DNA of 59,551 nt, from IMG/VR virus record IMGVR_UViG_3300036768_001410, positions 1-59,551 of that record; one strand, given 5' to 3'. The stretch is from a virus. Every line of letters begins with the position of its first letter. Position 1 is the stretch's first letter. The notes beneath the pieces are model-generated. The model saw only the letters and a list, made by a program, of their open reading frames with translations, had not been told where the DNA came from and did not search any database. Both the position numbers and the translations under genes were made by a program. Below are positions 1-59,551 of the stretch, piece by piece.

Positions 1-124
1 GCAATCTTCCCGAAGTCCGCCGTAGCCCTAGATAACCCCGGTATCGCCTGAGCAAGAAAATATGCCGCTCGTGGATGAGATGTTATTACCTGCCCAGAAC
101 CTACATCGAGACGTGGGCAGGCAA

Positions 125-155
125 ATAAAAAGCCCAAGCAGATGTTTGCTTGGGC
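125..155 (-). terminator. Rho-independent terminator of the leftward operon
   Basis: Read on the minus strand, a 9-bp perfect stem (GCCCAAGCA / TGCTTGGGC, arms at 132-140 and 147-155) is followed by a T-rich tract at 131-125. It lies just past the stop of the last leftward gene. The first 124 bases hold no gene I can support, only a short inverted repeat CTGCCC/GGGCAG. Confidence 0.85.
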
Positions 156-182
156 CCAAACTAACTTGTGGGATGGGTTAGA

Positions 183-671
183 TTAGAAAATATCTGCCTC
201 CTCTACTGGATGCTCCAACGGTGGCACATTTAGAGTGGGATTTGAGCCATTGTGAGTATAGACACCACGTGAAAGGCGAGCGATAATCCCTTTCCGTCCA
301 AGCGAATGGACGTAATTGGAGATTGTTAGGACATACTTCTTCGGAACGTCGCATGTCCCAAACAACTCAATGTAGAGGTCTTTGGTTGAGAATGGCTTAT
401 CAAAAGTCTCTACCGCAGCCGCGACCGCTTTCAGCAGAGACATACCTGAATATCTAGACTGCAAGGAGACTTCATCGGCTCCCTCCACATGACCTCCACT
501 ACCATGCTCCCCATTGGTAATCAGAGCCCACGTGGACTCAAGGTTATTGCCAAGTTCTTCAAGCTGTTGTAGGATAGTGCGCGCGCGAGACAAGCGCTCA
601 ACTTCGGCGTAAAGCCTTTCCATAGAACGTTCAATCTCGTCCTTTCGCTTCCGAATCGTTTCCAAGTCCAT
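183..671 (-). CDS. Hypothetical protein, N-terminal coiled coil
   Basis: I do not recognise this 162-residue protein. Residues 1-45 are highly charged and helical (MDLETIRKRKDEIERS...), consistent with a coiled coil. The second half (about 80-150) alternates helix and strand and contains a TKDLY...LGRKGIIARL segment that looks like a winged-helix DNA-binding fold. The protein at 50807-51382 has the same layout (N-terminal coiled coil, C-terminal wHTH-like half), so the two may be distant paralogues. The ATG at 671 has a clean AAAGGAG upstream. It is the last gene of the leftward operon, 12 bases after the previous stop and followed by a terminator. Confidence 0.7.
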   Translation of the reverse strand: MDLETIRKRKDEIERSMERLYAEVERLSRARTILQQLEELGNNLESTWALITNGEHGSGGHVEGADEVSLQSRYSGMSLLKAVAAAVETFDKPFSTKDLYIELFGTCDVPKKYVLTISNYVHSLGRKGIIARLSRGVYTHNGSNPTLNVPPLEHPVEEADIF

Positions 672-683
672 GTTGGACTCCTT

Positions 684-998
684 TCACTCTTCAATGTGAT
701 GGCGCCTTAGAAAGGCGTCCTCCGATTCCAAAGAGTTCTTTGGTCTCCCAACGAGACGATGCTTGTTGAGATAACTTGCGAAGCGTTCAACATCCGACCG
801 TAAAAACAGTACCTTCCGCCCGTTCTTTTGAAATGGAAGGTACATTCTAGTGATAACACCATCCATTACGATGTATACCCCTTTCTTGTAATACCTACTT
901 ACCGTAGGTGTTGTTACGTCCAGATACTCGGCCACCTCCTTCGTCGTCATCATGGTCATAAGTTCGCCAGTCGTGTAGGGTTTGATTCCATCGAGCAT
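684..998 (-). CDS. Excisionase/MerR-like helix-turn-helix protein
   Basis: A 104-residue DNA-binding protein. The segment MTTKEVAEYLDVTTPTVSRY (about 17-36) is a classical excisionase-type helix-turn-helix. It is followed by a wing with GRKVLFLRSDVERFA (about 61-75), the usual wing and recognition pattern of this family. Such proteins act as phage regulators or recombination directionality factors; no integrase is visible in the window, so a regulatory role is more likely. Start at 998 has AGAGGTGAGCGC upstream, and the gene begins 4 bases after the RusA-like gene ends, indicating translational coupling. Confidence 0.75.
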   Translation of the reverse strand: MLDGIKPYTTGELMTMMTTKEVAEYLDVTTPTVSRYYKKGVYIVMDGVITRMYLPFQKNGRKVLFLRSDVERFASYLNKHRLVGRPKNSLESEDAFLRRHHIEE

Positions 999-1002
999 GC
1001 GC

Positions 1003-1455
1003 TCACCTCTTTTCTGGATAGATGCTCACCTCAACACGGGGGCGAGCCTTGTCCACAGCGAACCTGTCCACAATACAGGCAACGTACTTCCAACCGTCAC
1101 CGGCAAGTACGCCTGCCTCTACGAGGGCATCCGATACGAATTTCTCTCCTCCGCGAATGTTTCCCTTGTCCCGACGGCGATTAGGTTCCACCCAAAGATA
1201 CTCCAAGACTACCGGGTACCAGTCTTCAGGTACTGCCGGCACCTTACTAACTCGCAGGGAATTCACGATTTGGCTATCTACTCGTCGCTTCATTTCCGTA
1301 TATCCGTTCCATAAGCGCCCTTGCCGCTTTACTCGAATCCGAGCGTCTATAATCTCATTCAATCCCGGCAAAGTACCTTCTATCGTAAATGAGATTATGT
1401 TCTTTCTACGGGATCGTCCCCGTGCTGGAGTATTTTCGACAGCTTTGCTAACCAT
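1003..1455 (-). CDS. RusA-type Holliday junction resolvase
   Basis: Predicted endonuclease that cuts four-way junctions during phage recombination or before packaging. The core has the RusA layout: an early strand with PGLNEIIDARIR, then RRDKGNIRGGEKFVSDAL, then GDGWKYV and a final basic strand. The acidic residues in RRDKGN, SDAL and GDGW match the positions of the metal-binding aspartates of the family (compare PDxDN...DAL...DD in RusA). Length of about 150 residues is slightly above the usual 120. I chose the ATG at 1455 (GAAGGGG upstream) rather than 1515; either way the start overlaps the upstream gene by 60 bases or more. It sits in a leftward operon next to other recombination/DNA-binding candidates. 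Confidence 0.7.
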   Translation of the reverse strand: MVSKAVENTPARGRSRRKNIISFTIEGTLPGLNEIIDARIRVKRQGRLWNGYTEMKRRVDSQIVNSLRVSKVPAVPEDWYPVVLEYLWVEPNRRRDKGNIRGGEKFVSDALVEAGVLAGDGWKYVACIVDRFAVDKARPRVEVSIYPEKR

Positions 1456-1661
1456 CTTTCGTGGGCTTCCCCTTCTCTCACAAACTGGCGTATACTGGCT
1501 AACTTTGCTAGCCATTGTTCGTATGCTTCCTCTTTTGTTAGCGCTATCTTATATACCCCAGGGAAGTGAGCGCTTTCCGCAACCCAACAATCCTTGTAGC
1601 CATACAGTTTGACCGGGATGATTCCATCCGGCGTCTCGTGGAAGACGATGGTCACTTTCAC
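1395..1661 (-). CDS. Small hypothetical protein with internal duplication
   Basis: An 88-residue protein of unknown function. The GTG at 1661 overlaps the stop of the M15 peptidase gene (GTGA), which fixes the start better than the upstream ATG at 1751. The C-terminal half holds two copies of a helix, EEAYEQWLAKLASI and GEAHERWLAKLSKI, so this part arose by duplication. The N-terminal half (VTIVFHETPDGIIPVKLYGY...) looks like a small beta fold; HicB-like folds have a comparable shape, but that is only an impression. The 3' end overlaps the resolvase start. Confidence 0.6.
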   Translation of the reverse strand: MKVTIVFHETPDGIIPVKLYGYKDCWVAESAHFPGVYKIALTKEEAYEQWLAKLASIRQFVREGEAHERWLAKLSKILQHGDDPVERT

Positions 1662-2152
1662 GCAAGGTCTCCAATCATTTTCTTTGCAATTTGAGTCCAG
1701 TTTGGTATCTCGAAGTGGCCCCAGTCCTTTTTTCGCCAGTCTCCTCCCCAAACTAAACCCAAAGACTTACCGATGCTTCCCATCCGCTTGAACAGGTCTA
1801 TCCTGTCCCAAGCGGCTTTTCCATCAACGAGCGGGCATAAGTCTATGGCAAGCCCCCATTGATGAGCCGATTCAAGGGGCAGGGCGTTGGTAGCCCATGG
1901 TCCAGTACTTGGGCCCGCTTTGATAAGATATTCCGCCTGCTTTTGTTGAAATACCGTTCCTTTTTGCAGGCGTTGAATTGTGTTCTGCACTTCCTCTGCG
2001 GAACGGCTCTGCCGCCATAACACGGCTTGTTCGAGAGGCGAGCGCTTTGTGAACACAATAAGGGGTTCGATGCCCTCCGCTCTACATCTAGAAATTAGAG
2101 CCTCAAACAAGGGTCTCGCTTCGGGATGAAGGTCTTGGAGACTCCTAGACAT
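1658..2152 (-). CDS. M15-family peptidoglycan peptidase, probable endolysin
   Basis: Predicted zinc peptidase that cuts peptide cross-links of peptidoglycan, the usual role of M15 phage endolysins such as T5 Lys. The zinc signature SAHQWGLAID fits S-x-H-x-x-G-x-A-x-D, and the C-terminal KDWGHFEIP supplies the second W-x-H-F-E metal motif. The conserved GGDW lies between them. At 164 residues it matches single-domain M15 enzymes, with no cell-wall-binding domain and no signal peptide, so it should depend on a holin. I chose the ATG at 2152, which overlaps the stop of the zinc-knuckle gene and has GGAGAAGCCGGGAA upstream. A small membrane protein lies two genes upstream; the best holin candidate is at 16302. 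Confidence 0.85.
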   Translation of the reverse strand: MSRSLQDLHPEARPLFEALISRCRAEGIEPLIVFTKRSPLEQAVLWRQSRSAEEVQNTIQRLQKGTVFQQKQAEYLIKAGPSTGPWATNALPLESAHQWGLAIDLCPLVDGKAAWDRIDLFKRMGSIGKSLGLVWGGDWRKKDWGHFEIPNWTQIAKKMIGDLA

Positions 2153-2354
2153 TTCCCGGCTTCTCCAATAAGTGGCGCATCCGTTCATATTCTCGGATAC
2201 GCTTTCTCAATTCGGCTCGTTGTTTTGCCCGCTCCATGCAAGCAGGGCATACAACGGCCCCCTTGTTACGGAGCTCTGCATCAAGAAACACCGTATCTTT
2301 TAGTTTCTCTCCGCAGAGTTCACAATTCGTGATGATGAGGTGTGCCCTTTGCAT
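2145..2354 (-). CDS. Small zinc-knuckle protein
   Basis: A 69-residue protein with two CxxC pairs, CELCG (about 11-15) and CPACM (about 36-40), the pattern of a zinc ribbon, followed by a basic helix (AKQRAELRKRIREYERM). Small phage zinc ribbons of this kind often bind nucleic acid or host polymerase, but no target can be named. Its ATG at 2354 lies inside the preceding membrane-protein gene, with GAAAGG as ribosome site. Confidence 0.6.
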   Translation of the reverse strand: MQRAHLIITNCELCGEKLKDTVFLDAELRNKGAVVCPACMERAKQRAELRKRIREYERMRHLLEKPGNV

Positions 2355-2536
2355 CGAAGCACCCTTTCTACACTTGCTGTATTCCCCTTCGGCCGCAAGT
2401 GTTCATACTCACGACCAGTATCTTGCCGGCGCCGGGAAGTATTCCCGGCGCTCATCACCACGCAAACAGCGACCACTGTGCAGAGTAGCATCAAAACGCC
2501 GCTGACCATGCCGAGGATAAACCCTGCCCAGAACAT
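2300..2536 (-). CDS. Small single-span membrane protein
   Basis: Starting at the ATG at 2536, which overlaps the previous stop as TAATG, the protein is 78 residues. Residues 1-28 form one strongly hydrophobic segment (MFWAGFILGMVSGVLMLLCT...), followed by a basic, Arg-rich cytoplasmic tail. It could be an antiholin, a pinholin-like protein or simply an early host-takeover membrane protein. Its neighbourhood to the endolysin is suggestive, but 2-TM holin topology is absent. Confidence 0.55.
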   Translation of the reverse strand: MFWAGFILGMVSGVLMLLCTVVAVCVVMSAGNTSRRRQDTGREYEHLRPKGNTASVERVLRCKGHTSSSRIVNSAERN

Positions 2537-3879
2537 TACTCCAATGCCCTTCGGAAAGTGGCTTTCACTTCTGCGCGAGCCCACACCTCTGGGGCCGACA
2601 TCAAGGAAGCCAAACTCAACAGCGTCTCCCGTTTCTCAGACGGGCGCTTACAGAGTGCAACCGCATTCAACTGTCCCGCCTGAGTACTGGAATCTATGCG
2701 ACTGTTGAGCTTAATAAGATACCCCGGAGTAGTGCGCTGGCGAAGGAGGACATCCTTCAATTCCGTGCAAAGAGGTACCGGGTCCGTTGCCTCAAGACAT
2801 TCCCGATACCCTTCCCATGTGAGCCAAAGAGTTCCGTCTTTCTCATTAGTGCACCAGCGCGATGCTTCCTCCTTTACTTCGAGTACCGTTTCCTCTTCTT
2901 CCTCGTCCTCGTCCTCTTCCTCCTCTCCCTTATCCTTCCCCAAGCTTATTTGTTGTTGCTCAGGTTCGGGTTTTGATTGGGGTTGCGGTTCTAGACTGAA
3001 TACGGATTCCAAAACCGGTTCTGCTTGCTTAGGCTCGTTCTCTTCGGATTGCGGTTTTTCCTCCGCGCGAGGGTTCCCTTTTTTGAAAAGACCGAGTAGC
3101 GCCTCGTGGTCTTCCCAAGGCGTAACTCGAAGCAATTCTTCCGCTTGCTCTGGCGTGAGTTCTGAGAATGACGTCAATCCGGTCTGACGCCGCCAATAGT
3201 TACGGAACTCCTCCTCCGACACACCGCTCTTCAAAGCAACCGTCTTGGCTTCTCTCATGCGCTGATTGAGAAGCACTATCGGGTTGCCGTTGGGGGGAGA
3301 TTCCCGGCGGGTTGCCTTCGTAAATGGTGGTGATGCGGGCGTGGTAGGGCGACTTTTCGGAATCTCTACGACAGGAACGTTCCCGCCGTGCTTGCTTAGC
3401 CATTCCGAGTAAGCCATTTCAATGAAACTCTTCGGGATGACCCCCATCAGCGCATTCCTCTGAGCCTTGCTACATGCCTTCTCAAAGGCATAGGGGTCTT
3501 GCCGGACTACGCCGCTCTGTAACTGGAGCGCCTTTTCCTGTCGCTTGACACCCCAGTTCTCTACATGACCCCCTTTCGGGAAGTCTACCTCCACTTTTAC
3601 ACGGACTAAATAGGCATCCTCCGTTTCCTGAACATTCATGTCCCCGAACCGGAAGGACAGCCCCATCTTGTCCGCGTATTGCCGTGCAATCTCGCGGACA
3701 CCATCAAGGGAGATGCCAACGACGGAAAAGTTACCCTGATTGATAACATAGAACATTTGAGAGGCCAATATGGCCCCATCCAGTGATGCGACAATCGCCT
3801 GGTCGTCTAGATATTCAAGCGCCTGGAAGTCCTCCGTGGACCTCGGCTTCCCTTCCTCCAAACTGCGCGGTATCTCCAT
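2536..3879 (-). CDS. Large acidic phage protein, possible recombination function
   Basis: First gene of the leftward operon, 447 residues. The N-terminal 170 residues form a compact domain that ends in YAFEKACSKAQRNALMGVIP. A 'KAxxKAxRNAxxxxIP' segment is something I associate with phage recombination or ssDNA-annealing type proteins, but I cannot verify a family. The middle is low complexity, with a run of Glu/Asp (about 325-340) that looks like a flexible, DNA-mimicking linker. A second small domain follows at about 350-447. AAAGGAGGTGCGGT precedes the ATG. Co-occurrence with a RusA-like resolvase supports a role in recombination; treat this as a hypothesis. Confidence 0.7.
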   Translation of the reverse strand: MEIPRSLEEGKPRSTEDFQALEYLDDQAIVASLDGAILASQMFYVINQGNFSVVGISLDGVREIARQYADKMGLSFRFGDMNVQETEDAYLVRVKVEVDFPKGGHVENWGVKRQEKALQLQSGVVRQDPYAFEKACSKAQRNALMGVIPKSFIEMAYSEWLSKHGGNVPVVEIPKSRPTTPASPPFTKATRRESPPNGNPIVLLNQRMREAKTVALKSGVSEEEFRNYWRRQTGLTSFSELTPEQAEELLRVTPWEDHEALLGLFKKGNPRAEEKPQSEENEPKQAEPVLESVFSLEPQPQSKPEPEQQQISLGKDKGEEEEDEDEEEEETVLEVKEEASRWCTNEKDGTLWLTWEGYRECLEATDPVPLCTELKDVLLRQRTTPGYLIKLNSRIDSSTQAGQLNAVALCKRPSEKRETLLSLASLMSAPEVWARAEVKATFRRALE

Positions 3880-3958
3880 ACCGCACCTCCTTTCTAAGGA
3901 GAGAAACGTATAATATAAGACGCTGGTTACTATAATTTTCGCTGTTGGGGAAGAGTCT
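3880..3958. promoter_or_regulatory. Divergent promoter region
   Basis: This AT-rich gap separates the leftward operon from the rightward replication genes, so promoters in both directions must lie here or close by. TATAAT occurs on the plus strand at 3909-3914 and 3931-3936, and TATTAT/TATACG on the minus strand. None has a good -35 box at 17 bp, so I do not assign exact start sites. Confidence 0.45.
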
Positions 3959-4315
3959 ATGAGATACGACGAGCGAGGCAGGCTTATGTTATCGCCTAAG
4001 GAAGCTGAGCAACGCCAACGGGAACGGTTGAAAAAGATTCGGGAGATGCGTTTGAAACTACAACGAGAGGGGCGTATTCCAGTGAGACGGCGTGGCGGTC
4101 GGCGCGGTGTCCCGAATGTCTCTGGTGAGCATCCAATCTACATGAGCAGGTCGCAAGTCTTGGAATTCTGTGGGCTGAAAATAAGCGAACTACGGAATGC
4201 CATTCGTAACGGAGAGCTTCCCTACGAACGAATCGGGAAGTACATGGTTTTCCGACGCCGAATCGTAATGCGATGGCTTAACGAACGAGGCACCAAGAAA
4301 AAGGAAGAGGCGTGA
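3959..4315 (+). CDS. Excisionase-like DNA-binding protein with basic N-terminus
   Basis: A 118-residue protein. Residues 15-55 are extremely basic (RQRERLKKIREMRLKLQ, then VRRRGGRRG), likely a nucleic-acid-binding tail. The C-terminal half carries the helix-turn-helix of the excisionase type (YMSRSQVLEFCGLKISELRN) and the wing IGKYMVFRRRIVMRWL. It is the first rightward gene, opposite the leftward operon, a position typical for an early regulator controlling the divergent promoter region. GGGGAAGAG precedes the ATG. Confidence 0.65.
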   Translation: MRYDERGRLMLSPKEAEQRQRERLKKIREMRLKLQREGRIPVRRRGGRRGVPNVSGEHPIYMSRSQVLEFCGLKISELRNAIRNGELPYERIGKYMVFRRRIVMRWLNERGTKKKEEA

Positions 4316-4476
4316 GCGCCCACAAAAGGGAAAGCACTCCGCCTCTTCGGAGGAAAAGAAATGACGTGACATGACTAAGAAGAATAACGTATTACAAACG
4401 AAAACCGTTTCGCCTTTCTAGGACGAAACCTATATCGAGCACAATACGTAGTTCTTAATGAAAAGGAGGATTCCAC

Positions 4477-5796
4477 GTGAAAGTCCGAGTCAAACGAGAG
4501 GAACTGCTAGAAGCAGTCAGCGCAATTCGTGGTATCTGCGCGGAAAACCGAATAGTCACAACGTATAGACACATCTTCCTTTTGGTGGAAGAGAACAGCT
4601 TGTTCGTGGCAGCTACCGATGGCGAGCAAGCCGCTAAGTTTTTGGTGCCCGCTGAGATAGAGGAAGCGGGGTCGGGAAACATCCACGGCCAAAAGTTGTA
4701 CTCTCTCCTACGAGCACTAAATTGTGACTACGTAGAGATAGAGAGTTACGAGGAAAAGAGTTTCGTACGCTACCCTGGTGGCACTGTACAGTCGGCGTCA
4801 TACGACATAGAGACGGCGCCTTGGAGGTTGCCCGAGGAGGTAACCACGTTGGCTTACCTCCGATATCCGTACGGTCAATTCGTGGGGGCGTTGGATGCTG
4901 TCAAGCACGCCACTGCTTCAAATAAAGATCGACCTATCCTCCAAAGCGTCTGCTTAGAGGTATCCCGGAATCGAAGCTTGTTCATAGCCACTGATGCGAG
5001 GCTACTCTCCGTATGGGAGATGCCTTTCACCGGGGACATATTTTCCGATGAACCGATTCGTGTTGTGATTCCGTCGGATGTTCTTCCGACTATCCGAAAC
5101 TTGTTCAACAACCGAGAGACATCCATAACCGTGTATGGAAATGTTCTCGAAATAGAGGCAGAAGGCCGGTCTTATTGGACTCGCCTTTTGGACGGGGATT
5201 ATCCACATGTTCAAGAACTTCTCAACAATTTTGCGGCGCTAGAAAGTCATGCATTCATAGTTCGCGTGAACAAACGCGCGATGGAAGATGCCGTGAAGCA
5301 TATCGCCGCCTTCGGGTTACCGGAGAGCCTCTCGGTGGGGCTTACCATCACGGAAGACCTTACGATGGAAGTGAGGTCGTCGTCTATGGTCTCTTCTTCT
5401 ACAGAGACCATTGACATCATCGAAATTGATAACGTTGGGAACATGCGTGCAGTGGATTCTCCGTATCTGATTTTCCTCAACACCAAGTATCTTCTCGATA
5501 CCATCAACAGCTTCCATCCTGAGCCAACAGAGCTTTATCTTCACTTTCTAACCCCGATTGATGGTGTTGTAATAACAGACGCAGAGCTCGGCCTCGACTT
5601 TGGATGTCCGCGCTTTACGATTGTCATGCCAATAAGGCATGAGGACATGGAAGCAACCAATAAGTACATTGCCCTCTCAAACGAATGGAAGAAAGGGGTT
5701 GTCAAGACACACACATCAGAAAAGAACGAAAGCCCCAAGGCATTACCTAACGTCTCGATGGAGCGTTACCCCAGCGAGGAGGAGGAATTACCTTGA
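4477..5796 (+). CDS. dnaN: DNA polymerase sliding clamp (DnaN-like)
   Basis: Ring-forming processivity clamp that tethers DNA polymerase. The three-domain beta-clamp pattern is visible: domain 1 start VKREELLEAVSAIRGI, domain 2 DRPILQSVCLEV with ATDARLLSVWEM, and the signature LLDGDYPHV before domain 3. The chain ends in FTIVMPIR, equal to the usual xxMPMR end, then continues for about 45 charged residues not found in host clamps. Total length is 439 against about 370 in bacteria. It starts with GTG at 4477 behind AAAGGAGGA. No polymerase is encoded in the window, so the phage probably recruits the host polymerase to its own clamp. The next gene overlaps by four bases. Confidence 0.88.
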   Translation: MKVRVKREELLEAVSAIRGICAENRIVTTYRHIFLLVEENSLFVAATDGEQAAKFLVPAEIEEAGSGNIHGQKLYSLLRALNCDYVEIESYEEKSFVRYPGGTVQSASYDIETAPWRLPEEVTTLAYLRYPYGQFVGALDAVKHATASNKDRPILQSVCLEVSRNRSLFIATDARLLSVWEMPFTGDIFSDEPIRVVIPSDVLPTIRNLFNNRETSITVYGNVLEIEAEGRSYWTRLLDGDYPHVQELLNNFAALESHAFIVRVNKRAMEDAVKHIAAFGLPESLSVGLTITEDLTMEVRSSSMVSSSTETIDIIEIDNVGNMRAVDSPYLIFLNTKYLLDTINSFHPEPTELYLHFLTPIDGVVITDAELGLDFGCPRFTIVMPIRHEDMEATNKYIALSNEWKKGVVKTHTSEKNESPKALPNVSMERYPSEEEELP

Positions 5797-6089
5797 ACTA
5801 CGAAACGAAGGTTTATCACAAGGAGTGGCGTGAGCTCTCTCCTGAGAAGCAGCAGGAAGTGCTTCAGCACTACGAAGCGGCCGGAGTGCCTTTGAGCGAG
5901 GAAGAGCTCAAAGAGCACATAAGGACGTGTATCGTAGAAGAGACAGTGTTGCTGTATGAGGACGGCTCTACCGAGAGCTACTACGTCTTCCAGTCCCGCG
6001 CCATTGCCAACGGCACAGGACAATGGGTTGACCACCGCTGGTCGGACAATCAAGCAAGGATTAATTGGTCACACCACTATTGGTTCTGA
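5793..6089 (+). CDS. Small hypothetical protein coupled to the clamp gene
   Basis: A 98-residue soluble protein that I do not recognise. The TTG at 5793 overlaps the clamp stop (TTGA) behind GCGAGGAGGAGG, so translation is coupled to the clamp. Residues 13-48 are acidic and helical, and the end is aromatic (GQWVDHRWSDNQARINWSHHYWF). Coupling suggests a clamp- or replication-associated role, but there is no motif to prove this. A 36-bp repeat array begins 19 bases after its stop. Confidence 0.6.
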   Translation: MNYETKVYHKEWRELSPEKQQEVLQHYEAAGVPLSEEELKEHIRTCIVEETVLLYEDGSTESYYVFQSRAIANGTGQWVDHRWSDNQARINWSHHYWF

Positions 6090-6107
6090 GGCAACGCCAA
6101 AAGAAAA

Positions 6108-6243
6108 GAGAGCCCCAATCGTGGAGAGCGAGTCAACGTCAACGAGAACCCCAAGGACTTCGAGCGAGCCATGCAGAGTGAAAACCCCATCATCAAAGAG
6201 CGAGCCAGTGCATCAGATAACCTCATGCGGAGGGAGCGAGCCA
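6108..6243 (+). repeat. 36-bp tandem repeat array 1 (four units)
   Basis: Four units of a 36-bp repeat fill the gap between two genes. Each unit has two boxes 18 bp apart, GAGAACCCCA and GAGCGAGCCA, separated by 8-bp spacers of unrelated sequence. First boxes start at 6108, 6144, 6180 and 6216; second boxes at 6126, 6162, 6198 and 6234. The register is exact. The boxes share the pattern GAGnnnsCCA, so the array can also be seen as an 18-bp period. The same repeat recurs at 7285-7566. Confidence 0.85.
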
Positions 6244-6272
6244 CCAAACCCTGTAAATGAAAGGAGTACGCC

Positions 6273-7256
6273 ATGCCTGGCCTAGACTTCAAGGCGGACG
6301 TGGCGCTCACTTTTGAGAAAGCGCGTGTCGCCAGCAACAACAGAATCAAGCACTTAGGGCGCCACAATCGTGTGGATGAGGACGCCGAGAACCTTCTCGC
6401 GATTGTTGGGCATGTCGAGAAAATCCTCGATTACATGCTCAAAAAGGAACTCTTGGAGCATCCCGCCTCCGAATGGTTCCTCCGTCTAAACCTTCCGCTC
6501 CAACCGATAGCAAAGGTCATCGGACGAATCGAAGCATTCGGACGCTGGTATCCAGCGGAGAATGCAGACCTGCTACCGGTGAAGCGGGAACCGGTCGTGC
6601 TGGAGGACGGCAAATCCTACATCTGGGTTGAGGGGATTGAGCGTCTTCCGACGCGTTCCGCTCTCCACAAACTCGCCGGTTACGCCCCTGGGTTCGACCG
6701 GCCACAAAAAGGCATGAAGCGACCCTACGACGGGGAACTCAAAACTATGTGCTACCGCGTGTGGAAATACGGCATGCTGTTCAACCGCACGCGATACTAC
6801 GAACTGTACCGGGAATACAAAGATAACCTGATTCATCGCTACGAATCTGCGGGCATTCGAGTACTTCCCACTCCATCTGGACGGTTCTGCCTGTCCTGCA
6901 TGGAAGATAAGCCCGTACCGTCCACCACGTCCATCTGTCCAGACTGCGGCCAACGGCTGGAAAAGAAAGAGGAACCGGAAGGCGTTCGGTGGCTAGGTCA
7001 CGTGGACAACATGGCAGTACGCTGGACAATCAAGCTGTTTCTGTCGCATCTATGGGAGGTTTGGCGAGCTAAGCTGAATCTTCCCGTGAGGGCTCCCTAT
7101 GCTGAGGAGTATCTAGGACATACTCACATCATCTCCCCCTGGGAAGTATGCGATTTCGATGAGCCACGCACGGTCAAGCTTCAATTGCCGCGCAATGCGG
7201 ACAAATTCTTGAAGCACGTGCTCGAAGCTAAGAACGAAGCAAGCGGGGGAACATAA
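6273..7256 (+). CDS. Conserved phage protein with zinc knuckle
   Basis: A 327-residue protein. Residues about 200-235 contain CLSCMEDKP...CPDCGQR, a CxxC-x(n)-CxxC zinc site. It is followed by the segment RWLGHVDNMAVRWTIKLFLS and then HLWEVWRAKLNLP, which I recall from a family of uncharacterised proteins in thermophile plasmids and viruses that resembles the C-terminal region of some transposases. No complete catalytic triad can be recognised, so I do not call it a transposase. It lies between the two 36-bp repeat arrays, which makes it a candidate for the protein that binds them. Start at 6273 has GAAAGGAG upstream. Confidence 0.6.
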   Translation: MPGLDFKADVALTFEKARVASNNRIKHLGRHNRVDEDAENLLAIVGHVEKILDYMLKKELLEHPASEWFLRLNLPLQPIAKVIGRIEAFGRWYPAENADLLPVKREPVVLEDGKSYIWVEGIERLPTRSALHKLAGYAPGFDRPQKGMKRPYDGELKTMCYRVWKYGMLFNRTRYYELYREYKDNLIHRYESAGIRVLPTPSGRFCLSCMEDKPVPSTTSICPDCGQRLEKKEEPEGVRWLGHVDNMAVRWTIKLFLSHLWEVWRAKLNLPVRAPYAEEYLGHTHIISPWEVCDFDEPRTVKLQLPRNADKFLKHVLEAKNEASGGT

Positions 7257-7284
7257 CGCTCTCCCACTTGTAGCCGTTCCCCGA

Positions 7285-7566
7285 AAGAACCCCATAGAAA
7301 GAGAGCGAGCCTTGGGAAAAGAGAACCCCATTCCACGTGGGCGAGCCATAAAAGTAGAGAACCTCAAGTCGGCAGAGCGAGCATTTAAGACGAGAACCCC
7401 AGGGGATTTGGAACGAGCCATTCAAAGGAGAGAACCCCACCCTCGGTGAGCGAGCCATTTCCGTCGAGAACCTCATTCTGAGGGAGCGAGCAAGAGGGCG
7501 TGAGAACCCCACCTTAAGCGAGCGAGCCACAAGTGTTGAGAACTCCAGTAGAGCGGAGCGCGCTCT
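7285..7566 (+). repeat. 36-bp tandem repeat array 2 (eight units)
   Basis: Eight units of the same two-box repeat as at 6108. The AGAACC element begins at about 7286, 7322, 7358, 7393, 7431, 7467, 7503 and 7539, and GAGCGAGCC-type boxes at 7303, 7339, 7375, 7411, 7448, 7484, 7520 and 7556. Only one unit deviates by one or two bases from the 36-bp register. Boxes are conserved while the 8-bp spacers are not. The array fills almost the whole gap after the zinc-knuckle gene and stops just before the ribosome site of the next gene. On the minus strand it is open in frames reading ARSxxxGFS every 12 codons; I regard that as a by-product of the period. Confidence 0.85.
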
Positions 7567-7590
7567 CAAGCTAAAACAGGAGACCCTATC

Positions 7591-8364
7591 ATGAATCTGA
7601 ACGAACTCGTGGCGCAGGCGGAACAACGACTCCAAGAAAACGAACCCTTACGCCAAAGCTTATACCAACTCGGTATAACCGATAACACCATAAAGACCTT
7701 CAAGATAGGATACGCCGAAGGCATCACTCCACTCACTGAAGTGGATAACATTGGCGTATATTTCTACTACCCCGACGAAGACATCACACCACTTAATAAA
7801 CCTTCCGATATTATCGGATTATGTACATATAAAGGCATCACTATACCACTCACTGAAAAAGAAGATATTATCGGAGTATATGTCTACAAGCTTGAAGACC
7901 ACACTATAAAACCCCATACGCTCATAGGAGATAACTCCATAATTTGGAACTCCTATTCCATAAGTAGGTCTAATCTAAAGCCGGTAGTTATAACTAATAG
8001 CGTTATACATGCCTTAATGGTGCATGAGTGCGTGGGGGATATTGTAAACACCATTGCAATTGAGTGGACAGACCCAGATATTCATCCTGAGTATTTGGAT
8101 TGTATAGGCAAGATACTTTTATCCCCTGTTATAGTTATGGCTCCTATATGTGAGGACGATATTTGGTATCTTCAGGAGTGGGAGAAGACTTTCAGATACT
8201 ACCGTTCTGAGTTGAAATTGACTTGGGTTTTTAACAAGAGGGGCTGTCTGAGTTACGAGGAAAGCATCAACATTGACTTGGCTAGAAGCGCCGTCAACGG
8301 TCTTCGTAGCCATATAGAATACAAAATCGAAGAGGCTCTCCGCCGGACTGAAGACGAAGAATGA
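7591..8364 (+). CDS. Degenerate DnaG-like primase/TOPRIM protein
   Basis: The N-terminus SLYQLGITDNTIKTFKIGYA matches the segment 'YLxxRGIxxxTIxxFxLGYAP' that follows the zinc domain in DnaG primases. KPVVITNSVIHALMVHECVG at about 130 resembles the TOPRIM entry 'xxxVEGxxDALAxxxAG', but the catalytic EG is TN here, and the later DxD is not evident. The enzyme core therefore seems inactive or strongly altered. Between these parts lie two near copies of 'GITxPLTExxDIIGVYxY', an internal duplication. Length is 257 against about 600 for DnaG. The gene is richer in A/T than its neighbours. It could be a helicase-loading or clamp-docking remnant rather than a primase. Confidence 0.55.
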   Translation: MNLNELVAQAEQRLQENEPLRQSLYQLGITDNTIKTFKIGYAEGITPLTEVDNIGVYFYYPDEDITPLNKPSDIIGLCTYKGITIPLTEKEDIIGVYVYKLEDHTIKPHTLIGDNSIIWNSYSISRSNLKPVVITNSVIHALMVHECVGDIVNTIAIEWTDPDIHPEYLDCIGKILLSPVIVMAPICEDDIWYLQEWEKTFRYYRSELKLTWVFNKRGCLSYEESINIDLARSAVNGLRSHIEYKIEEALRRTEDEE

Positions 8365-8367
8365 GCT

Positions 8368-9234
8368 ATGCCCTACCTGCTGGTAACCGCAGACGCGCGG
8401 CATATCCCCCTGAGAGACGAGAGCGTTCAATGCGTGGTGACCTCGCCTCCGTATTACGGGCTACGTAACTACGGCGTGCCGGGGCAGATAGGGTTGGAAC
8501 CTACTCCTGAAGAGTACGTGTCCAACATCGTATCCGTGTTGAGGGAGGTAAGGCGCGTATTACGCCGTGACGGAACTGTCTGGATTAACTTGGGCGACAC
8601 CTATGCCAACATCGGTCGGGACACCTACCATCAAGGGCCATACAACAGTCGTATACAAGCAACAACGCGGTACCGCTTTGAAAACGAACGTAGAAACTTG
8701 AAAGGTCATCCCATATTCAAAGACAAGGACTTGATGATGATACCGCACCGAGTCGCCATTGCCGCTCAGGAAGACGGCTGGTGGGTCAGATGCGACATCG
8801 TTTGGGACAAGCCCAACGCACTACCAGAGCCAGTGAAGGATAGACCCACATACGCTCATGAGTACATCTTCCTACTCACGAAGAGTAGGACTTACTATTA
8901 CGATGCCGATGCTATTCGTGAGCCGATAGCCCAATCCCGCCAAGAGCACAGCAGGCTAAAGAACAAGCGCAGTGTGTGGAGGGTTCCAACCGATTCGTTC
9001 AAGGATGCGCATTTCGCTGTGTTTCCGCCGGATTTGATAGAGCCGTGCATCTTAGCGGGGTCTCGGCCTGGGGACATCGTGCTCGACCCCTTTTCAGGTT
9101 CCGGCACGACCGGGTTTGTGTGCGCCAAGCACGGACGCATCTACATCGGCCTTGACCGCAACCACGCCTACCACGAGCTAGCCAAAAAGCGAATTGAGCC
9201 TGAAGCTCAACAAGAAAAGCTACTTCTCCCGTAA
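8368..9234 (+). CDS. DNA methyltransferase (beta-type, TSPPY motif)
   Basis: S-adenosylmethionine-dependent DNA methyltransferase modifying an exocyclic amino group (N4-cytosine or N6-adenine). Motif IV, TSPPYYGL, is at about residue 28, and the SAM-binding motif I, DPFSGSGTT, is at about 238. This order (IV before I) defines the beta class. The intervening target-recognition part holds VWDKPNALP and EYIFLLTKS, both common in these enzymes. No restriction endonuclease is adjacent, so this is an orphan enzyme, probably protecting phage DNA from host restriction or marking the origin. ATG at 8368 follows the previous stop by three bases. Confidence 0.9.
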   Translation: MPYLLVTADARHIPLRDESVQCVVTSPPYYGLRNYGVPGQIGLEPTPEEYVSNIVSVLREVRRVLRRDGTVWINLGDTYANIGRDTYHQGPYNSRIQATTRYRFENERRNLKGHPIFKDKDLMMIPHRVAIAAQEDGWWVRCDIVWDKPNALPEPVKDRPTYAHEYIFLLTKSRTYYYDADAIREPIAQSRQEHSRLKNKRSVWRVPTDSFKDAHFAVFPPDLIEPCILAGSRPGDIVLDPFSGSGTTGFVCAKHGRIYIGLDRNHAYHELAKKRIEPEAQQEKLLLP

Positions 9235-9266
9235 CCTTTTCCCGGTTTCGTGCGTTAATGATAAGT

Positions 9267-9339
9267 GGATAGACGCGGTTCCGGCTGGCCCCCGGCGACC
9301 GCAAAGTGAGGCTATCCCTGTGTGCCTCAGCCGCGTCTA
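9267..9339 (+). ncRNA. Structured RNA candidate with pseudoknot upstream of replication genes
   Basis: A 9-bp helix TAGACGCGG (9270-9278) with CCGCGTCTA (9331-9339) closes a 70-base domain. Inside is TGAGGC (9307-9312) with GCCTCA (9324-9329). The loop of that hairpin contains TATCC (9313-9317), which can pair with GGATA (9267-9271) just at the 5' edge, giving a pseudoknot or an alternative to the outer helix. A CCGG/CCGG pair near 9281-9294 may add a third hairpin. No T-tract follows. It lies 110 bases before the first initiator-type gene and could be a leader switch, a replication RNA or a single-strand origin structure. It is not a tRNA. Confidence 0.5.
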
Positions 9340-9370
9340 GCCCTCCAGAGTCTCAACAGGGAGAGAGCCA

Positions 9371-9514
9371 TGAATTCCGACCACAATCTACGTCCCTATT
9401 CTCAATCCTCAACACACCCTCAAACTCTGCCATTCAGGAGCAAAGTCTATGTCCACAGAGAAAGAGTCTGTGCACAAGACACTTGTGCGGAAAATGCTCG
9501 CCCGAAAGATTGAG
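9371..9514 (+). CDS. Possible 47-residue peptide overlapping the next gene
   Basis: An ATG at 9371 behind GGGAGAGAGCC opens a 47-codon frame ending in TGA at 9514 (MNSDHNLRPYSQSS...). It overlaps the start of the gene at 9449 in another frame by 66 bases. The ribosome site is good, the peptide has no recognisable feature, and it may serve only to couple or attenuate translation. Low confidence. Confidence 0.25.
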
Positions 9515-9841
9515 TCGTTAACGAGGGATGATGTGCTGTCCGTACCCAAGGACTTCCTTCACCTGACCCAAAACGCTAACGCGGCACTGATACTGGCACT
9601 GGCTTGTGAATATAGCACCGCCGTGCCTAACGGCTGGTTCCAAAAGAGCCAGAAAGAATGGACTGAGGAAACGTCTCTCACACGAGGAGAGACCGAACGT
9701 GCGCGGAAACTCCTCCGAGAGAAAGGGTTCCTCGAAGAGAAACAAGAGGGCCCAGGAGAGACTCTTCACTTTCGAGTGAACGGATGGAACCTTTATCGCG
9801 CCCTCACCGCCCTGAAGAATGGGAAGGAGCCCATCCAATGA
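9449..9841 (+). CDS. Winged-helix replication protein, paralogue of the next gene
   Basis: A 130-residue protein whose whole length is homologous to residues 20-130 of the next protein: VPKDFLHLTQNANAALILAL, GWFQKSQKEWTEET, ARKLLREKGFLEEK and FRVNGWNLYRAL each have a counterpart there. The pattern is that of the winged-helix domain at the start of many plasmid and phage replication initiators and DnaD-type proteins. It lacks the linker, iteron-bearing region and C-terminal domain of its neighbour, so it may be a competitor or accessory form of the initiator. AGGAGC precedes the ATG, and its stop overlaps the next start (ATGA). Confidence 0.65.
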   Translation: MSTEKESVHKTLVRKMLARKIESLTRDDVLSVPKDFLHLTQNANAALILALACEYSTAVPNGWFQKSQKEWTEETSLTRGETERARKLLREKGFLEEKQEGPGETLHFRVNGWNLYRALTALKNGKEPIQ

Positions 9842-11649
9842 GCGGCAACGAAAACGGAAAGGGTAAGAGCACAGGAAGTATGGCCTATCGAAGCGAGGTG
9901 TCCCGTCAGATTGGCGAATTTACAAGCCCACGCGTGATATGCCTAAGAACGGACTTCATTCACATTACAGGAAGCCACAACGCCGCACTGCTATTGAGTC
10001 AAGCGTTCTACTGGTTTCAGAAGGCAAAAGACCCTGACGGCTGGTTCCAAAAGAGCCAACGGCAATGGACACGAGAACTAGGCCTCTCTCGATTTGAGAC
10101 AGAAACCGCACGGAAAATCCTCCGCGAGAAAGGATTTCTCGAAGAGAGATGCGAGGGGCCTCGAAAGCCCACCTCCTACCGAGTGAATGAACAGAAACTC
10201 TTGGACGCCCTCTTGCAATATGCTAGTAACTCGCATATTGCTAGTAACTCGCATATTGCTAGTAACTCGCATATTGCTAGTAACTCGCATAGCCAACAGT
10301 ATGCTAGTAAGTCGCAATATGCGGCCGACTCGCATAGTCAGCAATATGCGAATAGCCCGCAATATGCGACTAACTCGCATAGCCAGCAATATGCGAATAA
10401 CTCGCAATATGTGGCCGACTCGCATAGTTATACGCAAGAAACTCACATGCGAAAAACTAGCACCCTTGGAGACTATAGTACCCTGGGTACTATAGTACCA
10501 GGGTTATCTTCTTCTTCTTCCTTAGAAGAAGAAGAAGAAGATAACCTCGGTACTATAGAGATTAACACCCCCTTCCTTAAGGTTTCCCCCTCACCGGGTG
10601 AAACCTGGTCTGAAGAAGAGAAAAAAGAAGAACCAGAACCAGAAGAAGGTCTCGAAGGTATCGAATGGGCGAAGGACGTTCGAGAGGGTCGTGGTGTATC
10701 GGAGGTGGTCGAGAGGCCCGACACCAAGTCGGAAGTCAAAACCGCTTTCGGTACGGCCGAAGAGGAGTCAGAGCCCTTTCGTAATTCTCTTTCGTCCTCG
10801 GACCAGGGCCCGGAAAACATTAGAGAAGGTCGGTCGAAGGATGGAAACGACGAGGAGGTCTCCCTCGACTCGAAATCGAGTGGACTATCGGCTGAAGGTA
10901 CGGGAGAGTACTCTTCTGCCTCGAAGGCGTCTGAACAACCGGTAGGACAAGAATCAACTTCCGCCGCCGCGCCGCCCGCCTCCGACGCCGCTCTGCCTGT
11001 CCCCGCCGCATCACTGCCCGCCACGGCGGCTTCGTCCGCGCCTGCTTCGCCTCGCCGTCGAGGAAAGAGACGAAGCATTCCCTATGCTGAGCGGCTCTGG
11101 AACGAGTGGCAGGCTCGGTTTCTTCCCTCAGAGCGGCGCGCCTTCGGACTTACTCACACGCTCAAAGAGTCCGAAACGATTCTTGCCCTGAGGGAAATAG
11201 AGAAAAGCGGCGTCCCGTATAAGAACCTTTCCGACGTCCTCCAACAGGCGTTGGGTAACTACGACCTCAACAAGAACCCAATGAGGATGCCCGTAAAGCA
11301 CTTCAACTACTTCCACAACTTCTTCGTTAACGCCGCCGATAGATATCATCACATAACACGAGCGCTAGCAAACCTCGGCACCCCGTATCGTGACGGCCAT
11401 CGGCGAGAACGCGTGATTCTCGACTACGAGGCCGAAGCCTACCCCAAAGAAGAAAGTCAGTTCGAGGAGTTCCTTCTCGCAGTCCACGACGAATTCGGCC
11501 TAACGGATGCAATACTCGAAGACCCCGACCTCCGTAATCATGTGGCACGAATCGCCGTGAACCATTTCGGATACGACCGGACACAACTCATAGAAATCAA
11601 CCGCTACATTGCCAACTTCCTCTCCGAACTGAAAGGAGACCCCAAATGA
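9838..11649 (+). CDS. Replication initiator (lambda O-like organisation) carrying the origin
   Basis: A 603-residue protein. Residues about 15-125 form the winged-helix domain shared with the preceding gene. Residues 127-200 are a repetitive linker (four copies of ASNSHI, then SQQYA/NSQYA units), encoded by the iterons. An acidic, Ser/Thr-rich linker spans about 215-400. The C-terminal domain (about 400-603, RSIPYAERLWNEWQARFLP...) is folded and probably binds the helicase. This resembles phage lambda O, where an N-terminal origin-binding domain is coupled to a helicase-recruiting C-terminus and the origin lies inside the gene. I chose the ATG at 9838, overlapping the upstream stop. The DnaB gene follows with another four-base overlap. 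Confidence 0.7.
   Translation: MSGNENGKGKSTGSMAYRSEVSRQIGEFTSPRVICLRTDFIHITGSHNAALLLSQAFYWFQKAKDPDGWFQKSQRQWTRELGLSRFETETARKILREKGFLEERCEGPRKPTSYRVNEQKLLDALLQYASNSHIASNSHIASNSHIASNSHSQQYASKSQYAADSHSQQYANSPQYATNSHSQQYANNSQYVADSHSYTQETHMRKTSTLGDYSTLGTIVPGLSSSSSLEEEEEDNLGTIEINTPFLKVSPSPGETWSEEEKKEEPEPEEGLEGIEWAKDVREGRGVSEVVERPDTKSEVKTAFGTAEEESEPFRNSLSSSDQGPENIREGRSKDGNDEEVSLDSKSSGLSAEGTGEYSSASKASEQPVGQESTSAAAPPASDAALPVPAASLPATAASSAPASPRRRGKRRSIPYAERLWNEWQARFLPSERRAFGLTHTLKESETILALREIEKSGVPYKNLSDVLQQALGNYDLNKNPMRMPVKHFNYFHNFFVNAADRYHHITRALANLGTPYRDGHRRERVILDYEAEAYPKEESQFEEFLLAVHDEFGLTDAILEDPDLRNHVARIAVNHFGYDRTQLIEINRYIANFLSELKGDPK
10215..10413 (+). repeat. Iteron array, probable replication origin
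   Basis: Four tandem copies of an 18-bp unit beginning GCTAGTAACTCGCATA start at 10222, 10240, 10258 and 10276. They contain CGCATATTGC at 10232, 10250 and 10268. The second half carries the exact reverse complement, GCAATATGCG, at 10314, 10341, 10359 and 10386, with a one-mismatch copy at 10404 and a GCAATATGC at 10215. Spacings in the second half are 27, 18, 27 and 18, all multiples of nine. The same 10-mer in both orientations, kept in frame inside a gene, indicates selection on DNA binding, not on protein alone. Confidence 0.75.
10473..10558 (+). other. Giant hairpin and palindrome next to the iterons
   Basis: GGTACTATAGTACC at 10486-10499 is a perfect 14-bp palindrome. It overlaps CTATAGTACC (10490-10499), which pairs with GGTACTATAG at 10549-10558. 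Inside is a 19-bp arm GGTTATCTTCTTCTTCTTC (10502-10520) complementary to 10528-10546. Together this is a hairpin of about 30 bp with a small loop, all inside the coding frame. There is no T-tract, so it is not a standard terminator. Its place 60 bases after the iterons suggests an origin element (unwinding site or primer signal). Confidence 0.7.
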
Positions 11650-13049
11650 GGAACATCAGAAAGAAGAGCACCATGTCCAAGCCGTTGCACAAACCCAACA
11701 AACCCAACAAAACCGACACTGAATTGTTGCCGGCGGAGATGAGTGAATCCGAATACCTAATCGAAATGGCAATCCTCAGCTGTTGCATCCATTCCGAAGA
11801 GCACGTGGCCGTTGCAAAGGCGGGATTGCCAACTTCAGGACAGGTGTTCCGGCTGCCCAAAAACCAGATAATTTGGGAAGCGATAAAGGAACTACATCAA
11901 CAGGGGATTCCCATTGACCTCTTGTCCATGACAAAACACTTGAAGGAAAAGGGACTTCTCGACAAAGCCGGAGGGGTAGAATACCTGTATCACCTAACGG
12001 ACGTGTATCTCTGCGGGGAAAACCTAGAATGGTATATCTCTCAACAAGTAGAAGTTTCCAAGCGTATGTATTTGGTTGAGATGGGGAGAATGATATCAGG
12101 AGGAGCCTTGTACGGGAACCTCTCTATGGAAGACCTCGAAGAGAGAGTCGAACTACTAGTCCGCCGGCTTGAGGAGAAATCTCCTGTCTCTATCAAGAAC
12201 ACCGCGCAGCAGATTGCCACCACCATCGCCCAAACGAAAGAACGTATTCACAGCGGGAACCTCGGTGGCATCCCAACGGGACTTCCCTCTCTTGATTACC
12301 TTATTGGTGGTCTGGTTCCTAGGCAAATGGTGATTGTGGCGGGACGACCTTCAATGGGCAAATCCGCGTTGGCCTTTCAAATCGCCACTCACGTTGCCCT
12401 GCGTGAGAATAAAGGCGCGATTATCTTTTCCTGCGAGATGAACTATGCCGACGTATGGAGGCGAATTATCTGTGGCGAAGCCAAAATCAATTCCCACCAA
12501 CTCCTCATGGGAGACCCTGACCACCATTGGGATGACTTTGAAACTACCGCAAACGCGCTCGCTAACACGCCACTCATCGTGGACGACTCCGCCAATATCA
12601 CCATCTCTTATATCGAGGCTACATGCCGAGCCCTTGTCCAAAAGAGATTCCCGCTGAAACTGGTCGTGGTGGACTATATCCAATACATGATTCCAGAGGG
12701 GCAACGTAATATAGAGCTGCGAGAACGTGAAATCGCCGAGTTCTCACGCTCTCTCAAGCACATCGCCAGCGAGCTCAACGTCTCCCTGCTTGCGGTCTCC
12801 CAACTCAATCGAAGCGTCGAATCCCGCACCACTAAACGGCCTCTCCTCTCCGACCTGCGCGAATCCGGCGCCATCGAGCAAGACGCCGACATAGTCCTAG
12901 CCATCTACCGACCCTCTTACTACGAATACAATTCCCCAGACGAACCCGACGAAATCATCGTCCTCAAACACCGCAACGGACCCGTAGGAACTGCAAAAGT
13001 CAGGTTCAACCCCAACCTCGGTCGCTTCTTTGAGCTGGATGCCTTCTAA
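11646..13049 (+). CDS. dnaB: Replicative DNA helicase DnaB
   Basis: Hexameric 5'-3' replicative helicase. The N-terminal domain (about 20-125) shows the DnaB pattern EYLIEMAILSCCI...IDLLSMTKHLKEKG. The RecA-like domain follows, with Walker A GRPSMGKSALAFQ, Walker B LVVVDYIQ, the sensor loop VSQLNRS, and the C-terminal DLRESGAIEQDADIV with the arginine-finger region. Length 467 is normal and all key residues appear intact. ATG at 11646 overlaps the initiator stop, so initiator and helicase are co-translated. This is the standard initiator-helicase pair of theta-replicating phages. A hairpin/terminator repeat starts at the stop codon. Confidence 0.95.
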   Translation: MRNIRKKSTMSKPLHKPNKPNKTDTELLPAEMSESEYLIEMAILSCCIHSEEHVAVAKAGLPTSGQVFRLPKNQIIWEAIKELHQQGIPIDLLSMTKHLKEKGLLDKAGGVEYLYHLTDVYLCGENLEWYISQQVEVSKRMYLVEMGRMISGGALYGNLSMEDLEERVELLVRRLEEKSPVSIKNTAQQIATTIAQTKERIHSGNLGGIPTGLPSLDYLIGGLVPRQMVIVAGRPSMGKSALAFQIATHVALRENKGAIIFSCEMNYADVWRRIICGEAKINSHQLLMGDPDHHWDDFETTANALANTPLIVDDSANITISYIEATCRALVQKRFPLKLVVVDYIQYMIPEGQRNIELREREIAEFSRSLKHIASELNVSLLAVSQLNRSVESRTTKRPLLSDLRESGAIEQDADIVLAIYRPSYYEYNSPDEPDEIIVLKHRNGPVGTAKVRFNPNLGRFFELDAF

Positions 13050-13181
13050 AACGCACAAAATCGCCCGTAGGGACGTTCCAACACACGCTCCCGTATCCGA
13101 AGTATCCCGAACCCCTCCGACGTCCCTACGGTCAAATCTGTGCGTTTTTCGACCTTCCACAACCCTGATGTAACTAACCCC
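13048..13181 (+). repeat. Long inverted repeat with terminator, copy A
   Basis: A left arm at 13048-13077 (AAAACGCACAAAATCGCCCG...) pairs with a right arm at 13119-13149 ending in GTGCGTTTTT. It is followed by TCGACCTTCCACAA and CCTGATGTAAC. The whole block recurs at 13973-14108, so the ATPase gene between them is flanked by direct copies. The T-run after the right arm makes each copy a plausible terminator. The GTAGGGACGT core resembles repeats that I recall from host chromosomes, so this may be a host-derived miniature element. Confidence 0.8.
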
Positions 13182-13222
13182 CTACGGTCGCTGTATAGTG
13201 CAATGGTCAGGAGGTGACGAAA

Positions 13223-13954
13223 ATGAAATTGAAGTCGTGTTGCGAGTTGGTCGAAGCTAAAACAACGAACGAAAAGGACGCTAGGCCATGGATGACCGGA
13301 ACGGAATTGATGGAAGCACTCGCAAGGGAATACATAGTGGAGGGGCTTCTTCCATACGGACTCTCGGTTCTCGTAGGAAGTCCCAAAACTGGAAAGTCCT
13401 TTCTCGCGCTTGACATTGCCGCTGGGGTAGCTAGTGGAAAGCCTGTGCTCGGTAGGCGCGGTTGCTGCGTGCAGGGCGGTGTCATCATGCTCGCTTTGGA
13501 TGACACCGAGCACCGTCTTTCCCGACGCCTGATGCCTTACCGGGAACGAGACCTATCGAGTCTGTACTTCGCATTGGAGTGGCGTCGGATGGACGATGGG
13601 GGGCTTGAAGACCTTCGGTTAGCTCTAGACGAGCATCCAGACACACGGCTGCTGGTGATAGATGGCTTCCCGCGTATTATCACGAAGCGGCGCATCTCGA
13701 ACGCCTTTGCGGCATTAAAGAGCCTAGCAGATGAGCGAAATGTCGCCGTGCTGGTTGTGCTCCCTATCCTACCCCCCAACACGGCCACTGTGGACACTCT
13801 TCTGTTCCTCCTAAGGGGATTTGGAAGGGAAGAAGCAGTGCTCCAAGTTACCAGCAGGGATACCAGAACAAAGGAACTGTCTCTAAAATTCAGACCCGAC
13901 AGCCCCTCTCGAATGCCGTGGACAGAGACGTGGATAGAGATGATGGAGACGTGA
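13223..13954 (+). CDS. RepA/RecA-fold ATPase
   Basis: A 243-residue RecA-type ATPase. Walker A is GSPKTGKSFLALDIA (near 50), Walker B is RLLVIDGFPRI (near 150), and EGLLPYGLSVLVGSPKTGKS is typical of the family that includes RSF1010 RepA and many phage 'AAA_25' proteins. The 'ALDDTEHRLSRRL' segment after strand 2 is characteristic ('xxEDxxxRLxxR'). It may be an accessory helicase or a recombinase-like ATPase. I chose the ATG at 13223, seven bases after AGGAGGTG, over the GTG at 13214. The gene sits alone between two copies of a hairpin repeat, which suggests insertion as a unit. Confidence 0.75.
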   Translation: MKLKSCCELVEAKTTNEKDARPWMTGTELMEALAREYIVEGLLPYGLSVLVGSPKTGKSFLALDIAAGVASGKPVLGRRGCCVQGGVIMLALDDTEHRLSRRLMPYRERDLSSLYFALEWRRMDDGGLEDLRLALDEHPDTRLLVIDGFPRIITKRRISNAFAALKSLADERNVAVLVVLPILPPNTATVDTLLFLLRGFGREEAVLQVTSRDTRTKELSLKFRPDSPSRMPWTETWIEMMET

Positions 13955-13972
13955 ACGCCCCGGATAGTCGCC

Positions 13973-14108
13973 AAAAACGCACAAAATCGCCCGCAGGGAC
14001 GTTAGAGAAGGCCGGGGATACTTCCGATACGAGAGACTCCCCTCCGACGTCTCTACGGGCAAATGCGTGCGTTTTTCGACCTTCCACAAACCTGATGTAA
14101 CGAACCCG
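13973..14108 (+). repeat. Long inverted repeat with terminator, copy B
   Basis: Second copy of the block at 13048. The left arm (13973-14003) and right arm (14046-14076, ending in GTGCGTTTTT) match copy A closely, the central loop does not, and the downstream tail (CGACCTTCCACAA, CCTGATGTAAC) is conserved to about 14108. Twenty bases of its right arm, read on the opposite strand as AAAAACGCACGCATTTGCCC, recur exactly near 51345 at the 3' end of another gene. Confidence 0.8.
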
Positions 14109-14138
14109 ACCCAAGAGTCGTCTCTATATCCCAAAAGA

Positions 14139-14161
14139 ATGCTAACCAACATGGCATTCTC
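14139..14161 (+). other. Short hairpin in the gap before the sigma gene
   Basis: GAATGC pairs with GCATTC around an 11-base loop. It is one of several hairpins in the gene-free stretch 14109-14673. A further 9-bp stem, GTAGTGTCT/AGACACTAC, lies at 14269-14296. Between 14400 and 14490 the elements TATTAACGCC, TTTAATACCGC and CATTAATACAGC form a loose repeat of unknown meaning. Confidence 0.4.
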
Positions 14162-14192
14162 TGCCTCACATTTCCTTCCGCCCCATGCTTCC

Positions 14193-14230
14193 GCCCCATG
14201 AAGCAAGTCCCCGTTGCATGGGGCTTTTTT
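14193..14230 (+). terminator. Strong rho-independent terminator
   Basis: GCCCCATG (14193-14200) pairs with CATGGGGC (14217-14224) and is followed by TTTTTT. CCGCCCCATG is duplicated immediately upstream (14178-14187 and 14191-14200), so a second 5' arm can compete for the same 3' arm. It ends the replication transcript. Confidence 0.85.
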
Positions 14231-14340
14231 CATGAAACGAATCCAGTGCCGGAAGCGTAAACAGTACTCGTAGTGTCTTGACGAAGGGAGACACTACACG
14301 GGTGTAGTTTTCCCCGCCTTTTCCATGTCTGCTGCTCCTT

Positions 14341-14382
14341 GCCTCGCGTTGAGCCCGTCCCCCTCAGTGCGAGGCATTTTTA
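14341..14382 (+). terminator. Second terminator before the sigma gene
   Basis: GCCTCGC (14341-14347) pairs with GCGAGGC (14369-14375), with an inner GAG/CTC, then ATTTTTATT. Tandem terminators here isolate the replication block from the sigma gene. Confidence 0.8.
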
Positions 14383-14570
14383 TTCCCTGACATTAACATG
14401 GCCCTTTCACGCTCGTATATTAACGCCAGCCTTTAATACCGCATGCCAACCCAGCGTATATGAAAGTCTGCCATTAATACAGCACTCCAAATCAGAGCCC
14501 GTACAGAGCCTTCGAGGATAGACTGCGCCTAGCTTAACTAAAAAGACCCCCGAATAGTCGTCTCCCCCTC

Positions 14571-14599
14571 TTGACAATGAAACGACGTTGGCGTATCTT
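14571..14599 (+). promoter_or_regulatory. Sigma-70 promoter of the first sigma factor gene
   Basis: TTGACA at 14571-14576, exactly 17 bp, then TATCTT at 14594-14599. A half-site of the dyad seen in the accessory promoters, TACGTAGT, follows at about 14599-14606. The leader contains a simple AGCGGC/GCCGCT hairpin and then GGAAGGG before the ATG. This is host-polymerase-type, so the phage sigma itself is probably made by host RNA polymerase. Confidence 0.75.
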
Positions 14600-14673
14600 A
14601 CGTAGTATGTATGGCGTAGACGAACTCTATTAGCGGCAGTCGCCGCTATTTCCGTAGGACAGGAAGGGAAAGT

Positions 14674-15282
14674 ATGTCAGGGAGCAGCTTGGACGATAGA
14701 GTCGAGGGATACGTGTCTCGTATTCTGAACGGGGAGGGGGAGGAGGAAGCGTTTGAGCGGTTGTATGAGGCGCTCAAGCCGTTGGTTCTTCAGAGAGCCC
14801 TCCGAGTTCTGAAGAACCGAACCGATGCGGAGGATGTCGTCCAGCTCGTATTCATACGGGTCTGGAAATGCATGTACCAATGGAATCCAGCCCGAGGTGC
14901 CTTCATGGGCTGGTTCAATGAGATAACTAAGAATATCATCATAGATGTTCTTAGGAATAATCGAAGGAGGAGAACTGACTATCTGTTTCAAAACGAGATT
15001 CTTGACGAAGAATTTCGTGAGAATCTCGTGTTTGAAACGAAGGAGAGGGTTGTTGCCTCCCCACATGAGGAGGTGGAGAGAAAGGAAATCATCGAAAAGG
15101 TTTTGGAGACGGTCGAGGGATTCGAGGATTCGCGGAAGCGACCGTGGAAGGCTCGATACCTGGACCATCTCAATGTCCGCGAAGTCGCGGACTTAGAAGG
15201 GAGGAATGAAAATACGATGAAGGTGGTGCTTCTTCGTACGAATCGGGCTATCAGAAACAAACTTGATTACATGTTGGTTTAG
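14674..15282 (+). CDS. Sigma-70 family (ECF-like) RNA polymerase sigma factor
   Basis: Predicted to redirect host RNA polymerase to phage late promoters. Region 2 is clear: LQRALRVLKNRTDAEDVVQ, VFIRVWKCMYQWNP, and FMGWFNEITKNIIIDVLR, followed by basic RRRR. Region 4 is at about 155-195 (RYLDHLNVREVADLEG...VVLLRTNRAIRNKL), a helix-turn-helix. Region 3 is absent, as in ECF sigmas, and the length of 202 fits. No anti-sigma gene is adjacent. It is transcribed from its own promoter and ends at a strong terminator, just upstream of the lysis and virion block, a good position for a middle-to-late switch. A second, divergent sigma factor is at 49457. Confidence 0.88.
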   Translation: MSGSSLDDRVEGYVSRILNGEGEEEAFERLYEALKPLVLQRALRVLKNRTDAEDVVQLVFIRVWKCMYQWNPARGAFMGWFNEITKNIIIDVLRNNRRRRTDYLFQNEILDEEFRENLVFETKERVVASPHEEVERKEIIEKVLETVEGFEDSRKRPWKARYLDHLNVREVADLEGRNENTMKVVLLRTNRAIRNKLDYMLV

Positions 15283-15311
15283 GTGGGTTTAGGCTCTTCC
15301 CGCCGAAAAGA

Positions 15312-15347
15312 AAAGCCGATGGAAAAATCCATCGGCTTTATTTTTTT
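15312..15347 (+). terminator. Rho-independent terminator after the sigma gene
   Basis: AAAGCCGATGGA pairs with TCCATCGGCTTT around a short A-rich loop, followed by ATTTTTTT. It separates the sigma gene from the convergent leftward gene at 15364. Confidence 0.92.
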
Positions 15348-15363
15348 GCGATTCCTCCAAGCC

Positions 15364-15900
15364 TTATTTTATCACAACGCCCTCTTCCTTTACATCACTA
15401 GGAGATATTTCTTTTGCGGTTATCATGATTCTGTATGTAAATCCATAGAACAACGATTCGTCCGTGAAATATTCCTGCCACCAAGCAAACGTCCCTTGTT
15501 GACCAGCGGCTAGAATTTTTGGATAGTAGACTCCAAAAGAGCCCAACTCTGGATTTGGAGATAAAGGCGTTGACGATTTAATCGGCTCAACAGAAATCGA
15601 GAAATCGTCAATCTTATAATTCTTTGTGGCCCTCATTACGCCCTCGAAAACTACACCAAATATAATATTTCCATTTGCGAGGGTTTGCGTATAAATTCCA
15701 TCGCGTTGAATCTCAATATATAGTGGCGACCCTAAAAGGTCGAGTTTCAATGTCGCCAATTTGATTTCGTTGGGGATAGTGGTCGTCACTGTTACGGAGG
15801 GCTTTTCCGCTGTTGGTAGCGTAGGAGGGCTATCATCCCCGCAGCCCAGAAAAAGCCACAAGAAAAATATACCTAAGGCTAGATGAGTCAATCGTCTCAT
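15364..15900 (-). CDS. Secreted lipoprotein, possible outer spanin
   Basis: The N-terminus is a bacterial lipoprotein signal: MRRLTHLALGIFFLWLFLGC, basic start, hydrophobic core and lipobox LGC with the lipidated cysteine at residue 20, then GDDSPPTLP. The mature part is a beta-rich domain of about 155 residues with no motif that I recognise. Its ATG overlaps the stop of the preceding membrane/coiled-coil gene (ATGA). That pairing is the layout of two-component spanins, although 178 residues is long for an outer spanin. It could instead be a superinfection-exclusion lipoprotein. Confidence 0.7.
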   Translation of the reverse strand: MRRLTHLALGIFFLWLFLGCGDDSPPTLPTAEKPSVTVTTTIPNEIKLATLKLDLLGSPLYIEIQRDGIYTQTLANGNIIFGVVFEGVMRATKNYKIDDFSISVEPIKSSTPLSPNPELGSFGVYYPKILAAGQQGTFAWWQEYFTDESLFYGFTYRIMITAKEISPSDVKEEGVVIK

Positions 15901-16181
15901 CGAGACCCCCTCCCATCTATCTTGTTGTCAATAGCATCAATCTTAGATTCGATTCTTTCAAGGCGCTGGAAGAGAGCTGAGTAATTTGCTTCTGTGATTG
16001 CTATCTTTTTATTGAGTTCTCCTATAGAGGCAATAAATTCCGCTTTCGATACAGCGTTTTGGCTTGTAGACCACGATAGGATTACCGCGCTGATTAACGC
16101 GATAATTCCTGCCGAAATAAGAGTCCTCAGCAAAGTCGTATCGAGCCAATAGTTCTTTTCGGGCTCTCGTGTATTATCCAT
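15897..16181 (-). CDS. Membrane-anchored coiled-coil protein, possible inner spanin
   Basis: From the ATG at 16181 (GAAAGGGAATATCC upstream) the protein has 94 residues: a short charged N-terminus, one membrane segment LISAGIIALISAVILSW (about 20-36), then a heptad-rich helix (AEFIASIGELNKKIAITEAN... to KIDAIDNKI). This N-in, coiled-coil-out topology is that of inner spanins. It is translationally coupled to a lipoprotein gene. Other phage membrane proteins, including some holins, share this layout, so the spanin call is an inference from topology and neighbourhood. Confidence 0.6.
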   Translation of the reverse strand: MDNTREPEKNYWLDTTLLRTLISAGIIALISAVILSWSTSQNAVSKAEFIASIGELNKKIAITEANYSALFQRLERIESKIDAIDNKIDGRGSR

Positions 16182-16301
16182 AGGATATTCCCTTTCGATT
16201 CGAGTTGGGGTGTCTCTCATATACTTGTAATGATTGAAGCGTGCTGTGGCATTACAAATAATAGAGATATCGGGTTCTTTTAGCGAAGGAGGCTTGCCAT
16301 T

Positions 16302-16562
16302 ATGTCTGCACGGTTCACCCTAGACAAGAAGGACTTCAAGAAGATTTTGCGCGGCGCATCGGTTGCCGCCGTAGGAGTTATTTTGACTGGAACAACAGAA
16401 CTCGTGCTGAAGACTGACCTTGGCAACTGGACTCCTTACGTGGTTGCAGGGTGGTCTGTTGTTGCCAATGCAGTTCGTAAGTGGATTTCCAATGAACCAG
16501 AAACGGGATGTACTCCCTCAGATGTCTTGGAATTTCCTCCCCAAGACGTAAAGAAACCATAG
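16302..16562 (+). CDS. Holin-like small membrane protein
   Basis: An 86-residue protein with two hydrophobic segments, ILRGASVAAVGVILTGT (about 15-31) and YVVAGWSVVANAVRKWI (about 45-62), joined by a short turn, a basic N-terminus and a charged C-terminus. Size and two-TM layout fit a class II holin, which would form the pores that release the cytoplasmic endolysin (2152-1658). Divergent to the spanin-like pair and directly before the large terminase gene. GAAGGAGG precedes the ATG. Confidence 0.6.
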   Translation: MSARFTLDKKDFKKILRGASVAAVGVILTGTTELVLKTDLGNWTPYVVAGWSVVANAVRKWISNEPETGCTPSDVLEFPPQDVKKP

Positions 16563-16568
16563 CGGCAC

Positions 16569-18497
16569 ATGATAAATCGAGATATTCTCGTTACGCCGGA
16601 TGAAGAAATAGTCTCATTCTTCAAAAAGGCGTATACCCAGTTTTATCGTCTATCCAGTGAGGTAGAACCAAGTAAAGTTGAGCTAGCCACAAAGGCTCAG
16701 GAAGCGATTCGTAAACGTAAAATCTACTTCTTCGAGAACTGCCTTTGGATTCGTACCAAAGAGGGCGGAAGTCAACAATTACTTATATTGAAATCATCTC
16801 AAATAAAGTTCCACGAGGAACTGAAGAAGCAAAAGAAAGCCGATGAGCCATTACTAATAATCTGCTTAAAGGCGAGGCAGATGGGAATATCTACTTATAT
16901 TGCGGCCGATTTCTTTACGGACGTTATTACAGAGCGGAACGTTAGAGCTTGTATTATGGCTCATGACAAGGCTACGGGTTCTCTCCTGTACAACATTTAC
17001 CGGTTCTTTTACGATAGTCTTGAAGAAGAACTTAAGCCGGTAATGGGAACAGGTCGTCGAGAGGGGACTCGGCTTGTATTTCGGGAAGGTTCTGATAGGC
17101 GTAAGGGGTTGAATTCGGAGATTGAGGTGCTTGTTCCTCAGGAGGCGTCCAATGATGCGACTGGTAGTTTGGGTCGTGGCATGACGTCTCATTACCTTCA
17201 CATTTCGGAACTTGCCTTCTGGTCAAATCCTTCGGCTTCTCTTACTTCTCTCCTGCAATCGTTTGCAGATAAACCAAACTCTAAATGCATCATTGAGTCT
17301 ACGGCTCGGCAAGCGGGAGATTACTTCCACGTGGAGTGGGAACGCGCCTGCGAGGGAAAATCCGATTATCATCCGATATTTCTGCCGTGGTTTACTGACG
17401 ATACTTATACGCGACCCTTTAGAACACCAGAAGAGAGAGATAAATTTGAGAAAGATTTACGTCAAGAATATGACTCGGAATACGGCAATGAATGCGCCAT
17501 TATGGAACAATACGGACTCACCCTAGAACAGATGAACTGGAGACGTAGAGTAATCCGAAACAAATGCAATGGGGATAAAAACATATTCTTTACCGAGTAT
17601 CCGTCGAATCCAGAAGAGGCGTTCCAGCACGCCAAGGGAAATTATTTGAGCGGTAGCCGAATGAGTATCTTTATCAAGAAGGCGTTTCCTCCAACAGCAA
17701 CGGGGGATTTTGTTGTTGGTGGGATGGTATCTAAGCCTTACTTGAAGCCGGTAAGGCATCCTCTTGTTGCGATATGGAGCAGGAAAGGCGAGGAGGAACC
17801 GTTTCAGTATGCCGAGTACATTATTGGCGTGGACGTATCGGAAAACCTGCCGTCTGGAGATTACAGCGCCGCAGTGGTATTGAGAAGGATGCCTCTACGT
17901 GTTGTGGCTAGGCTTCGTGGTAATGACCATAGGAAGCCCTTAACAGAAGAGTTCTGTGAGCAACTCGCCCTTATGGGAAAGTACTTTAACAACGCCAAGA
18001 TTTTGATTGAATGTAACTCTATCGGCCAAGAAGTTATAAGGCGCGTACGAGATATTGAGGGTTATACTAGACTTATTACCTTGCAGGAACTTCATCCCGA
18101 ACTGAATCGCCCGGTTATTCAGTATGGGTTGAGAACAAGTACAACAACTAGAAGACAGCTTGTTGATAGCTTTAAAGAGATTTTTGAAGGGAAGGAGGAT
18201 TTTGAATGCCCTGATGAAATACTCTTGAAAGAGTGTATGGCGCTTGCACCAAATGAGCATGGAAAAGTAGAAGCACCTAAGAAGGGGCGACCTCGCGCTA
18301 AGACAGAGCCGGAGGTAGGCTATTATGATGACCTTGCATTTGCGCTTGCAATTGCTTATTACGCCCACCTTAGGTTGCCTGCTCCAAGAACACAGGAGCA
18401 ACTTCGTTTTGACATGGAAAGACGAGAGTCTATACTGTACGAGAGAGCACATGAAGAACTACGACACCCAGATTACGCCTATCTTGATTACGTTTGA
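16569..18497 (+). CDS. terL: Terminase large subunit
   Basis: ATP-driven motor that packages DNA into the prohead and cuts the concatemer. The ATPase half has the variant Walker A KARQMGISTYIA (near 98), Walker B HYLHISELAF (near 215) and the coupling motif ESTARQ (near 246). The nuclease half has YIIGVDVSENLPSGDYSA (near 418) with its metal-binding aspartate, ILIECNSIGQ in the middle, and GYYDDLAFALAIA near the end for the third acidic site. Length 642 is normal. The start at 16569 lacks a strong ribosome site and probably depends on translation from the holin-like gene seven bases upstream. Confidence 0.92.
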   Translation: MINRDILVTPDEEIVSFFKKAYTQFYRLSSEVEPSKVELATKAQEAIRKRKIYFFENCLWIRTKEGGSQQLLILKSSQIKFHEELKKQKKADEPLLIICLKARQMGISTYIAADFFTDVITERNVRACIMAHDKATGSLLYNIYRFFYDSLEEELKPVMGTGRREGTRLVFREGSDRRKGLNSEIEVLVPQEASNDATGSLGRGMTSHYLHISELAFWSNPSASLTSLLQSFADKPNSKCIIESTARQAGDYFHVEWERACEGKSDYHPIFLPWFTDDTYTRPFRTPEERDKFEKDLRQEYDSEYGNECAIMEQYGLTLEQMNWRRRVIRNKCNGDKNIFFTEYPSNPEEAFQHAKGNYLSGSRMSIFIKKAFPPTATGDFVVGGMVSKPYLKPVRHPLVAIWSRKGEEEPFQYAEYIIGVDVSENLPSGDYSAAVVLRRMPLRVVARLRGNDHRKPLTEEFCEQLALMGKYFNNAKILIECNSIGQEVIRRVRDIEGYTRLITLQELHPELNRPVIQYGLRTSTTTRRQLVDSFKEIFEGKEDFECPDEILLKECMALAPNEHGKVEAPKKGRPRAKTEPEVGYYDDLAFALAIAYYAHLRLPAPRTQEQLRFDMERRESILYERAHEELRHPDYAYLDYV

Positions 18498-18506
18498 GGA
18501 GGACAT

Positions 18507-18839
18507 ATGGATATTCCCGTATCAAATGAAAGAACTTCCGGCAAGGATGAACTTCTAGAAGGCGCCCAAATACAAGAAATGGTTATTGGACTCGCGGATA
18601 TTTTGGAGGACTACTTCAATTTGTTGCGCTTGTCTGATGTAGGTCGTTTAGATAAAGATGAAGTCGCTCGTTTATATCTTTATAGGAACGCGCTGAATGA
18701 GATTCGTATAACAATAAAAAAGCCAAAGCCAAAGAGGGCGCCGTTTGTTATAACGGACAGGAGGGCTTCTGAAGCCGAATACGAAGAGCGTATGGAAGCG
18801 AAACTTGATGGGGAATCAAAACGAACAGGAGCATGGTGA
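18507..18839 (+). CDS. Hypothetical protein between terminase and portal
   Basis: An unrecognised 110-residue, mostly helical protein. A central leucine-rich helix (ADILEDYFNLLRLSDVGRL) is followed by a basic PKPKR stretch and an acidic C-terminus. GAGGAGGACAT precedes the ATG, and its stop overlaps the next start as TGATG. Position between terL and portal suggests a packaging or head-assembly role. No HTH is visible. Confidence 0.6.
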   Translation: MDIPVSNERTSGKDELLEGAQIQEMVIGLADILEDYFNLLRLSDVGRLDKDEVARLYLYRNALNEIRITIKKPKPKRAPFVITDRRASEAEYEERMEAKLDGESKRTGAW

Positions 18840-19414
18840 TGAAACGCTTTGAGTACCGCCGTTTGGAAATACAAGCCCCGTCGCTGTACATATCGAATGA
18901 AACAAGCTTTTACGTTCGGTTGGACAAAGAGCTCTCAAAGTTAGCTAGCGAGGGGTGGATTGTTCAATATAGCTTCTATGAAAAGACGCTACGTTTCCAG
19001 AATGGCGTATATAACTTCTTGTTGTATCGGGAAGTAGGTGATGAAGAGGAACCGGAGCAAATTGAACCCTCCGATTGGGATGAAAGGGTTCCGCAGGGGG
19101 TAACATCGGCGGGACTTAAAAATGTCTATACGCTCGTAGAGATTGCGCGGGTACTTGGCATTTCTTCGGAGAATCGTGCAGTTCAAAAAAAGCGCGTTCT
19201 TGAACTAGAGCAACAGGGTCTTGTTATTCGGGACGTGAATGGGGATGCCACTCAGCTAGGGCTGCCTCCTAAAACGCGTCGTTATGTAGCGGGTGATGAT
19301 TTTCGGCGATTTTTGTTGGAACATCACCCGGACAAGCTTTATGCCTTGGAAGGAAAGTCATCCATTGAGGATGAGGCCCCTCAATCTCTTTATCCTGATG
19401 GAGATGAGTCGTGA
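18839..19414 (+). CDS. Hypothetical protein with helix-turn-helix region
   Basis: A 191-residue protein from the ATG at 18839 (the ATG at 18833 is too close to AGGAG). The first 75 residues form a small beta domain (FEYRRLEIQAPSLYISN...). Residues about 95-150 look like a helix-turn-helix with a wing: VYTLVEIARVLGISSENRAVQKK then RRYVAGDDFRRFLLEHHPDK. It could contribute packaging-site recognition, since a terminase small subunit is not otherwise obvious next to terL. The GTG of the portal gene overlaps its stop. Confidence 0.6.
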   Translation: MKRFEYRRLEIQAPSLYISNETSFYVRLDKELSKLASEGWIVQYSFYEKTLRFQNGVYNFLLYREVGDEEEPEQIEPSDWDERVPQGVTSAGLKNVYTLVEIARVLGISSENRAVQKKRVLELEQQGLVIRDVNGDATQLGLPPKTRRYVAGDDFRRFLLEHHPDKLYALEGKSSIEDEAPQSLYPDGDES

Positions 19415-21432
19415 ACGAAGAGCGCGGGTTTGGTAAACGCCGTTCACGTAGGCGAATTTTTTCTACGACGATGTATCCGCGTAGGAATGCTGATAGTGCA
19501 TTCGACTTATCGAATACGTCCAAGATAGCGAATCTTGACCGAGAGAAGGACGACGAAAAGATAGTCAAGGCGGTAAAAGCCGCTGTTGAGGACGCGGAAT
19601 CTTCGACAAACTACCAGCGGTTTGTTCGTCAATTCATCGAATCGTGGGAGTTTTACAAGGGGCAGCAATGGCTTGACGAAGACTTGGAACCCTCCGAAGC
19701 GCCCTCATGGAGATTCCGGGCAACGCGAAATATCACGTTTTCAACAATCAGGAGCATCGAAGGGCTCTTGATGGACGCTCGACCAGTTCCCTACATTGTG
19801 GCGGATTTCCGGCAAGGACGAGCGGAAGAGTTCATTCGTGCGCATCAAGCCCAAATGCCGTATCGCCCTAATATCGGGGACAAACTGTCTGATGAATATA
19901 TCGCCCGGCGATTGACGGACATTCTTCATGCGGAATATGAGCGGCGAGATGAGGAGATTCTGCTTGGTCAAGTGATGTCCGATTGCGTTGTTGCCGGACT
20001 CGGCGTGCGAAAAATCACTTGGGATACCAAGCGAAATCGTCCTGCTGCTGTGCAGGTATATCCCCCAGATGTGCTAATAGACCCGTATTGTTCCGATCAT
20101 TTGTTGGACACCGCGAAGTATATTGTGTTCCGTAAAACAATGGACGTAGAAGACTTGCAACACTACTACAACGTGTCCAAATCCCGGATGCGAAAAATTG
20201 TGGAGTCCGCCGGCTATTCAGAATGGGATTATGAAGGCGGGTTGTTCGGAGAACGAAAGTTCAAGTCTCCGTTTCGTGATGGATATGTTCCAAAATCCGC
20301 GATGGCGGACTCCATGAAGCGGATGCGCGTTGATGTTTATGAGATGTGGTTCTTCGGAACGACCCTATATGAATTAGAACACGAGCAAGATGAAGCATTA
20401 GAGCACCCATTCGGAAGAAATATCATAGTCGCTGGAGATGAGCTTCTTTTGGACCAACCTAATCCATATCCTCATGGACTTTTGCCCTTTGTGTTTTTCA
20501 GAAACTACGGCGACCCAAGAGACCCTTATGGTTTCGGGGATGTGCTTCCGATTCGAGGGGACCAGGTTTCTCTGAATGTAGTGTTGTCTCAGATAGTCAT
20601 GAATTTGATATTGATGGCAAACTCTCAATGGGTCTTTGAGGAAGGCGCGTTATTGAGAGATTGGCTTACTAATCAGCCGGGTCTTGCCATCGAAGTACCT
20701 CGTGGAATGATAAACTCAATCCGTAAAATTGAGGGGACTAGCGTTCCACCACAGCTATTCCAGCTCGTCCAATTCTTGGAGCAATCCGTAAAGAACATTT
20801 CCAACATCAATGAGACGGTACAAGGGGCGATGCCGCAAACTCATACTCCAGCAATTGCTATCTCGGCATCGCAGAATGCGGCTCTTGTTCGTATTCGAGA
20901 AAAGGCAAAGCTCCAAGAAGCGGCTTACAGAAAGCAAGCTTATATGGAAATACGAAACATGCAGGAATTTGCGGTATTGCTAGACCCACTCAGGACAGGA
21001 GAGTTAGACATGGGAGAGTGGCTAGCTTGGGACGAGCGAATGCGTAACCTCGTTTTTGATATTCAAATCGAAAGTAAAGTGGGTCAACCGGCCAACTTGA
21101 TGGATAAGTTGAACTTTGCGCTTCAGCTGATGCAGACAGGCGCAATGGATGCGTTGGCCCTTATTGATTACGTGGAACTGCCGATAGACGAGCGTTATCG
21201 CCGGAAGATGGAAATCGCCGATGAGATTCAAATGCTTCAGGCAGAGTTGATGCGTATCCAACTTCAAGCGCAGCTAGCCCAAGTTCAACAGCAATCCCAA
21301 CAACCTCAGCAACCAGCTCCTCCTCAAGGTGGTCAGGCACAAAGCGCCCCGCAACAACAAACGCCACCGCCATCAATGTCTCCTGAGGAAGCACAGCGAT
21401 TAGCACAACAATTGTCTGCGTCTCAAGGGTGA
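19411..21432 (+). CDS. Portal protein
   Basis: Dodecameric ring at the capsid vertex through which DNA enters and leaves. The 673-residue sequence has the podoviral portal pattern: RFVRQFIESWEFYKGQQW (about 60), FSTIRSIEGLLMDARPVP (about 105), VQVYPPDVLIDPY (about 210), and DPRDPYGFGDVLPIRGDQ leading to the long C-terminal helices (about 350-480). The last 70 residues are Gln/Pro-rich (QQSQQPQQPAPPQGG), a flexible tail probably pointing into the capsid. GTG at 19411 overlaps the previous stop. Confidence 0.88.
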   Translation: MNEERGFGKRRSRRRIFSTTMYPRRNADSAFDLSNTSKIANLDREKDDEKIVKAVKAAVEDAESSTNYQRFVRQFIESWEFYKGQQWLDEDLEPSEAPSWRFRATRNITFSTIRSIEGLLMDARPVPYIVADFRQGRAEEFIRAHQAQMPYRPNIGDKLSDEYIARRLTDILHAEYERRDEEILLGQVMSDCVVAGLGVRKITWDTKRNRPAAVQVYPPDVLIDPYCSDHLLDTAKYIVFRKTMDVEDLQHYYNVSKSRMRKIVESAGYSEWDYEGGLFGERKFKSPFRDGYVPKSAMADSMKRMRVDVYEMWFFGTTLYELEHEQDEALEHPFGRNIIVAGDELLLDQPNPYPHGLLPFVFFRNYGDPRDPYGFGDVLPIRGDQVSLNVVLSQIVMNLILMANSQWVFEEGALLRDWLTNQPGLAIEVPRGMINSIRKIEGTSVPPQLFQLVQFLEQSVKNISNINETVQGAMPQTHTPAIAISASQNAALVRIREKAKLQEAAYRKQAYMEIRNMQEFAVLLDPLRTGELDMGEWLAWDERMRNLVFDIQIESKVGQPANLMDKLNFALQLMQTGAMDALALIDYVELPIDERYRRKMEIADEIQMLQAELMRIQLQAQLAQVQQQSQQPQQPAPPQGGQAQSAPQQQTPPPSMSPEEAQRLAQQLSASQG

Positions 21433-21479
21433 AGGATTCTTGTAATAACTATATTTGCCTGGTGCATTATAGAATTATG

Positions 21480-21498
21480 AGAAGCCAATGCGGCTTCT
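21480..21498 (+). other. Hairpin before the scaffold gene
   Basis: AGAAGCC pairs with GGCTTCT around a five-base loop, without a T-tract, just before the ribosome site of the scaffold gene. The upstream bases 21433-21478 are AT-rich and could hold a weak promoter, but I see no convincing pair of boxes. Confidence 0.4.
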
Positions 21499-21519
21499 GA
21501 TGTACGAAGGGAGGCACTG

Positions 21520-22587
21520 ATGAAAGGTGAGCGGACATCTGGAAATCAGGGTCCTATTCCCGGTACGGAACACTTGAGCGAAACCGCGCAAGCGATGATG
21601 TCGCAGATAGCGCTTGGAAATATCTCCAGCGACACGGGAACAGCGCCTGCTGAGGAAGCGGGGTCCGATTCCACGTCCACCGCTGTTGATAGCCAAGACG
21701 CCGAAGAGTATTCCGAGGAACCGGAGGATAGCGATACAGTTTCCGAAGGTGATGTCGCTGAAGAAGAAGTGCCCGAGGACCTCGCCGAAATTCAGCAACA
21801 GTATGGGGCCGAGGTCGCGCGCTTGATGGAGCAATATCAGCGCGCTATTCAAGAGCGAGACCAAGCGAAGGCTGATTATCAGCATGCGGTCTCGTTTGGT
21901 ACGCGGAAATCGCAGGAAGCGGCGGAAGCACAGCGCCTCATCGAGGCGCTCAATCAACGCATCGCTGCGTTGGAACAGCGAATAGCTACTTCCGCTGTGC
22001 AAGCATCTGCTGAGCAGGGAACATCCCCGGAAGTTGAGGCACTTTCCGAATTGGGTTTGACCCCACAAGCCCTTCGGAGTTTGCTTGCACAAACGCCGGA
22101 GTATCAACAGCTTGTCGGTGTTGTGCAACAAATGTTGGCAAGAGAACAGCAACGTGAATATGAATCCCAAGTCTCGGCGAAAACACAAGCCTTGATCAAC
22201 AAGGTGGAAAGTTGGAGCCAAGAACTCTATGGGGTTCCCACCTCTCAGTTGACTGATTCAAATGCACGACAAGTCCTCACTACCGCTTTGCATCTTTACG
22301 GCACAGGACAGGTCGAAGAAGCCGAGCGACTTATTCGCGCGGAGTTTGGCCGTCAAGTAGCCGTGAGGGTTGCAATGCGCCAGCAGAAGGCTAACTCTGC
22401 GGGACTTCGAGCGGTATCGGAATCTGCTCGTGGCAATTCACCGAAGGGAGGCAAGCCGCGTTCCTCCATACCAGAAGTGGACTTCGGTGAAGATTTCGCA
22501 AGGCTTTCTGCGCCAGAAGCATCTGCTCGGCGTCAGGAAGTTATGTTGCGAATGATTGACGCCCTTGGGAAGAAAAGGGCTTCGTAG
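21520..22587 (+). CDS. Scaffold protein
   Basis: Assembly scaffold that shapes the prohead and leaves before or during packaging. Evidence is indirect but consistent: it lies between portal and major capsid genes, is 355 residues, very acidic in the N-terminal third (SQDAEEYSEEPEDSDTVS), has long coiled coils at about 90-160 (AQRLIEALNQRIAALEQRI), and ends in a basic region (about 295-355) as expected for the capsid-binding helix of scaffolds. GGGAGG precedes the ATG. No protease motif is visible. Confidence 0.75.
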   Translation: MKGERTSGNQGPIPGTEHLSETAQAMMSQIALGNISSDTGTAPAEEAGSDSTSTAVDSQDAEEYSEEPEDSDTVSEGDVAEEEVPEDLAEIQQQYGAEVARLMEQYQRAIQERDQAKADYQHAVSFGTRKSQEAAEAQRLIEALNQRIAALEQRIATSAVQASAEQGTSPEVEALSELGLTPQALRSLLAQTPEYQQLVGVVQQMLAREQQREYESQVSAKTQALINKVESWSQELYGVPTSQLTDSNARQVLTTALHLYGTGQVEEAERLIRAEFGRQVAVRVAMRQQKANSAGLRAVSESARGNSPKGGKPRSSIPEVDFGEDFARLSAPEASARRQEVMLRMIDALGKKRAS

Positions 22588-22594
22588 GCTCACT

Positions 22595-22642
22595 CTCGGC
22601 TCCCAGAGGGATAGGGAGCCGAGCCGATGCCTATGTGGCATC
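22595..22642 (+). other. Tandem stable hairpins between scaffold and capsid genes
   Basis: CTCGGCTCCC (22595-22604) pairs perfectly with GGGAGCCGAG (22614-22623). A second stem, GATGCC/GGCATC, follows at 22626-22642. No T-tract follows either, so they are unlikely to terminate. They may act as mRNA stabilisers or processing sites that raise capsid expression over scaffold. Confidence 0.6.
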
Positions 22643-22736
22643 GTATCCCTGGTGAGATACATCCCGAACTCCTGCTCTCTTAGAGCACTATCTCTCTTGT
22701 CTCTCTTTTAGAGAGAACCGGTAGAAGGAGAACGGA

Positions 22737-23762
22737 ATGTCTCTCATTTCCGAACTCAATGCAGTTACGAGAGCAGCTTGGGTTGCATCCAACACCAAGC
22801 TGATTGACCGAAACTTTGCTCTGATGAAGATGCTGCTTCAAAGAGCAAAACGGGATGTACCCATCGGTCAAAAAATCGAATTTGGACTCTGGACCAAACG
22901 CATTCCTACAGGCGTTTTGGCTAACGCGTACAGCGAATACCAAGGCGCCAATCAAGAGTACACCGTTGTTGGGAGCCTCCAGTACGTCACGGCATATGGC
23001 GTGATGGAAATCACGGGTCAACAACTGCGCGCTCAACATGGTATTGACATTGACGTACTCGAGAACATGGACTCCTTGAGGAGTCTTTCTCGAAACGAAC
23101 AAATGGTTTTGATTTCTATTGTGGACGGTCAGATTGACCGTGCCATTGAACACCTTGTGTTCTCTTTGGGGTCGCAAGCCTATAACGGTACAGGAGCCAG
23201 TGGCGCGGAGCTGATTGGGTTGAAAGCCATCATAGACAACGCAACATCTGTTTATGCGGGCTTGGACCCAGCAGACCCGGTATTTACCACTGACGAGGTA
23301 ACCGGTAATGGGTGGTGGACTCCACAGGTGGACTCAAACGGCGGCACAAATAGGGAACTCACGCTGGAACTTATCAGCAGGATGTTGAATAAGGTACGGC
23401 GTGGGAATGAACGACCAGAGGACGTTATTGTTCTGATGAATAATGACCTCTGGAGTACGTTCGAGCTCATCCTCGAAGGACAGCATCCCAAAGACAGCCG
23501 GCTTGCACAAGTCGGTTTTGATGCGATTGAATGGCATCAGGCGTCGTTCCTTCGTGATGAGATGTGTCCCCCCAACAAGATGTACTTCCTCAATCTCAAC
23601 CATCTATGGCTTCAGATTCGTCCATCCCAGGACTTCAAGTTCAAAGGATGGAGATTAGCCCCGAAGCAGGATGTTGTGATTGGGATTGTGCAGAGTGACC
23701 TCCAAATCGTTTGTAATGACCGCCATCGCCAAGGGGTCATTACGGACATCGCCACCATCTAA
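22737..23762 (+). CDS. Major capsid protein
   Basis: A 341-residue protein in the expected position after the scaffold. It has an N-terminal helix and E-loop-like part (GQKIEFGLWTKRIPTGVLANAYSEYQGAN), a spine helix region with QMVLISIVDGQIDRAIEHL, and a C-terminal strand (FKFKGWRLAPKQDVVIGIVQ), consistent with an HK97-type fold. There is no cleavable delta domain. The strong ribosome site AGAAGGAGAACGG precedes ATG. Hairpins upstream may boost its expression. Confidence 0.82.
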   Translation: MSLISELNAVTRAAWVASNTKLIDRNFALMKMLLQRAKRDVPIGQKIEFGLWTKRIPTGVLANAYSEYQGANQEYTVVGSLQYVTAYGVMEITGQQLRAQHGIDIDVLENMDSLRSLSRNEQMVLISIVDGQIDRAIEHLVFSLGSQAYNGTGASGAELIGLKAIIDNATSVYAGLDPADPVFTTDEVTGNGWWTPQVDSNGGTNRELTLELISRMLNKVRRGNERPEDVIVLMNNDLWSTFELILEGQHPKDSRLAQVGFDAIEWHQASFLRDEMCPPNKMYFLNLNHLWLQIRPSQDFKFKGWRLAPKQDVVIGIVQSDLQIVCNDRHRQGVITDIATI

Positions 23763-23776
23763 GGAGGGGATGAACG

Positions 23777-24610
23777 ATGTGGGTTGAACTTCAATTCCAG
23801 CAGGTCTGGGAGCAGTCGGCATCTCCCTCCATGAAAGCTGGGACGATTGGTCGAACTCCAGACGGGCGATTGTGGCGTTACGTGCAAGCATCAGAGGCGC
23901 TGTCCGCCGGAAACGTCTGCGTCAAAGTCAACAACACCGGTATTGTTATTAATGCCGATGTGGACGCTGCCGCAGCAGCGGATACCATCCGAGTAACCGG
24001 CGTCGGCGATTTCACTGCAACGGCACTCGAAGATGCTGATTACGAGTCCGGGAACAATCAAGGACTTGGGCATCAGTACTTCTTGTGGATTGATGCAGGG
24101 GGATCGCAGGGTCAGGGTGGTATTGTGACCTCTCGCGTGTCCGATAATGTCGTCGAGGTGTACTGGGTCAATTCTGACGACGGCAAAATCAGTACGGCCT
24201 TGACAACATCGTCGGACTACGTCGTCATGACCGACGCGCGGGTGGCGAAGTCGTCTGCGTCAACCCAGAACGCCGTATGCGTGGCGCAGATTGCGGTGGC
24301 AGACGAGTACTGGTTTTGGGGATTGTACTTCGGTAAGGGCATTGTGCTCTTCGATACCGATGACAACCCCGTAAAGACCACTGACTTGGCGCTAATCCCG
24401 TCTTCCAGCACGGCCGGATATTCGCAGGGAACTACCGCCTCTGGAGCAACGGCAGGGGAAGCTCTCTGCGTGTTCGGTCGAACTTACATTGACCAAACTG
24501 CAGACGGATTGATTCTGTTCAATGCTAACTGCATGTGGACAGACCCGTCTACAAACATCCTCCTGCCGACGGAAGTTTCGCTCGGTTATCCGAAGATGTT
24601 CCGTCAATAA
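23777..24610 (+). CDS. Probable capsid decoration protein
   Basis: A 277-residue protein directly after the capsid gene. It is beta-rich, Gly/Ala/Ser/Thr-rich and lacks charged helices, with RLWRYVQASEALSAGNVCVKV near the N-terminus, a pattern seen in small head-decoration and structural proteins. GAGGGGATGAACG precedes the ATG. A role on the outer capsid is inferred from place and composition. Confidence 0.6.
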   Translation: MWVELQFQQVWEQSASPSMKAGTIGRTPDGRLWRYVQASEALSAGNVCVKVNNTGIVINADVDAAAAADTIRVTGVGDFTATALEDADYESGNNQGLGHQYFLWIDAGGSQGQGGIVTSRVSDNVVEVYWVNSDDGKISTALTTSSDYVVMTDARVAKSSASTQNAVCVAQIAVADEYWFWGLYFGKGIVLFDTDDNPVKTTDLALIPSSSTAGYSQGTTASGATAGEALCVFGRTYIDQTADGLILFNANCMWTDPSTNILLPTEVSLGYPKMFRQ

Positions 24611-24621
24611 CCCTTTCTTCG

Positions 24622-24651
24622 GCGTGGGATGAGAGCAATCTCGTCCCACGC
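24622..24651 (+). other. Intergenic hairpin in the head operon
   Basis: GCGTGGGA (24622-24629) pairs with TCCCACGC (24644-24651), with AGA/TCT inside. No T-run follows. Another perfect stem, GGGGCGGTA/TACCGCCCC, is at 25520-25541. Together with 21480 and 22595 they mark a series of non-terminator hairpins at gene borders. Confidence 0.6.
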
Positions 24652-24683
24652 TAGGCGGGAAGGTAGGGAAGAAAGGAAATCTC

Positions 24684-25508
24684 ATGCCCACGTTCTATAC
24701 CGGCAAGGCGCCGGATTTCTCCTCCGATAACGCGCGTAAGAACCCAAACGTTGTGTTCCTTCGGGAGCATATGTTTGGAGCGGGGCTATCCCAAACAACG
24801 GGAGACCCTATCTTTTGGGCGCCCATTACATTCCAACCAAACAGCAATAACGCCGGGGTGGCGGTCACCATAGACCAGACCACGAGCAATGTGGCCGCCG
24901 AAATCAGGCAGTCCACTACCAGCAGCGTGTTGCTCATCAAAAACACGAATGCTGGTGCTACGGGTGCCGTGCTGGACATTAAGCACGACTCTGAATCTCC
25001 GGCTGTGGACGATGTACACGGTAGAATCCGGTTCATCGCTAATAATAGTTCCGGTGCAGAGGTCGTAGACCAACGCATTGACGCTGTCATTTCGACGGCA
25101 ACGGCGGGGTCATTTTCTACGAAATTTGTCTTTTGGACATCGGACGCAGGCACGGGAAATGAAGCCTTCCGAATTCTGTCCGAAGGACGAATCCAAGTGG
25201 ATGTGGCGTCTGCCATTGCTGGTACCACCGGAACTGCCGATGTCTTTGACGACTACGACGACATCGCGGTTATTTCAAAGTGGAACAAGAATCCCGCGAT
25301 GCGTATCGAGTTCATGAAAGAACTCGAAGCCATGGGTATTGCAGAAAGGAAGAATACGGGCTCCGGGTGGATGCTCAATCTCCAGCGAGCTCTCTTCCTT
25401 GCCTACGGTGGCATTACCCAGCTGTATAAATCGATGGACGCGCGGTTGAAAGCAATCGAAGAAAGACTCGGTATCTCTCAACCGCTTCGCCTCGTAGACA
25501 TCGAGTAA
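24684..25508 (+). CDS. Structural protein, fibre-like
   Basis: A 274-residue protein. The first half has the beta-solenoid/fibre rhythm common in phage fibre and head-fibre proteins (ITFQPNSNNAGVAVTIDQTT, FRILSEGRIQVDVASAIAGT). The last 75 residues are helical (RIEFMKELEAMGIAERK... MDARLKAIEERLGI), a probable coiled-coil trimerisation end. It may be a head fibre. No enzymatic motif is visible. Confidence 0.55.
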   Translation: MPTFYTGKAPDFSSDNARKNPNVVFLREHMFGAGLSQTTGDPIFWAPITFQPNSNNAGVAVTIDQTTSNVAAEIRQSTTSSVLLIKNTNAGATGAVLDIKHDSESPAVDDVHGRIRFIANNSSGAEVVDQRIDAVISTATAGSFSTKFVFWTSDAGTGNEAFRILSEGRIQVDVASAIAGTTGTADVFDDYDDIAVISKWNKNPAMRIEFMKELEAMGIAERKNTGSGWMLNLQRALFLAYGGITQLYKSMDARLKAIEERLGISQPLRLVDIE

Positions 25509-25578
25509 AAGACCTACATGGGGCGGTACTCATACCGCCCCTTCCTTAGACCCTTTCCTTAGAAAGGAGAATCACCAA

Positions 25579-25749
25579 ATGAGTCGGACAAAGAGTATTC
25601 CTAGTGGCGTTAGAATGCCGAAGAACTTAAAAAGAACCCTACAGCCTATACTCGTCATGGAGGTGACCCCTCAGGAGAAGCCTGCCCTGCCAAAGAACTT
25701 CAACATAAATAAGTACTCCGCTTCCCGTATTAAGAAAGGGATGCGTTAG
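25579..25749 (+). CDS. Small basic hypothetical protein
   Basis: A 56-residue basic protein (MSRTKSIPSGVRMPKNL... SASRIKKGMR) with a perfect ribosome site AGAAAGGAGA eight bases upstream. Its stop touches the GTG of the next gene (TAGTGTG). High Lys/Arg and Pro content suggests binding to DNA or another virion part. I do not recognise a family. Confidence 0.6.
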   Translation: MSRTKSIPSGVRMPKNLKRTLQPILVMEVTPQEKPALPKNFNINKYSASRIKKGMR

Positions 25750-25750
25750 T

Positions 25751-26392
25751 GTGCCAATGATTGATGCTAAAGTTCTTATAGGAGTCCCATGTAGTCTGGG
25801 CGATGTACCAAAAGAGTTTACGCTTAGCCTTTTCAATTTAGAGAGGCCGTGCCCATGCCAGTTATATTTTCAGAATGGGTACGAATTATCAACAATGAGA
25901 AATAATATAGTCGAGTATGCATTATCAGGAGATTATACGCATGTGCTCTTCCTTGACTTGGACATGATATATCCTACAAACACCATTAAGGCTTTGTTGG
26001 AAGCGGATAAGAATATAGTATGCTCTTTTTATGTTAGAAGGTCTCCTCCAAATATACCGTTGTTCCTATTAGCTACAGAGACTCGTTACGTGATGAGACC
26101 TGAATGGCCTCCCGGAATGGGAGTGTATGAGGTAGGGGCAGTTTCTCCAGGGGGATTATTGGTAAGAACGGAAGTATTTAGAAAAATTAGACCGCCATGG
26201 TTCTCTTACAATAAAAAGGCGCCTAACGGGAATATAGTTAGCGAAGACATATATTTCTCGGTTAGGGCAAGAGATGCAGGATTCAAGTTGTGGTGCAGAA
26301 CTGACTTGATTCTAGGTCATATTTCTAAAGTTGCATTGATACCTGTGCTGAGAGAAGGAAGATGGTCATGCGAGTCAATGCAGCTGGTTTGA
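25751..26392 (+). CDS. GT-A-type glycosyltransferase-like protein, first copy
   Basis: A 213-residue protein with the nucleotide-sugar transferase layout: VLIGVPCSLG at the first strand, THVLFLDLDMIYPTNTI with a DxD-type metal motif (DLD, about 61-77), GGLLVR at about 135, and SEDIYFSVRARDAGFKLWC with the acidic base region near the C-terminus. It is paralogous to the next protein. It could glycosylate virion proteins or, if injected or expressed early, host surface polysaccharide. Its reading frame is richer in A/T than the neighbours, suggesting separate origin. GTG start. Confidence 0.7.
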   Translation: MPMIDAKVLIGVPCSLGDVPKEFTLSLFNLERPCPCQLYFQNGYELSTMRNNIVEYALSGDYTHVLFLDLDMIYPTNTIKALLEADKNIVCSFYVRRSPPNIPLFLLATETRYVMRPEWPPGMGVYEVGAVSPGGLLVRTEVFRKIRPPWFSYNKKAPNGNIVSEDIYFSVRARDAGFKLWCRTDLILGHISKVALIPVLREGRWSCESMQLV

Positions 26393-27264
26393 GAATATCA
26401 CGAACTTATGTACGAACAACCGATGAACTTAAGAATAATATAAAACACGCCATAGAAAACATACCTAATATAGAGAATGAAAAGCCCCCTGAGATAAAGT
26501 TTACATATGATGAGTTTAACAAAATTATGGACGATTCACTGTCAAAATATTATTTTGGTAGTGGTCAAGACCAAGTGAGGAAAAAACGTATTATAGAGGA
26601 AGCGAACGTGCTGATTGCAATCCCGTGCTCTTGGGAGTATATGCACGTGGCTTTTGTTAAGTCTTTCTTCGAGTTGCGTAAGTTTAATTGGACGTATGGG
26701 GTTTGGGGAAGGGCGCAGTTAGATGCGATGCGCAATGAGATGGTCGCGGAGTGCTTGAAGGGCGACTATACTCACTTGTTCATGTTGGATGCGGACATGG
26801 TTTATCCGCCGGATACGATTGTTCAGCTATTGCTCTCGGATGTGGATATTGTCGCAGGCTTTTCAGCACGACGGATTCCGCCACATATTCCGTTGTTTTT
26901 CGTGGAGTCAAAAGCGGAAAATGCGGCGACCTGTGAATACCTATGCGATGCGGGATTTCCCGCAGGGAAACCGGGGCTTTATGAAGTTAAGGCCATAGGA
27001 GCCGCGGGTATGCTCATCAAACGGAAAGTACTAGAATCTATCGAGCCGCCTTACTTTTCGTTTGGAGAGCGAACTCCCGATGGCAAGCAGGTAGGGGAGG
27101 ACGTTTACTTTTGCATCAAGGCTAGAAAAGCAGGCTTCAAGGTTTATTGTCGTACCGATTTGCCGTACGTTCATCTCGTGACGAACGGGATTTGGTATGA
27201 ACCAGCGTTAATGAAACCGGACGGGAATGTTGAGTGGAAGCTTCAATGCGGAGCATTCCACTAA
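26368..27264 (+). CDS. GT-A-type glycosyltransferase-like protein, second copy
   Basis: About 298 residues. The C-terminal 200 residues repeat the fold of the preceding protein: VLIAIPCSWEYMHV, THLFMLDADMVYPPDTI (DxD as DAD), AAGMLIKRKVLES and GEDVYFCIKARKAGFKVYCRT. The extra N-terminal 75 residues are helical and not catalytic. The start overlaps the first copy by 25 bases; I prefer the ATG at 26368 because GAAGGAAG sits too close to the one at 26362. A tandem pair inside the virion operon implies related but distinct acceptors. Confidence 0.72.
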   Translation: MRVNAAGLRISRTYVRTTDELKNNIKHAIENIPNIENEKPPEIKFTYDEFNKIMDDSLSKYYFGSGQDQVRKKRIIEEANVLIAIPCSWEYMHVAFVKSFFELRKFNWTYGVWGRAQLDAMRNEMVAECLKGDYTHLFMLDADMVYPPDTIVQLLLSDVDIVAGFSARRIPPHIPLFFVESKAENAATCEYLCDAGFPAGKPGLYEVKAIGAAGMLIKRKVLESIEPPYFSFGERTPDGKQVGEDVYFCIKARKAGFKVYCRTDLPYVHLVTNGIWYEPALMKPDGNVEWKLQCGAFH

Positions 27265-27282
27265 CCATTAAGAGAACGAGCA

Positions 27283-28842
27283 ATGCCTACAACACTCTTA
27301 GAGCTTCGGACTCGACTACGTCGGTATATTGGAGAGCCCTACTCCGCAGGAGAGACGTCTCTTGACGGAACATGGCTTGACTCTGAGCTTAACGACGACA
27401 TAAATGATGCCGCTCGCGTTGTCTGCTCAGAGTGTATTACTCCAGACAAAAGAGCCCTCCTTCAGAAGGTTCATGTCATACGTGTTGTACCGAAACAAAG
27501 AGAATACTTGCTTCCATACGAAGTGGCGGAAGTTCTCTTCGTAGAATATTGGAACAATGGGGTTCGGTATATTCTTCCACAAGACCCTTCTCTGCAGGCG
27601 ATGATTGGTTCTATCACGAATAACGTGGCTACTACGATTCCATACGGCTATCAGGTGTATAGAAGCGGTCGTAGTATTATCACGGAGGGAATTGCGACGG
27701 GCGGTTCGTCCACGACGCTTGTAGACTCAGACAGAACGGGTAGCGCTCAGTACGCTTTTGATACTGGAAGCGCTGTAAAAGACGATGAAGGAGCCGCGCT
27801 TTCAGCTGGAGATGTAGTCATCAACGTAACAGATGGATCGGAAGCGACCATTACTGCTGTAACAAATGCTTCTACGTTGACTTTTTCCTCCCTTTCAGGA
27901 GGAAGAAGAAATAACTTTGAGAAGGGTGATTACTATCGTGTAGTTCAAAAGGAAGCGAATCGTCCTGTTATGTTCATCAACCCGCCAACTACAAAGGGCG
28001 ATGAAACTACTGCGATTGAGTTTGATAATGCTTCGGATGGAACCTATGCCATTGGAAATATCAGTGGCACAGAGCAAAAGGTTGCCCAGTCGTTCAAGCT
28101 TACTCGTGATACCGTTGTACGTTCAGTAAAGCTTTATCTTGGGAAGAAAACCGGTACTCCTCTTGGCAACATAACTGTTCGTATTGAGACGAATAACGGT
28201 TCCGTTCCTTCTGGAACGCTTGCGAATTTTTATGCCAAAGCCACGTTGGATGAAAATTCTATTATAGAATCCGGTTGGAATCACTTTGTATTTAACAACC
28301 CATTTCGTTTGTCCACAAATACTACTTATTGGATAGTAGCGGAAATACCAGCGCAGTCAAATTACTATGCAACACCTAATAACAATTATTGGACATGGGC
28401 ATACAACAATGGGAATGGCTACGAGAATGGCACGGCGGCACTTTACAATGGGACATCTTGGTCAGCAGTTAGCGCGAACGATATGCTGTTCACTGTAAAC
28501 GCGGCTATGTCTGATGAATCTATCTACGTCCATTACGCGGCGTTGCCAGCGACGATGTCTTCTAATTCAGACATTTTGGAACTGCCTTATCGTGCGGAGG
28601 AGGTCGTGCTTCGATATGCCATTTGGTTGGCTTTGAGGAAGCGAAGTACCGTAGGCAGTATTGTAGACAACGCCTATCAGATGTATGTGCTGGGGTTAGA
28701 AGATTTGAAGCGGTGGGTGCATCGAGAAGGACAGCAAGGTTATTGGGCGGTACGCAATGTCTTGCCAACCGCTGGCAGACGTTTGAATGTAAGACAGACC
28801 GCAGACCCTGCCCAATTCAAGTTTCCTCGTACGTTTGGATAG
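27283..28842 (+). CDS. Head-tail adaptor with an inserted beta-sandwich domain
   Basis: The N-terminal 115 residues (LLELRTRLRRYIGEPY... LNDDINDAARVVCSECI) and the last 85 residues (ELPYRAEEVVLRYAIWLALRKR...) together resemble the helical T7 gp11/P22 gp4-type adaptor that docks under the portal. Between them, about residues 250-400, lies an unrelated domain: VAQSFKLTRDTVVRSVKLYL, GNITVRIETNNGSVPSGTLA and TTYWIVAEIP. This pattern is that of 'choice-of-anchor'/carbohydrate-binding-like beta sandwiches. Length 519 is twice that of a plain adaptor. The inserted domain probably projects outwards. Confidence 0.65.
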   Translation: MPTTLLELRTRLRRYIGEPYSAGETSLDGTWLDSELNDDINDAARVVCSECITPDKRALLQKVHVIRVVPKQREYLLPYEVAEVLFVEYWNNGVRYILPQDPSLQAMIGSITNNVATTIPYGYQVYRSGRSIITEGIATGGSSTTLVDSDRTGSAQYAFDTGSAVKDDEGAALSAGDVVINVTDGSEATITAVTNASTLTFSSLSGGRRNNFEKGDYYRVVQKEANRPVMFINPPTTKGDETTAIEFDNASDGTYAIGNISGTEQKVAQSFKLTRDTVVRSVKLYLGKKTGTPLGNITVRIETNNGSVPSGTLANFYAKATLDENSIIESGWNHFVFNNPFRLSTNTTYWIVAEIPAQSNYYATPNNNYWTWAYNNGNGYENGTAALYNGTSWSAVSANDMLFTVNAAMSDESIYVHYAALPATMSSNSDILELPYRAEEVVLRYAIWLALRKRSTVGSIVDNAYQMYVLGLEDLKRWVHREGQQGYWAVRNVLPTAGRRLNVRQTADPAQFKFPRTFG

Positions 28843-28851
28843 GAGATAGCC

Positions 28852-29298
28852 ATGCCGTTGATTTCTGCTCTCATCAAGGACTTCGAGAGCGCGGATTCTA
28901 CGTCCGTAGAGACTACCTCGGCGGTTCATGTCCCCGGCGGAGTCATCTATGGGGAGCTGGAACTAGTCGTCGCAACGACGGTCATCGGTACCGGAGATAA
29001 ACTGGACATCTATGTTCAGTGTGCGAATGAGAACGCATATTTCCGGGACTACGCATGTTTCACTCTTCAGCAGGCTCATACTGCGTCGCCAACGGCTCCT
29101 CTTGTGATTCGGTATCCTATTGTTCCTCCGGCTACGGCGGTTGCTGGTACTGGCGGTTCAGATGGGACTATGGCGTCGAGCACCGTTTCAACATCATTGA
29201 TGGCGGGAGCCTTCTGGAGGGTGAGAGAAAAAATAGGTAATACCGGTGGGACGTGGAACTATCGGCTAACCCTATATAGAAGGAAGTATCCTCAATGA
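28852..29298 (+). CDS. Hypothetical structural protein
   Basis: A 148-residue beta-rich protein without a recognised family (FESADSTSVETTSAVHVPGG... RLTLYRRKYPQ). Its place between adaptor and tail genes suggests a neck or tail role. GGAGATAGCC precedes the ATG; the stop overlaps the next start (ATGA). Confidence 0.6.
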   Translation: MPLISALIKDFESADSTSVETTSAVHVPGGVIYGELELVVATTVIGTGDKLDIYVQCANENAYFRDYACFTLQQAHTASPTAPLVIRYPIVPPATAVAGTGGSDGTMASSTVSTSLMAGAFWRVREKIGNTGGTWNYRLTLYRRKYPQ

Positions 29299-29549
29299 GA
29301 ATTGTATTAGAAGGTGAACAAAAGGCACGTCTTTGCGAGCTAGTTCGATTGAGGAAAGACTTAGCAGACGAAATTCAAGAGCGCGTAAAAGTTGCTCAAA
29401 TGATGATTGAATCCTTGACGCGTAGGATTCAAGTGGTTGCGTTTGAAATCGCAAACGAAATGGGCATTTCCTCCGATGCTCAGCTGAACATAGACGAATG
29501 GTGCTTCGAGCTACCAGATAAAGAGAAGGAGGACGCAAATGCCAGCTAA
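29295..29549 (+). CDS. Small helical hypothetical protein
   Basis: An 84-residue protein dominated by one amphipathic helix (EQKARLCELVRLRKDLADEI... ESLTRRIQVVAFEIANEM), probably a coiled coil, with an acidic C-terminus. Start overlaps the previous stop and its 3' end overlaps the next small gene by 11 bases, so the three genes are translationally coupled. Confidence 0.6.
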   Translation: MRIVLEGEQKARLCELVRLRKDLADEIQERVKVAQMMIESLTRRIQVVAFEIANEMGISSDAQLNIDEWCFELPDKEKEDANAS

Positions 29550-29712
29550 AAGCAAGGCGCAATTCCGTCTGATGAAGGGAATCGCAGAAGGTAGTATCAA
29601 ACCCCGTAAAGGACTCCCGTCTAAAAAAGAAGCGGCGGAGTTCGTGGAAGGACAATCTCCGAAGGGTCTTCCTGAGAGAGTAAAGAAGCGAAAGAAGAAA
29701 TCCGGATACTAG
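29539..29712 (+). CDS. Small basic phage protein (SKAQFRLM type)
   Basis: A 57-residue basic protein, MPAKSKAQFRLMKGIAEG followed by GLPSKKEAAEFV and a Lys/Arg-rich end. Proteins starting 'MPAxSKAQxRLM...KKxAxEFV' are frequent in tailed phages and their role is unknown. AGAAGGAGG precedes the ATG, which lies inside the previous gene. It is too short for many gene finders. Confidence 0.65.
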   Translation: MPAKSKAQFRLMKGIAEGSIKPRKGLPSKKEAAEFVEGQSPKGLPERVKKRKKKSGY

Positions 29713-29729
29713 CCGGAGGAAATGCTTCT

Positions 29730-31862
29730 ATGCCGATTCTTCGACTGAGAAACTTCAGCAGAGGACTTGTCACAGACCCCGCCTTTGATGGAAAAGGCGG
29801 GGCTGATGATATTCAAAACCTGGAGATTGACCGACACGGAAGACTTGTATCTCGTAAAGGATATAAAGTGCTTCTTACATCTGCCCCTGGTGGCGGACTT
29901 GTTACTAACTTGTATAGAGGATATTATGCACAATACGCCAGCACGGAAAAAAAGGATTACACTAACGTCATCGCAACAGTTGCTGCAACAACAGCATTGC
30001 ATAGAGCCCAGGTTACGGAATACTTGGAAATACTTAACTACTCCAAGAGTCCTACGGCTTCTTTCAAGCCAAAACGTATTGAAGACCTATTTTGCGGAGG
30101 TATTGTTTTTCAGAATAGATTTTTCATTGGATTTAGTAGTAATGAAGAGAACCCTGCGTGGGTTGACTTGGATAGTACCTCTACGTTGAAGGGATATACA
30201 TTGGGAAGAGATGCTCCTACGAACCCAACATTATCTCTCGTGTCGGGAGTAGGAGATTTAAATACATTATCGTGGTATGGGTTTGCATATACGTTCTATA
30301 ACAGCACCTATGGCATAGAAACAAAGCCAACGTCCACTATTGCAATTCAAACAACGGCTTCTGATAAAAGGGTGAGAATTACTTTGACAAGAGACGTAGA
30401 CCAGCAATGGAATAAATTCAGAATTTATCGTACGACCGCCCAAACTACGCAGGCTGCTGCTCAAAGCGCGTCCATATTCTTTGTTGGTGAGGTTACTCAT
30501 ACGCCCGGTACTGGAACCGTAACGGTTGATGTGGATGCTACGACTATCGGGGGAGTGTCTTATACGCTAGGTGCTGAGAATGATACGGATGATCACGACC
30601 GATTGACCCATCGTTGGGCTTTTGCAAAAGGATATGCTGGTAGGATATGGGCAGTTATTCTTCCGCGTACCATTGTGTTCTCGAAGTTAACTACTACGGG
30701 AATGTTTCCAGATTGGTTCCCGCAAGAGAACAGCATAGAAATAGGCTCCGCATCCGATACTATAACCGGGTTGGAGCTAATCCCCGGCGGCGGGGGATTA
30801 TTGGTATTCACAGACCGACGTATATTTGTACTACGAGGAGATTCTATTGCCAATATAGACATATCGTCTAATTTGAGTGCCGCAGGGTGCGCTTATCCTA
30901 GAACAATAGTGGACATGGGAGATTACATATACTACGTTGGAACAGACAATCAGATTTGGAGAACAAATGGTTCCACTGCGGAAGTTATATCTCGACCTAT
31001 AAACAACTTGATTTCTCATTTGCGTCCTTCATGGAAGTATATTCCCTGCGCTGTAAAGTACAGAAATCAATACTGGTTGTCTTTTCCAAGTGGAACCCCA
31101 GTAACGGAATCCAGTGCAAATACAACAATTACGTCCACCTCACCAATAATATTTAGTTCGTTAGTTGGGATGGGTACTTTTAAAATAAAAGATAATAACG
31201 GATGGGACTTGTCTAAGGTAAAGCCGGGTATGTTTTGTTTCACGTCGTCAGCTCCTGGTACGAACCCTGATAATATAGGCATGGTTACTTCCGTATCAGA
31301 TGCCACAGATGAAATCGTAGTAGAGCAAATATCCGTAAATATAACAAGTGGAGTTAAGTACTCAATAATAGCGAACGATACATGTTTGGTTTTTGACGCC
31401 ACGTTCGGTTACTGGACGAAGTTTAGTAATATTAATGCGTATTCTTTCCTGTGGTGGTATGGCTATGGTGGTAGTGATGATGTATATGATTCAGAAGTCT
31501 ATGCGTTTGGCGGTTTATGGTTTGGAAAATCGGACGGCGGGTTATATAGGTACAATCGAGGAACCTCCGATAACGGTTCTGCAATCGCATGCAAGTACAA
31601 AACCGATTGGAACATGTGGGATGATGAAACTAAAATAACAGGCGTTCGAGTAATATATGAACAAGGGACTGCTACAACAACGTCCGTCATACTTTACAAG
31701 AACTTCTCTTCTACGTCGGACGTATTTAAAACTTACCTTCCCGTATTGAACAAGGATTATCGTGTCGGTCTATGGAGTAGGGGACGCGCCCACCAGCTTG
31801 AAATATCGGGCAATGCGCTAGGGAAAATTCAAGAGATCGTCGTGGAGTACGAGAAGGGATAA
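29730..31862 (+). CDS. Tail nozzle / stabilisation protein
   Basis: A 710-residue beta-rich protein. It begins PILRLRNFSRGLVTDPAFDG followed by IQNLEIDRHGRLVSRKGYK, the typical start of podoviral tubular tail B/nozzle-type proteins (short grip before a propeller). Repeated blades follow: RIWAVILPRTIVFSKL, GGGGLLVFTDRRIFVLRG, DMGDYIYYVGTDNQIWRT. This composition is that of a beta-propeller, as in T7 gp12. It would extend the tail below the adaptor. Confidence 0.7.
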   Translation: MPILRLRNFSRGLVTDPAFDGKGGADDIQNLEIDRHGRLVSRKGYKVLLTSAPGGGLVTNLYRGYYAQYASTEKKDYTNVIATVAATTALHRAQVTEYLEILNYSKSPTASFKPKRIEDLFCGGIVFQNRFFIGFSSNEENPAWVDLDSTSTLKGYTLGRDAPTNPTLSLVSGVGDLNTLSWYGFAYTFYNSTYGIETKPTSTIAIQTTASDKRVRITLTRDVDQQWNKFRIYRTTAQTTQAAAQSASIFFVGEVTHTPGTGTVTVDVDATTIGGVSYTLGAENDTDDHDRLTHRWAFAKGYAGRIWAVILPRTIVFSKLTTTGMFPDWFPQENSIEIGSASDTITGLELIPGGGGLLVFTDRRIFVLRGDSIANIDISSNLSAAGCAYPRTIVDMGDYIYYVGTDNQIWRTNGSTAEVISRPINNLISHLRPSWKYIPCAVKYRNQYWLSFPSGTPVTESSANTTITSTSPIIFSSLVGMGTFKIKDNNGWDLSKVKPGMFCFTSSAPGTNPDNIGMVTSVSDATDEIVVEQISVNITSGVKYSIIANDTCLVFDATFGYWTKFSNINAYSFLWWYGYGGSDDVYDSEVYAFGGLWFGKSDGGLYRYNRGTSDNGSAIACKYKTDWNMWDDETKITGVRVIYEQGTATTTSVILYKNFSSTSDVFKTYLPVLNKDYRVGLWSRGRAHQLEISGNALGKIQEIVVEYEKG

Positions 31863-31896
31863 GTTCGGTCTCTTAATCAGATTCCGTAGGTGAAGC

Positions 31897-34164
31897 ATGC
31901 CCGTCCTTCCTAATCTGTCACCAACACTATCAGATACGAAGCAGCTGATACATGCGCTTCGACTCATTTTGTCTGAGATAGAAAAACGTATTTCGCCCAC
32001 CATTGTAACGAGTTCACCAAGTTCTGAGAAAAATGATGGGTTCTTCGGCGAACTTAGAGTTAAATCGAGTGACTCATCTACAAATCTTTTCTGGAATCTA
32101 ATAGGTTCAGATGGACTTCTGCAATGGAAAAAGATTCTTATTAGAGATGTCGTAGAACCGTCTACAACAAATGATAATGATGTGCTTGCTTATGATGCGG
32201 CTTCCGGTGAATGGATTCCACAAAGTGCTAGTGCCGCTGGACTCGTTGGAGGCCCTACCTCTTCAACTAACAACGCCGTAGTTCTTTGGGATGGAATAAC
32301 CGGAGCCCTTGTAAAAGATAGTAGTATTCTCTCAGGCACAGATACACCAGCAGACAATTATCTCTATGGCGGGGGCTCCTCGTTTGGACTTGCTACTGGG
32401 GTTTCTGCTGGAAAGGTGCTTAAGTTATCTGGATACAACGTTTCAGGAGGCACATGGACAGACTTTCTAACAATTACTGCGAACGCAACAGCTTCCGCTG
32501 ATTTGAACTCGTCGGTAACAATTGGTGGGTCTTATATATATCGTACTGGAGGAACGGACGTATCTGTTTCCGACGGCGGAACTGGAGTATCTTCCCTATC
32601 GGGACTCGTTGTAGGTAATGGCACCAGCCCTTTTACTGCTGTTACGACAAGTGCTGGACTTGCATCCGTAATTACGGATGAAACAGGATCAGGCGCGCTT
32701 GTCTTCAATACATCCCCAGGGTTTATAACCGCGGCAAATCCTTCCACAAATGACGGGGCTTCTCTTGGAACATCATCGCTTGGATGGAGCGACCTGTTTC
32801 TAGCCTCCGGTGCTGTAATCAACTTCGCTAATGGTAACTTTACCGCTACGCACTCTGCCGGAATGTTGACCCTAAGCGGCGACTTGTTAGTAGATGGTGG
32901 CGACATTGGCTTGACTACGGATACCGACCTTATTGGCTTGGGGGCGAATGCCCTTACCGTTCGTGGAACGCTTACCACGACGAGTACAATAACGGTACCA
33001 AATAATGTTGTTGTTCGGGGGGAACGTATTACTGCTGGTACTTATTTTGACCTTGCTTGGGTAGACACTTCCGATAATGTTCAACTTGCTGCCGGTACGA
33101 TAGTTAGAAACACGTCCTCTAATATTGGTATAGGTACGGGAACGAGTAATATCAACCTAACAGGATATAGTGGACAAGTAGCGTCATTATACCATGCTAA
33201 CTTGAGTTCTACGTTGGAGCTAGCCTCCGGTAGGACAGATGCCGATGCTGCTTCGGTAGGGACAGTAGGATGGGCGTTTAAGAACAACACGTTATCTTCT
33301 ACTGCGAAGCAGATAGCGGCAATAGATGGTATTACGGATGGGTCTACGGCAAATGATCGTGGCGGTAGAATAGCCTTTCGTACTCGGTCGAATGGTGCCG
33401 GTTCCGGTACGGGTGCCGTAACGCGTTGGGTGATAACAAGTACTGGTGACTTTCTCAAAGCATCGTCGGGTGGGGATATTGGGTTGACTACGGATACCGA
33501 CCTTCTTGGTCTCTCCGCGAATGCCCTTACTGTTCGTGGAACGCTTACTATATCAGGTGATCCTCGTATAGGTATAGGAACATCTCCTGTATCAAATACA
33601 GCAATAAGAATTGCTCCAATTGCTTCTGGAATAGGAACTCCATTTTATTTGATTACTGGTTTTGGTGCTAATACTAGTTGGCCTATATCTTTGTGCGGAA
33701 TTTATGATGCGGCTTATGTTGATACTTATCTTACGTTGAATGGCTATGTGGATGGCGGTACTAGGTCATCACCTACTTTTACTGGCGGAAATAATGGTGG
33801 TGCCTTCATACGTAGGCAGGGCGACGCAACTCCGGCTTTGGAAATGGGATATTATGGTGCGGGAAGTGGCGTTTCCGGGACAGTAGCATTATCTTTTGAT
33901 ACGTCTAGTAATGTGAAAATCACTGGGGACTTATTGGTAGATGGAGGTGACATCGGATTAACTACGGATACCGATCTTCTAGGATTGGCATCAAATCAAT
34001 TAACCGTACGTGGGGACATAATGTTTGCGGGAACAAATACTACCGGGTCGGGATCGGCTTCGCTGGGCTCTAACTGTCCAGCGGTTACTCTATCGGCTCC
34101 TTATACTTGGATTAAAGTTATAACTTCGGATGGTTCTACTGCGTACATTCCTGCGTGGAAGTGA
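31897..34164 (+). CDS. Tail fibre with repeated modules
   Basis: A 755-residue fibre. Its N-terminal 60 residues are the attachment part. Three copies of a module beginning DGGDIGLTTDTDL and ending LTVRG occur at about 330, 525 and 685, separated by variable beta-rich blocks that would carry receptor contacts. The end (TLSAPYTWIKVITSDG... YIPAWK) is a common fibre tip in aquatic phages. The repeats are nearly identical in DNA (around 32884, 33472 and 33944), so recombination could exchange the blocks between them. Confidence 0.75.
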   Translation: MPVLPNLSPTLSDTKQLIHALRLILSEIEKRISPTIVTSSPSSEKNDGFFGELRVKSSDSSTNLFWNLIGSDGLLQWKKILIRDVVEPSTTNDNDVLAYDAASGEWIPQSASAAGLVGGPTSSTNNAVVLWDGITGALVKDSSILSGTDTPADNYLYGGGSSFGLATGVSAGKVLKLSGYNVSGGTWTDFLTITANATASADLNSSVTIGGSYIYRTGGTDVSVSDGGTGVSSLSGLVVGNGTSPFTAVTTSAGLASVITDETGSGALVFNTSPGFITAANPSTNDGASLGTSSLGWSDLFLASGAVINFANGNFTATHSAGMLTLSGDLLVDGGDIGLTTDTDLIGLGANALTVRGTLTTTSTITVPNNVVVRGERITAGTYFDLAWVDTSDNVQLAAGTIVRNTSSNIGIGTGTSNINLTGYSGQVASLYHANLSSTLELASGRTDADAASVGTVGWAFKNNTLSSTAKQIAAIDGITDGSTANDRGGRIAFRTRSNGAGSGTGAVTRWVITSTGDFLKASSGGDIGLTTDTDLLGLSANALTVRGTLTISGDPRIGIGTSPVSNTAIRIAPIASGIGTPFYLITGFGANTSWPISLCGIYDAAYVDTYLTLNGYVDGGTRSSPTFTGGNNGGAFIRRQGDATPALEMGYYGAGSGVSGTVALSFDTSSNVKITGDLLVDGGDIGLTTDTDLLGLASNQLTVRGDIMFAGTNTTGSGSASLGSNCPAVTLSAPYTWIKVITSDGSTAYIPAWK

Positions 34165-34182
34165 CAAAAGGGGAGGTATCTC

Positions 34183-34506
34183 ATGGCTCGAAGCACGCAT
34201 GTCGTTTTGGGGGAGATTGAGTTCCGGGCTATTACGTACAGCATCTCCGTAAAGGATGCTGTATTTGTGGTGGACGTGAAAGCTTTCGATCGCGATGGCA
34301 AGGAGATAAGAGAGCTTTCGTTCACTATAACGCTTTCTGACGAGGACTTCAACGCATTCTATGTGAATGGGTTTACGTCAGATGCCGATTTAGACACGCT
34401 TATAGTGGAATACGTGCAGCGGAAGATAGGAGACGGCTTCTGGAAGGGATTTGATAAGGTTATCCCAGACCCTTCTTACCTGCCGGATTACAAATCGGAA
34501 TCGTAA
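34183..34506 (+). CDS. Hypothetical protein after the fibre
   Basis: A 107-residue mixed alpha/beta protein (VVLGEIEFRAITYSISVKD...) with no recognised motif, possibly a fibre or tail accessory. AAGGGGAGG precedes the ATG. Separated from the next gene by a 46-base gap without features. Confidence 0.6.
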   Translation: MARSTHVVLGEIEFRAITYSISVKDAVFVVDVKAFDRDGKEIRELSFTITLSDEDFNAFYVNGFTSDADLDTLIVEYVQRKIGDGFWKGFDKVIPDPSYLPDYKSES

Positions 34507-34552
34507 TCCAATGTCTGTAATTCGGCATTTTAGTTAATAGAGGAGTACCCTT

Positions 34553-37500
34553 ATGCCCCCAATCTATGACCCGCTTTCTACTGTAATCCTCAATACAAAT
34601 AACATATTGGGTAACTCTCGGACGAGCCAATCTGGTACTAGCCAATCTGGTATAAATCAGTTCGGTACAAGTACTTCTACTGCGAATCCTTTTCAAAATG
34701 AAATGCTCGATGTCTGGAATAGAACAGGAGACATTGCCCAAGTTATCCGCTTGATTCAACAGCGAAATGCTGGGCAAGCAACATCTACTACCGGCGGTAT
34801 ATTCTCTCCGACGACGACAACGGCTTCGACAGGAAGCGTTTTTCGCCCGACTACTACGACTACCGGTGGCATATTCTCTCAGACTACGACGACAACTACG
34901 GGACAGGTTTTCCCGTCAATAACGGCAACGTCGGTACTAGATGCGTTGAATAATGCCGCTAGAGAAAATAACAGTTCCCTGGGCAATAATTCTTCAACTG
35001 ACAATATCTATAATGAAACATATGGTATAGGCGCGCCTGGAGCTCCCGGAGCTCCCGGTTGGCCGAGTGGTATTAATATCAACGTAAATAGTGCTGCCGG
35101 AACCACTACGGTTGAAATTGGGCCAGATAAGGTTGGTGCTAGACATACGTTTACGTTTTCTAACCTGCGTGACTTATGGGGACAACTCAGAGCAATATTT
35201 TCAAATGAAACAGTTGACTCTATTAGGTCTAAAATAAAAAGTATATTTCTTAAGATGGGAAAAACTCCGCCATCGGATGACGAAATAAGCAAGGTAGCAT
35301 CTGACTATGGGGAGTCTGTAGGCGGCGGGCGTAGCGGAGGCGGCGGGGGGAATAATAACGGCGGTAATCCTGGAGGTAATCCTGCTGATTATTATACGAC
35401 CACTGGTATAGTTAGCACTGGTATATTCAGCACTGGCATTCCTGATAATTTTAGTAGTAGTGCTGGTTTTAATCCAGGGTATCAACCCCCTCGCCAAGAT
35501 AATACTAGTGCCACGACTACTTGGGCGGATTTGAAAGTTAATCCTGAAAATACGAAATCGGTTAGTGCCGGAAGTGGGTGGAATAATGTAGGCAACTGGA
35601 CGTGGGACCAGGCGCTCGGTGCTCAATTCTCTGATTTGAGGAGAATGAACGGATTTCAGAATCCTAATGCGGGAAGATTGTTCAATTACGCAAATGAAGG
35701 ATTTGAAGATGTCCTTAGGAACTTACGTTCTATATATGATCAAGAAATTCCCTTCGGCACGGAATCTCGTCAGGCTATCCCGCAGCTTCGTTCAGCCCTC
35801 GTCGGCGGCCTTGGCACTCAGTCTCCCGAAGAAACGGCCCTTCAACGCGCTCTCTCCTCTTTTGCTCGCTCTGGACTAACACAGTCGGGTTCGGCACAGC
35901 AATCATTACTGGATGCTTTGAACGCTCTCGGAGGAAACGTTTCCGCAGTGTCTCCAAATGGAGACATACCAGAATCCTTAATAAGGTTATCTCAATCCGG
36001 TACACCACAAGATACTGCCGTACAACAGGCATTGACCCGGATGCTAACGCAGACAGGAATCACCAATGCGGCATTGAATCAGCTGTTGTCCCCGACGGGC
36101 GCCGGGTTTACGCCGAGTAACTTGTCCGGTCTCAGGGATGTGTCGTTGCCCGGTATGGGTCAAGACTTCCAGAGTTCCTTGGGTCGGATGCTTAGTCAGA
36201 CGGGGATTACCAATGCGGCGTTGAATCAACTGTTGTCTCAGACGGGCGGCGAGTTTACGCCGAGTGCGTTGGAGAGTCTTTCTAGTGCGGTGAAAACGCA
36301 AGCTCCTCTGAGACCTGGTGATCCTGGATATGACCCTCGATGGGATAGAGAACGTCCGTATGATCCTGTGCGGAATCCGATGGGGTACCGTTCAGATATA
36401 CAAGATATAGCAAGAACGGCATCCCAACTTTCAGGATTTCAGCCAGCGGCGCTTCAAAATGTTCCCGCAGCACCTTCGGCACCTCAACTGGGAACAATAG
36501 ATACAAGGGCGGCTTCCAATGCACAGGCGGCATTGTTCAGTCAGGCAACCCAAAATGCTCTTTCCGGGACAAACCCTGCAATAGAGCGCTTGCTGTGGGG
36601 AGTCGGAGGGAGCGCCGCCGCAGATGCCCTATACAACTACAATCCAACTGCTCAACTTCAAACGCCTACGACGACTACTCCACAGGCAATTACTGCCGAC
36701 CAAACACAACTTGGAAATATAAATGCCGCGGTATCTCAATTGCTCAATCAGCAGACTCCTAATGTAGGAGTATCTCAAGATGAAGTAATGCGCAGGGCCT
36801 TTAATCGGGCGTTGATGATTTCGGATTTGCAACCCGGAATGGAGGGGTATGACCAGGGATGGGATAGAACACATCCGTTCAATCCGATAACGAATCCAGA
36901 AGGTTATCGAACGCCGGTAACAATAAGTGCTCCTAGCGAAAATATTCAAGCGTTCGGCGAAGCAGATCGCCAGCGGCAGATATTGGATCAAGCAATCCAG
37001 CAGCAACTTTCACCAGAGCAACTTTCAGAAGTACAAGCGGTTCGTGGTGCAAATGTTGGAGTTAGCGCAGACACCGCTCAATCTCGTTACTATCAAACTC
37101 TCGTAGAGCAAGGGCTTCCAGCATTTCAGGCAGAGCTTTTGGCACGTGCGCTAGGTCAAACGACAGAGGCGCAACGTGCAGCGGAGGAAGCCCAACTAGC
37201 GTCTGCCGCGAGGGCGCAGCGGTTATTTCTTGCCAATGATCCATATAGTTTGGGAGGACGCGGGCTTGCTGGTTCCGGTATAGGACAAGGCATTGCCGCT
37301 CGTGAGATGTCGAGGGCAATGCGTGATGTCGTGGAGCAGCAGGCACAACAACGCTTTGCGGCACAGCAAGCTGCTGCGCAACAGTATGCGGCGTTGAACG
37401 CAGAGCTCGCCGCTCGTCAACTTGCCCAAGCACGGCTAGGTCTTGATACCACGACCACGCAAGCGGGGTTGAATCTGCAACAGGCCGCTACCGCCGCTAA

Positions 37501-40327
37501 TTTGATGGCGGAAGCCCGTGCAAGGGGTATGCAGGGTGCTCAGAATCTTTTGGGCACTAATGTACAGCAGGCGCTTGCTCTACGTCAGATGGAGGAGGTC
37601 AGAAATATTGAGCAAGCACGGTTGGCACAACAAGGTCAAGAACTAGCAGACCAGTTTGGGCTTGCCTATCGCGGTCAGAACCTAAATGCCTTACTTGCTG
37701 GACTGGCGGAATCTAGACAGGCTCAAACCGCGAATGCACAACTAGCCTTGCAACAAGCAGAGCTTGCTCAACGCGGAATATCCGCCGCTGGTGGTCTTGC
37801 GGGGCAGACGCTAGGTCAGCTGGGAGCATTGCGAACGTCAGAAGCGGAACTTGCTCAGCAGGCACAACTCGCACAGCGTCAATTGCAATTTGCTCAGGCA
37901 CAAGAAGCGACACGTCAGCAATTATCTGCTCGTCAGGCAGGTGTTCAGGCGGCATTAGGTACCGCAGAACTACTGAATCAACGTCAAATAGCACAGGCAG
38001 CAGCGGCAAGAGAAGCATTACAAGCCGCGCAGGCAGGGGGTCTCGACCTATCAAGACTTGCCGCTCAGGTCGCTACTACGCAAGCCGGCTTGACCCAAGC
38101 TCAGCAATTGCAAACACAGCAGCTTGAATACCAGCGGGCGGCACAAATAGATAATCTTAGAATGGCCGCCCAGCAGCTTGCGTTGCAGGGACAAACAGAG
38201 GCGGCTCAACTCCTTACTCAACATGCAGACCTTCTCTCTCGTAGCACATTAGCCGAGCGCGGCATGACTCTACAAGAGCGCCAACTGGACGTTCAACGAG
38301 CGGCACAGATAGACGATTTACGTCTCCGCGCTCGTGAGTTAGAGCAACGCGGGCAGATAGAAGCCGCACGTGCGTTGAATGAACAGGCAGATATCCTTTC
38401 CCGGCAGACATTGTCGGCACAGGGTATTGCCTTGCAAGCGCAGGGACAGCTGGCGGGTCAGCAGCTCGATGTAGCCCGTTTGGAGACGCAGCGTGCGGCA
38501 CAGATAGACGATTTGCGCCTTAGAGCGCGTGAATTAGAGCAGCAAGGTCAGATAGCCGCCGCGAGGGAATTGAATGCACAAGCAGAGATACTTGCCCAAA
38601 CAACCTTAGGGGCGATTGGGCAGGGGTTACAAGCTCAGCAACTAGCGGGTGCTCAGCAGCTTGATATAGCACGACTTCAGGAGCAGGCCCGTCAGTTTGA
38701 GCGTAGCACATCCCTTCAAGCGGGATTGGAGGCGCAACGGCTTACTCAGCAAGGGCAAATAGCGCGTGCTCAGGGATTGATGGACGTAAATAGGACGGCG
38801 TTACAATCGGCATTACAAGCCGCAGGATTGGGTCAAGCAGGGGAACAATTCGGACTACAATATGCTCAACAAGAACGATTGACTTCCGCCCGGAATCTGA
38901 TTGATTTTACGAACGTGCTTCAATCAGGAGAACTCAGCCGGGCTCAAATAGGGGAGCAAGCGCTACAAGGGCGCCTAGATGGTTACTTGAACGCAGTAAG
39001 GACGTTGGCGACTAATGCCCTTCAATATGAAGGATTGGCGACTACTCAACGAGAACAGGCTAATGATGTGCTACGTATAGCCTCTGGCTTACAGGCAGAG
39101 AGGGAAAGAACCGCAACTATTGTGAAGGAGCTGGAAAGCCAAGACAAAGCTAGGGAAGCCGATAGCGTTCGCCAATTTTATGGTGCCCTTATCCAAGCCG
39201 CAGCTGCGGTTATAGCAACAACACTTGGTAGAGGTGGCGGGGGGATTTCTTTTGGAATAGGACTAGGCAATAGTGGGAATAAACAACGAGGAGGCGCCTC
39301 TGTATCAGTAAACATTGGCGGCGGAAATAAGGGTACCGGAGATAATCAGGGTACCGGAGGTAATCAAGGTACCGGAGAAAATCAGGGCACTAGCAATAAT
39401 CAGGGTACCGGAGGAAATCCAGGTACGGGAGGAAATCAGGGCACAGGAGGAAATCAAGGTGCCGGGGATAATGATACTTTTTACGCGCCGTCAATTAATG
39501 CGGGGGAGCCTAATAATACTCGGAGCACTAATGAGCGAGGGAGGATAAGTGGTTATCGTGGGATGGAAGAACTTCCTATGGCTCCGCAAGCGCCGGCATC
39601 GCAGACTGCCGCTGCTACGGCAAGAGGGTTTGAATCCGATGCTAGAATGATTGCCCAGCAGACTACCAATCCAGCGGCATCTCCGTCGGCGCAGGCACTA
39701 TCTAGATTGAATACTGCGCTAGATTCTATTAGCAATTTATCTAATGATGTATTGCAGAATGTACCATGGAATGAGTTCCGTAATTCCATGACAAACTTGC
39801 TACGGACATTGCCTCCTAATATACCAGAGGCCGCTTCCATTGCCTCAATATTGGAAAACTATTCTCAAGGTGGTAGGTTGTGGTCAGCACAAGCAAACGT
39901 AGAGAATAACCCTCAGCTACGAGCTCAAATGGTAGGTGAGGTTTTGAGGCGTCTGAACGATGTAAGAGCTACTCTAACTGCTAATGTTTCTAGGGAACAA
40001 CAAGCTGCTTCCCAACAATCACTTGGAGGCATTGAGCAACAGGCACTTCAAAATGCACTTCAGACAATATCGTCCTTACGACAGAGTAATCTAGGTCAGA
40101 TGGACTACGGCACGGCGTTGAATACCTTGTATGGTGCGTTGAATAGATTTCCGGGAGGATTTTCCGCTCCTGAGATAAGCGCATTGGCAAATAGTTATAT
40201 TCAGGGGGGTGCTAATTGGAACGCCAATGCTAACATATTCAATAGCCCCCAAGTAAGGGCACAAGCGTTGAATGCGATTTTGGCTCAAGCGGAGAGTGCC
40301 CTGAGGAGACGGTTTCCTAACGCATGA
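34553..40327 (+). CDS. Giant Ala/Gln-rich internal virion (ejection) protein
   Basis: A 1924-residue protein. The first 160 residues are Thr/Gly-rich (GGIFSPTTTTASTG) with a collagen-like GAPGAPGAPG near 160. Two pairs of duplicated segments follow: TQTGITNAALNQLL twice, and PGDPGYDPRWDRERPYDP / PGMEGYDQGWDRTHPFNP. Residues about 780-1480 are a very long Ala/Gln/Leu helix with internal repeats such as AAQIDDLRLRARELEQQGQ. A (NQGTGG)n linker is at about 1590-1640. The C-terminal 250 residues hold two copies of one domain (...SQGGRLWSAQANVENNPQLRAQ and ...IQGGANWNANANIFNSPQVRAQ). Layout fits an ejection protein that crosses the cell envelope. No lysozyme motif is seen. Confidence 0.65.
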   Translation: MPPIYDPLSTVILNTNNILGNSRTSQSGTSQSGINQFGTSTSTANPFQNEMLDVWNRTGDIAQVIRLIQQRNAGQATSTTGGIFSPTTTTASTGSVFRPTTTTTGGIFSQTTTTTTGQVFPSITATSVLDALNNAARENNSSLGNNSSTDNIYNETYGIGAPGAPGAPGWPSGININVNSAAGTTTVEIGPDKVGARHTFTFSNLRDLWGQLRAIFSNETVDSIRSKIKSIFLKMGKTPPSDDEISKVASDYGESVGGGRSGGGGGNNNGGNPGGNPADYYTTTGIVSTGIFSTGIPDNFSSSAGFNPGYQPPRQDNTSATTTWADLKVNPENTKSVSAGSGWNNVGNWTWDQALGAQFSDLRRMNGFQNPNAGRLFNYANEGFEDVLRNLRSIYDQEIPFGTESRQAIPQLRSALVGGLGTQSPEETALQRALSSFARSGLTQSGSAQQSLLDALNALGGNVSAVSPNGDIPESLIRLSQSGTPQDTAVQQALTRMLTQTGITNAALNQLLSPTGAGFTPSNLSGLRDVSLPGMGQDFQSSLGRMLSQTGITNAALNQLLSQTGGEFTPSALESLSSAVKTQAPLRPGDPGYDPRWDRERPYDPVRNPMGYRSDIQDIARTASQLSGFQPAALQNVPAAPSAPQLGTIDTRAASNAQAALFSQATQNALSGTNPAIERLLWGVGGSAAADALYNYNPTAQLQTPTTTTPQAITADQTQLGNINAAVSQLLNQQTPNVGVSQDEVMRRAFNRALMISDLQPGMEGYDQGWDRTHPFNPITNPEGYRTPVTISAPSENIQAFGEADRQRQILDQAIQQQLSPEQLSEVQAVRGANVGVSADTAQSRYYQTLVEQGLPAFQAELLARALGQTTEAQRAAEEAQLASAARAQRLFLANDPYSLGGRGLAGSGIGQGIAAREMSRAMRDVVEQQAQQRFAAQQAAAQQYAALNAELAARQLAQARLGLDTTTTQAGLNLQQAATAANLMAEARARGMQGAQNLLGTNVQQALALRQMEEVRNIEQARLAQQGQELADQFGLAYRGQNLNALLAGLAESRQAQTANAQLALQQAELAQRGISAAGGLAGQTLGQLGALRTSEAELAQQAQLAQRQLQFAQAQEATRQQLSARQAGVQAALGTAELLNQRQIAQAAAAREALQAAQAGGLDLSRLAAQVATTQAGLTQAQQLQTQQLEYQRAAQIDNLRMAAQQLALQGQTEAAQLLTQHADLLSRSTLAERGMTLQERQLDVQRAAQIDDLRLRARELEQRGQIEAARALNEQADILSRQTLSAQGIALQAQGQLAGQQLDVARLETQRAAQIDDLRLRARELEQQGQIAAARELNAQAEILAQTTLGAIGQGLQAQQLAGAQQLDIARLQEQARQFERSTSLQAGLEAQRLTQQGQIARAQGLMDVNRTALQSALQAAGLGQAGEQFGLQYAQQERLTSARNLIDFTNVLQSGELSRAQIGEQALQGRLDGYLNAVRTLATNALQYEGLATTQREQANDVLRIASGLQAERERTATIVKELESQDKAREADSVRQFYGALIQAAAAVIATTLGRGGGGISFGIGLGNSGNKQRGGASVSVNIGGGNKGTGDNQGTGGNQGTGENQGTSNNQGTGGNPGTGGNQGTGGNQGAGDNDTFYAPSINAGEPNNTRSTNERGRISGYRGMEELPMAPQAPASQTAAATARGFESDARMIAQQTTNPAASPSAQALSRLNTALDSISNLSNDVLQNVPWNEFRNSMTNLLRTLPPNIPEAASIASILENYSQGGRLWSAQANVENNPQLRAQMVGEVLRRLNDVRATLTANVSREQQAASQQSLGGIEQQALQNALQTISSLRQSNLGQMDYGTALNTLYGALNRFPGGFSAPEISALANSYIQGGANWNANANIFNSPQVRAQALNAILAQAESALRRRFPNA

Positions 40328-40340
40328 GGAGTAAGGTTTC

Positions 40341-42569
40341 ATGCGATTTCTTCCTAAAGGTAGTGCCAACAGATACGCCGCGCTGACGGGAATCCTGGAG
40401 GGATTTACTGATGCCCTGAATCTGTATCAGCAACGTAAGATTGAAGAAGCAAATCAAAAGCTCAAACAACAACAGGCGCTACTAGAACAACTCTATCTCA
40501 ACGAGCAAATAAAAAGTAAGCAAGAGGAACGAGCCCGTGCTGAGAAACAAGATACAGAAGAAACGCAAAAGAAGGACGAAATCAACCGCGCGTTTAATAT
40601 TGTGAATACTATGCATGAACATAGCCCGGATGATGTGTGGAATGCAATTATGACTTTGGAAAGATACAATGTTATAAGCCAAGAGTCGCGTCAACTTTAT
40701 AATAACGCATATGCTGGCTACCTTGCAGAAAAGCAATTACAAGAATCACAAACGTCTAATGCTCCATTAGGGGCTATCACAACGACACCGCCGTCCCCAA
40801 TGTCCTCACTGATGGCGCCTGCGGCGCCTCTGTCTTCACCAGTTACTACACCGACGCCGCCGGCAACATCTTCGCCTACAGAACCCACGACGCGTCCACT
40901 TTCGTCAGCTACTACACCAACGGCGGGACGAAAGCCTCAGAATCCAGTAGCCAGAGCTGTATTGGAAGAGCACCTTCAGCGCCAAGAAAAGGACACGCTT
41001 GATAAAAGACTGAAAGAATTACAGCTTCAAGTTTATGCACAGAACTTAGAAGAGGGTAAGGCAAGAACGGCCGCATTTGAACAAGAGCAACTACATAAAA
41101 AGACACTTTATCCTTTTGAGGAGAGAGAGGCACAAGCAAGAGCAGACAAAGCGGAACTTGGCCTTCAAGCCGAAAAGCAAGCGCAAGAGAGAGAACTCAA
41201 TAGGATAGACACTATAAATAGAATGAGCAAGGCATTTCACGACCGTGTGAATGAAAGTGGGCATACAGCGGAAGTGAAAGAATATCTCCATGCTCTAATA
41301 GATACTGAAGCAGAGGCGGCGAAATTTAATCCAAACATCTCGTTTGGTAGCGCGGAGTTACGGAGCGCTGTCTATTCATCAGAATCTACCGCATTAGAGG
41401 TTAATAGAAAAGCACAGGCGCTAGACGCTGCTCTTAAGGCGAATGGATATAACGAAAATGATCCTAACTACAAGGTTATAAAACAGATAGCCCTGCATAA
41501 GGAACTTCTTGGAGAGAATCAACCCCTTCCACCAGGCCTTGCTACAAAGCTTGGGGAGATGTATTCACAAGGACTTGACCCTAAAATAAAGGGCACCGTA
41601 GCGAATGTCTTATCTTTGACATTCATGGGAGTACCTGCGAGGTCGATTGAGGAACTGGTCTTGCCTAAGAAGGAGCAAGTCCCCCCGGACGTCGTGACTC
41701 TTAATACAAAAATTGCTCTGGTAAACAACGCCGTTTCTAGACTAACTAAGAATCCCGACGACAAAGGTGCGAAGGCTCTCCTTATTACTGCTTTAGGAGA
41801 CAAAAGCACGCTTGTAATGAAAGCGCTTGGAATAGATGTCCCCGATGAACTTACTCAGAGCGATATAACAAACACGGAGAAATTTATTAAGAGTAGGAGC
41901 GCGGAGGACTCTGCAAACGTACGAGCGATTCTTAGTAGGTATGGGCTTATTGTACCGAATGCGAATGGTGCCGGATACACAGTTAATATGGCTCCTCGCG
42001 AGCAAGATAAAGAAGCTGCCCAAAGGGCATTGGATGCTTTTTATAAAGCCAAATCTCAGGAAAGAGGTAACGTTTATATTCTTGAAGATGATGTGCTAAC
42101 CTTTCTTTCTCATCTTTTTGGTGAGAACTATACTTCGGATGTGAGTAGTAATTATAATAATGTTTATTTCTCCCTGCCGTACCCATATATAACCAGAGAA
42201 CTTACTACTTCCTTTTTATCCCCCTCTAGAACCTCGCAGGCAGGTGTGGGGGAAATGACTACTGAGCAAAAGGCCTCGATGGCTAGTGGATTGGGTGCGT
42301 TCGGGTCGGTACAATCGCTACCCTCACCTAGTAATACCGCCCGTACCCCCGCTTCACCAAGAGCCTCCTTACCTACTGCATCGAAGAAACCCGTAGATAT
42401 AAATGTGAGTATGGCAAGCAATATCTATAATAGGCTTCTTACTCAGGCTCTTCGTAAAGGACTCCCTATAACTGGATTAGATATTGCTAGCGAAGTAGAT
42501 AAAATAAGTCCTCAAAATAGAGATGCCGTTTTACGTGCTCTTGAAAACCTTTTGCAGAGGAAACCGTAG
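40341..42569 (+). CDS. Large helical virion protein
   Basis: A 742-residue protein following the giant ejection-like protein. It begins MRFLPKGSANRYAALTGILEG, then long charged helices (QRKIEEANQKLKQQQALLEQL). A Pro/Ser/Thr linker lies at about 145-200 and a helical body at 215-560. The C-terminal part contains GVGEMTTEQKASMASGLGAF, which recurs in nearly the same form in the next protein (VGMMTTAQRAQVARGLSAF). It probably forms an internal core layer with its neighbours. GAGGAGTAAGG precedes the ATG. Confidence 0.6.
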   Translation: MRFLPKGSANRYAALTGILEGFTDALNLYQQRKIEEANQKLKQQQALLEQLYLNEQIKSKQEERARAEKQDTEETQKKDEINRAFNIVNTMHEHSPDDVWNAIMTLERYNVISQESRQLYNNAYAGYLAEKQLQESQTSNAPLGAITTTPPSPMSSLMAPAAPLSSPVTTPTPPATSSPTEPTTRPLSSATTPTAGRKPQNPVARAVLEEHLQRQEKDTLDKRLKELQLQVYAQNLEEGKARTAAFEQEQLHKKTLYPFEEREAQARADKAELGLQAEKQAQERELNRIDTINRMSKAFHDRVNESGHTAEVKEYLHALIDTEAEAAKFNPNISFGSAELRSAVYSSESTALEVNRKAQALDAALKANGYNENDPNYKVIKQIALHKELLGENQPLPPGLATKLGEMYSQGLDPKIKGTVANVLSLTFMGVPARSIEELVLPKKEQVPPDVVTLNTKIALVNNAVSRLTKNPDDKGAKALLITALGDKSTLVMKALGIDVPDELTQSDITNTEKFIKSRSAEDSANVRAILSRYGLIVPNANGAGYTVNMAPREQDKEAAQRALDAFYKAKSQERGNVYILEDDVLTFLSHLFGENYTSDVSSNYNNVYFSLPYPYITRELTTSFLSPSRTSQAGVGEMTTEQKASMASGLGAFGSVQSLPSPSNTARTPASPRASLPTASKKPVDINVSMASNIYNRLLTQALRKGLPITGLDIASEVDKISPQNRDAVLRALENLLQRKP

Positions 42570-42698
42570 TCACGACGCCTCCCCTTCATTGGCTTCCATC
42601 TAAGCCCATACGTATCTACCGCTTCCTAACCAAACCGACGACAATATCAGTACAAACGCTGCTCAACCGCAGCATTCTAGCGAACCTCTAGTAACGGG

Positions 42699-42775
42699 TG
42701 TATACTTTTGTAGACACTGTATACTTTTGTAGACAGTGAGCTTGACAAAATGTCGCAGTCCCTTGACAAAATGTC
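42699..42775 (+). repeat. Two tandem repeat pairs before the largest gene
   Basis: TGTATACTTTTGTAGACA occurs at 42699-42716 and 42718-42735, and CTTGACAAAATGTC at 42741-42754 and 42762-42775. The second contains the palindrome TGACA-AAA-TGTCA. Both resemble the multiple TG...CA terminal repeats of transposons, yet no transposase is nearby. They may be protein-binding sites for a regulator, or one end of a lost element. Bases 42570-42698 hold nothing that I recognise. TTGACA at 42763 lacks a good -10 at 17 bp. Confidence 0.7.
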
Positions 42776-42802
42776 ATGGTCTAGAAAGGTAGGGTGAGGG
42801 CG

Positions 42803-45800
42803 ATGCGTAGTACGCCAATGTCGACGGCTCTTCAGAGGGCGCGGGAGGAGCAGGAGGCTCGTGAGCGCCGGCTTCGGGAACTAGCGGATGCGATGAACCG
42901 GTCAATTGGGTTTGCCGGTGCTCGTGATAATTTGTCGTCTGCGCCGGCTTTGCCGGTATCTCGTCCTGATGTGGGGATGATGACTACGGCTCAGCGTGCT
43001 CAGGTTGCACGGGGATTGAGCGCATTTGAGCCTCCTACGGCCTCGGAACGGCATGCTCTTGGTATCCAAGTATCCAAGGGGCTACTTCCTTACGAACACG
43101 CCCCAAAGGCACTCCCGTCCTTGCCTTCGCCGCCTTCGCCGTCTTCGCCACCCTCTCCGTCTTCACTGTCTTCCTCGGCGCCTTCATCGCCATCACCATC
43201 TTCATCGCCGTCTTCCTTGCCAGCGCCATCTGCTCCGGCAGATGTAGTATCGGAGGATTCTAATGGGGATGCGGAAAGTGGGCGTTATCAGCAGCTCGCT
43301 GATGCAATGAATCAAGCGTTTGCTAGGGAATTGGGGCAACAAGGGCCGCAGGGCACGCCGCGATTTCGAGGTCATGGTGCCACTGCAGAGATACCGGAGC
43401 CGGAAGTCCCTATTGGAACGTTCATCAAGCCGGAACTTCGAGAATGGGCACGTAATCCCCTTCGCAATCCTTTGAATCCTCTCGACCCGCGCAATATATC
43501 TTTCCTTTCTGCGTTGGGCGCAGAGGCGGGGCTTGTTGCTGGAAAGACCGTTCAGGAGACGGTGAAGGGAATCGTAGGGCTTTGGACTGCTACGGAGAAT
43601 GAACTCAAGCAGATGCCGGAGACTATCCGTAGGAATAGTCGTTCTATTGTGGAATCTGTAGGCACAGCGGCAGGATTGCCGGAGGAGGATATTCAGCGTG
43701 GAGTATCTACTGCATCGGTGGTGTCCTCCGTGGCGGGGGCGCCGGCATCTGCCGCCGGGAAGGGCATGGAGCTTCTAGGGCGCGGTGTCGTTCAGGGGTT
43801 GATTTTGCCCGCATTCAATGCCGCGCAATCCGCGTGGTGGGGAGTACTTACGTTAGGCAAGGAACAAACGATAGGGCGCCTTGCAGGGAAGGAACCTACT
43901 CTTGGGTTGTCTGAATTAGGGGGCGCGGTGCTTGGTAAAACCGAGCCTATTGAGGCGCGCCGTTTCCTCTTCGGAGAGACGCCACGTAAGGGGAAGCAAC
44001 ACCTCATAGAAGCCCGAATCCAGAACATTCGCGGGGAACTTTCCGATGAGGAACTGGTCAAGGCCGTCCGAATGGAGGCGATGAAATCTATTATCTCCGG
44101 CGCGTCTAATATCCTTTTTGACCCACTCAACTGGATTACGGTAGGGGAGGGAACTGCGGCGAAAATCGCCGGTCGAGAAGGCGCCATTGCGCTTACTCGT
44201 CAAGGCACGCGGCGGCTTGCCGAAGCCATTGCCCTCGGCTCAGAAAAAGCAAAAGGGTTGGTGCAATTAGAAAAGAACGTTCTCGTGAACCGTACTCTAG
44301 AAGAAGCCAATGCAATTCGCACTGGAGCATCTGACCTTTCAAGTGTCATCCAGAGAACGGTTTCCCCTCAATTTACCGCGAAGAGTCAGATTATCAATCC
44401 TTCTATCGCGAAGGATTTGATGGCACGTGGATTTAAGGATGCGGAAGTAATAGACCGTGTAGGGGAAATAACCGGTCGAGCCATACAACGTGAGGTGGCT
44501 GATTGGCTAAAAGACCTTCAGTTCATCGCGCGAACAGGAAAGCGTAAACTACCGGATGGAACCATCCAAGCAGTAGCCCCGCAAGAACGCGCCTTTGCCA
44601 AAGGGTTCATTCGAGAGAACGTTGCGTCCGGCCTGCTTCACGTCAACTATCCTACAGTCACTAAATCAAGCACGGGCGCGGTTCGTCTTGCCATGTCCGA
44701 GAAGCAGTTCCTCGACGTAGGAAAGTACGCCGCAATTGCATCTACGATACCTCAGCTTCAATCAGTTCAAAAGGCCGTAGAAGGCGCGCTTGCGGTTCCC
44801 TTGAGTCTCATCTCCAACAACTGGGTTACCGACTGGAAGAACCTTGGCCGCGGCGGCGTTCAAGGACGTGTTCCCCCAGTAGTGGCAAAGCTTATCGGTA
44901 TCAGCCGAGACAACATGATGTTCCGTACCCAGGAGGTGCTCAAACGACTTTGGAATACCGCCGTTGAAAACAATTTAACTCCTGAAGAATCGGAATTGGT
45001 ACAAACCGCTCTTGATACCGGTCGGAGCTTAGATAATCCGCGACTGGAATCCTTGCGCCAGTCTTTGGCTAATGACCCCGTTGTCAATGAAGGCATCCGC
45101 GATGGAAAGCGTCTTCTCGACCTTCATACTCATATCCTTCGAGCCTACCCCGATATTGATGCCGCTGATGCGACGACTATCCTCTCGGCTATCAAGCGCA
45201 ATATTTCCCTTGAGAATCCGCGCTTAGAAGCCGTTCGAGCACAGGTAGCCGATTTATACAAGGACATGATTCGGATTGAACAGGCATCGGGGTTGACTAT
45301 CTCCGAGATTGAAGAGGGATATGCTCCGCATGTCTTACCGCCATATCGAGATGCCCTTAAGCAGACCAAAGAGCTATTGAAGCGGCGCGGGATTAGTAAA
45401 GAATCCCCTGAATGGGAAACAACCATCCGACAAGTACAATCACGATACGAAGAGGAAGGCTTCCTGAAAAAGGCAACTACCGGCAAGAATCCCGCCTTTG
45501 CAAAGCACAGAGGCCTCTTCTTACTAACATACCAAGACGAAGCCGGAAATCTCCAACAAATTATTGCTTCCCCATCTACGTTGCTGGCTAAGCCAACTAC
45601 GTTGGATAAGGTGCTTAATGGCATTCTGGCGAAGCCTCTCTCTATAAGGGAAAAGCTTAGTCAGCGTATTGAAGACTACAACTTTTCTATTCAGCAGTTA
45701 CGGGAGCAGATAGGGGATTCTACTCGTGCTGATATTGGGGAGCGAATAGCCGTTTTGGATAGGAGTGTGGGTCGTTTGGAAACGGCACTTCAGCGGGGAA

Positions 45801-48661
45801 AATTGACTGAGCGGGCTATCCAGCGGTTGGAGCGTCAGCGACAGCGATTGTTGGAAGAGCGTCAAACGTTGATGTCGCGTTATAGTAGCGTTACGGAGGA
45901 GCCGTTTGATGTGGACACGGTGAAGGAGCATCTCAAAGACGCTCAGAGTGTCTTGAGGCAGGTGCGTCGAGATACGGCGTTTCACGAGCGTATTCGGGAG
46001 CGTGCGGACAAGATTCAGGTGACTATTGACTCTATCTTGTCGGATGAGGCGGCGCTCTTTGATAAGCTAGATGCCATCGCTGGTAAGAAGAACACGCCCC
46101 CAGAGGCGATTGATGCCGTGAAAGAGCAAATCCAGCGGGTTCATGGGCGCAGGATGAAGGTGCTCAATCGCCAACTGGAATCTCTTCAACAAGCTTTCAA
46201 GGAGCCCGATGCATATGACCCGTTGGTGTTCCATGTGGACGAATCCGGGAAGGTCATTACAACGCCTCTAACTCAAGCCGTCAACCGAGTCGAGCAACTA
46301 TCAAAGGCTCTCTCCGATGCCCGTTCCGTAGAAAAACTCTCTTCACAGGTTGCCGGCGTTGAAAAGGAACTCGAATTAAAGAACCAACGGCTTTCTACGT
46401 TATATCGCCAGACAGCGGATGCTACTACGGAAGATGCGCGGAATGCTCTAGCAGAGGAGATTACCAGCACGAAAGACGAAATCCGAGAGCTCAACAAGAA
46501 GCTTACCGTAGCAAGGAAGGTGGAGAAGAAAGAACGACTCCTTCGTCGAACCGAAACGGAACAAGAACGTATTGAAAATCAAATTGCTAACCTTATAGCC
46601 GGCATGCAAGAAACTCTAACGCTTGGGAGGAATGTTGACCTTGAAGAGCGTATTTTCGTCCGGCGAACACGTCGTACCGCCGAGCCTGTTGTCAGCGGAA
46701 AAGATGCAATCCTGAGGAATACAAATGAACGTGTCCGGGTAGTCAATGTATTCGACGAACCGCAACCCGATGGCTCTGTGCAGAAGAGGGCGATTATCCG
46801 ACGGAATGTAGGAACTACGGAGGAACGCGAAGAATCGGTTGAATATTCTAAGTTAAAGAGCATGCCGTCGTTCCAGCATCTTAGAATATTCACTCCAACG
46901 CAGGCCCATATCGAGCTAGTCAACGACGAGTTTGGCTTCATGTTTGACCCCAACTTTGTTCGTGCCGCGGCTACACGTGCTCAGGCACATGCGCGAACCG
47001 TGACTCTCAGTGAGTTATATGAGGAGTTAATTGATTCGGGGTTTGCAAAGCCGGTCTCGGAGGCTCCAAAGCAGGGATGGACTGAATCTCGTTACATAGA
47101 GGGCTATGCGGTTCCTAAGGAGGTAGAACAAGCCATTCATCAGGCGTTCTTCAACTGGGGAACCATGAATCCGGTATGGAAAAAGGCGGGGCTTATCTTC
47201 GATAAAATACAGCAAATTGATAAGCGATTCAAGACGCAGTACTTCCCCGGATTCACAATACAAAATATATGGTCGAACATGTGGAACATGTATACCACGA
47301 TTGGGGCAGAGACGTTCAATCCTGCCACGTCTGCGCTGGCCATGCAGCTTGTCCATCGGGACATGGTCACTAAGCGGTTGGAACGGAAAGCCGCTCTTGT
47401 TACGGAGGAAGGTGTTGCGGTACGTCGTGCATTAGAAACCCTCAATAATGAACCTATCTTGACGGATTTCAGTGGAAAGGAATGGACATGGGGGCAACTA
47501 AGGCAGGAGCTTCAGCGCCGCGACGTCGCCTTCACCGATTCATACTACGGCATTATTGACGATATGGATGCGCCCTTTGTAAAGAAGGCGCAGGGCATTC
47601 AGAAGCAAACGCCTCTGCGAAGGGTTATGGCTGCCGGAGGTAAGGTGCTTGAGGCCCCTATCGAGATGAACCAAGTGGTGGAGGAATTGGCCCGTGTTCA
47701 TGTGTTTCTATCGGAACTCAAAAAGGGAATGTCCCCGGATTTGGCGGCCGAGAGGGTTCAGCAGGCGCTCTTCCACTATCGCTCTGTAACGCCTTTCGAG
47801 AAATACGTCCTTTCTAGGCTCATCCCATTCTATAAGTTCTCTCGGAAAAACCTCGAACTTCAGGCAAAGGCATTAATCTCAGCACCGGGGCGCCTTGCTA
47901 TTCAACACAGAATGATGAATGCCCTAGAGGATGCCCTGGAAGAGGAACCCCTCGATGAAGACACCATGCAAACCCTGCCCCCTCACGTGAGGCAAGGGCT
48001 GGGGATTGTAATAAGGGCTAAGGAAGGCGGGCTAGTAAGTACAGTTAACTCTTTGCGAACTCCATTTGAGTCGGCGATGGAGACTGCTGAGGCTTTTGTG
48101 CCGGTTAAGCTAGCGCCGGAGATGAAGCTTAAGTCTCTGCAAGAGGGATTTTTGACATCGGGCGGGTTTGGCCTGCAGGCAACATCTTCGTTGATTCGAG
48201 TGCCTTTTGAAGTGCTAGCTAACGTGCGTGTCTTTGGTGGGTTCCGACAAATTGGCGATACGGTAGATATAACTTCTCTTTATAAACTGTCTCGATATAT
48301 TCCTCCTTTGGCTAAGACTGTAGACCTTCTTTTGGAGCCACGTCTCGATGTAGGTTCTGGGCAGGTAATAACATCTCATCCACGAGCGGCATATTTTCTT
48401 GCTCAGGCGATACCGGGGTTATCTAGGGCTACGGCGGACTTCGGGAAGATTGCTAACGAAAAACCTACAGCAATCGAAAAGTGGGTCGAGTTCATTAACA
48501 TCGCAGACCTATCTCACTTCACTCCAAAGGACTTTGTCGCTCTCAGGCAAAAGTGGTTCCAAGAGCAGGCTAAGAAGCAACGATATCTCCTATCGCCTAC
48601 TCCTCAGCAGATAAGCAACAACCAACCAGACATGCTCAACACGGAAAACTACATCAGATAG
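42803..48661 (+). CDS. Giant polyvalent virion protein (ejection machinery)
   Basis: About 1952 residues. Order: short coiled N-terminus with RELADAMN; the motif VGMMTTAQRAQVARGLSAF shared with the previous gene; a Pro/Ser linker (about 100-145); an Ala-rich, partly hydrophobic segment (about 230-380) that could insert in membranes; long coiled coils (about 950-1280, RIEDYNFSIQQLREQIG...); and a C-terminal module with HYRSVTPFEKYVLSRLIPFY, a signature I know from very large phage proteins of the 'polyvalent' type, thought to be injected with the DNA. I chose the ATG at 42803 over the GTG at 42794. Last gene of the virion block. Confidence 0.65.
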   Translation: MRSTPMSTALQRAREEQEARERRLRELADAMNRSIGFAGARDNLSSAPALPVSRPDVGMMTTAQRAQVARGLSAFEPPTASERHALGIQVSKGLLPYEHAPKALPSLPSPPSPSSPPSPSSLSSSAPSSPSPSSSPSSLPAPSAPADVVSEDSNGDAESGRYQQLADAMNQAFARELGQQGPQGTPRFRGHGATAEIPEPEVPIGTFIKPELREWARNPLRNPLNPLDPRNISFLSALGAEAGLVAGKTVQETVKGIVGLWTATENELKQMPETIRRNSRSIVESVGTAAGLPEEDIQRGVSTASVVSSVAGAPASAAGKGMELLGRGVVQGLILPAFNAAQSAWWGVLTLGKEQTIGRLAGKEPTLGLSELGGAVLGKTEPIEARRFLFGETPRKGKQHLIEARIQNIRGELSDEELVKAVRMEAMKSIISGASNILFDPLNWITVGEGTAAKIAGREGAIALTRQGTRRLAEAIALGSEKAKGLVQLEKNVLVNRTLEEANAIRTGASDLSSVIQRTVSPQFTAKSQIINPSIAKDLMARGFKDAEVIDRVGEITGRAIQREVADWLKDLQFIARTGKRKLPDGTIQAVAPQERAFAKGFIRENVASGLLHVNYPTVTKSSTGAVRLAMSEKQFLDVGKYAAIASTIPQLQSVQKAVEGALAVPLSLISNNWVTDWKNLGRGGVQGRVPPVVAKLIGISRDNMMFRTQEVLKRLWNTAVENNLTPEESELVQTALDTGRSLDNPRLESLRQSLANDPVVNEGIRDGKRLLDLHTHILRAYPDIDAADATTILSAIKRNISLENPRLEAVRAQVADLYKDMIRIEQASGLTISEIEEGYAPHVLPPYRDALKQTKELLKRRGISKESPEWETTIRQVQSRYEEEGFLKKATTGKNPAFAKHRGLFLLTYQDEAGNLQQIIASPSTLLAKPTTLDKVLNGILAKPLSIREKLSQRIEDYNFSIQQLREQIGDSTRADIGERIAVLDRSVGRLETALQRGKLTERAIQRLERQRQRLLEERQTLMSRYSSVTEEPFDVDTVKEHLKDAQSVLRQVRRDTAFHERIRERADKIQVTIDSILSDEAALFDKLDAIAGKKNTPPEAIDAVKEQIQRVHGRRMKVLNRQLESLQQAFKEPDAYDPLVFHVDESGKVITTPLTQAVNRVEQLSKALSDARSVEKLSSQVAGVEKELELKNQRLSTLYRQTADATTEDARNALAEEITSTKDEIRELNKKLTVARKVEKKERLLRRTETEQERIENQIANLIAGMQETLTLGRNVDLEERIFVRRTRRTAEPVVSGKDAILRNTNERVRVVNVFDEPQPDGSVQKRAIIRRNVGTTEEREESVEYSKLKSMPSFQHLRIFTPTQAHIELVNDEFGFMFDPNFVRAAATRAQAHARTVTLSELYEELIDSGFAKPVSEAPKQGWTESRYIEGYAVPKEVEQAIHQAFFNWGTMNPVWKKAGLIFDKIQQIDKRFKTQYFPGFTIQNIWSNMWNMYTTIGAETFNPATSALAMQLVHRDMVTKRLERKAALVTEEGVAVRRALETLNNEPILTDFSGKEWTWGQLRQELQRRDVAFTDSYYGIIDDMDAPFVKKAQGIQKQTPLRRVMAAGGKVLEAPIEMNQVVEELARVHVFLSELKKGMSPDLAAERVQQALFHYRSVTPFEKYVLSRLIPFYKFSRKNLELQAKALISAPGRLAIQHRMMNALEDALEEEPLDEDTMQTLPPHVRQGLGIVIRAKEGGLVSTVNSLRTPFESAMETAEAFVPVKLAPEMKLKSLQEGFLTSGGFGLQATSSLIRVPFEVLANVRVFGGFRQIGDTVDITSLYKLSRYIPPLAKTVDLLLEPRLDVGSGQVITSHPRAAYFLAQAIPGLSRATADFGKIANEKPTAIEKWVEFINIADLSHFTPKDFVALRQKWFQEQAKKQRYLLSPTPQQISNNQPDMLNTENYIR

Positions 48662-48999
48662 CAAAGGAGATACGTATGTAAAAACGAAAAGCAAAACGAA
48701 TTTCAATCAAAATCAAATCGCTCCGAAACAGTTTTCGGTTCGATGACGGCCCTTTGCATACACAATCCAGAAAATTCGATTCGATGACGGCTCAAAACAT
48801 AATAAAACGACGTGATTTTTAACGAAATGCGCGTGTTTTCCTAGTATCTCACGTTATTGTTGCTATGTAGGGGTCATGTAGAGATGTTGAGGTAACGTAG
48901 ACATGGTGCGGGTTAGTGGTGGGTAGTCGGTGGTCATAGGGATAGTACTGAAGAGACGGGTGATGCGGTGTTAGAGGTCGTTTATGAGGGGAGATAGAG
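48662..48999 (+). other. Gene-free stretch between virion and late regulatory blocks
   Basis: Right after the stop is AAAGGAGATACGT followed by ATG TAA, a perfect ribosome site in front of a one-codon frame. GATTCGATGACGGC-type sequence occurs twice (near 48749 and 48779), and CCGAAACAGTTTTCGG at 48722 is a short palindrome. From about 48850 the plus strand becomes very poor in C, a bias that continues through the next four genes. No clear promoter boxes. Confidence 0.6.
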
Positions 49000-49482
49000 A
49001 TGAGTAAGGGGCGTCGTATGCGAGTGGATTGGTCGCGATTGGAGTTGTATGCGTCGCAGGGGATATGGAGTGAGAGTCGTTTAGCGGTTTTATTGGGGTT
49101 GAGTCCGACGTTGTTGCATGCCCGATTGATGAGCGATGCGGAGTTTCGTAGTCGTTGGGAGGAGGCATTGAATAGGGGGAAGGTGGAGATGGAGCTTCGG
49201 TTGTTGAATCGTTTAGAGGAGCGTAGTTCAGAGGGGGATGTTGGGGCGACGGTACAGTTGCTGAGGCGTTTGGAGAAGGACGATAGGGAGGGTTTGTTAG
49301 GAGGGCGGGGTGAGGTTCGCGTTGTAGTGGAGGATGTAGACGTAGCGGGATTGTTGTCGTCGGCAGAGGTTCAGGAGGTGGAGTGGTCACGTCGTAGTCT
49401 AGGTAGGCGTTTGGCGGTTCATGGGCAACGGGAGTTAGAGATAGAGGTGGAGGGGGATGGAGAGGAAGTCGAGGAAGGTTAG
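49000..49482 (+). CDS. Terminase-small-subunit-like HTH protein
   Basis: A 160-residue protein. Residues 8-45 (DWSRLELYASQGIWSESRLAVLLGLSPTLLHARLM) form a helix-turn-helix with the sequence flow of small terminase subunits. It is followed by EFRSRWEEALNRGKVEMELRLLNRL, the acidic helix that in those proteins mediates ring assembly, and by LLRRLEKDDREG. The C-terminus is acidic. It could be the DNA-recognition partner of TerL (16569) despite the 30-kb distance, or simply a regulator. The DNA is C-poor. Confidence 0.55.
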   Translation: MSKGRRMRVDWSRLELYASQGIWSESRLAVLLGLSPTLLHARLMSDAEFRSRWEEALNRGKVEMELRLLNRLEERSSEGDVGATVQLLRRLEKDDREGLLGGRGEVRVVVEDVDVAGLLSSAEVQEVEWSRRSLGRRLAVHGQRELEIEVEGDGEEVEEG

Positions 49483-50041
49483 AGATAAGGGTCGTATAGA
49501 GGAGTTGGCGTTGCGTTATAAGGAGAGTCGCGATGAGGCTACATTTGGGTTGTTATACGAATCTTGTAGGGGGTTAGTTTTGGAGTGGAGTAGGGGGATG
49601 GGATTGGATTCCGATTTAGAGGACGTGGAGCAGGAGGTATGGCTATTGGTATTCCGTAAGATAGGCCTGTGGGAGAGTAGAGGGAATAGTTTTTTGAATT
49701 GGCTTTATGTATTGACTCGTAATGTAGTTCGTATGTGGCATAGGAGTAGGAATAGAGAGTTAGAGGGTCGTAGTAGTTATACGAGTTATATGGAGTATCG
49801 TCGTTCTGCGGATGAGTTGCGATGTGTATTGGAGTTGGAGCGTCGGTTACGGATATTAGATGTAGAGCGTTTATCTAGGGAAGTATTAGGGTCTAAGTTA
49901 TCCGAAATAGTATCGTATAGGGTTCAAGGACTATCTCCGGCCGTAGTAGCAGAGTTGCTAGGCAAGAGTAGGGGATCAATTTGCGTATCGTTTCATCGAG
50001 GTGTACATCGCCTTCTGTCGAGGATGTCATGTATTGCGTAA
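49457..50041 (+). CDS. Second sigma-70 family sigma factor
   Basis: A 194-residue ECF-like sigma. Region 2 shows LLYESCRGLVLEWSRGMGLD, DLEDVEQEVWLLVFRKIGLW and FLNWLYVLTRNVVRMWHRSRNRE. Region 4 is at about 150-190 (IVSYRVQGLSPAVVAELLGKSRGSICVSFHRG), a helix-turn-helix. Sequence identity with the sigma at 14674 is low, so the two probably recognise different promoters. The ATG overlaps the previous gene by 26 bases. G-rich, C-poor DNA. Confidence 0.78.
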   Translation: MERKSRKVRDKGRIEELALRYKESRDEATFGLLYESCRGLVLEWSRGMGLDSDLEDVEQEVWLLVFRKIGLWESRGNSFLNWLYVLTRNVVRMWHRSRNRELEGRSSYTSYMEYRRSADELRCVLELERRLRILDVERLSREVLGSKLSEIVSYRVQGLSPAVVAELLGKSRGSICVSFHRGVHRLLSRMSCIA

Positions 50042-50093
50042 CGTAAGGCTCTTCGTAGTCGTATATACGTAGGAAGAAGAGAGGAGGTATGGG

Positions 50094-50486
50094 ATGTCGA
50101 ATGGTCAGAAGGTTCGGGTGGATAATCGAGAGGTGATACGGTTACGTAGTGAGAATGAGAGTTTGCGTAGTGAGTTGGAGCGGTTGCGTGCTGAGCAAAA
50201 GAATGTTCAGCAGGCGCTTCAGGAGGAGGCAGTGGCTCGTGAGCAGTATTTGAATTACTTGTTAGAGTTGCGGATGTTGGTAGCGACGTTAACGACGGGC
50301 ATGTATCAGGCGGTGCATTTGTTCAATCCGGCGGACATGGTAGAGGCTGGTCGTCGGATAGAGGCGATGATGACGGCACAGTTGCGAATGGGGGATGCTC
50401 GTCAGAAGGTAGCGGCGACCGTAGAGAAGGAGTTGTCTGAGAAGAAGGGTACAGAGGAAGAAGAGGAGGAGGTAGAGAAGGTATGA
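50094..50486 (+). CDS. Coiled-coil protein
   Basis: A 130-residue helical protein: basic start, leucine-zipper-like coil (REVIRLRSENESLRSELERLRAE...), a hydrophobic middle (LLELRMLVATLTTGMYQAVHLF) and a Glu-rich end. No family recognised. It could be a partner of the sigma factor (anti-sigma type) because it follows it directly and the next gene overlaps by four bases. GAGGAGGTATGGG precedes the ATG. Confidence 0.6.
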   Translation: MSNGQKVRVDNREVIRLRSENESLRSELERLRAEQKNVQQALQEEAVAREQYLNYLLELRMLVATLTTGMYQAVHLFNPADMVEAGRRIEAMMTAQLRMGDARQKVAATVEKELSEKKGTEEEEEEVEKV

Positions 50487-50716
50487 GGGGATATTATACG
50501 TTGCGAGAGATAGAGAAGTTGTTTGGTATAGGCAGTCACCGTATTACTCGTTGGATACGGGAGGGTCGTTTTCCGGTGAGTTGGGAGAAGGTAGGGCCGT
50601 ATTTCAATTCGCCGATATTGGTTGTTAGGGAGGAGTTTGATGAGTGGTGGAAGGAGCATAGTTATTTAGCGGAGCTTCCGATGCGTCGAAAGGATGAGGA
50701 AAAGGCGGAAGATTGA
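50483..50716 (+). CDS. Excisionase/MerR-like DNA-binding protein
   Basis: A 77-residue protein with the compact excisionase fold: YYTLREIEKLFGIGSHRITRWIREGRFP then ILVVREEFDEWWKEH. It is the third such protein in the window (others at 684 and 3959). ATGA overlap with the coiled-coil gene. Its stop lies inside the stem of a terminator that ends the operon. Confidence 0.75.
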   Translation: MRGYYTLREIEKLFGIGSHRITRWIREGRFPVSWEKVGPYFNSPILVVREEFDEWWKEHSYLAELPMRRKDEEKAED

Positions 50717-50728
50717 CTTCCGCCTTTT
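50700..50728 (+). terminator. Terminator of the C-poor operon
   Basis: AAAAGGCGGAA (50700-50710) pairs with TTCCGCCTTTT (50718-50728). Being symmetrical with A and T tails, it can work in both directions. Confidence 0.88.
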
Positions 50729-50806
50729 GTACAGGTCTCGCAGTGAGGTATTCCGCATCATAGATGATAAGGGTTTGGCTTGATTGAATCAAGGGAGGGC
50801 TGTCTC

Positions 50807-51382
50807 ATGGACAACGAGGCGATGGATGCAATGCGTGTGAAGAACGCAAATGCGGTTCTTGCGCGAGTGATATTCCGCCATGCGTGGATAACTCGTCGAA
50901 TCGAGGAGATTGAGCATGAACTTTCCATTTATCGAGAGTACTACGACTCGCTGTCTTCATTGTTGTCTCTCGTAGAGGGGCGTTCGAGGGATTCAAGGGA
51001 GTTGGATTCAGCAAAGTCGCCGTTGGATGATGGCTTTCGATTCCGTAATGCGGAAGTAGAGGTTAGCCGGTGGCTACGACAACATTCGTTCGTGGATGGG
51101 CCCGTAACGGATATGAGCGGGAAGGTTGGGTTCAAGCTTCCCGACGGTAATGTTTGGGTTGATGCGTCCGCGTTTGAAGAGGCTTTTGGAGAGAGATACG
51201 ATGTGCGGGCATTGCTGGGTCATCTGGCTCGGCAGGGCTTGATAGAGACGATTCGGGACCACGAAGGGAAGCTTCGGTTTCGTGTGTATCGAAGGATAGG
51301 CGGGCATCGTCGTTCGTTTATCGTGTTTCGTAAGGGGTTCGCCGGAAAAACGCACGCATTTGCCCTTAGGGGCGTTCGATGA
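50807..51382 (+). CDS. Hypothetical protein; 3' end formed by a host-type repeat
   Basis: 191 residues from the ATG at 50807 (AAGGGAGGG upstream; the TTG at 50780 is less likely). N-terminal coil (ITRRIEEIEHELSIYREYYDSLSSL) and a C-terminal wHTH-like domain (YDVRALLGHLARQGLIETIRDHEGKLRFRVYR), a layout like the protein at 183-671. The last 13 codons (GKTHAFALRGVR) coincide with AAAAACGCACGCATTTGCCC, exactly one arm of the repeat at 14046-14076. The reading frame may therefore have been extended by insertion of the repeat. Confidence 0.6.
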   Translation: MDNEAMDAMRVKNANAVLARVIFRHAWITRRIEEIEHELSIYREYYDSLSSLLSLVEGRSRDSRELDSAKSPLDDGFRFRNAEVEVSRWLRQHSFVDGPVTDMSGKVGFKLPDGNVWVDASAFEEAFGERYDVRALLGHLARQGLIETIRDHEGKLRFRVYRRIGGHRRSFIVFRKGFAGKTHAFALRGVR

Positions 51383-51511
51383 GGGTCTCACGTATCTGAA
51401 CTATCCCGGCACGATTTGAAGCGCTGTACGCGCCCCAGAATGCGCCGTATATAGCAACGCCTTTCAGAAAATTTCGTAGTAACTTTTTTCGTGCGCTTTT
51501 CGTTTATCCTC

Positions 51512-51605
51512 TTGACATACTACGCCGTTCGTAGTATACTGTAGTCAACGTCGTCGAGGGTTGGTCGGGCATGGGGTCCGGCGCGGCGGCGGAGGAGAAA
51601 AGGGA
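51512..51605 (+). promoter_or_regulatory. Accessory expression module 1 (promoter, operator, leader RNA)
   Basis: TTGACA 51512-51517, 17 bp, TATACT 51535-51540. The spacer contains ACTACG-ccgtt-CGTAGT, a dyad that a repressor could bind over the promoter. The leader folds into two stacked stems: outer GTCGTC with GGCGGC, inner GTCGGGC with GTCCGGC, both using G-U pairs as RNA, with an unpaired G-rich bulge on the 5' side. GGAGGAG follows immediately, so the structure abuts the ribosome site. It drives the operon starting at 51606. Five relatives follow downstream. Confidence 0.82.
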
Positions 51606-52286
51606 ATGTTGCCTGAAGAAGTTATTACTATTCTTCTACAGGAGACGAAGTCTCTTGTAGGTAGAAATTTCAAGGTCTTCGAGTCTGCCCTCCGTAGGGC
51701 AGCTCAAGAGCTGCCATTGGAATGGTGGCAGCAACGGCTGAATCTCACTGTAGAGGAACTCCTCCGTCAAAGTGAGATTCGGTGGCGGGTGGGAGAAGTA
51801 GCCGCAGAGGTGGTGAAGGCCACAAGAGCGGCTGCAGCAGAAAGGCTCCCGGAAGCCGTGAAAACGGTTGCCCAGGAGATCGAGACCGAATTTTTCGGTC
51901 TTCCTCACCCACCAATTAAGGGTGGCGTGATGGAGACTGAACAATATCTCACGCGGGAATGGTTCGCGTGGGGTTCCGAAAAGGAGGAGGGTCACTATAC
52001 GGAGACGGTGCCCCTCCTTCCGAAGGGGGCACACGACTCCGCAGCGTGGAAGGAGATAATCCTTGCACGTCTTGCGGAGGTGTGCGGCCTCCAAAGCCCT
52101 CCTGTCGAAATTGAGGAGGGCGCGGAGGAAGGTGCCGAGCCGGAGTCCTCTATTTTGAGGGAGGCCCGGCGTATCTACAAGGAACTCTTTGTGGAGGTGG
52201 AGTGTCGCCTCCGCAATGAGGATAAGTACGAAAGCCCCGTGCGAGTACGGGTGGCCGTACCTCGTGGATGGCTATCGGAATCTTAG
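51606..52286 (+). CDS. Hypothetical protein, first gene of accessory operon
   Basis: 226 residues from the ATG at 51606 behind the leader of module 1. The N-terminal half is helical (LPEEVITILLQETKSLVGRN, then LPLEWWQQRLNLTVEELLRQ). The middle holds the aromatic YLTREWFAWGSEKEEGHY, and the C-terminal part is a beta strand region (ELFVEVECRLRNEDKYESPVRVRVAVP). I recognise no family. It precedes two small genes in the same transcript, and its codon use resembles that of the other cassette genes. Confidence 0.6.
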   Translation: MLPEEVITILLQETKSLVGRNFKVFESALRRAAQELPLEWWQQRLNLTVEELLRQSEIRWRVGEVAAEVVKATRAAAAERLPEAVKTVAQEIETEFFGLPHPPIKGGVMETEQYLTREWFAWGSEKEEGHYTETVPLLPKGAHDSAAWKEIILARLAEVCGLQSPPVEIEEGAEEGAEPESSILREARRIYKELFVEVECRLRNEDKYESPVRVRVAVPRGWLSES

Positions 52287-52298
52287 GAGGAAGAGAAG

Positions 52299-52556
52299 AT
52301 GAGTCATCATACATTCGATTCCCTCCTCGGCAATGCCGAGGTGAGGATGAAGAAGGCATGGTGGCGGTATGTATCCGCCATGAGAGAGGAGGACAAACTG
52401 AAAGACGCCATCAAGTTTGGCGTCATCAAAGAAACCCGCAAGGTGAGAGAACTTCGGAAGCTTCTCCGAAGAAAAACGGAGAAGGCTTCTAAGGAATGGA
52501 TAGACTATTCTAATCGTCTCATCGCCCTCTACGAGAGGGCTAAGAAGGAGGAGTAA
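52299..52556 (+). CDS. Small basic hypothetical protein
   Basis: An 85-residue, Lys/Arg-rich helical protein (NAEVRMKKAWWRYVSAMREE... KVRELRKLLRRKTEKASKEW). No motif beyond probable coiled coil. Start has TAGGAGGAAGAG upstream. It is followed two bases later by the next gene. Confidence 0.6.
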   Translation: MSHHTFDSLLGNAEVRMKKAWWRYVSAMREEDKLKDAIKFGVIKETRKVRELRKLLRRKTEKASKEWIDYSNRLIALYERAKKEE

Positions 52557-52557
52557 C

Positions 52558-52920
52558 ATGTTCTTTAACGTAAGCAACCACCCTCACGAGAAGTGGGGGG
52601 AACGCCAGCTGGAAGAGGCTCGGCGGCTCGGCGGGGAAATTGTGGACATCCCCTTCCCCAACGTATCGCCGACGCTGGATACCGAGGAGTTGGAGGACCT
52701 CGTGTATTCTGTTATCAAGCAGGTACACGAGAAGCGGGATGGCAAACAAGATGTCGCTCTTGTCCAGGGCGAGCACACTCTTACGTTCTTGCTAGTCAAT
52801 AAGCTGGCGGAACTTGGGGTCGTGCCCGTCGCTGCCACTTCGGAGCGGCGAGTGACCGAGACTCCACAAGGGAAAGTCTCGGTATTTGAATTCTGCAAGT
52901 TCCGCCGCTATCCGTTTTAG
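52558..52920 (+). CDS. Rossmann-like small protein, possible ring nuclease/anti-CRISPR
   Basis: 120 residues with an alternating strand-helix layout: FFNVSNHPHEKW (strand 1 and loop), GGEIVDIPFPNV (strand 2), a long helix, DVALVQGEHTLTFLLVNKLAE (strand 3 and helix), VVPVAATSERRVTET (strand 4), and an aromatic C-terminal strand. I recall this 'NxSNHPxxxW...QGExTLTFxLV...TSERxV' pattern from small proteins found beside type III CRISPR systems. They look like CARF-type folds of the Csx15/16/20 kind, which degrade cyclic oligoadenylate. If right, this is an anti-type-III-CRISPR candidate. I cannot verify the family here. GGAGGAGTAAC precedes ATG; a terminator follows. Confidence 0.6.
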   Translation: MFFNVSNHPHEKWGERQLEEARRLGGEIVDIPFPNVSPTLDTEELEDLVYSVIKQVHEKRDGKQDVALVQGEHTLTFLLVNKLAELGVVPVAATSERRVTETPQGKVSVFEFCKFRRYPF

Positions 52921-52929
52921 GTTTCCATA

Positions 52930-52962
52930 GCGCCCGTCGCCTACAAGCGGCGGGCGCTTTTG
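52930..52962 (+). terminator. Terminator of the first accessory operon
   Basis: GCGCCCGTCGC (52930-52940) pairs with GCGGCGGGCGC (52947-52957, one mismatch), followed by TTTTGCTT. The next two genes start only 15 bases later and need read-through or an unseen promoter. Confidence 0.82.
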
Positions 52963-52976
52963 CTTAGGAGAATAAA

Positions 52977-53159
52977 ATGCGCCCATACTCATTTTTGTAT
53001 GAGACACCGGAAGAGGCGGAGGAAGCCCGCCTCTTGGACTTCCTAGAATGCCTTCACGACGAATACGAAGGCATGGAACTTCTGTTCGACGATGTCCGTG
53101 AGATGTTGCGGCAAGCGGGAGTTTTCCTCCATCAGGAGGATGAATATGAGATTTCGTAA
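52977..53159 (+). CDS. Small acidic protein coupled to the ATPase
   Basis: A 60-residue, strongly acidic protein (MRPYSFLYETPEEAEEARLLDFLECLHDEYEG...). TTAGGAGAATAAA precedes the ATG. The ATPase start lies inside its last codons, so the two are co-translated and may interact. No family recognised; an inhibitor or DNA-mimic role is possible but unproven. Confidence 0.6.
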   Translation: MRPYSFLYETPEEAEEARLLDFLECLHDEYEGMELLFDDVREMLRQAGVFLHQEDEYEIS

Positions 53160-54117
53160 GATTGTCCTTAAGAACTGGAAGAACTTCAGGGAAACTGAAA
53201 TTAAGGTCGGTGACCATCTCATTCTCGTCGGGGAAAACGCGTCGGGCAAGTCTAACTTGCTCGATGCGTTCCGGTTTTTAAGGGACATTTCCTCCGATGG
53301 AGGAAGCCTGCAGAAGGCAGTGCTGAGTCGAGGAGGAATGAGAAGTATCCGTAACTTTTATGTAAAACAAGAAGATGTATCAATACGCGTGGAGATGGAA
53401 GACGAGTTCGGGAAGCAATGGATTTACGAACTTGTCTTCAAACAAGCCTCACGACCACGAAAAGAAGTGGAGGTCGTGAAAGAATATGTTGCATTCGATG
53501 GACGTTCCTTGCTGGAACGTTCGAATGAAGAAGACAGGAAAGACCCGGCTCGATTGTCTGCGTCTTTTCTGCGTTCTACTGTGGCAAACAAGGACTTTCG
53601 GGTGATTCCAGAGTTTTTCTCTTCTATTCGATTCGCGGGAAGCTTCCTGTGGGAAATGGAAACTACGCCTACTGAGATTCTAGCGTCAAATTTGACGCTC
53701 ATTGAGTGGGAGCTTCAGGATGCCTTGAAGATTAATTTGAGGCTTTCAGTAGAGGAAGAGTACGGACGTACGTCTATCCTCTTTCGGATTGGGCGTAGGA
53801 AAATAAGGGAAGAAGATGTCTCAGAGGGAACGTTTCGGCTGATGGGGTTGCTTTGGGATGCCCTCAATGCAACGGGTCCTCTCCTGATAGAAGAACCGGA
53901 ACGTCATCTTGCTCCAGGGACAGCGTTAAAGCTGTCCAACATCTTGAAAAGGATTAACCCCGACCTCCAAATCATCGCGACTACGAATTCCCACTACGTA
54001 ATTGACAGTTTCGGAGCCATCAACACCGTACGTCTGTTGCGGGCATCGAAGGAAACCCACGTTGTAGAGGGATTAACCTATGTGATGGCGATTATGTTGA
54101 GCCATGCGGAACTCTAG
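53146..54117 (+). CDS. AAA15/RecF-like ABC-type ATPase
   Basis: 323 residues. Walker A GENASGKSNLLDAF with the preceding FRKIVLKNWKNFRETEIKVG is the classic start of RecF/SMC-like and AAA15 ATPases. The signature region is EEDVSEGTFRLMGLL, Walker B is GPLLIEEPERHLAP, and the switch ATTNSHYVIDSF closes the fold. There is no fused TOPRIM nuclease. In bacteria such ATPases commonly pair with a nuclease (OLD, PARIS AriA with AriB, AAA15 with DUF4276), but no such partner follows. It could act alone, or with the acidic protein upstream, as phage-phage exclusion or as a decoy. ATG at 53146 is six bases after CAGGAGG. Confidence 0.78.
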   Translation: MRFRKIVLKNWKNFRETEIKVGDHLILVGENASGKSNLLDAFRFLRDISSDGGSLQKAVLSRGGMRSIRNFYVKQEDVSIRVEMEDEFGKQWIYELVFKQASRPRKEVEVVKEYVAFDGRSLLERSNEEDRKDPARLSASFLRSTVANKDFRVIPEFFSSIRFAGSFLWEMETTPTEILASNLTLIEWELQDALKINLRLSVEEEYGRTSILFRIGRRKIREEDVSEGTFRLMGLLWDALNATGPLLIEEPERHLAPGTALKLSNILKRINPDLQIIATTNSHYVIDSFGAINTVRLLRASKETHVVEGLTYVMAIMLSHAEL

Positions 54118-54134
54118 TCCTCACTCTCGTCCTC

Positions 54135-54160
54135 GCCCCTACCAGAAACCCAGTAGGGGC
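54135..54160 (+). terminator. Terminator after the ATPase gene
   Basis: GCCCCTAC (54135-54142) pairs with GTAGGGGC (54153-54160) around a 10-base loop. The tail is not T-rich (GTCATCATCT), so efficiency is uncertain. Confidence 0.6.
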
Positions 54161-54240
54161 GTCATCATCTATGCCGTCACCGAACCCGTCATCGCAACCG
54201 TCAGCGACGCCGTCAGCGACTCCGCCGCGTAGCCGCCTGA
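54161..54240 (+). repeat. CCGTCATC / CCGTCAGCGA short-repeat block
   Basis: CCGTCAC, CCGTCATCGC and two copies of CCGTCAGCGA follow each other at 9- to 15-base intervals. Comparable blocks precede the next promoters (about 55326-55405, 56350-56415, 57575-57655 and 58347-58515). They lie between terminator and promoter of each cassette. Function unknown; they may be binding sites or recombination seams. Confidence 0.65.
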
Positions 54241-54337
54241 CCGCGCCCCCCGACCCCAACAACCGCGCCCTCTACCTGAGAACGAAGCCCGCCCCACGAC
54301 TCCCCAACAAAATTTTCGAGATTCGCGCAAAATCCCC

Positions 54338-54431
54338 TTGACACACTACGCATTGTGTAGTATGATACGTATAGAAGCCGCTGGGGACGGTCGGGCAAGG
54401 AGCCCGACGCGGCGGCGGGAGGAGAGAAGAA
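54338..54431 (+). promoter_or_regulatory. Accessory expression module 2
   Basis: TTGACA 54338-54343, 17 bp, TATGAT 54361-54366, preceded by GCGCAAAAT. The spacer dyad is ACTAC-gcattgt-GTAGT. The leader pairs GCCGC with GCGGC (outer) and GTCGGGC with GCCCGAC (inner, loop AAGGA), leaving TGGGGACG as a 5' bulge, then GGAGGAGAG. It drives the first WD40 gene. Confidence 0.88.
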
Positions 54432-55277
54432 ATGAACTCGGTGGCTTTCAGCCCGGACGGACAATATTTCGCGACGGGTTTGCTGGATAAGACGGCGCGG
54501 CTTTGGGAAGTCGATTCGGGTCGGGAAGTCCGCACGTTCACCGGACATACGCGCGGAGTGAATTCGGTGGCGTTCAGCCCGGACGGACGCTATCTCGCGA
54601 CGGGCTCGTGGGATAGGACGGCGCGGCTTTGGGAAGTCGATTCGGGTCGGGAAGTCCGCACGTTCACCGGACATACGCGCGGAGTGACCCCGGTAGCGTT
54701 CAGCCCGGATGGACAATATTTCGCGACGGGTTCGCTGGATAAGACGGTGCGTCTTTGGGACGTCGCCTCGGGGCGGGAAGTCCGCACGTTCACCGGACAT
54801 ACGCGCGGAGTGACCTCGGTAGCGTTCAGCCCGGACGGACAATATTTCGCGACGGGCTCGTGGGATGATACGGCGCGTCTTTGGGACGTCGCCTCGGGTC
54901 GGGAAGTCCGCACGTTCGTCGGGCATACGCACTGGGTGTGGTCGGTAGCGTTCAGCCCGGATGGACAATATCTCGCGACCGGTTCGGATGATAAGACGGC
55001 GCGTCTTTGGGACGTCGCCTCGGGTCGGGAAATCCACATGTTCACCGGACATACGCACTGGGTGTGGTCGGTGGCGTTCAGCCCGGATGGACAATATCTC
55101 GCGACCGGTTCGGATGATAAGACGGCGCGGCTTTGGGACGTCGCCTCGGGTCGGGAAGTCCGCACGTTCACCGGACATACGCGCGGAGTGACCTCGGTAG
55201 CGTTCAGCCCGGACGGACGCTATCTCGCGACGGATTCGGCTGACAAGACGACGCGGATTTTGGAGGTCGCGCTGTAG
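54432..55277 (+). CDS. Stand-alone WD40 beta-propeller, seven blades
   Basis: 281 residues made only of WD40 repeats of 42 residues: xSVAFSPDGQYxATGSxDxTARLWDVASGREVRTFxGHT. Six full copies are followed by a last, shorter one ending TTRILEVAL. Because the chain starts at strand a of blade 1 and ends at strand c of blade 7, one outer strand is missing. Blades are nearly identical, even in DNA (126-bp period), so they spread by recent duplication. No signal peptide, membrane segment or other domain is present. WD40 domains are protein-binding platforms and often form the sensor part of bacterial NACHT/STAND proteins. A free propeller could compete with such sensors. Own promoter and terminator. 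Confidence 0.88.
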   Translation: MNSVAFSPDGQYFATGLLDKTARLWEVDSGREVRTFTGHTRGVNSVAFSPDGRYLATGSWDRTARLWEVDSGREVRTFTGHTRGVTPVAFSPDGQYFATGSLDKTVRLWDVASGREVRTFTGHTRGVTSVAFSPDGQYFATGSWDDTARLWDVASGREVRTFVGHTHWVWSVAFSPDGQYLATGSDDKTARLWDVASGREIHMFTGHTHWVWSVAFSPDGQYLATGSDDKTARLWDVASGREVRTFTGHTRGVTSVAFSPDGRYLATDSADKTTRILEVAL

Positions 55278-55282
55278 GTTGC

Positions 55283-55317
55283 GCCCCGCCATTGACAACA
55301 ATGGCGGGGCATTATTA
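55283..55317 (+). terminator. Terminator of WD40 cassette 1
   Basis: GCCCCGCCATT (55283-55293) pairs with AATGGCGGGGC (55300-55310), then ATTATTATGTAC. The tail ATTATTATGTAC returns almost unchanged after two later cassette genes. Confidence 0.88.
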
Positions 55318-55522
55318 TGTACGCCCTCCGACGTCACCACCAACGACGGCAACGTCATCGCGACCGTCACCTTTGGCCGTCATCTAGCCGTCAGCGACTA
55401 AGCCGATTAGCCGCTTGACCGCGACTCCACGACCCCGCCTACCGCGCCCCCTCCCCCACCTGAGGGCGAAGCCCACTCCACGAAGCGACTACAAAATTTT
55501 GGGGGCTTCGCTCAAAATCCTC

Positions 55523-55618
55523 TTGACACACTACGCAATGCGTAGTAGGCTACGTATAGACGCCGCTGGGGGACGGTCGAGCACAACGCTCGACGCGGCG
55601 GCGGCAGGAGGAAAGGGA
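55523..55618 (+). promoter_or_regulatory. Accessory expression module 3
   Basis: TTGACA 55523-55528, 17 bp, TAGGCT 55546-55551 (weaker -10). Spacer dyad ACTACGC-aat-GCGTAGT has perfect 7-bp arms. Leader: outer GCCGC/GCGGC, inner GTCGAGC/GCTCGAC, bulge TGGGGGACG, then AGGAGG. It precedes a damaged WD40 gene. Confidence 0.86.
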
Positions 55619-56272
55619 ATGCTTCTCGCGACGGGATCGGATGATAAGACGGCGCGGCTATGGGAAGTCGCGTCGGGCAGGGAAGTCCGCACGTTCGCAG
55701 GGAATATGGGCCCTGTGTGGTCGGTGGCGTTCAGCCCCGACGGCCGTTATCTCGCTACGGCCTTGGCGGATAGGACAGCGCGTCTTTGGGACGTCGCTTT
55801 GGGTCGAGAAGTCCGCATGTTTGCCGGGCGTAGGGACTCGGTGAATGCGGTGGCCTTCAGCCTCGACGGCCGCTATCTCGCGACTGCATTGGCGGACAGG
55901 ACAGCGCGTCTTTGGGACGTCGCTTTGGGTCGAGAAGTCCGCATGTTTGCCGGTCATACGGGCCCGATGTGGTCGGTGGCGTTTAGCCCCGACGGACGCT
56001 ATCTCGCCACGGGCTCCTGGGATAGGACCTCGCGTCTTTGGGACATCGCTTTGGGTCAGGAAGTCCGCATATTCGCCGGACATACGGGCCCGGTGTGGTC
56101 GGTCGCCTTCAGCCCGGACGGGCGGTATCTCGCTACGGGTTCGGCGGACAGGACTGCGCGGCTATGGGAAGTCGCGTCGGGTCAGGAAGTCCGTCGGCAT
56201 AACGGGCATACGGACTTAGTGAGATCGGTTGCGTTCAGCCCGAACGGACTCCATCTCGCGACGGGCTCATAG
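55619..56272 (+). CDS. Stand-alone WD40 protein, shortened copy
   Basis: 217 residues from the ATG at 55619. The chain begins in the middle of a blade (MLLATGSDDKTARLWEVASG) and ends in the middle of another (SPNGLHLATGS-stop), giving four complete blades plus two partial ones that might close into a five-bladed ring. After the stop, the frame continues GAA CGG ACG TAG: with TGG in place of the TAG it would read GSWERT, matching GSWDRT of intact blades. A nonsense mutation therefore seems to have cut the gene. The -10 of its promoter is also the weakest of the six, so this cassette may be decaying. Confidence 0.82.
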   Translation: MLLATGSDDKTARLWEVASGREVRTFAGNMGPVWSVAFSPDGRYLATALADRTARLWDVALGREVRMFAGRRDSVNAVAFSLDGRYLATALADRTARLWDVALGREVRMFAGHTGPMWSVAFSPDGRYLATGSWDRTSRLWDIALGQEVRIFAGHTGPVWSVAFSPDGRYLATGSADRTARLWEVASGQEVRRHNGHTDLVRSVAFSPNGLHLATGS

Positions 56273-56287
56273 GAACGGACGTAGCCG

Positions 56288-56330
56288 GAAGCCTAGCCTA
56301 CTCATCACGTAGGCTAGGCTTCTTTCTTTC
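56288..56330 (+). terminator. Terminator of WD40 cassette 2
   Basis: GAAGCCTAGCCTAC pairs with GTAGGCTAGGCTTC around a 7-base loop, followed by TTTCTTTC. Confidence 0.9.
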
Positions 56331-56530
56331 AAGCCGCCGCAACCCCCGCCGCCAACGTCATCCAAACCGTCAGCGAACCCGTCATCGCGACCGTCAGCGA
56401 GGCCGTCAGCGAATCCTCCGAGTAGCCGCTTGACCGCGCCACCAGACACACCAACCGCGCTCTCTACCTGAGAACGAAGACCGCCCCACGACTCCCCGAC
56501 AAAATTTTGGGGGATTCGCGCAAAATACCC

Positions 56531-56625
56531 TTGACAATCTACGCAAGACGTAGTATGCCTACATACAGAAGCCGCTGGGGACGGCCGAGCGTGGTGTTCG
56601 GCGCGGCGGCGCAGGAGGCAGAAAG
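56531..56625 (+). promoter_or_regulatory. Accessory expression module 4
   Basis: TTGACA 56531-56536, 17 bp, TATGCC 56554-56559. Spacer dyad CTACG-caaga-CGTAG. Leader: outer GCCGC/GCGGC, inner GCCGAGC/GTTCGGC (base changes on both sides preserve pairing), bulge TGGGGAC, then AGGAGG. Confidence 0.85.
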
Positions 56626-57495
56626 ATGAAGTGGGTTTACGGTCATACGGCGGGGGTGCGGTCGGTCGCGTTCAGCCCGGAAGGGTGGTATCTAGCTACC
56701 GGCTCTTCGGACTGGACGGCGAGGCTGTGGGAGGTGGCCTCGGAAAGGGAGGTCCGCCGTTTCGTCGGGCATACGGACGCGGTAACGTCGGTCGCGTTCC
56801 GCCCGGACGGACGTTATCTCGCGACGGGTTCGGAGGATAACACGGCGCGGCTTTGGGAGGTGGAATCGGAAAGGGAGGTCCGCCGGTTCGTCGGGCATAC
56901 GTACTGGGTGAGCGCGGTCGCCTTCAGCCCGGACGGCCGCTATCTCGCGACGGGTTCGCTGGATAAAACGGCACGGCTTTGGGAAGTCGCTTCGGGGCGG
57001 GAAGTCCGCCGGTTCGACGGCCATACGACAACCGTATGGTCGGTCGCGCTCAGCCCGGACGGGAGGTATCTCGCAACTAGCTCGTGGGACGGTGAGGCAC
57101 GGCTTTGGGAGGTCGCCTCAGGGCAGGAAGTCCACTGCTTCTCCGGTCATACGGACCCGGTATGGTCGGTTGCCTTCAGCCCCGACGGCCGCTATCTCGC
57201 GACGGGCTCGCTGGATAAGACTGCACGGCTTTGGGACGTCGCCTCGGGTCGGGAGGTCCGACGGTTCACCCGACACGCTAAGGCCGTGCGGGCGGTTGCC
57301 TTTAGCCCGGACGGGCGGTATCTCGCGACCGGTTCGGAGGATAAGACAGCGCGGGTTTGGGACGTCTCCTCGGGTCGGGAGGTCCACCGTTTCTTCGGAT
57401 ACATGGACTGGGTGAGCGCGGTCGCGTTCAGCCCGGACGGCCGCTATCTCGCTACCAGTGCCGATGAGAAAGCGGCACTGGTGTTGACGCTATGA
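56626..57495 (+). CDS. Stand-alone WD40 beta-propeller, seven blades (second intact copy)
   Basis: 289 residues: a short lead MKWVYGHTAGV, then seven repeats of the pattern SVAFSPDGRYLATGSxDxTARLWEVASGREVRRFxGHT, the last ending SADEKAALVLTL. The lead can supply the outer strand missing in the first WD40 copy, so the ring can close normally. Tyr/Trp changes at the blade tops (GHTYWV, GHTTTV, GYMDWV) are concentrated at the GH-adjacent positions that form the binding face, while the framework is constant. No signal peptide or other domain. Confidence 0.88.
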   Translation: MKWVYGHTAGVRSVAFSPEGWYLATGSSDWTARLWEVASEREVRRFVGHTDAVTSVAFRPDGRYLATGSEDNTARLWEVESEREVRRFVGHTYWVSAVAFSPDGRYLATGSLDKTARLWEVASGREVRRFDGHTTTVWSVALSPDGRYLATSSWDGEARLWEVASGQEVHCFSGHTDPVWSVAFSPDGRYLATGSLDKTARLWDVASGREVRRFTRHAKAVRAVAFSPDGRYLATGSEDKTARVWDVSSGREVHRFFGYMDWVSAVAFSPDGRYLATSADEKAALVLTL

Positions 57496-57512
57496 AGCTA
57501 TGATTGCGTCAA

Positions 57513-57545
57513 AAGCCCCGCTTAATCCAACAGCGGGGCTTCATT
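57513..57545 (+). terminator. Terminator of WD40 cassette 3
   Basis: AAGCCCCGC (57513-57521) pairs with GCGGGGCTT (57533-57541), followed by CATTATGTAC. Confidence 0.85.
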
Positions 57546-57811
57546 ATGTACGCCCGCCGACAACGCCACCAACGACGGCAACGTCATCTAGCCGTCATCG
57601 CGACCGTCAGCGAACCCGTCATCGCGACTGTCATCGCGACCGTCAGCGACGCCGCCACAAGTCTCCGCGCCTTCCGCCCACGCGGAAACTTGTGACCGCG
57701 CCCACAATCTCATGGCGCCGGCATATGAGATGGCCTTGCGAACGTGCTCTCAATCACAATCTCATCTGCGTGGACACCAAAAGAAAATTGCGTGACGCGC
57801 GCAAAATTCTC

Positions 57812-57909
57812 TTGACAGTCTACGTAGGACGTAATACTATACATACAGACGCCGCTGGGGACGGTCGAGCACAACGCTCGACGCGGCGGTGCGAGTAGGA
57901 GAACGGAAG
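57812..57909 (+). promoter_or_regulatory. Accessory expression module 5
   Basis: TTGACA 57812-57817, 17 bp, TACTAT 57835-57840. Spacer dyad CTACG-tagga-CGTAa, the least symmetric copy. Leader: outer GCCGC/GCGGC, inner GTCGAGC/GCTCGAC, bulge TGGGGACG, then AGGAGAACGG. The gene-free stretch before it (57546-57811) holds CCGTCATC/CCGTCAGCGA repeats and TATGAGATGGCCTT (57725-57738), which recurs at 58721. Confidence 0.85.
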
Positions 57910-58299
57910 ATGAGCGAGAGACACGTCGTAGACGTGGACGACGGCCAAGTACTCCTAATCGTAGACCAGGCAGGGGTGTTTGACGTGGCGGCCGGGAATG
58001 TTCCTGGCCACGTTTGGATCGTTGAAGAAGGTGACGAAGAGGTCCCTTGGGTTGTGTACTCACGGGACAATGCAAGGGTTGTCATCCTCCCGCCCCCGAG
58101 AACATGGGGGGCAAAGACCGAAGAGGAAATGTTCCACCGATTTGGTGACCTTCGATCCGCCCGTTTCTGGCATCACCAAGCCTTTGAAACGGGTGCCTTT
58201 CGGGAAATTGTCGCCCACTACAGGCCAGACCTTCTGGCCGTATGGGCGGAAAATGAGGCGGCGGTCGCCGCGCTAGATGAACCCCTTGTAACTGAGTAG
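57910..58299 (+). CDS. Hypothetical acidic protein in its own cassette
   Basis: 130 residues from the ATG at 57910 (AGGAGAACGGAAG). The first half is beta-rich (HVVDVDDGQVLLIVDQAGVFDVAAG), the second half helical and aromatic (TEEEMFHRFGDLRSARFWHH). No recognised family, no membrane segment. Sharing the WD40 promoter and leader suggests co-regulation with them. Confidence 0.65.
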   Translation: MSERHVVDVDDGQVLLIVDQAGVFDVAAGNVPGHVWIVEEGDEEVPWVVYSRDNARVVILPPPRTWGAKTEEEMFHRFGDLRSARFWHHQAFETGAFREIVAHYRPDLLAVWAENEAAVAALDEPLVTE

Positions 58300-58302
58300 G
58301 GA

Positions 58303-58337
58303 AATGCCCCTCTCGTGAGAGAGGGGCATTATTATGT
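58303..58337 (+). terminator. Terminator of cassette 5
   Basis: AATGCCCCTCTC pairs with GAGAGGGGCATT around GTGA, followed by ATTATGTAC. Confidence 0.88.
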
Positions 58338-58651
58338 ACCGGGAGAGCCGTCACCTAGCCCTCATCTAGCCATCAGCGGCAACGCCTTCCAATCCGTAGT
58401 CACCTAACCGTCATCCAACCCGCCAACGCCAACGTCATCCAAACCGTCAGCGACAATCACGTGACCGTCATCCTGCCGTCATCCAAACCGTCAACGACAA
58501 CGTCATCGGTGTCGGACGCAACGTGACTCCGCCGCCGGCAAGAGCCGAGGGGTGTTCGACTCTGCCTTATTCGCGCCCTGATTCTGGCCAGATTCTTCGT
58601 GATATTGTAAGAGAATCGCTTGTCCAAAGTATGAGATATCCTGTCTTATGA
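58338..58651 (+). repeat. CCGTCATC-type repeat block, no gene
   Basis: The longest of the short-repeat blocks: CCGTCATCC, AACGTCATCC, ACCGTCAGCGA and relatives occur at least ten times to about 58515. The rest to 58651 (GTGTCGGACGC...) shows nothing I can assign. Confidence 0.6.
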
Positions 58652-58685
58652 GACGTCCTTGTGATTGTGAGCGCAATCACAATGT
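58652..58685 (+). repeat. 34-bp inverted repeat, left copy
   Basis: Begins GACGTCCTTGTGATTGTGAG and is perfectly complementary to the last 34 bases of the window (59518-59551). Each copy contains TTGTGATTG/CAATCACAA, an operator-like palindrome. Confidence 0.92.
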
Positions 58686-58860
58686 CCTGTCGTCTGCTGT
58701 GGCATGGGCAAGGGCATGGCTATGAGATGGCCTTAGTCTGCTGTGGCGTAGGCATGGCATAGGCAAGGCTAGGGATAGGGTTGGCGTAGGGATAGGGATA
58801 GGCAAGGGATAGGCTAGGACGTGGGCTTGGACGTGGGCTTGGACGTGAACGTGACCGCCG
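58686..58860 (+). repeat. G-rich degenerate tandem repeat
   Basis: GTCTGCTGTGGC occurs at about 58691 and 58736, GGACGTGGGCTT twice near 58819, and GGCAAGG/GGGATAGG units repeat about every six bases between. The plus strand is poor in C. No gene. The long minus-strand frames here (PIPIPTPTL-like) are repeat artefacts. Confidence 0.6.
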
Positions 58861-58892
58861 AAAGAAAATTGCGTCGAGCGCGCAAAATTGTC

Positions 58893-58992
58893 TTGACACA
58901 CTACGTGATGCGTAGTATGATGGGGATAGGCGCTTCCGTAGGAGAGTCGGGCACGGCGCCCGACGCGGGAGCGGCAGGAGGGAAAGAAAGAG
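58893..58992 (+). promoter_or_regulatory. Accessory expression module 6
   Basis: TTGACA 58893-58898, 17 bp, TATGAT 58916-58921, preceded by GCGCAAAAT. Spacer dyad ACTACG-tgatg-CGTAGT. Leader: outer GCTTCC/GGGAGC (changed on both sides relative to the others), inner GTCGGGC/GCCCGAC, bulge GTAGGAGA, then AGGAGGG. Confidence 0.85.
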
Positions 58993-59388
58993 ATGAGCGT
59001 CGAGGACATGGACGAGTCGTGGGACGAGGAAGAGGACGAGTACGAAGACGAGTGGGAAGAAGAGGTGGAGTTTCGTTCCACGGTAGACGCCATTGTAGGC
59101 GTCGTCGTGGACGATGATGGTGAGGAACACTATGTGCGACGGTTAGAAACCGTCTACACGTCGTGGACGGAATATGAGCAGGATGCCTCTGTAGTGGAGG
59201 TGGACCTGAGTGACTGGGCGCGGTGGTTGTGGTCTATCCACCTGGCCAAGTGCCGGGCGGAAGAATTGCCACCTGGCCACCCCTCCTTGGACCACTGTCC
59301 ACTCCGCGAGCAGTGGCGATGGCAAGAGCGTGGAGATATCGCGGGCCTCGCGGAGGCCTGCGATGAGTGGAGGATGACGACGGGCTAA
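58993..59388 (+). CDS. Very acidic small protein
   Basis: 131 residues. Residues 3-28 are nearly all Asp/Glu (SWDEEEDEYEDEWEEEVEF), followed by a beta part (STVDAIVGVVVDDDGEEHYV) and a Trp-rich C-terminal half (DWARWLWSIHLAKCRAEEL, CDEWRM). DNA-mimic inhibitors of host proteins often have such charge, but there is no family match. The ATG follows the leader of module 6. Confidence 0.65.
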   Translation: MSVEDMDESWDEEEDEYEDEWEEEVEFRSTVDAIVGVVVDDDGEEHYVRRLETVYTSWTEYEQDASVVEVDLSDWARWLWSIHLAKCRAEELPPGHPSLDHCPLREQWRWQERGDIAGLAEACDEWRMTTG

Positions 59389-59392
59389 GATA

Positions 59393-59421
59393 TAGCCCGT
59401 CGCAGTCAAGCGACGGGCTAT
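59393..59421 (+). terminator. First terminator after the last gene
   Basis: ATAGCCCGTCGC pairs with GCGACGGGCTAT around a 6-base loop. No strong T-tract. Confidence 0.65.
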
Positions 59422-59432
59422 CCTAAGCCAAG

Positions 59433-59465
59433 GCGTCTCGCTCGTGAGAGCGAGACGCTTTCTTT
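59433..59465 (+). terminator. Second terminator after the last gene
   Basis: GCGTCTCGCTC pairs with GAGCGAGACGC around GTGA, followed by TTTCTTT. Confidence 0.85.
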
Positions 59466-59517
59466 ATGCCTCTCCCCTTGACCGACTCATCCGTCCTCCT
59501 AAGGACGCTTCATCCTA

Positions 59518-59551
59518 ACATTGTGATTGCGCTCACAATCACAAGGACGTC
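59518..59551 (-). repeat. 34-bp inverted repeat, right copy at window end
   Basis: Exact reverse complement of 58652-58685. The window stops at its last base, so either an element ends here or the assembly broke at the repeat. Confidence 0.92.

Follow-up and report, generated by a model that had tools for sequence, protein, structure and literature searches.

Regulatory boxes that recur ahead of phage genes have been described before. Cluster K mycobacteriophages contain 11-19 start-associated sequences, a 13-bp repeat that is accompanied by 17-bp inverted repeats in about half of the cases (PMC3203893). The existence of viral ring nucleases and of anti-defence islands is likewise established (PMC7648647), and Csx20, a biochemically confirmed family of cA4 ring nucleases, occurs in 4 of 28,114 phage genomes (PMC12409355). 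Among highly repetitive WD40 proteins a hypervariable face is a general property (PMC5587647), and new propellers have often been amplified from single blades (PMC9218822). Precedents exist for recurrent regulatory boxes, for anti-defence islands, for Csx20 in phages and for WD40s of the highly repetitive type; what is new in the locus described here is their combination. A first-pass annotation of this DNA had treated a serial array sharing one regulatory cassette, with free WD40 rings as cargo, as not known; for the serial array under one regulatory box, the cluster K sequences provide a precedent.

The window analyzed is the whole of a 59,551-bp record from an uncultured tailed phage. At one end of this contig (51.5-59.4 kb), six accessory genes or operons each follow their own copy of one module, which consists of a near-consensus sigma-70 promoter, an operator dyad, a two-helix leader hairpin and a Shine-Dalgarno (SD) sequence. 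The cargo includes a probable Csx20-type ring nuclease, an AAA ATPase, three WD40 genes (two with seven blades and one shortened to about five) and a pair of acidic ORFans; four of the array ORFs are ORFans. At its end the record carries an exact inverted repeat of 34 bp, where the assembly may well have broken off. We interpret the array, with moderate confidence, as a phage accessory island, most likely devoted mainly to counter-defence, that has grown by repeated duplication of one repressible, self-contained, high-expression cassette.

The promoter-operator pattern TTGACA-NN-CTACG-N5-CGTARTA, with up to three mismatches allowed, occurs exactly six times in the record (51512, 54338, 55523, 56531, 57812 and 58893), compared with a mean of 0.07 and a maximum of 1 in dinucleotide shuffles. 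This bears out the first reading, in which each of six genes or operons was seen to have its own copy of one module. In every copy the promoter spacer measures 17 bp and is filled by the operator dyad CTACG-N5-CGTAG, whose arms are nearly invariant across the six spacers while the N5 centre varies. The -10 boxes range from good (TATGAT, TATACT) to weak (TAGGCT, TATGCC), with the weak elements in units 3 and 4, and the -35 element lies 94-100 bp from the ATG. The A/T tracts of each cassette resemble an UP element, and the sigma-70 promoter is likely to be read by host RNA polymerase. The putative operator sits between -35 and -10, and a small dimeric repressor, encoded in the host genome or in phage sequence beyond the contig, could keep the units off. 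Titration of this repressor on entry, or as phage copies accumulate, would then allow all units to fire together, independently of the phage operons.

The leader that follows the promoter folds into two helices of 8 and 7 bp. When the six copies are aligned, 97.8% of the cells in these helices are paired and four pairs are changed on both sides, a covariation score reached by 0 of 500 shuffles. Run on the window, a covariance model of these leaders recovers the six copies alone, at 67-87 bits, the next best match scoring 13. The module copies, all on the plus strand, lie at 51512..51605 (promoter TTGACA-N17-TATACT, spacer operator, leader hairpin and SD; 67 bits), 54338..54431 (85.7 bits), 55523..55618 (87 bits), 56531..56625 (77.2 bits), 57812..57909 (76 bits) and 58893..58992 (74.9 bits). 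In each copy the hairpin starts about 10 nt past the -10 box and therefore lies close to the predicted 5' end, where such a stem-loop may protect the mRNA while leaving the Shine-Dalgarno sequence free. An Rfam search of the window for known riboswitches or structured leaders gave no match at gathering score.

Strong terminators had also been proposed for nearly all units, and a hairpin does follow all six (fold z -4.2 to -7.5), with a T-rich tail limited to units 3 and 6. These hairpins, again on the plus strand, are located at 54134..54161 (unit 1, without a T tract; z -4.4), 55283..55310 (unit 2, terminator hairpin; z -5.2), 56287..56323 (unit 3, terminator hairpin; z -7.5), 57513..57541 (unit 4, terminator-like; z -4.2), 58303..58330 (unit 5, terminator hairpin; z -5.3) and 59392..59458 (unit 6, two consecutive terminator-like hairpins; z -6.8 and -5.5). 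The tails that lack a T-rich run read ATTATTATG in units 2 and 5, TTCATTATG in unit 4 and GTCATCATC in unit 1. The repeat blocks reported between units are reflected in an excess of CCGTCA: the gaps, 1.6 kb in all, contain 21 copies where 0.9 would be expected, usually at a spacing of 12 bp and on one strand throughout. It forms part of a degenerate 12-bp repeat, CCGTCA-NCGNNA, that is present in all five gaps (for example at 54166..54225, plus strand). As judged from sequence, every unit has its own predicted promoter and terminator in the manner of phage morons, which supports the description of autonomous units under one shared cassette. No relative found in the phage and viral comparisons covers 51-59 kb, where the other mark of a moron, insertion between genes contiguous in related phages, would be seen. 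Finally, the 190 bp 5' of the promoter are 78-87% identical among units 2, 3 and 4 (scores 74-122 versus about 5 for shuffled sequence), which indicates that these WD40 units arose from one another by duplication.

Outside this record the module was not recovered. The first-pass annotation had named its occurrence at unrelated host genes as the finding that would count against the array; the promoter-plus-leader pattern has no match in 84,980 GTDB genomes, and there is no true match in IMG/VR. The leader consensus gave 21 matches in IMG/VR and a relaxed operator-plus-leader pattern gave 7, all without the module and attributable to chance by their context. Likewise, the covariance model, run on 32 genomes and records, returned weak scattered matches (E 1.6e-4 to 0.05) that were judged to be chance. 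The promoter pattern occurs in 12 IMG/VR records, none with this leader, and is informative for the regulator alone. In this respect, the same operator type is found next to genes for small regulators: HTH_26 genes in viral records of three unrelated kinds, and PadR genes, which it directly precedes, in two Chloroflexota genomes. The operator count in 400 Chloroflexota genomes is background, since three genomes matched and a reversed control pattern also matched three; the informative feature is the position of the two matches directly before PadR. A general link between PadR and the operator was not seen at other PadR loci. Among the window ORFs there are no XRE homologues of the regulators that neighbour the operator elsewhere and no PadR, and HTH_26 appears below cut-off only. 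The ORF directly upstream of the array (50810-51382), considered as a candidate local regulator, yielded no credible domain.

A ring-nuclease-like gene had been suggested for operon 1. This operon encodes, on the plus strand, a 226-aa ORFan of pI 5.0 without Pfam, PHROG, phage or viral relatives (51606..52286), an 85-aa basic ORFan (52299..52556), a 120-aa Csx20-like protein (52558..52920), a 60-aa ORF (52977..53159) and an AAA_21 ATPase (53146..54117), with an internal terminator-like hairpin at 52929..52958 (z -4.4). The suggestion is supported by a PADLOC Csx20 match (7e-29) in which residues 1-118 align to positions 1-114 of the 114-position profile, a full-length family match; the NCBIfam Csx20 score is 49.6 bits, below the cut-off of 70, and a viral relative is 40% identical. 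Judging by these profiles, the protein is probably an anti-CRISPR ring nuclease of Csx20 type, which would degrade cyclic tetra-adenylate and so blunt type III CRISPR immunity. The ATPase has HEC-01A as its best PADLOC model (4e-66) and is also AriA/OLD-like; it resembles defence-system ATPases rather than anti-defence ones, has no match among GenBank phages, and no partner gene was identified for it. Anti-defence islands are recognized by at least two known counter-defence genes; the array holds one clear candidate, the Csx20-like protein, beside the AAA ATPase, ORFans and WD40 genes.

The two small acidic proteins noted at first reading are confirmed as a 129-aa ORFan of pI 4.6 in unit 5 (57910..58299, plus strand) and a very acidic 131-aa ORFan of pI 4.1 and charge -29 in unit 6 (58993..59388, plus strand). 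They may be inhibitors or DNA mimics. No relatives were found for ORF 57910, for ORF 51606 or for the large virion protein of this phage.

The three WD40 genes lie on the plus strand at 54432..55277 (gene 2, 281 aa), 55619..56272 (gene 3, 217 aa) and 56626..57495 (gene 4, 289 aa), and their products consist of WD40 repeats only, as the description of free-standing WD40 cargo had implied. Three WD40 propellers had been noted at first reading. This stands for gene 2, with seven 42-aa blades of which the last lacks strand d, and for gene 4, with seven blades and an N-terminal strand that closes the ring. Gene 3 is not a full ring: it has about five blades, begins inside a blade, ends at a TAG where other blades carry TGG, and is predicted by AF2 to form an open arc. 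The AF2 model of gene 4 (pLDDT 95.6, pTM 0.92) superposes on the WD40 domain of PkwA (5yzv) with a TM of 0.97 at 47% identity. The 19 blades share a common framework and seven hypervariable positions, including the four that are positively selected in HET-D/HET-E. Closely similar tandem blades, a propeller fold and diverse top-face hotspots, the marks of highly repetitive WD40s, are thus all present, with gene 3 incomplete. The rings would bind protein ligands through this diversified top face.

How the WD40 genes arose and what they do can be read in several ways. They could be host blade arrays, passively captured, whose blade number rises and falls through recombination and which bring the phage no benefit. 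The 300-nt blade-containing stretches of gene 2, which are 85-90% identical to each other, the different blade phases at which the three genes begin, the truncation of gene 3 at both ends and the known amplification of propellers from single blades (PMC9218822) all fit this account. However, framework codons vary mainly synonymously and the seven variable positions mainly non-synonymously, which points to selection for a constant fold and a varied face, perhaps in the donor, and every WD40 gene retains promoter, leader, SD and terminator; we therefore think passive capture quite improbable. It has also been proposed that the proteins are decoys for NACHT/STAND sensors. As soluble mimics of the sensing end of STAND/NLR-like host proteins, they would catch the trigger or poison oligomerization. 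Rings free of effector and NTPase parts (no NACHT or STAND NTPase is fused to the repeats in any of the three proteins), variable positions that match the HET-D/E ligand face (PMC1805685), the predicted complete ring of unit 4 and the presence of STAND and TIR proteins among the homologues are consistent with such a role, but the proposal is not supported as stated. The closest cellular WD40s reach no more than 62% identity and are parts of proteins as different as STAND, TIR, kinase, caspase-like and secreted ones, so that similarity favours no single class; moreover, the hypervariable face is common to highly repetitive WD40s generally (PMC5587647). Decoys appear doubtful for these reasons. 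The broader idea, that a free WD40 repertoire with an NLR-like face neutralizes host immune sensors or their triggers, is co-switched with the ring nuclease by one duplicated cassette and forms the first such NLR-repeat phage array, is unlikely.

Two further accounts concern the array as a whole. Lysogenic conversion genes under one switch had been suggested, in which a prophage repressor would control all units and their products would act in the lysogen against other phages, with the AAA protein as a defence gene. The single operator type across all six promoters, the match of the AAA protein to PADLOC defence ATPases and the occurrence of the same operator type in an element that also encodes a serine recombinase and HTH_26 regulators would agree with this. 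Among the genes scanned, however, there is no integrase and no CI-like repressor, although the record may be a fragment, whereas a terminase, portal, DnaB and two ECF-like sigma factors are present. Given the missing integrase and the HTH_26 and PadR results in the window, the suggestion is unsupported, and we regard superinfection exclusion or conversion as possible but rather unlikely. Alternatively, the region from 51.4 to 59.5 kb may be foreign, either flanking host DNA or sequence fused to the phage contig by chimeric assembly. The WD40 genes have a GC content of 0.63-0.65, different codon use and a GC3 of 0.70-0.75 versus 0.34-0.61 in the phage core. In addition, the sole close relative of the record (92%) does not cover the region, and the inverted repeat at the record end could mark an assembly break. 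Against this, the module is absent from the 84,980 genomes, unit 1, with its phage-like composition and ring nuclease, bears the same module, and only 130 bp separate the array from the preceding phage-side ORF, which makes such an origin of the region improbable. The high GC3 is consistent with recent acquisition of the WD40 genes by the phage. No donor was found: the best GTDB matches reach 62% and are spread over many phyla, similar WD40s occur in only two GenBank phage records, and the peptide patterns searched in IMG/VR matched none.

Should this reading of the island be right, the short promoter-operator-hairpin sequence would mark accessory genes, probably for counter-defence, in this group of phages, and the ORFans behind the module would become candidates open to testing. 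Stand-alone WD40 rings whose variable face resembles that of NLRs would represent phage cargo of a new type, and through them phage counter-defence would be connected with the repeat domains on which recognition in bacteria and fungi relies. Tests of hairpin function could start from the six leader variants that occur naturally.

Compared with known systems, the array resembles the SAS/ESAS of cluster K phages (PMC3203893) in that one regulatory box is repeated ahead of many small phage genes. The two have no common sequence; the 13-bp SAS-type start-codon box GGGATAGGAGCCC is absent from the six aligned leaders, and here the box is a sigma-70 promoter with a spacer operator and a covarying leader of about 65 nt, with a terminator for each unit. 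As in the anti-defence islands of mobile elements (PMC7648647), small accessory genes are clustered, with at least one likely counter-defence gene amid ORFans, but here no aca-type regulator was identified alongside, each unit has its own cassette copy and the cargo includes WD40s. The Csx20-like protein shares a full-length PADLOC match with a family already present in four phage genomes (PMC12409355); it differs in falling below the NCBIfam cut-off and in being followed by an AAA ATPase in its operon. Like highly repetitive prokaryotic WD40s such as PkwA (PMC5587647), the phage proteins have 42-aa blades, a conserved framework, diverse hotspots and a predicted seven-blade fold, but they are free-standing, without a kinase or other partner domain. 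Their variable blade positions correspond to the positively selected codons of the Podospora NLR sensors HET-D/HET-E (PMC1805685, PMC12222747), although they lack NACHT and HET domains and form a single seven-blade ring. Finally, the units resemble phage morons, accessory genes of foreign composition with their own promoter and terminator, and differ in that the same cassette heads six of them in a row, of which three are duplicates.

The six units of the array at 51512-59388 carry one common module, as the first-pass annotation had proposed: modules starting at 51512, 54338, 55523, 56531, 57812 and 58893 (plus strand) score 67-87 bits in a covariance model of the leader, where all else scores 13 or less, and each precedes a start codon by 94-100 bp. 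Every copy contains TTGACA followed by a 17-bp spacer that is occupied by CTACG-N5-CGTAG (one mismatch each in copies 2 and 5), and the -10 elements range from TATGAT to TAGGCT. The promoter-operator pattern matches six times in the window, always in the array, against a mean of 0.07 in shuffled sequence. The arms of the dyad are nearly constant among the copies and its central five bases are variable, which is the pattern that an operator predicts. In most copies, A/T tracts reminiscent of UP elements directly adjoin the -35 element upstream.

The fold of the leader has two helices, of 8 bp and 7 bp, with a purine-rich bulge between them, and the Shine-Dalgarno sequence lies unpaired behind; the lowest-energy single-sequence fold of copy 4 keeps the inner helix and pairs the outer strands differently. 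The outer helix of copies 1 and 6 diverges from that of the other copies with pairing preserved. Across the alignment, 97.8% of cells are paired, four pairs are changed on both sides, and the covariation score was reached by none of 500 shuffles. The leader has no match in Rfam, and the full promoter-leader pattern has none in 84,980 genomes and no true match in IMG/VR; like the searches for the WD40 proteins below, these may exclude records from the window's genome or from ones very close to it.

All six units are closed by hairpins (z-scores -4.2 to -7.5), with T-rich tails behind those of units 3 and 6 only. The gaps contain 21 copies of CCGTCA, where about one is expected, mostly 12 bp apart and on a single strand. 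The 190 bp preceding the promoter are homologous among units 2, 3 and 4 (78-87%), which indicates that the three WD40 units derive from one unit; this homology is weak in unit 5 and absent from units 1 and 6, so that the module itself is the sole sequence these two have in common with the others. The longest gap of the array (594 bp, units 5-6) contains telomere-like degenerate runs at 58740-58840 (GGGATAGG, GGCTAGG, GGACGTGGGCTT). The last cassette is flanked by an exact 34-bp inverted repeat (58652-58685 and 59518-59551), each arm of which includes the CRP-type consensus TGTGA-N6-TCACA; a partial copy is found at 57736-57760. The record ends with the second arm, and the array may extend past this assembly break.

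In operon 1 (51606-54117), two ORFans are followed by the gene of a Csx20-like protein (PADLOC 7e-29; NCBIfam score below cut-off), a 60-residue ORF and the gene of an AAA_21 ATPase (53146-54117) closest to PADLOC HEC-01A (4e-66) and AriA. The ATPase shares an operon with a ring-nuclease homologue; no partner gene was identified for it. Csx20 is a proven cA4-specific ring nuclease present in 4 of 28,114 phage genomes (PMC12409355). A strong terminator-like hairpin at 52929-52958, which separates the Csx20-like gene from the ORFs that follow it, may set the Csx20 to ATPase ratio. The products of units 5 and 6 are acidic ORFans (pI 4.6 and 4.1).

The three WD40 genes have a GC3 of 0.70-0.75, distinct from the phage core, and yield 19 alignable blades of exactly 42 residues. 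Seven blade positions (1, 5, 6, 8, 24, 26 and 41 in our numbering) are hypervariable, with almost exclusively non-synonymous changes, whereas changes at most framework positions are mainly synonymous. Positions 6/8 lie on either side of the conserved V7, and positions 24/26 on either side of the conserved D25; at a one-residue offset, these four are the same sites as codons 7/9 and 25/27 of HET-D/E, which surround the conserved codons 8 and 26, map to the propeller's top face and are strongly positively selected (PMC1805685). Five of the seven also match the seven high dN/dS sites in PMC12222747 at a six-residue offset that was set by eye, the chance of 5e-4 holding given that offset. Highly repetitive WD40s in general display the same variability (PMC5587647), and the pattern is therefore evidence of diversified ligand binding, not of immune function. 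The AlphaFold2 model of gene 4 is a seven-blade ring closed by an N-terminal strand (pLDDT 95.6, pTM 0.92), with the PkwA WD40 domain as best structural match (TM 0.97, 47% identity). Gene 3 starts inside a blade and stops at a TAG in place of the TGG of other blades; its model superposes 216 residues on seven-blade propellers at about 1 A and, with these cut ends, is predicted to be an open arc rather than a ring.

Similar WD40 proteins were found in only two GenBank phage records, and exact peptide patterns gave none in IMG/VR. Structure comparison turns up further WD40-like phage proteins (9-33% identity), and a WD40 fold in a phage is thus no novelty in itself. Among bacteria, the best matches (62% or less) are spread over many phyla and, when sorted by simple sequence motifs, comprise kinases, STAND or TIR proteins, caspase-like and secreted proteins. 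The suggestion that the WD40 proteins are decoys for NACHT/STAND sensors is possible but, given this range of classes, unspecific. The alternative suggestion, lysogenic conversion genes under one switch, lacks support, as the usual companions of such genes were not found on the contig among the genes scanned. We read the array as an accessory, probably counter-defence, island that arose from one duplicated expression cassette; this role, like the ligands of the WD40 rings, is an inference.

Genes for the terminase large subunit, portal and DnaB helicase, together with those for a replication initiator, a DNA methyltransferase and a pair of ECF-like sigma factors, mark the window as a tailed phage. 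The sigma factors, both with region 2, lie at 14674-15282 and 49457-50041. Two very large proteins, of 1924 and 1955 residues, are encoded at 34553-40327 and 42794-48661; for the C-terminal half of the second, IMG/VR yielded no relative. The window spans an entire IMG/VR virus record of 59,551 bp, which is classed as linear, and its terminase is 22-29% identical to those of GenBank phages among the matches listed. A related IMG/VR contig (L040) is 92% identical over 10.7-28.4 kb, with coverage ending short of the array; a study of the Chocolate Pots hot springs in Yellowstone (PMC6137239) mentions its taxon number, 3300010938.

In viral records of three unrelated kinds (loci L144, L147-L149 and L157; records G032, G033, G035 and G037), the operator adjoins genes for HTH_26 (YozG-like XRE) proteins but lacks the leader, which makes these CTACG-N5-CGTAG promoters candidates for an operator family of such small regulators. 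The palindrome also lies directly before PadR-family genes, at about 50-80 bp, in two Chloroflexota genomes (loci L166 and L201/L209), suggesting autoregulation; operator matches in Chloroflexota equal those of the reversed control pattern in number, so that position alone is informative, and the two PadR genes appear related to each other. Together, these neighbours suggest that small autoregulated DNA-binding proteins use the palindrome. No PadR gene is present in the window, nor any HTH_26 gene above cut-off, and the neighbours thus do not identify the regulator of the array. The units would be repressed and then released by titration of the repressor, expression would be early and synchronous, and the leader hairpin may shield the 5' end of the mRNA.

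Repeated regulatory boxes, as in cluster K phages (PMC3203893), anti-defence islands (PMC7648647), phage Csx20 and highly repetitive WD40s are each known singly. Within the material searched, their combination is new, as are six copies of an operator-in-spacer promoter with a covarying leader, and the carriage of free NLR-like WD40 rings by a phage.
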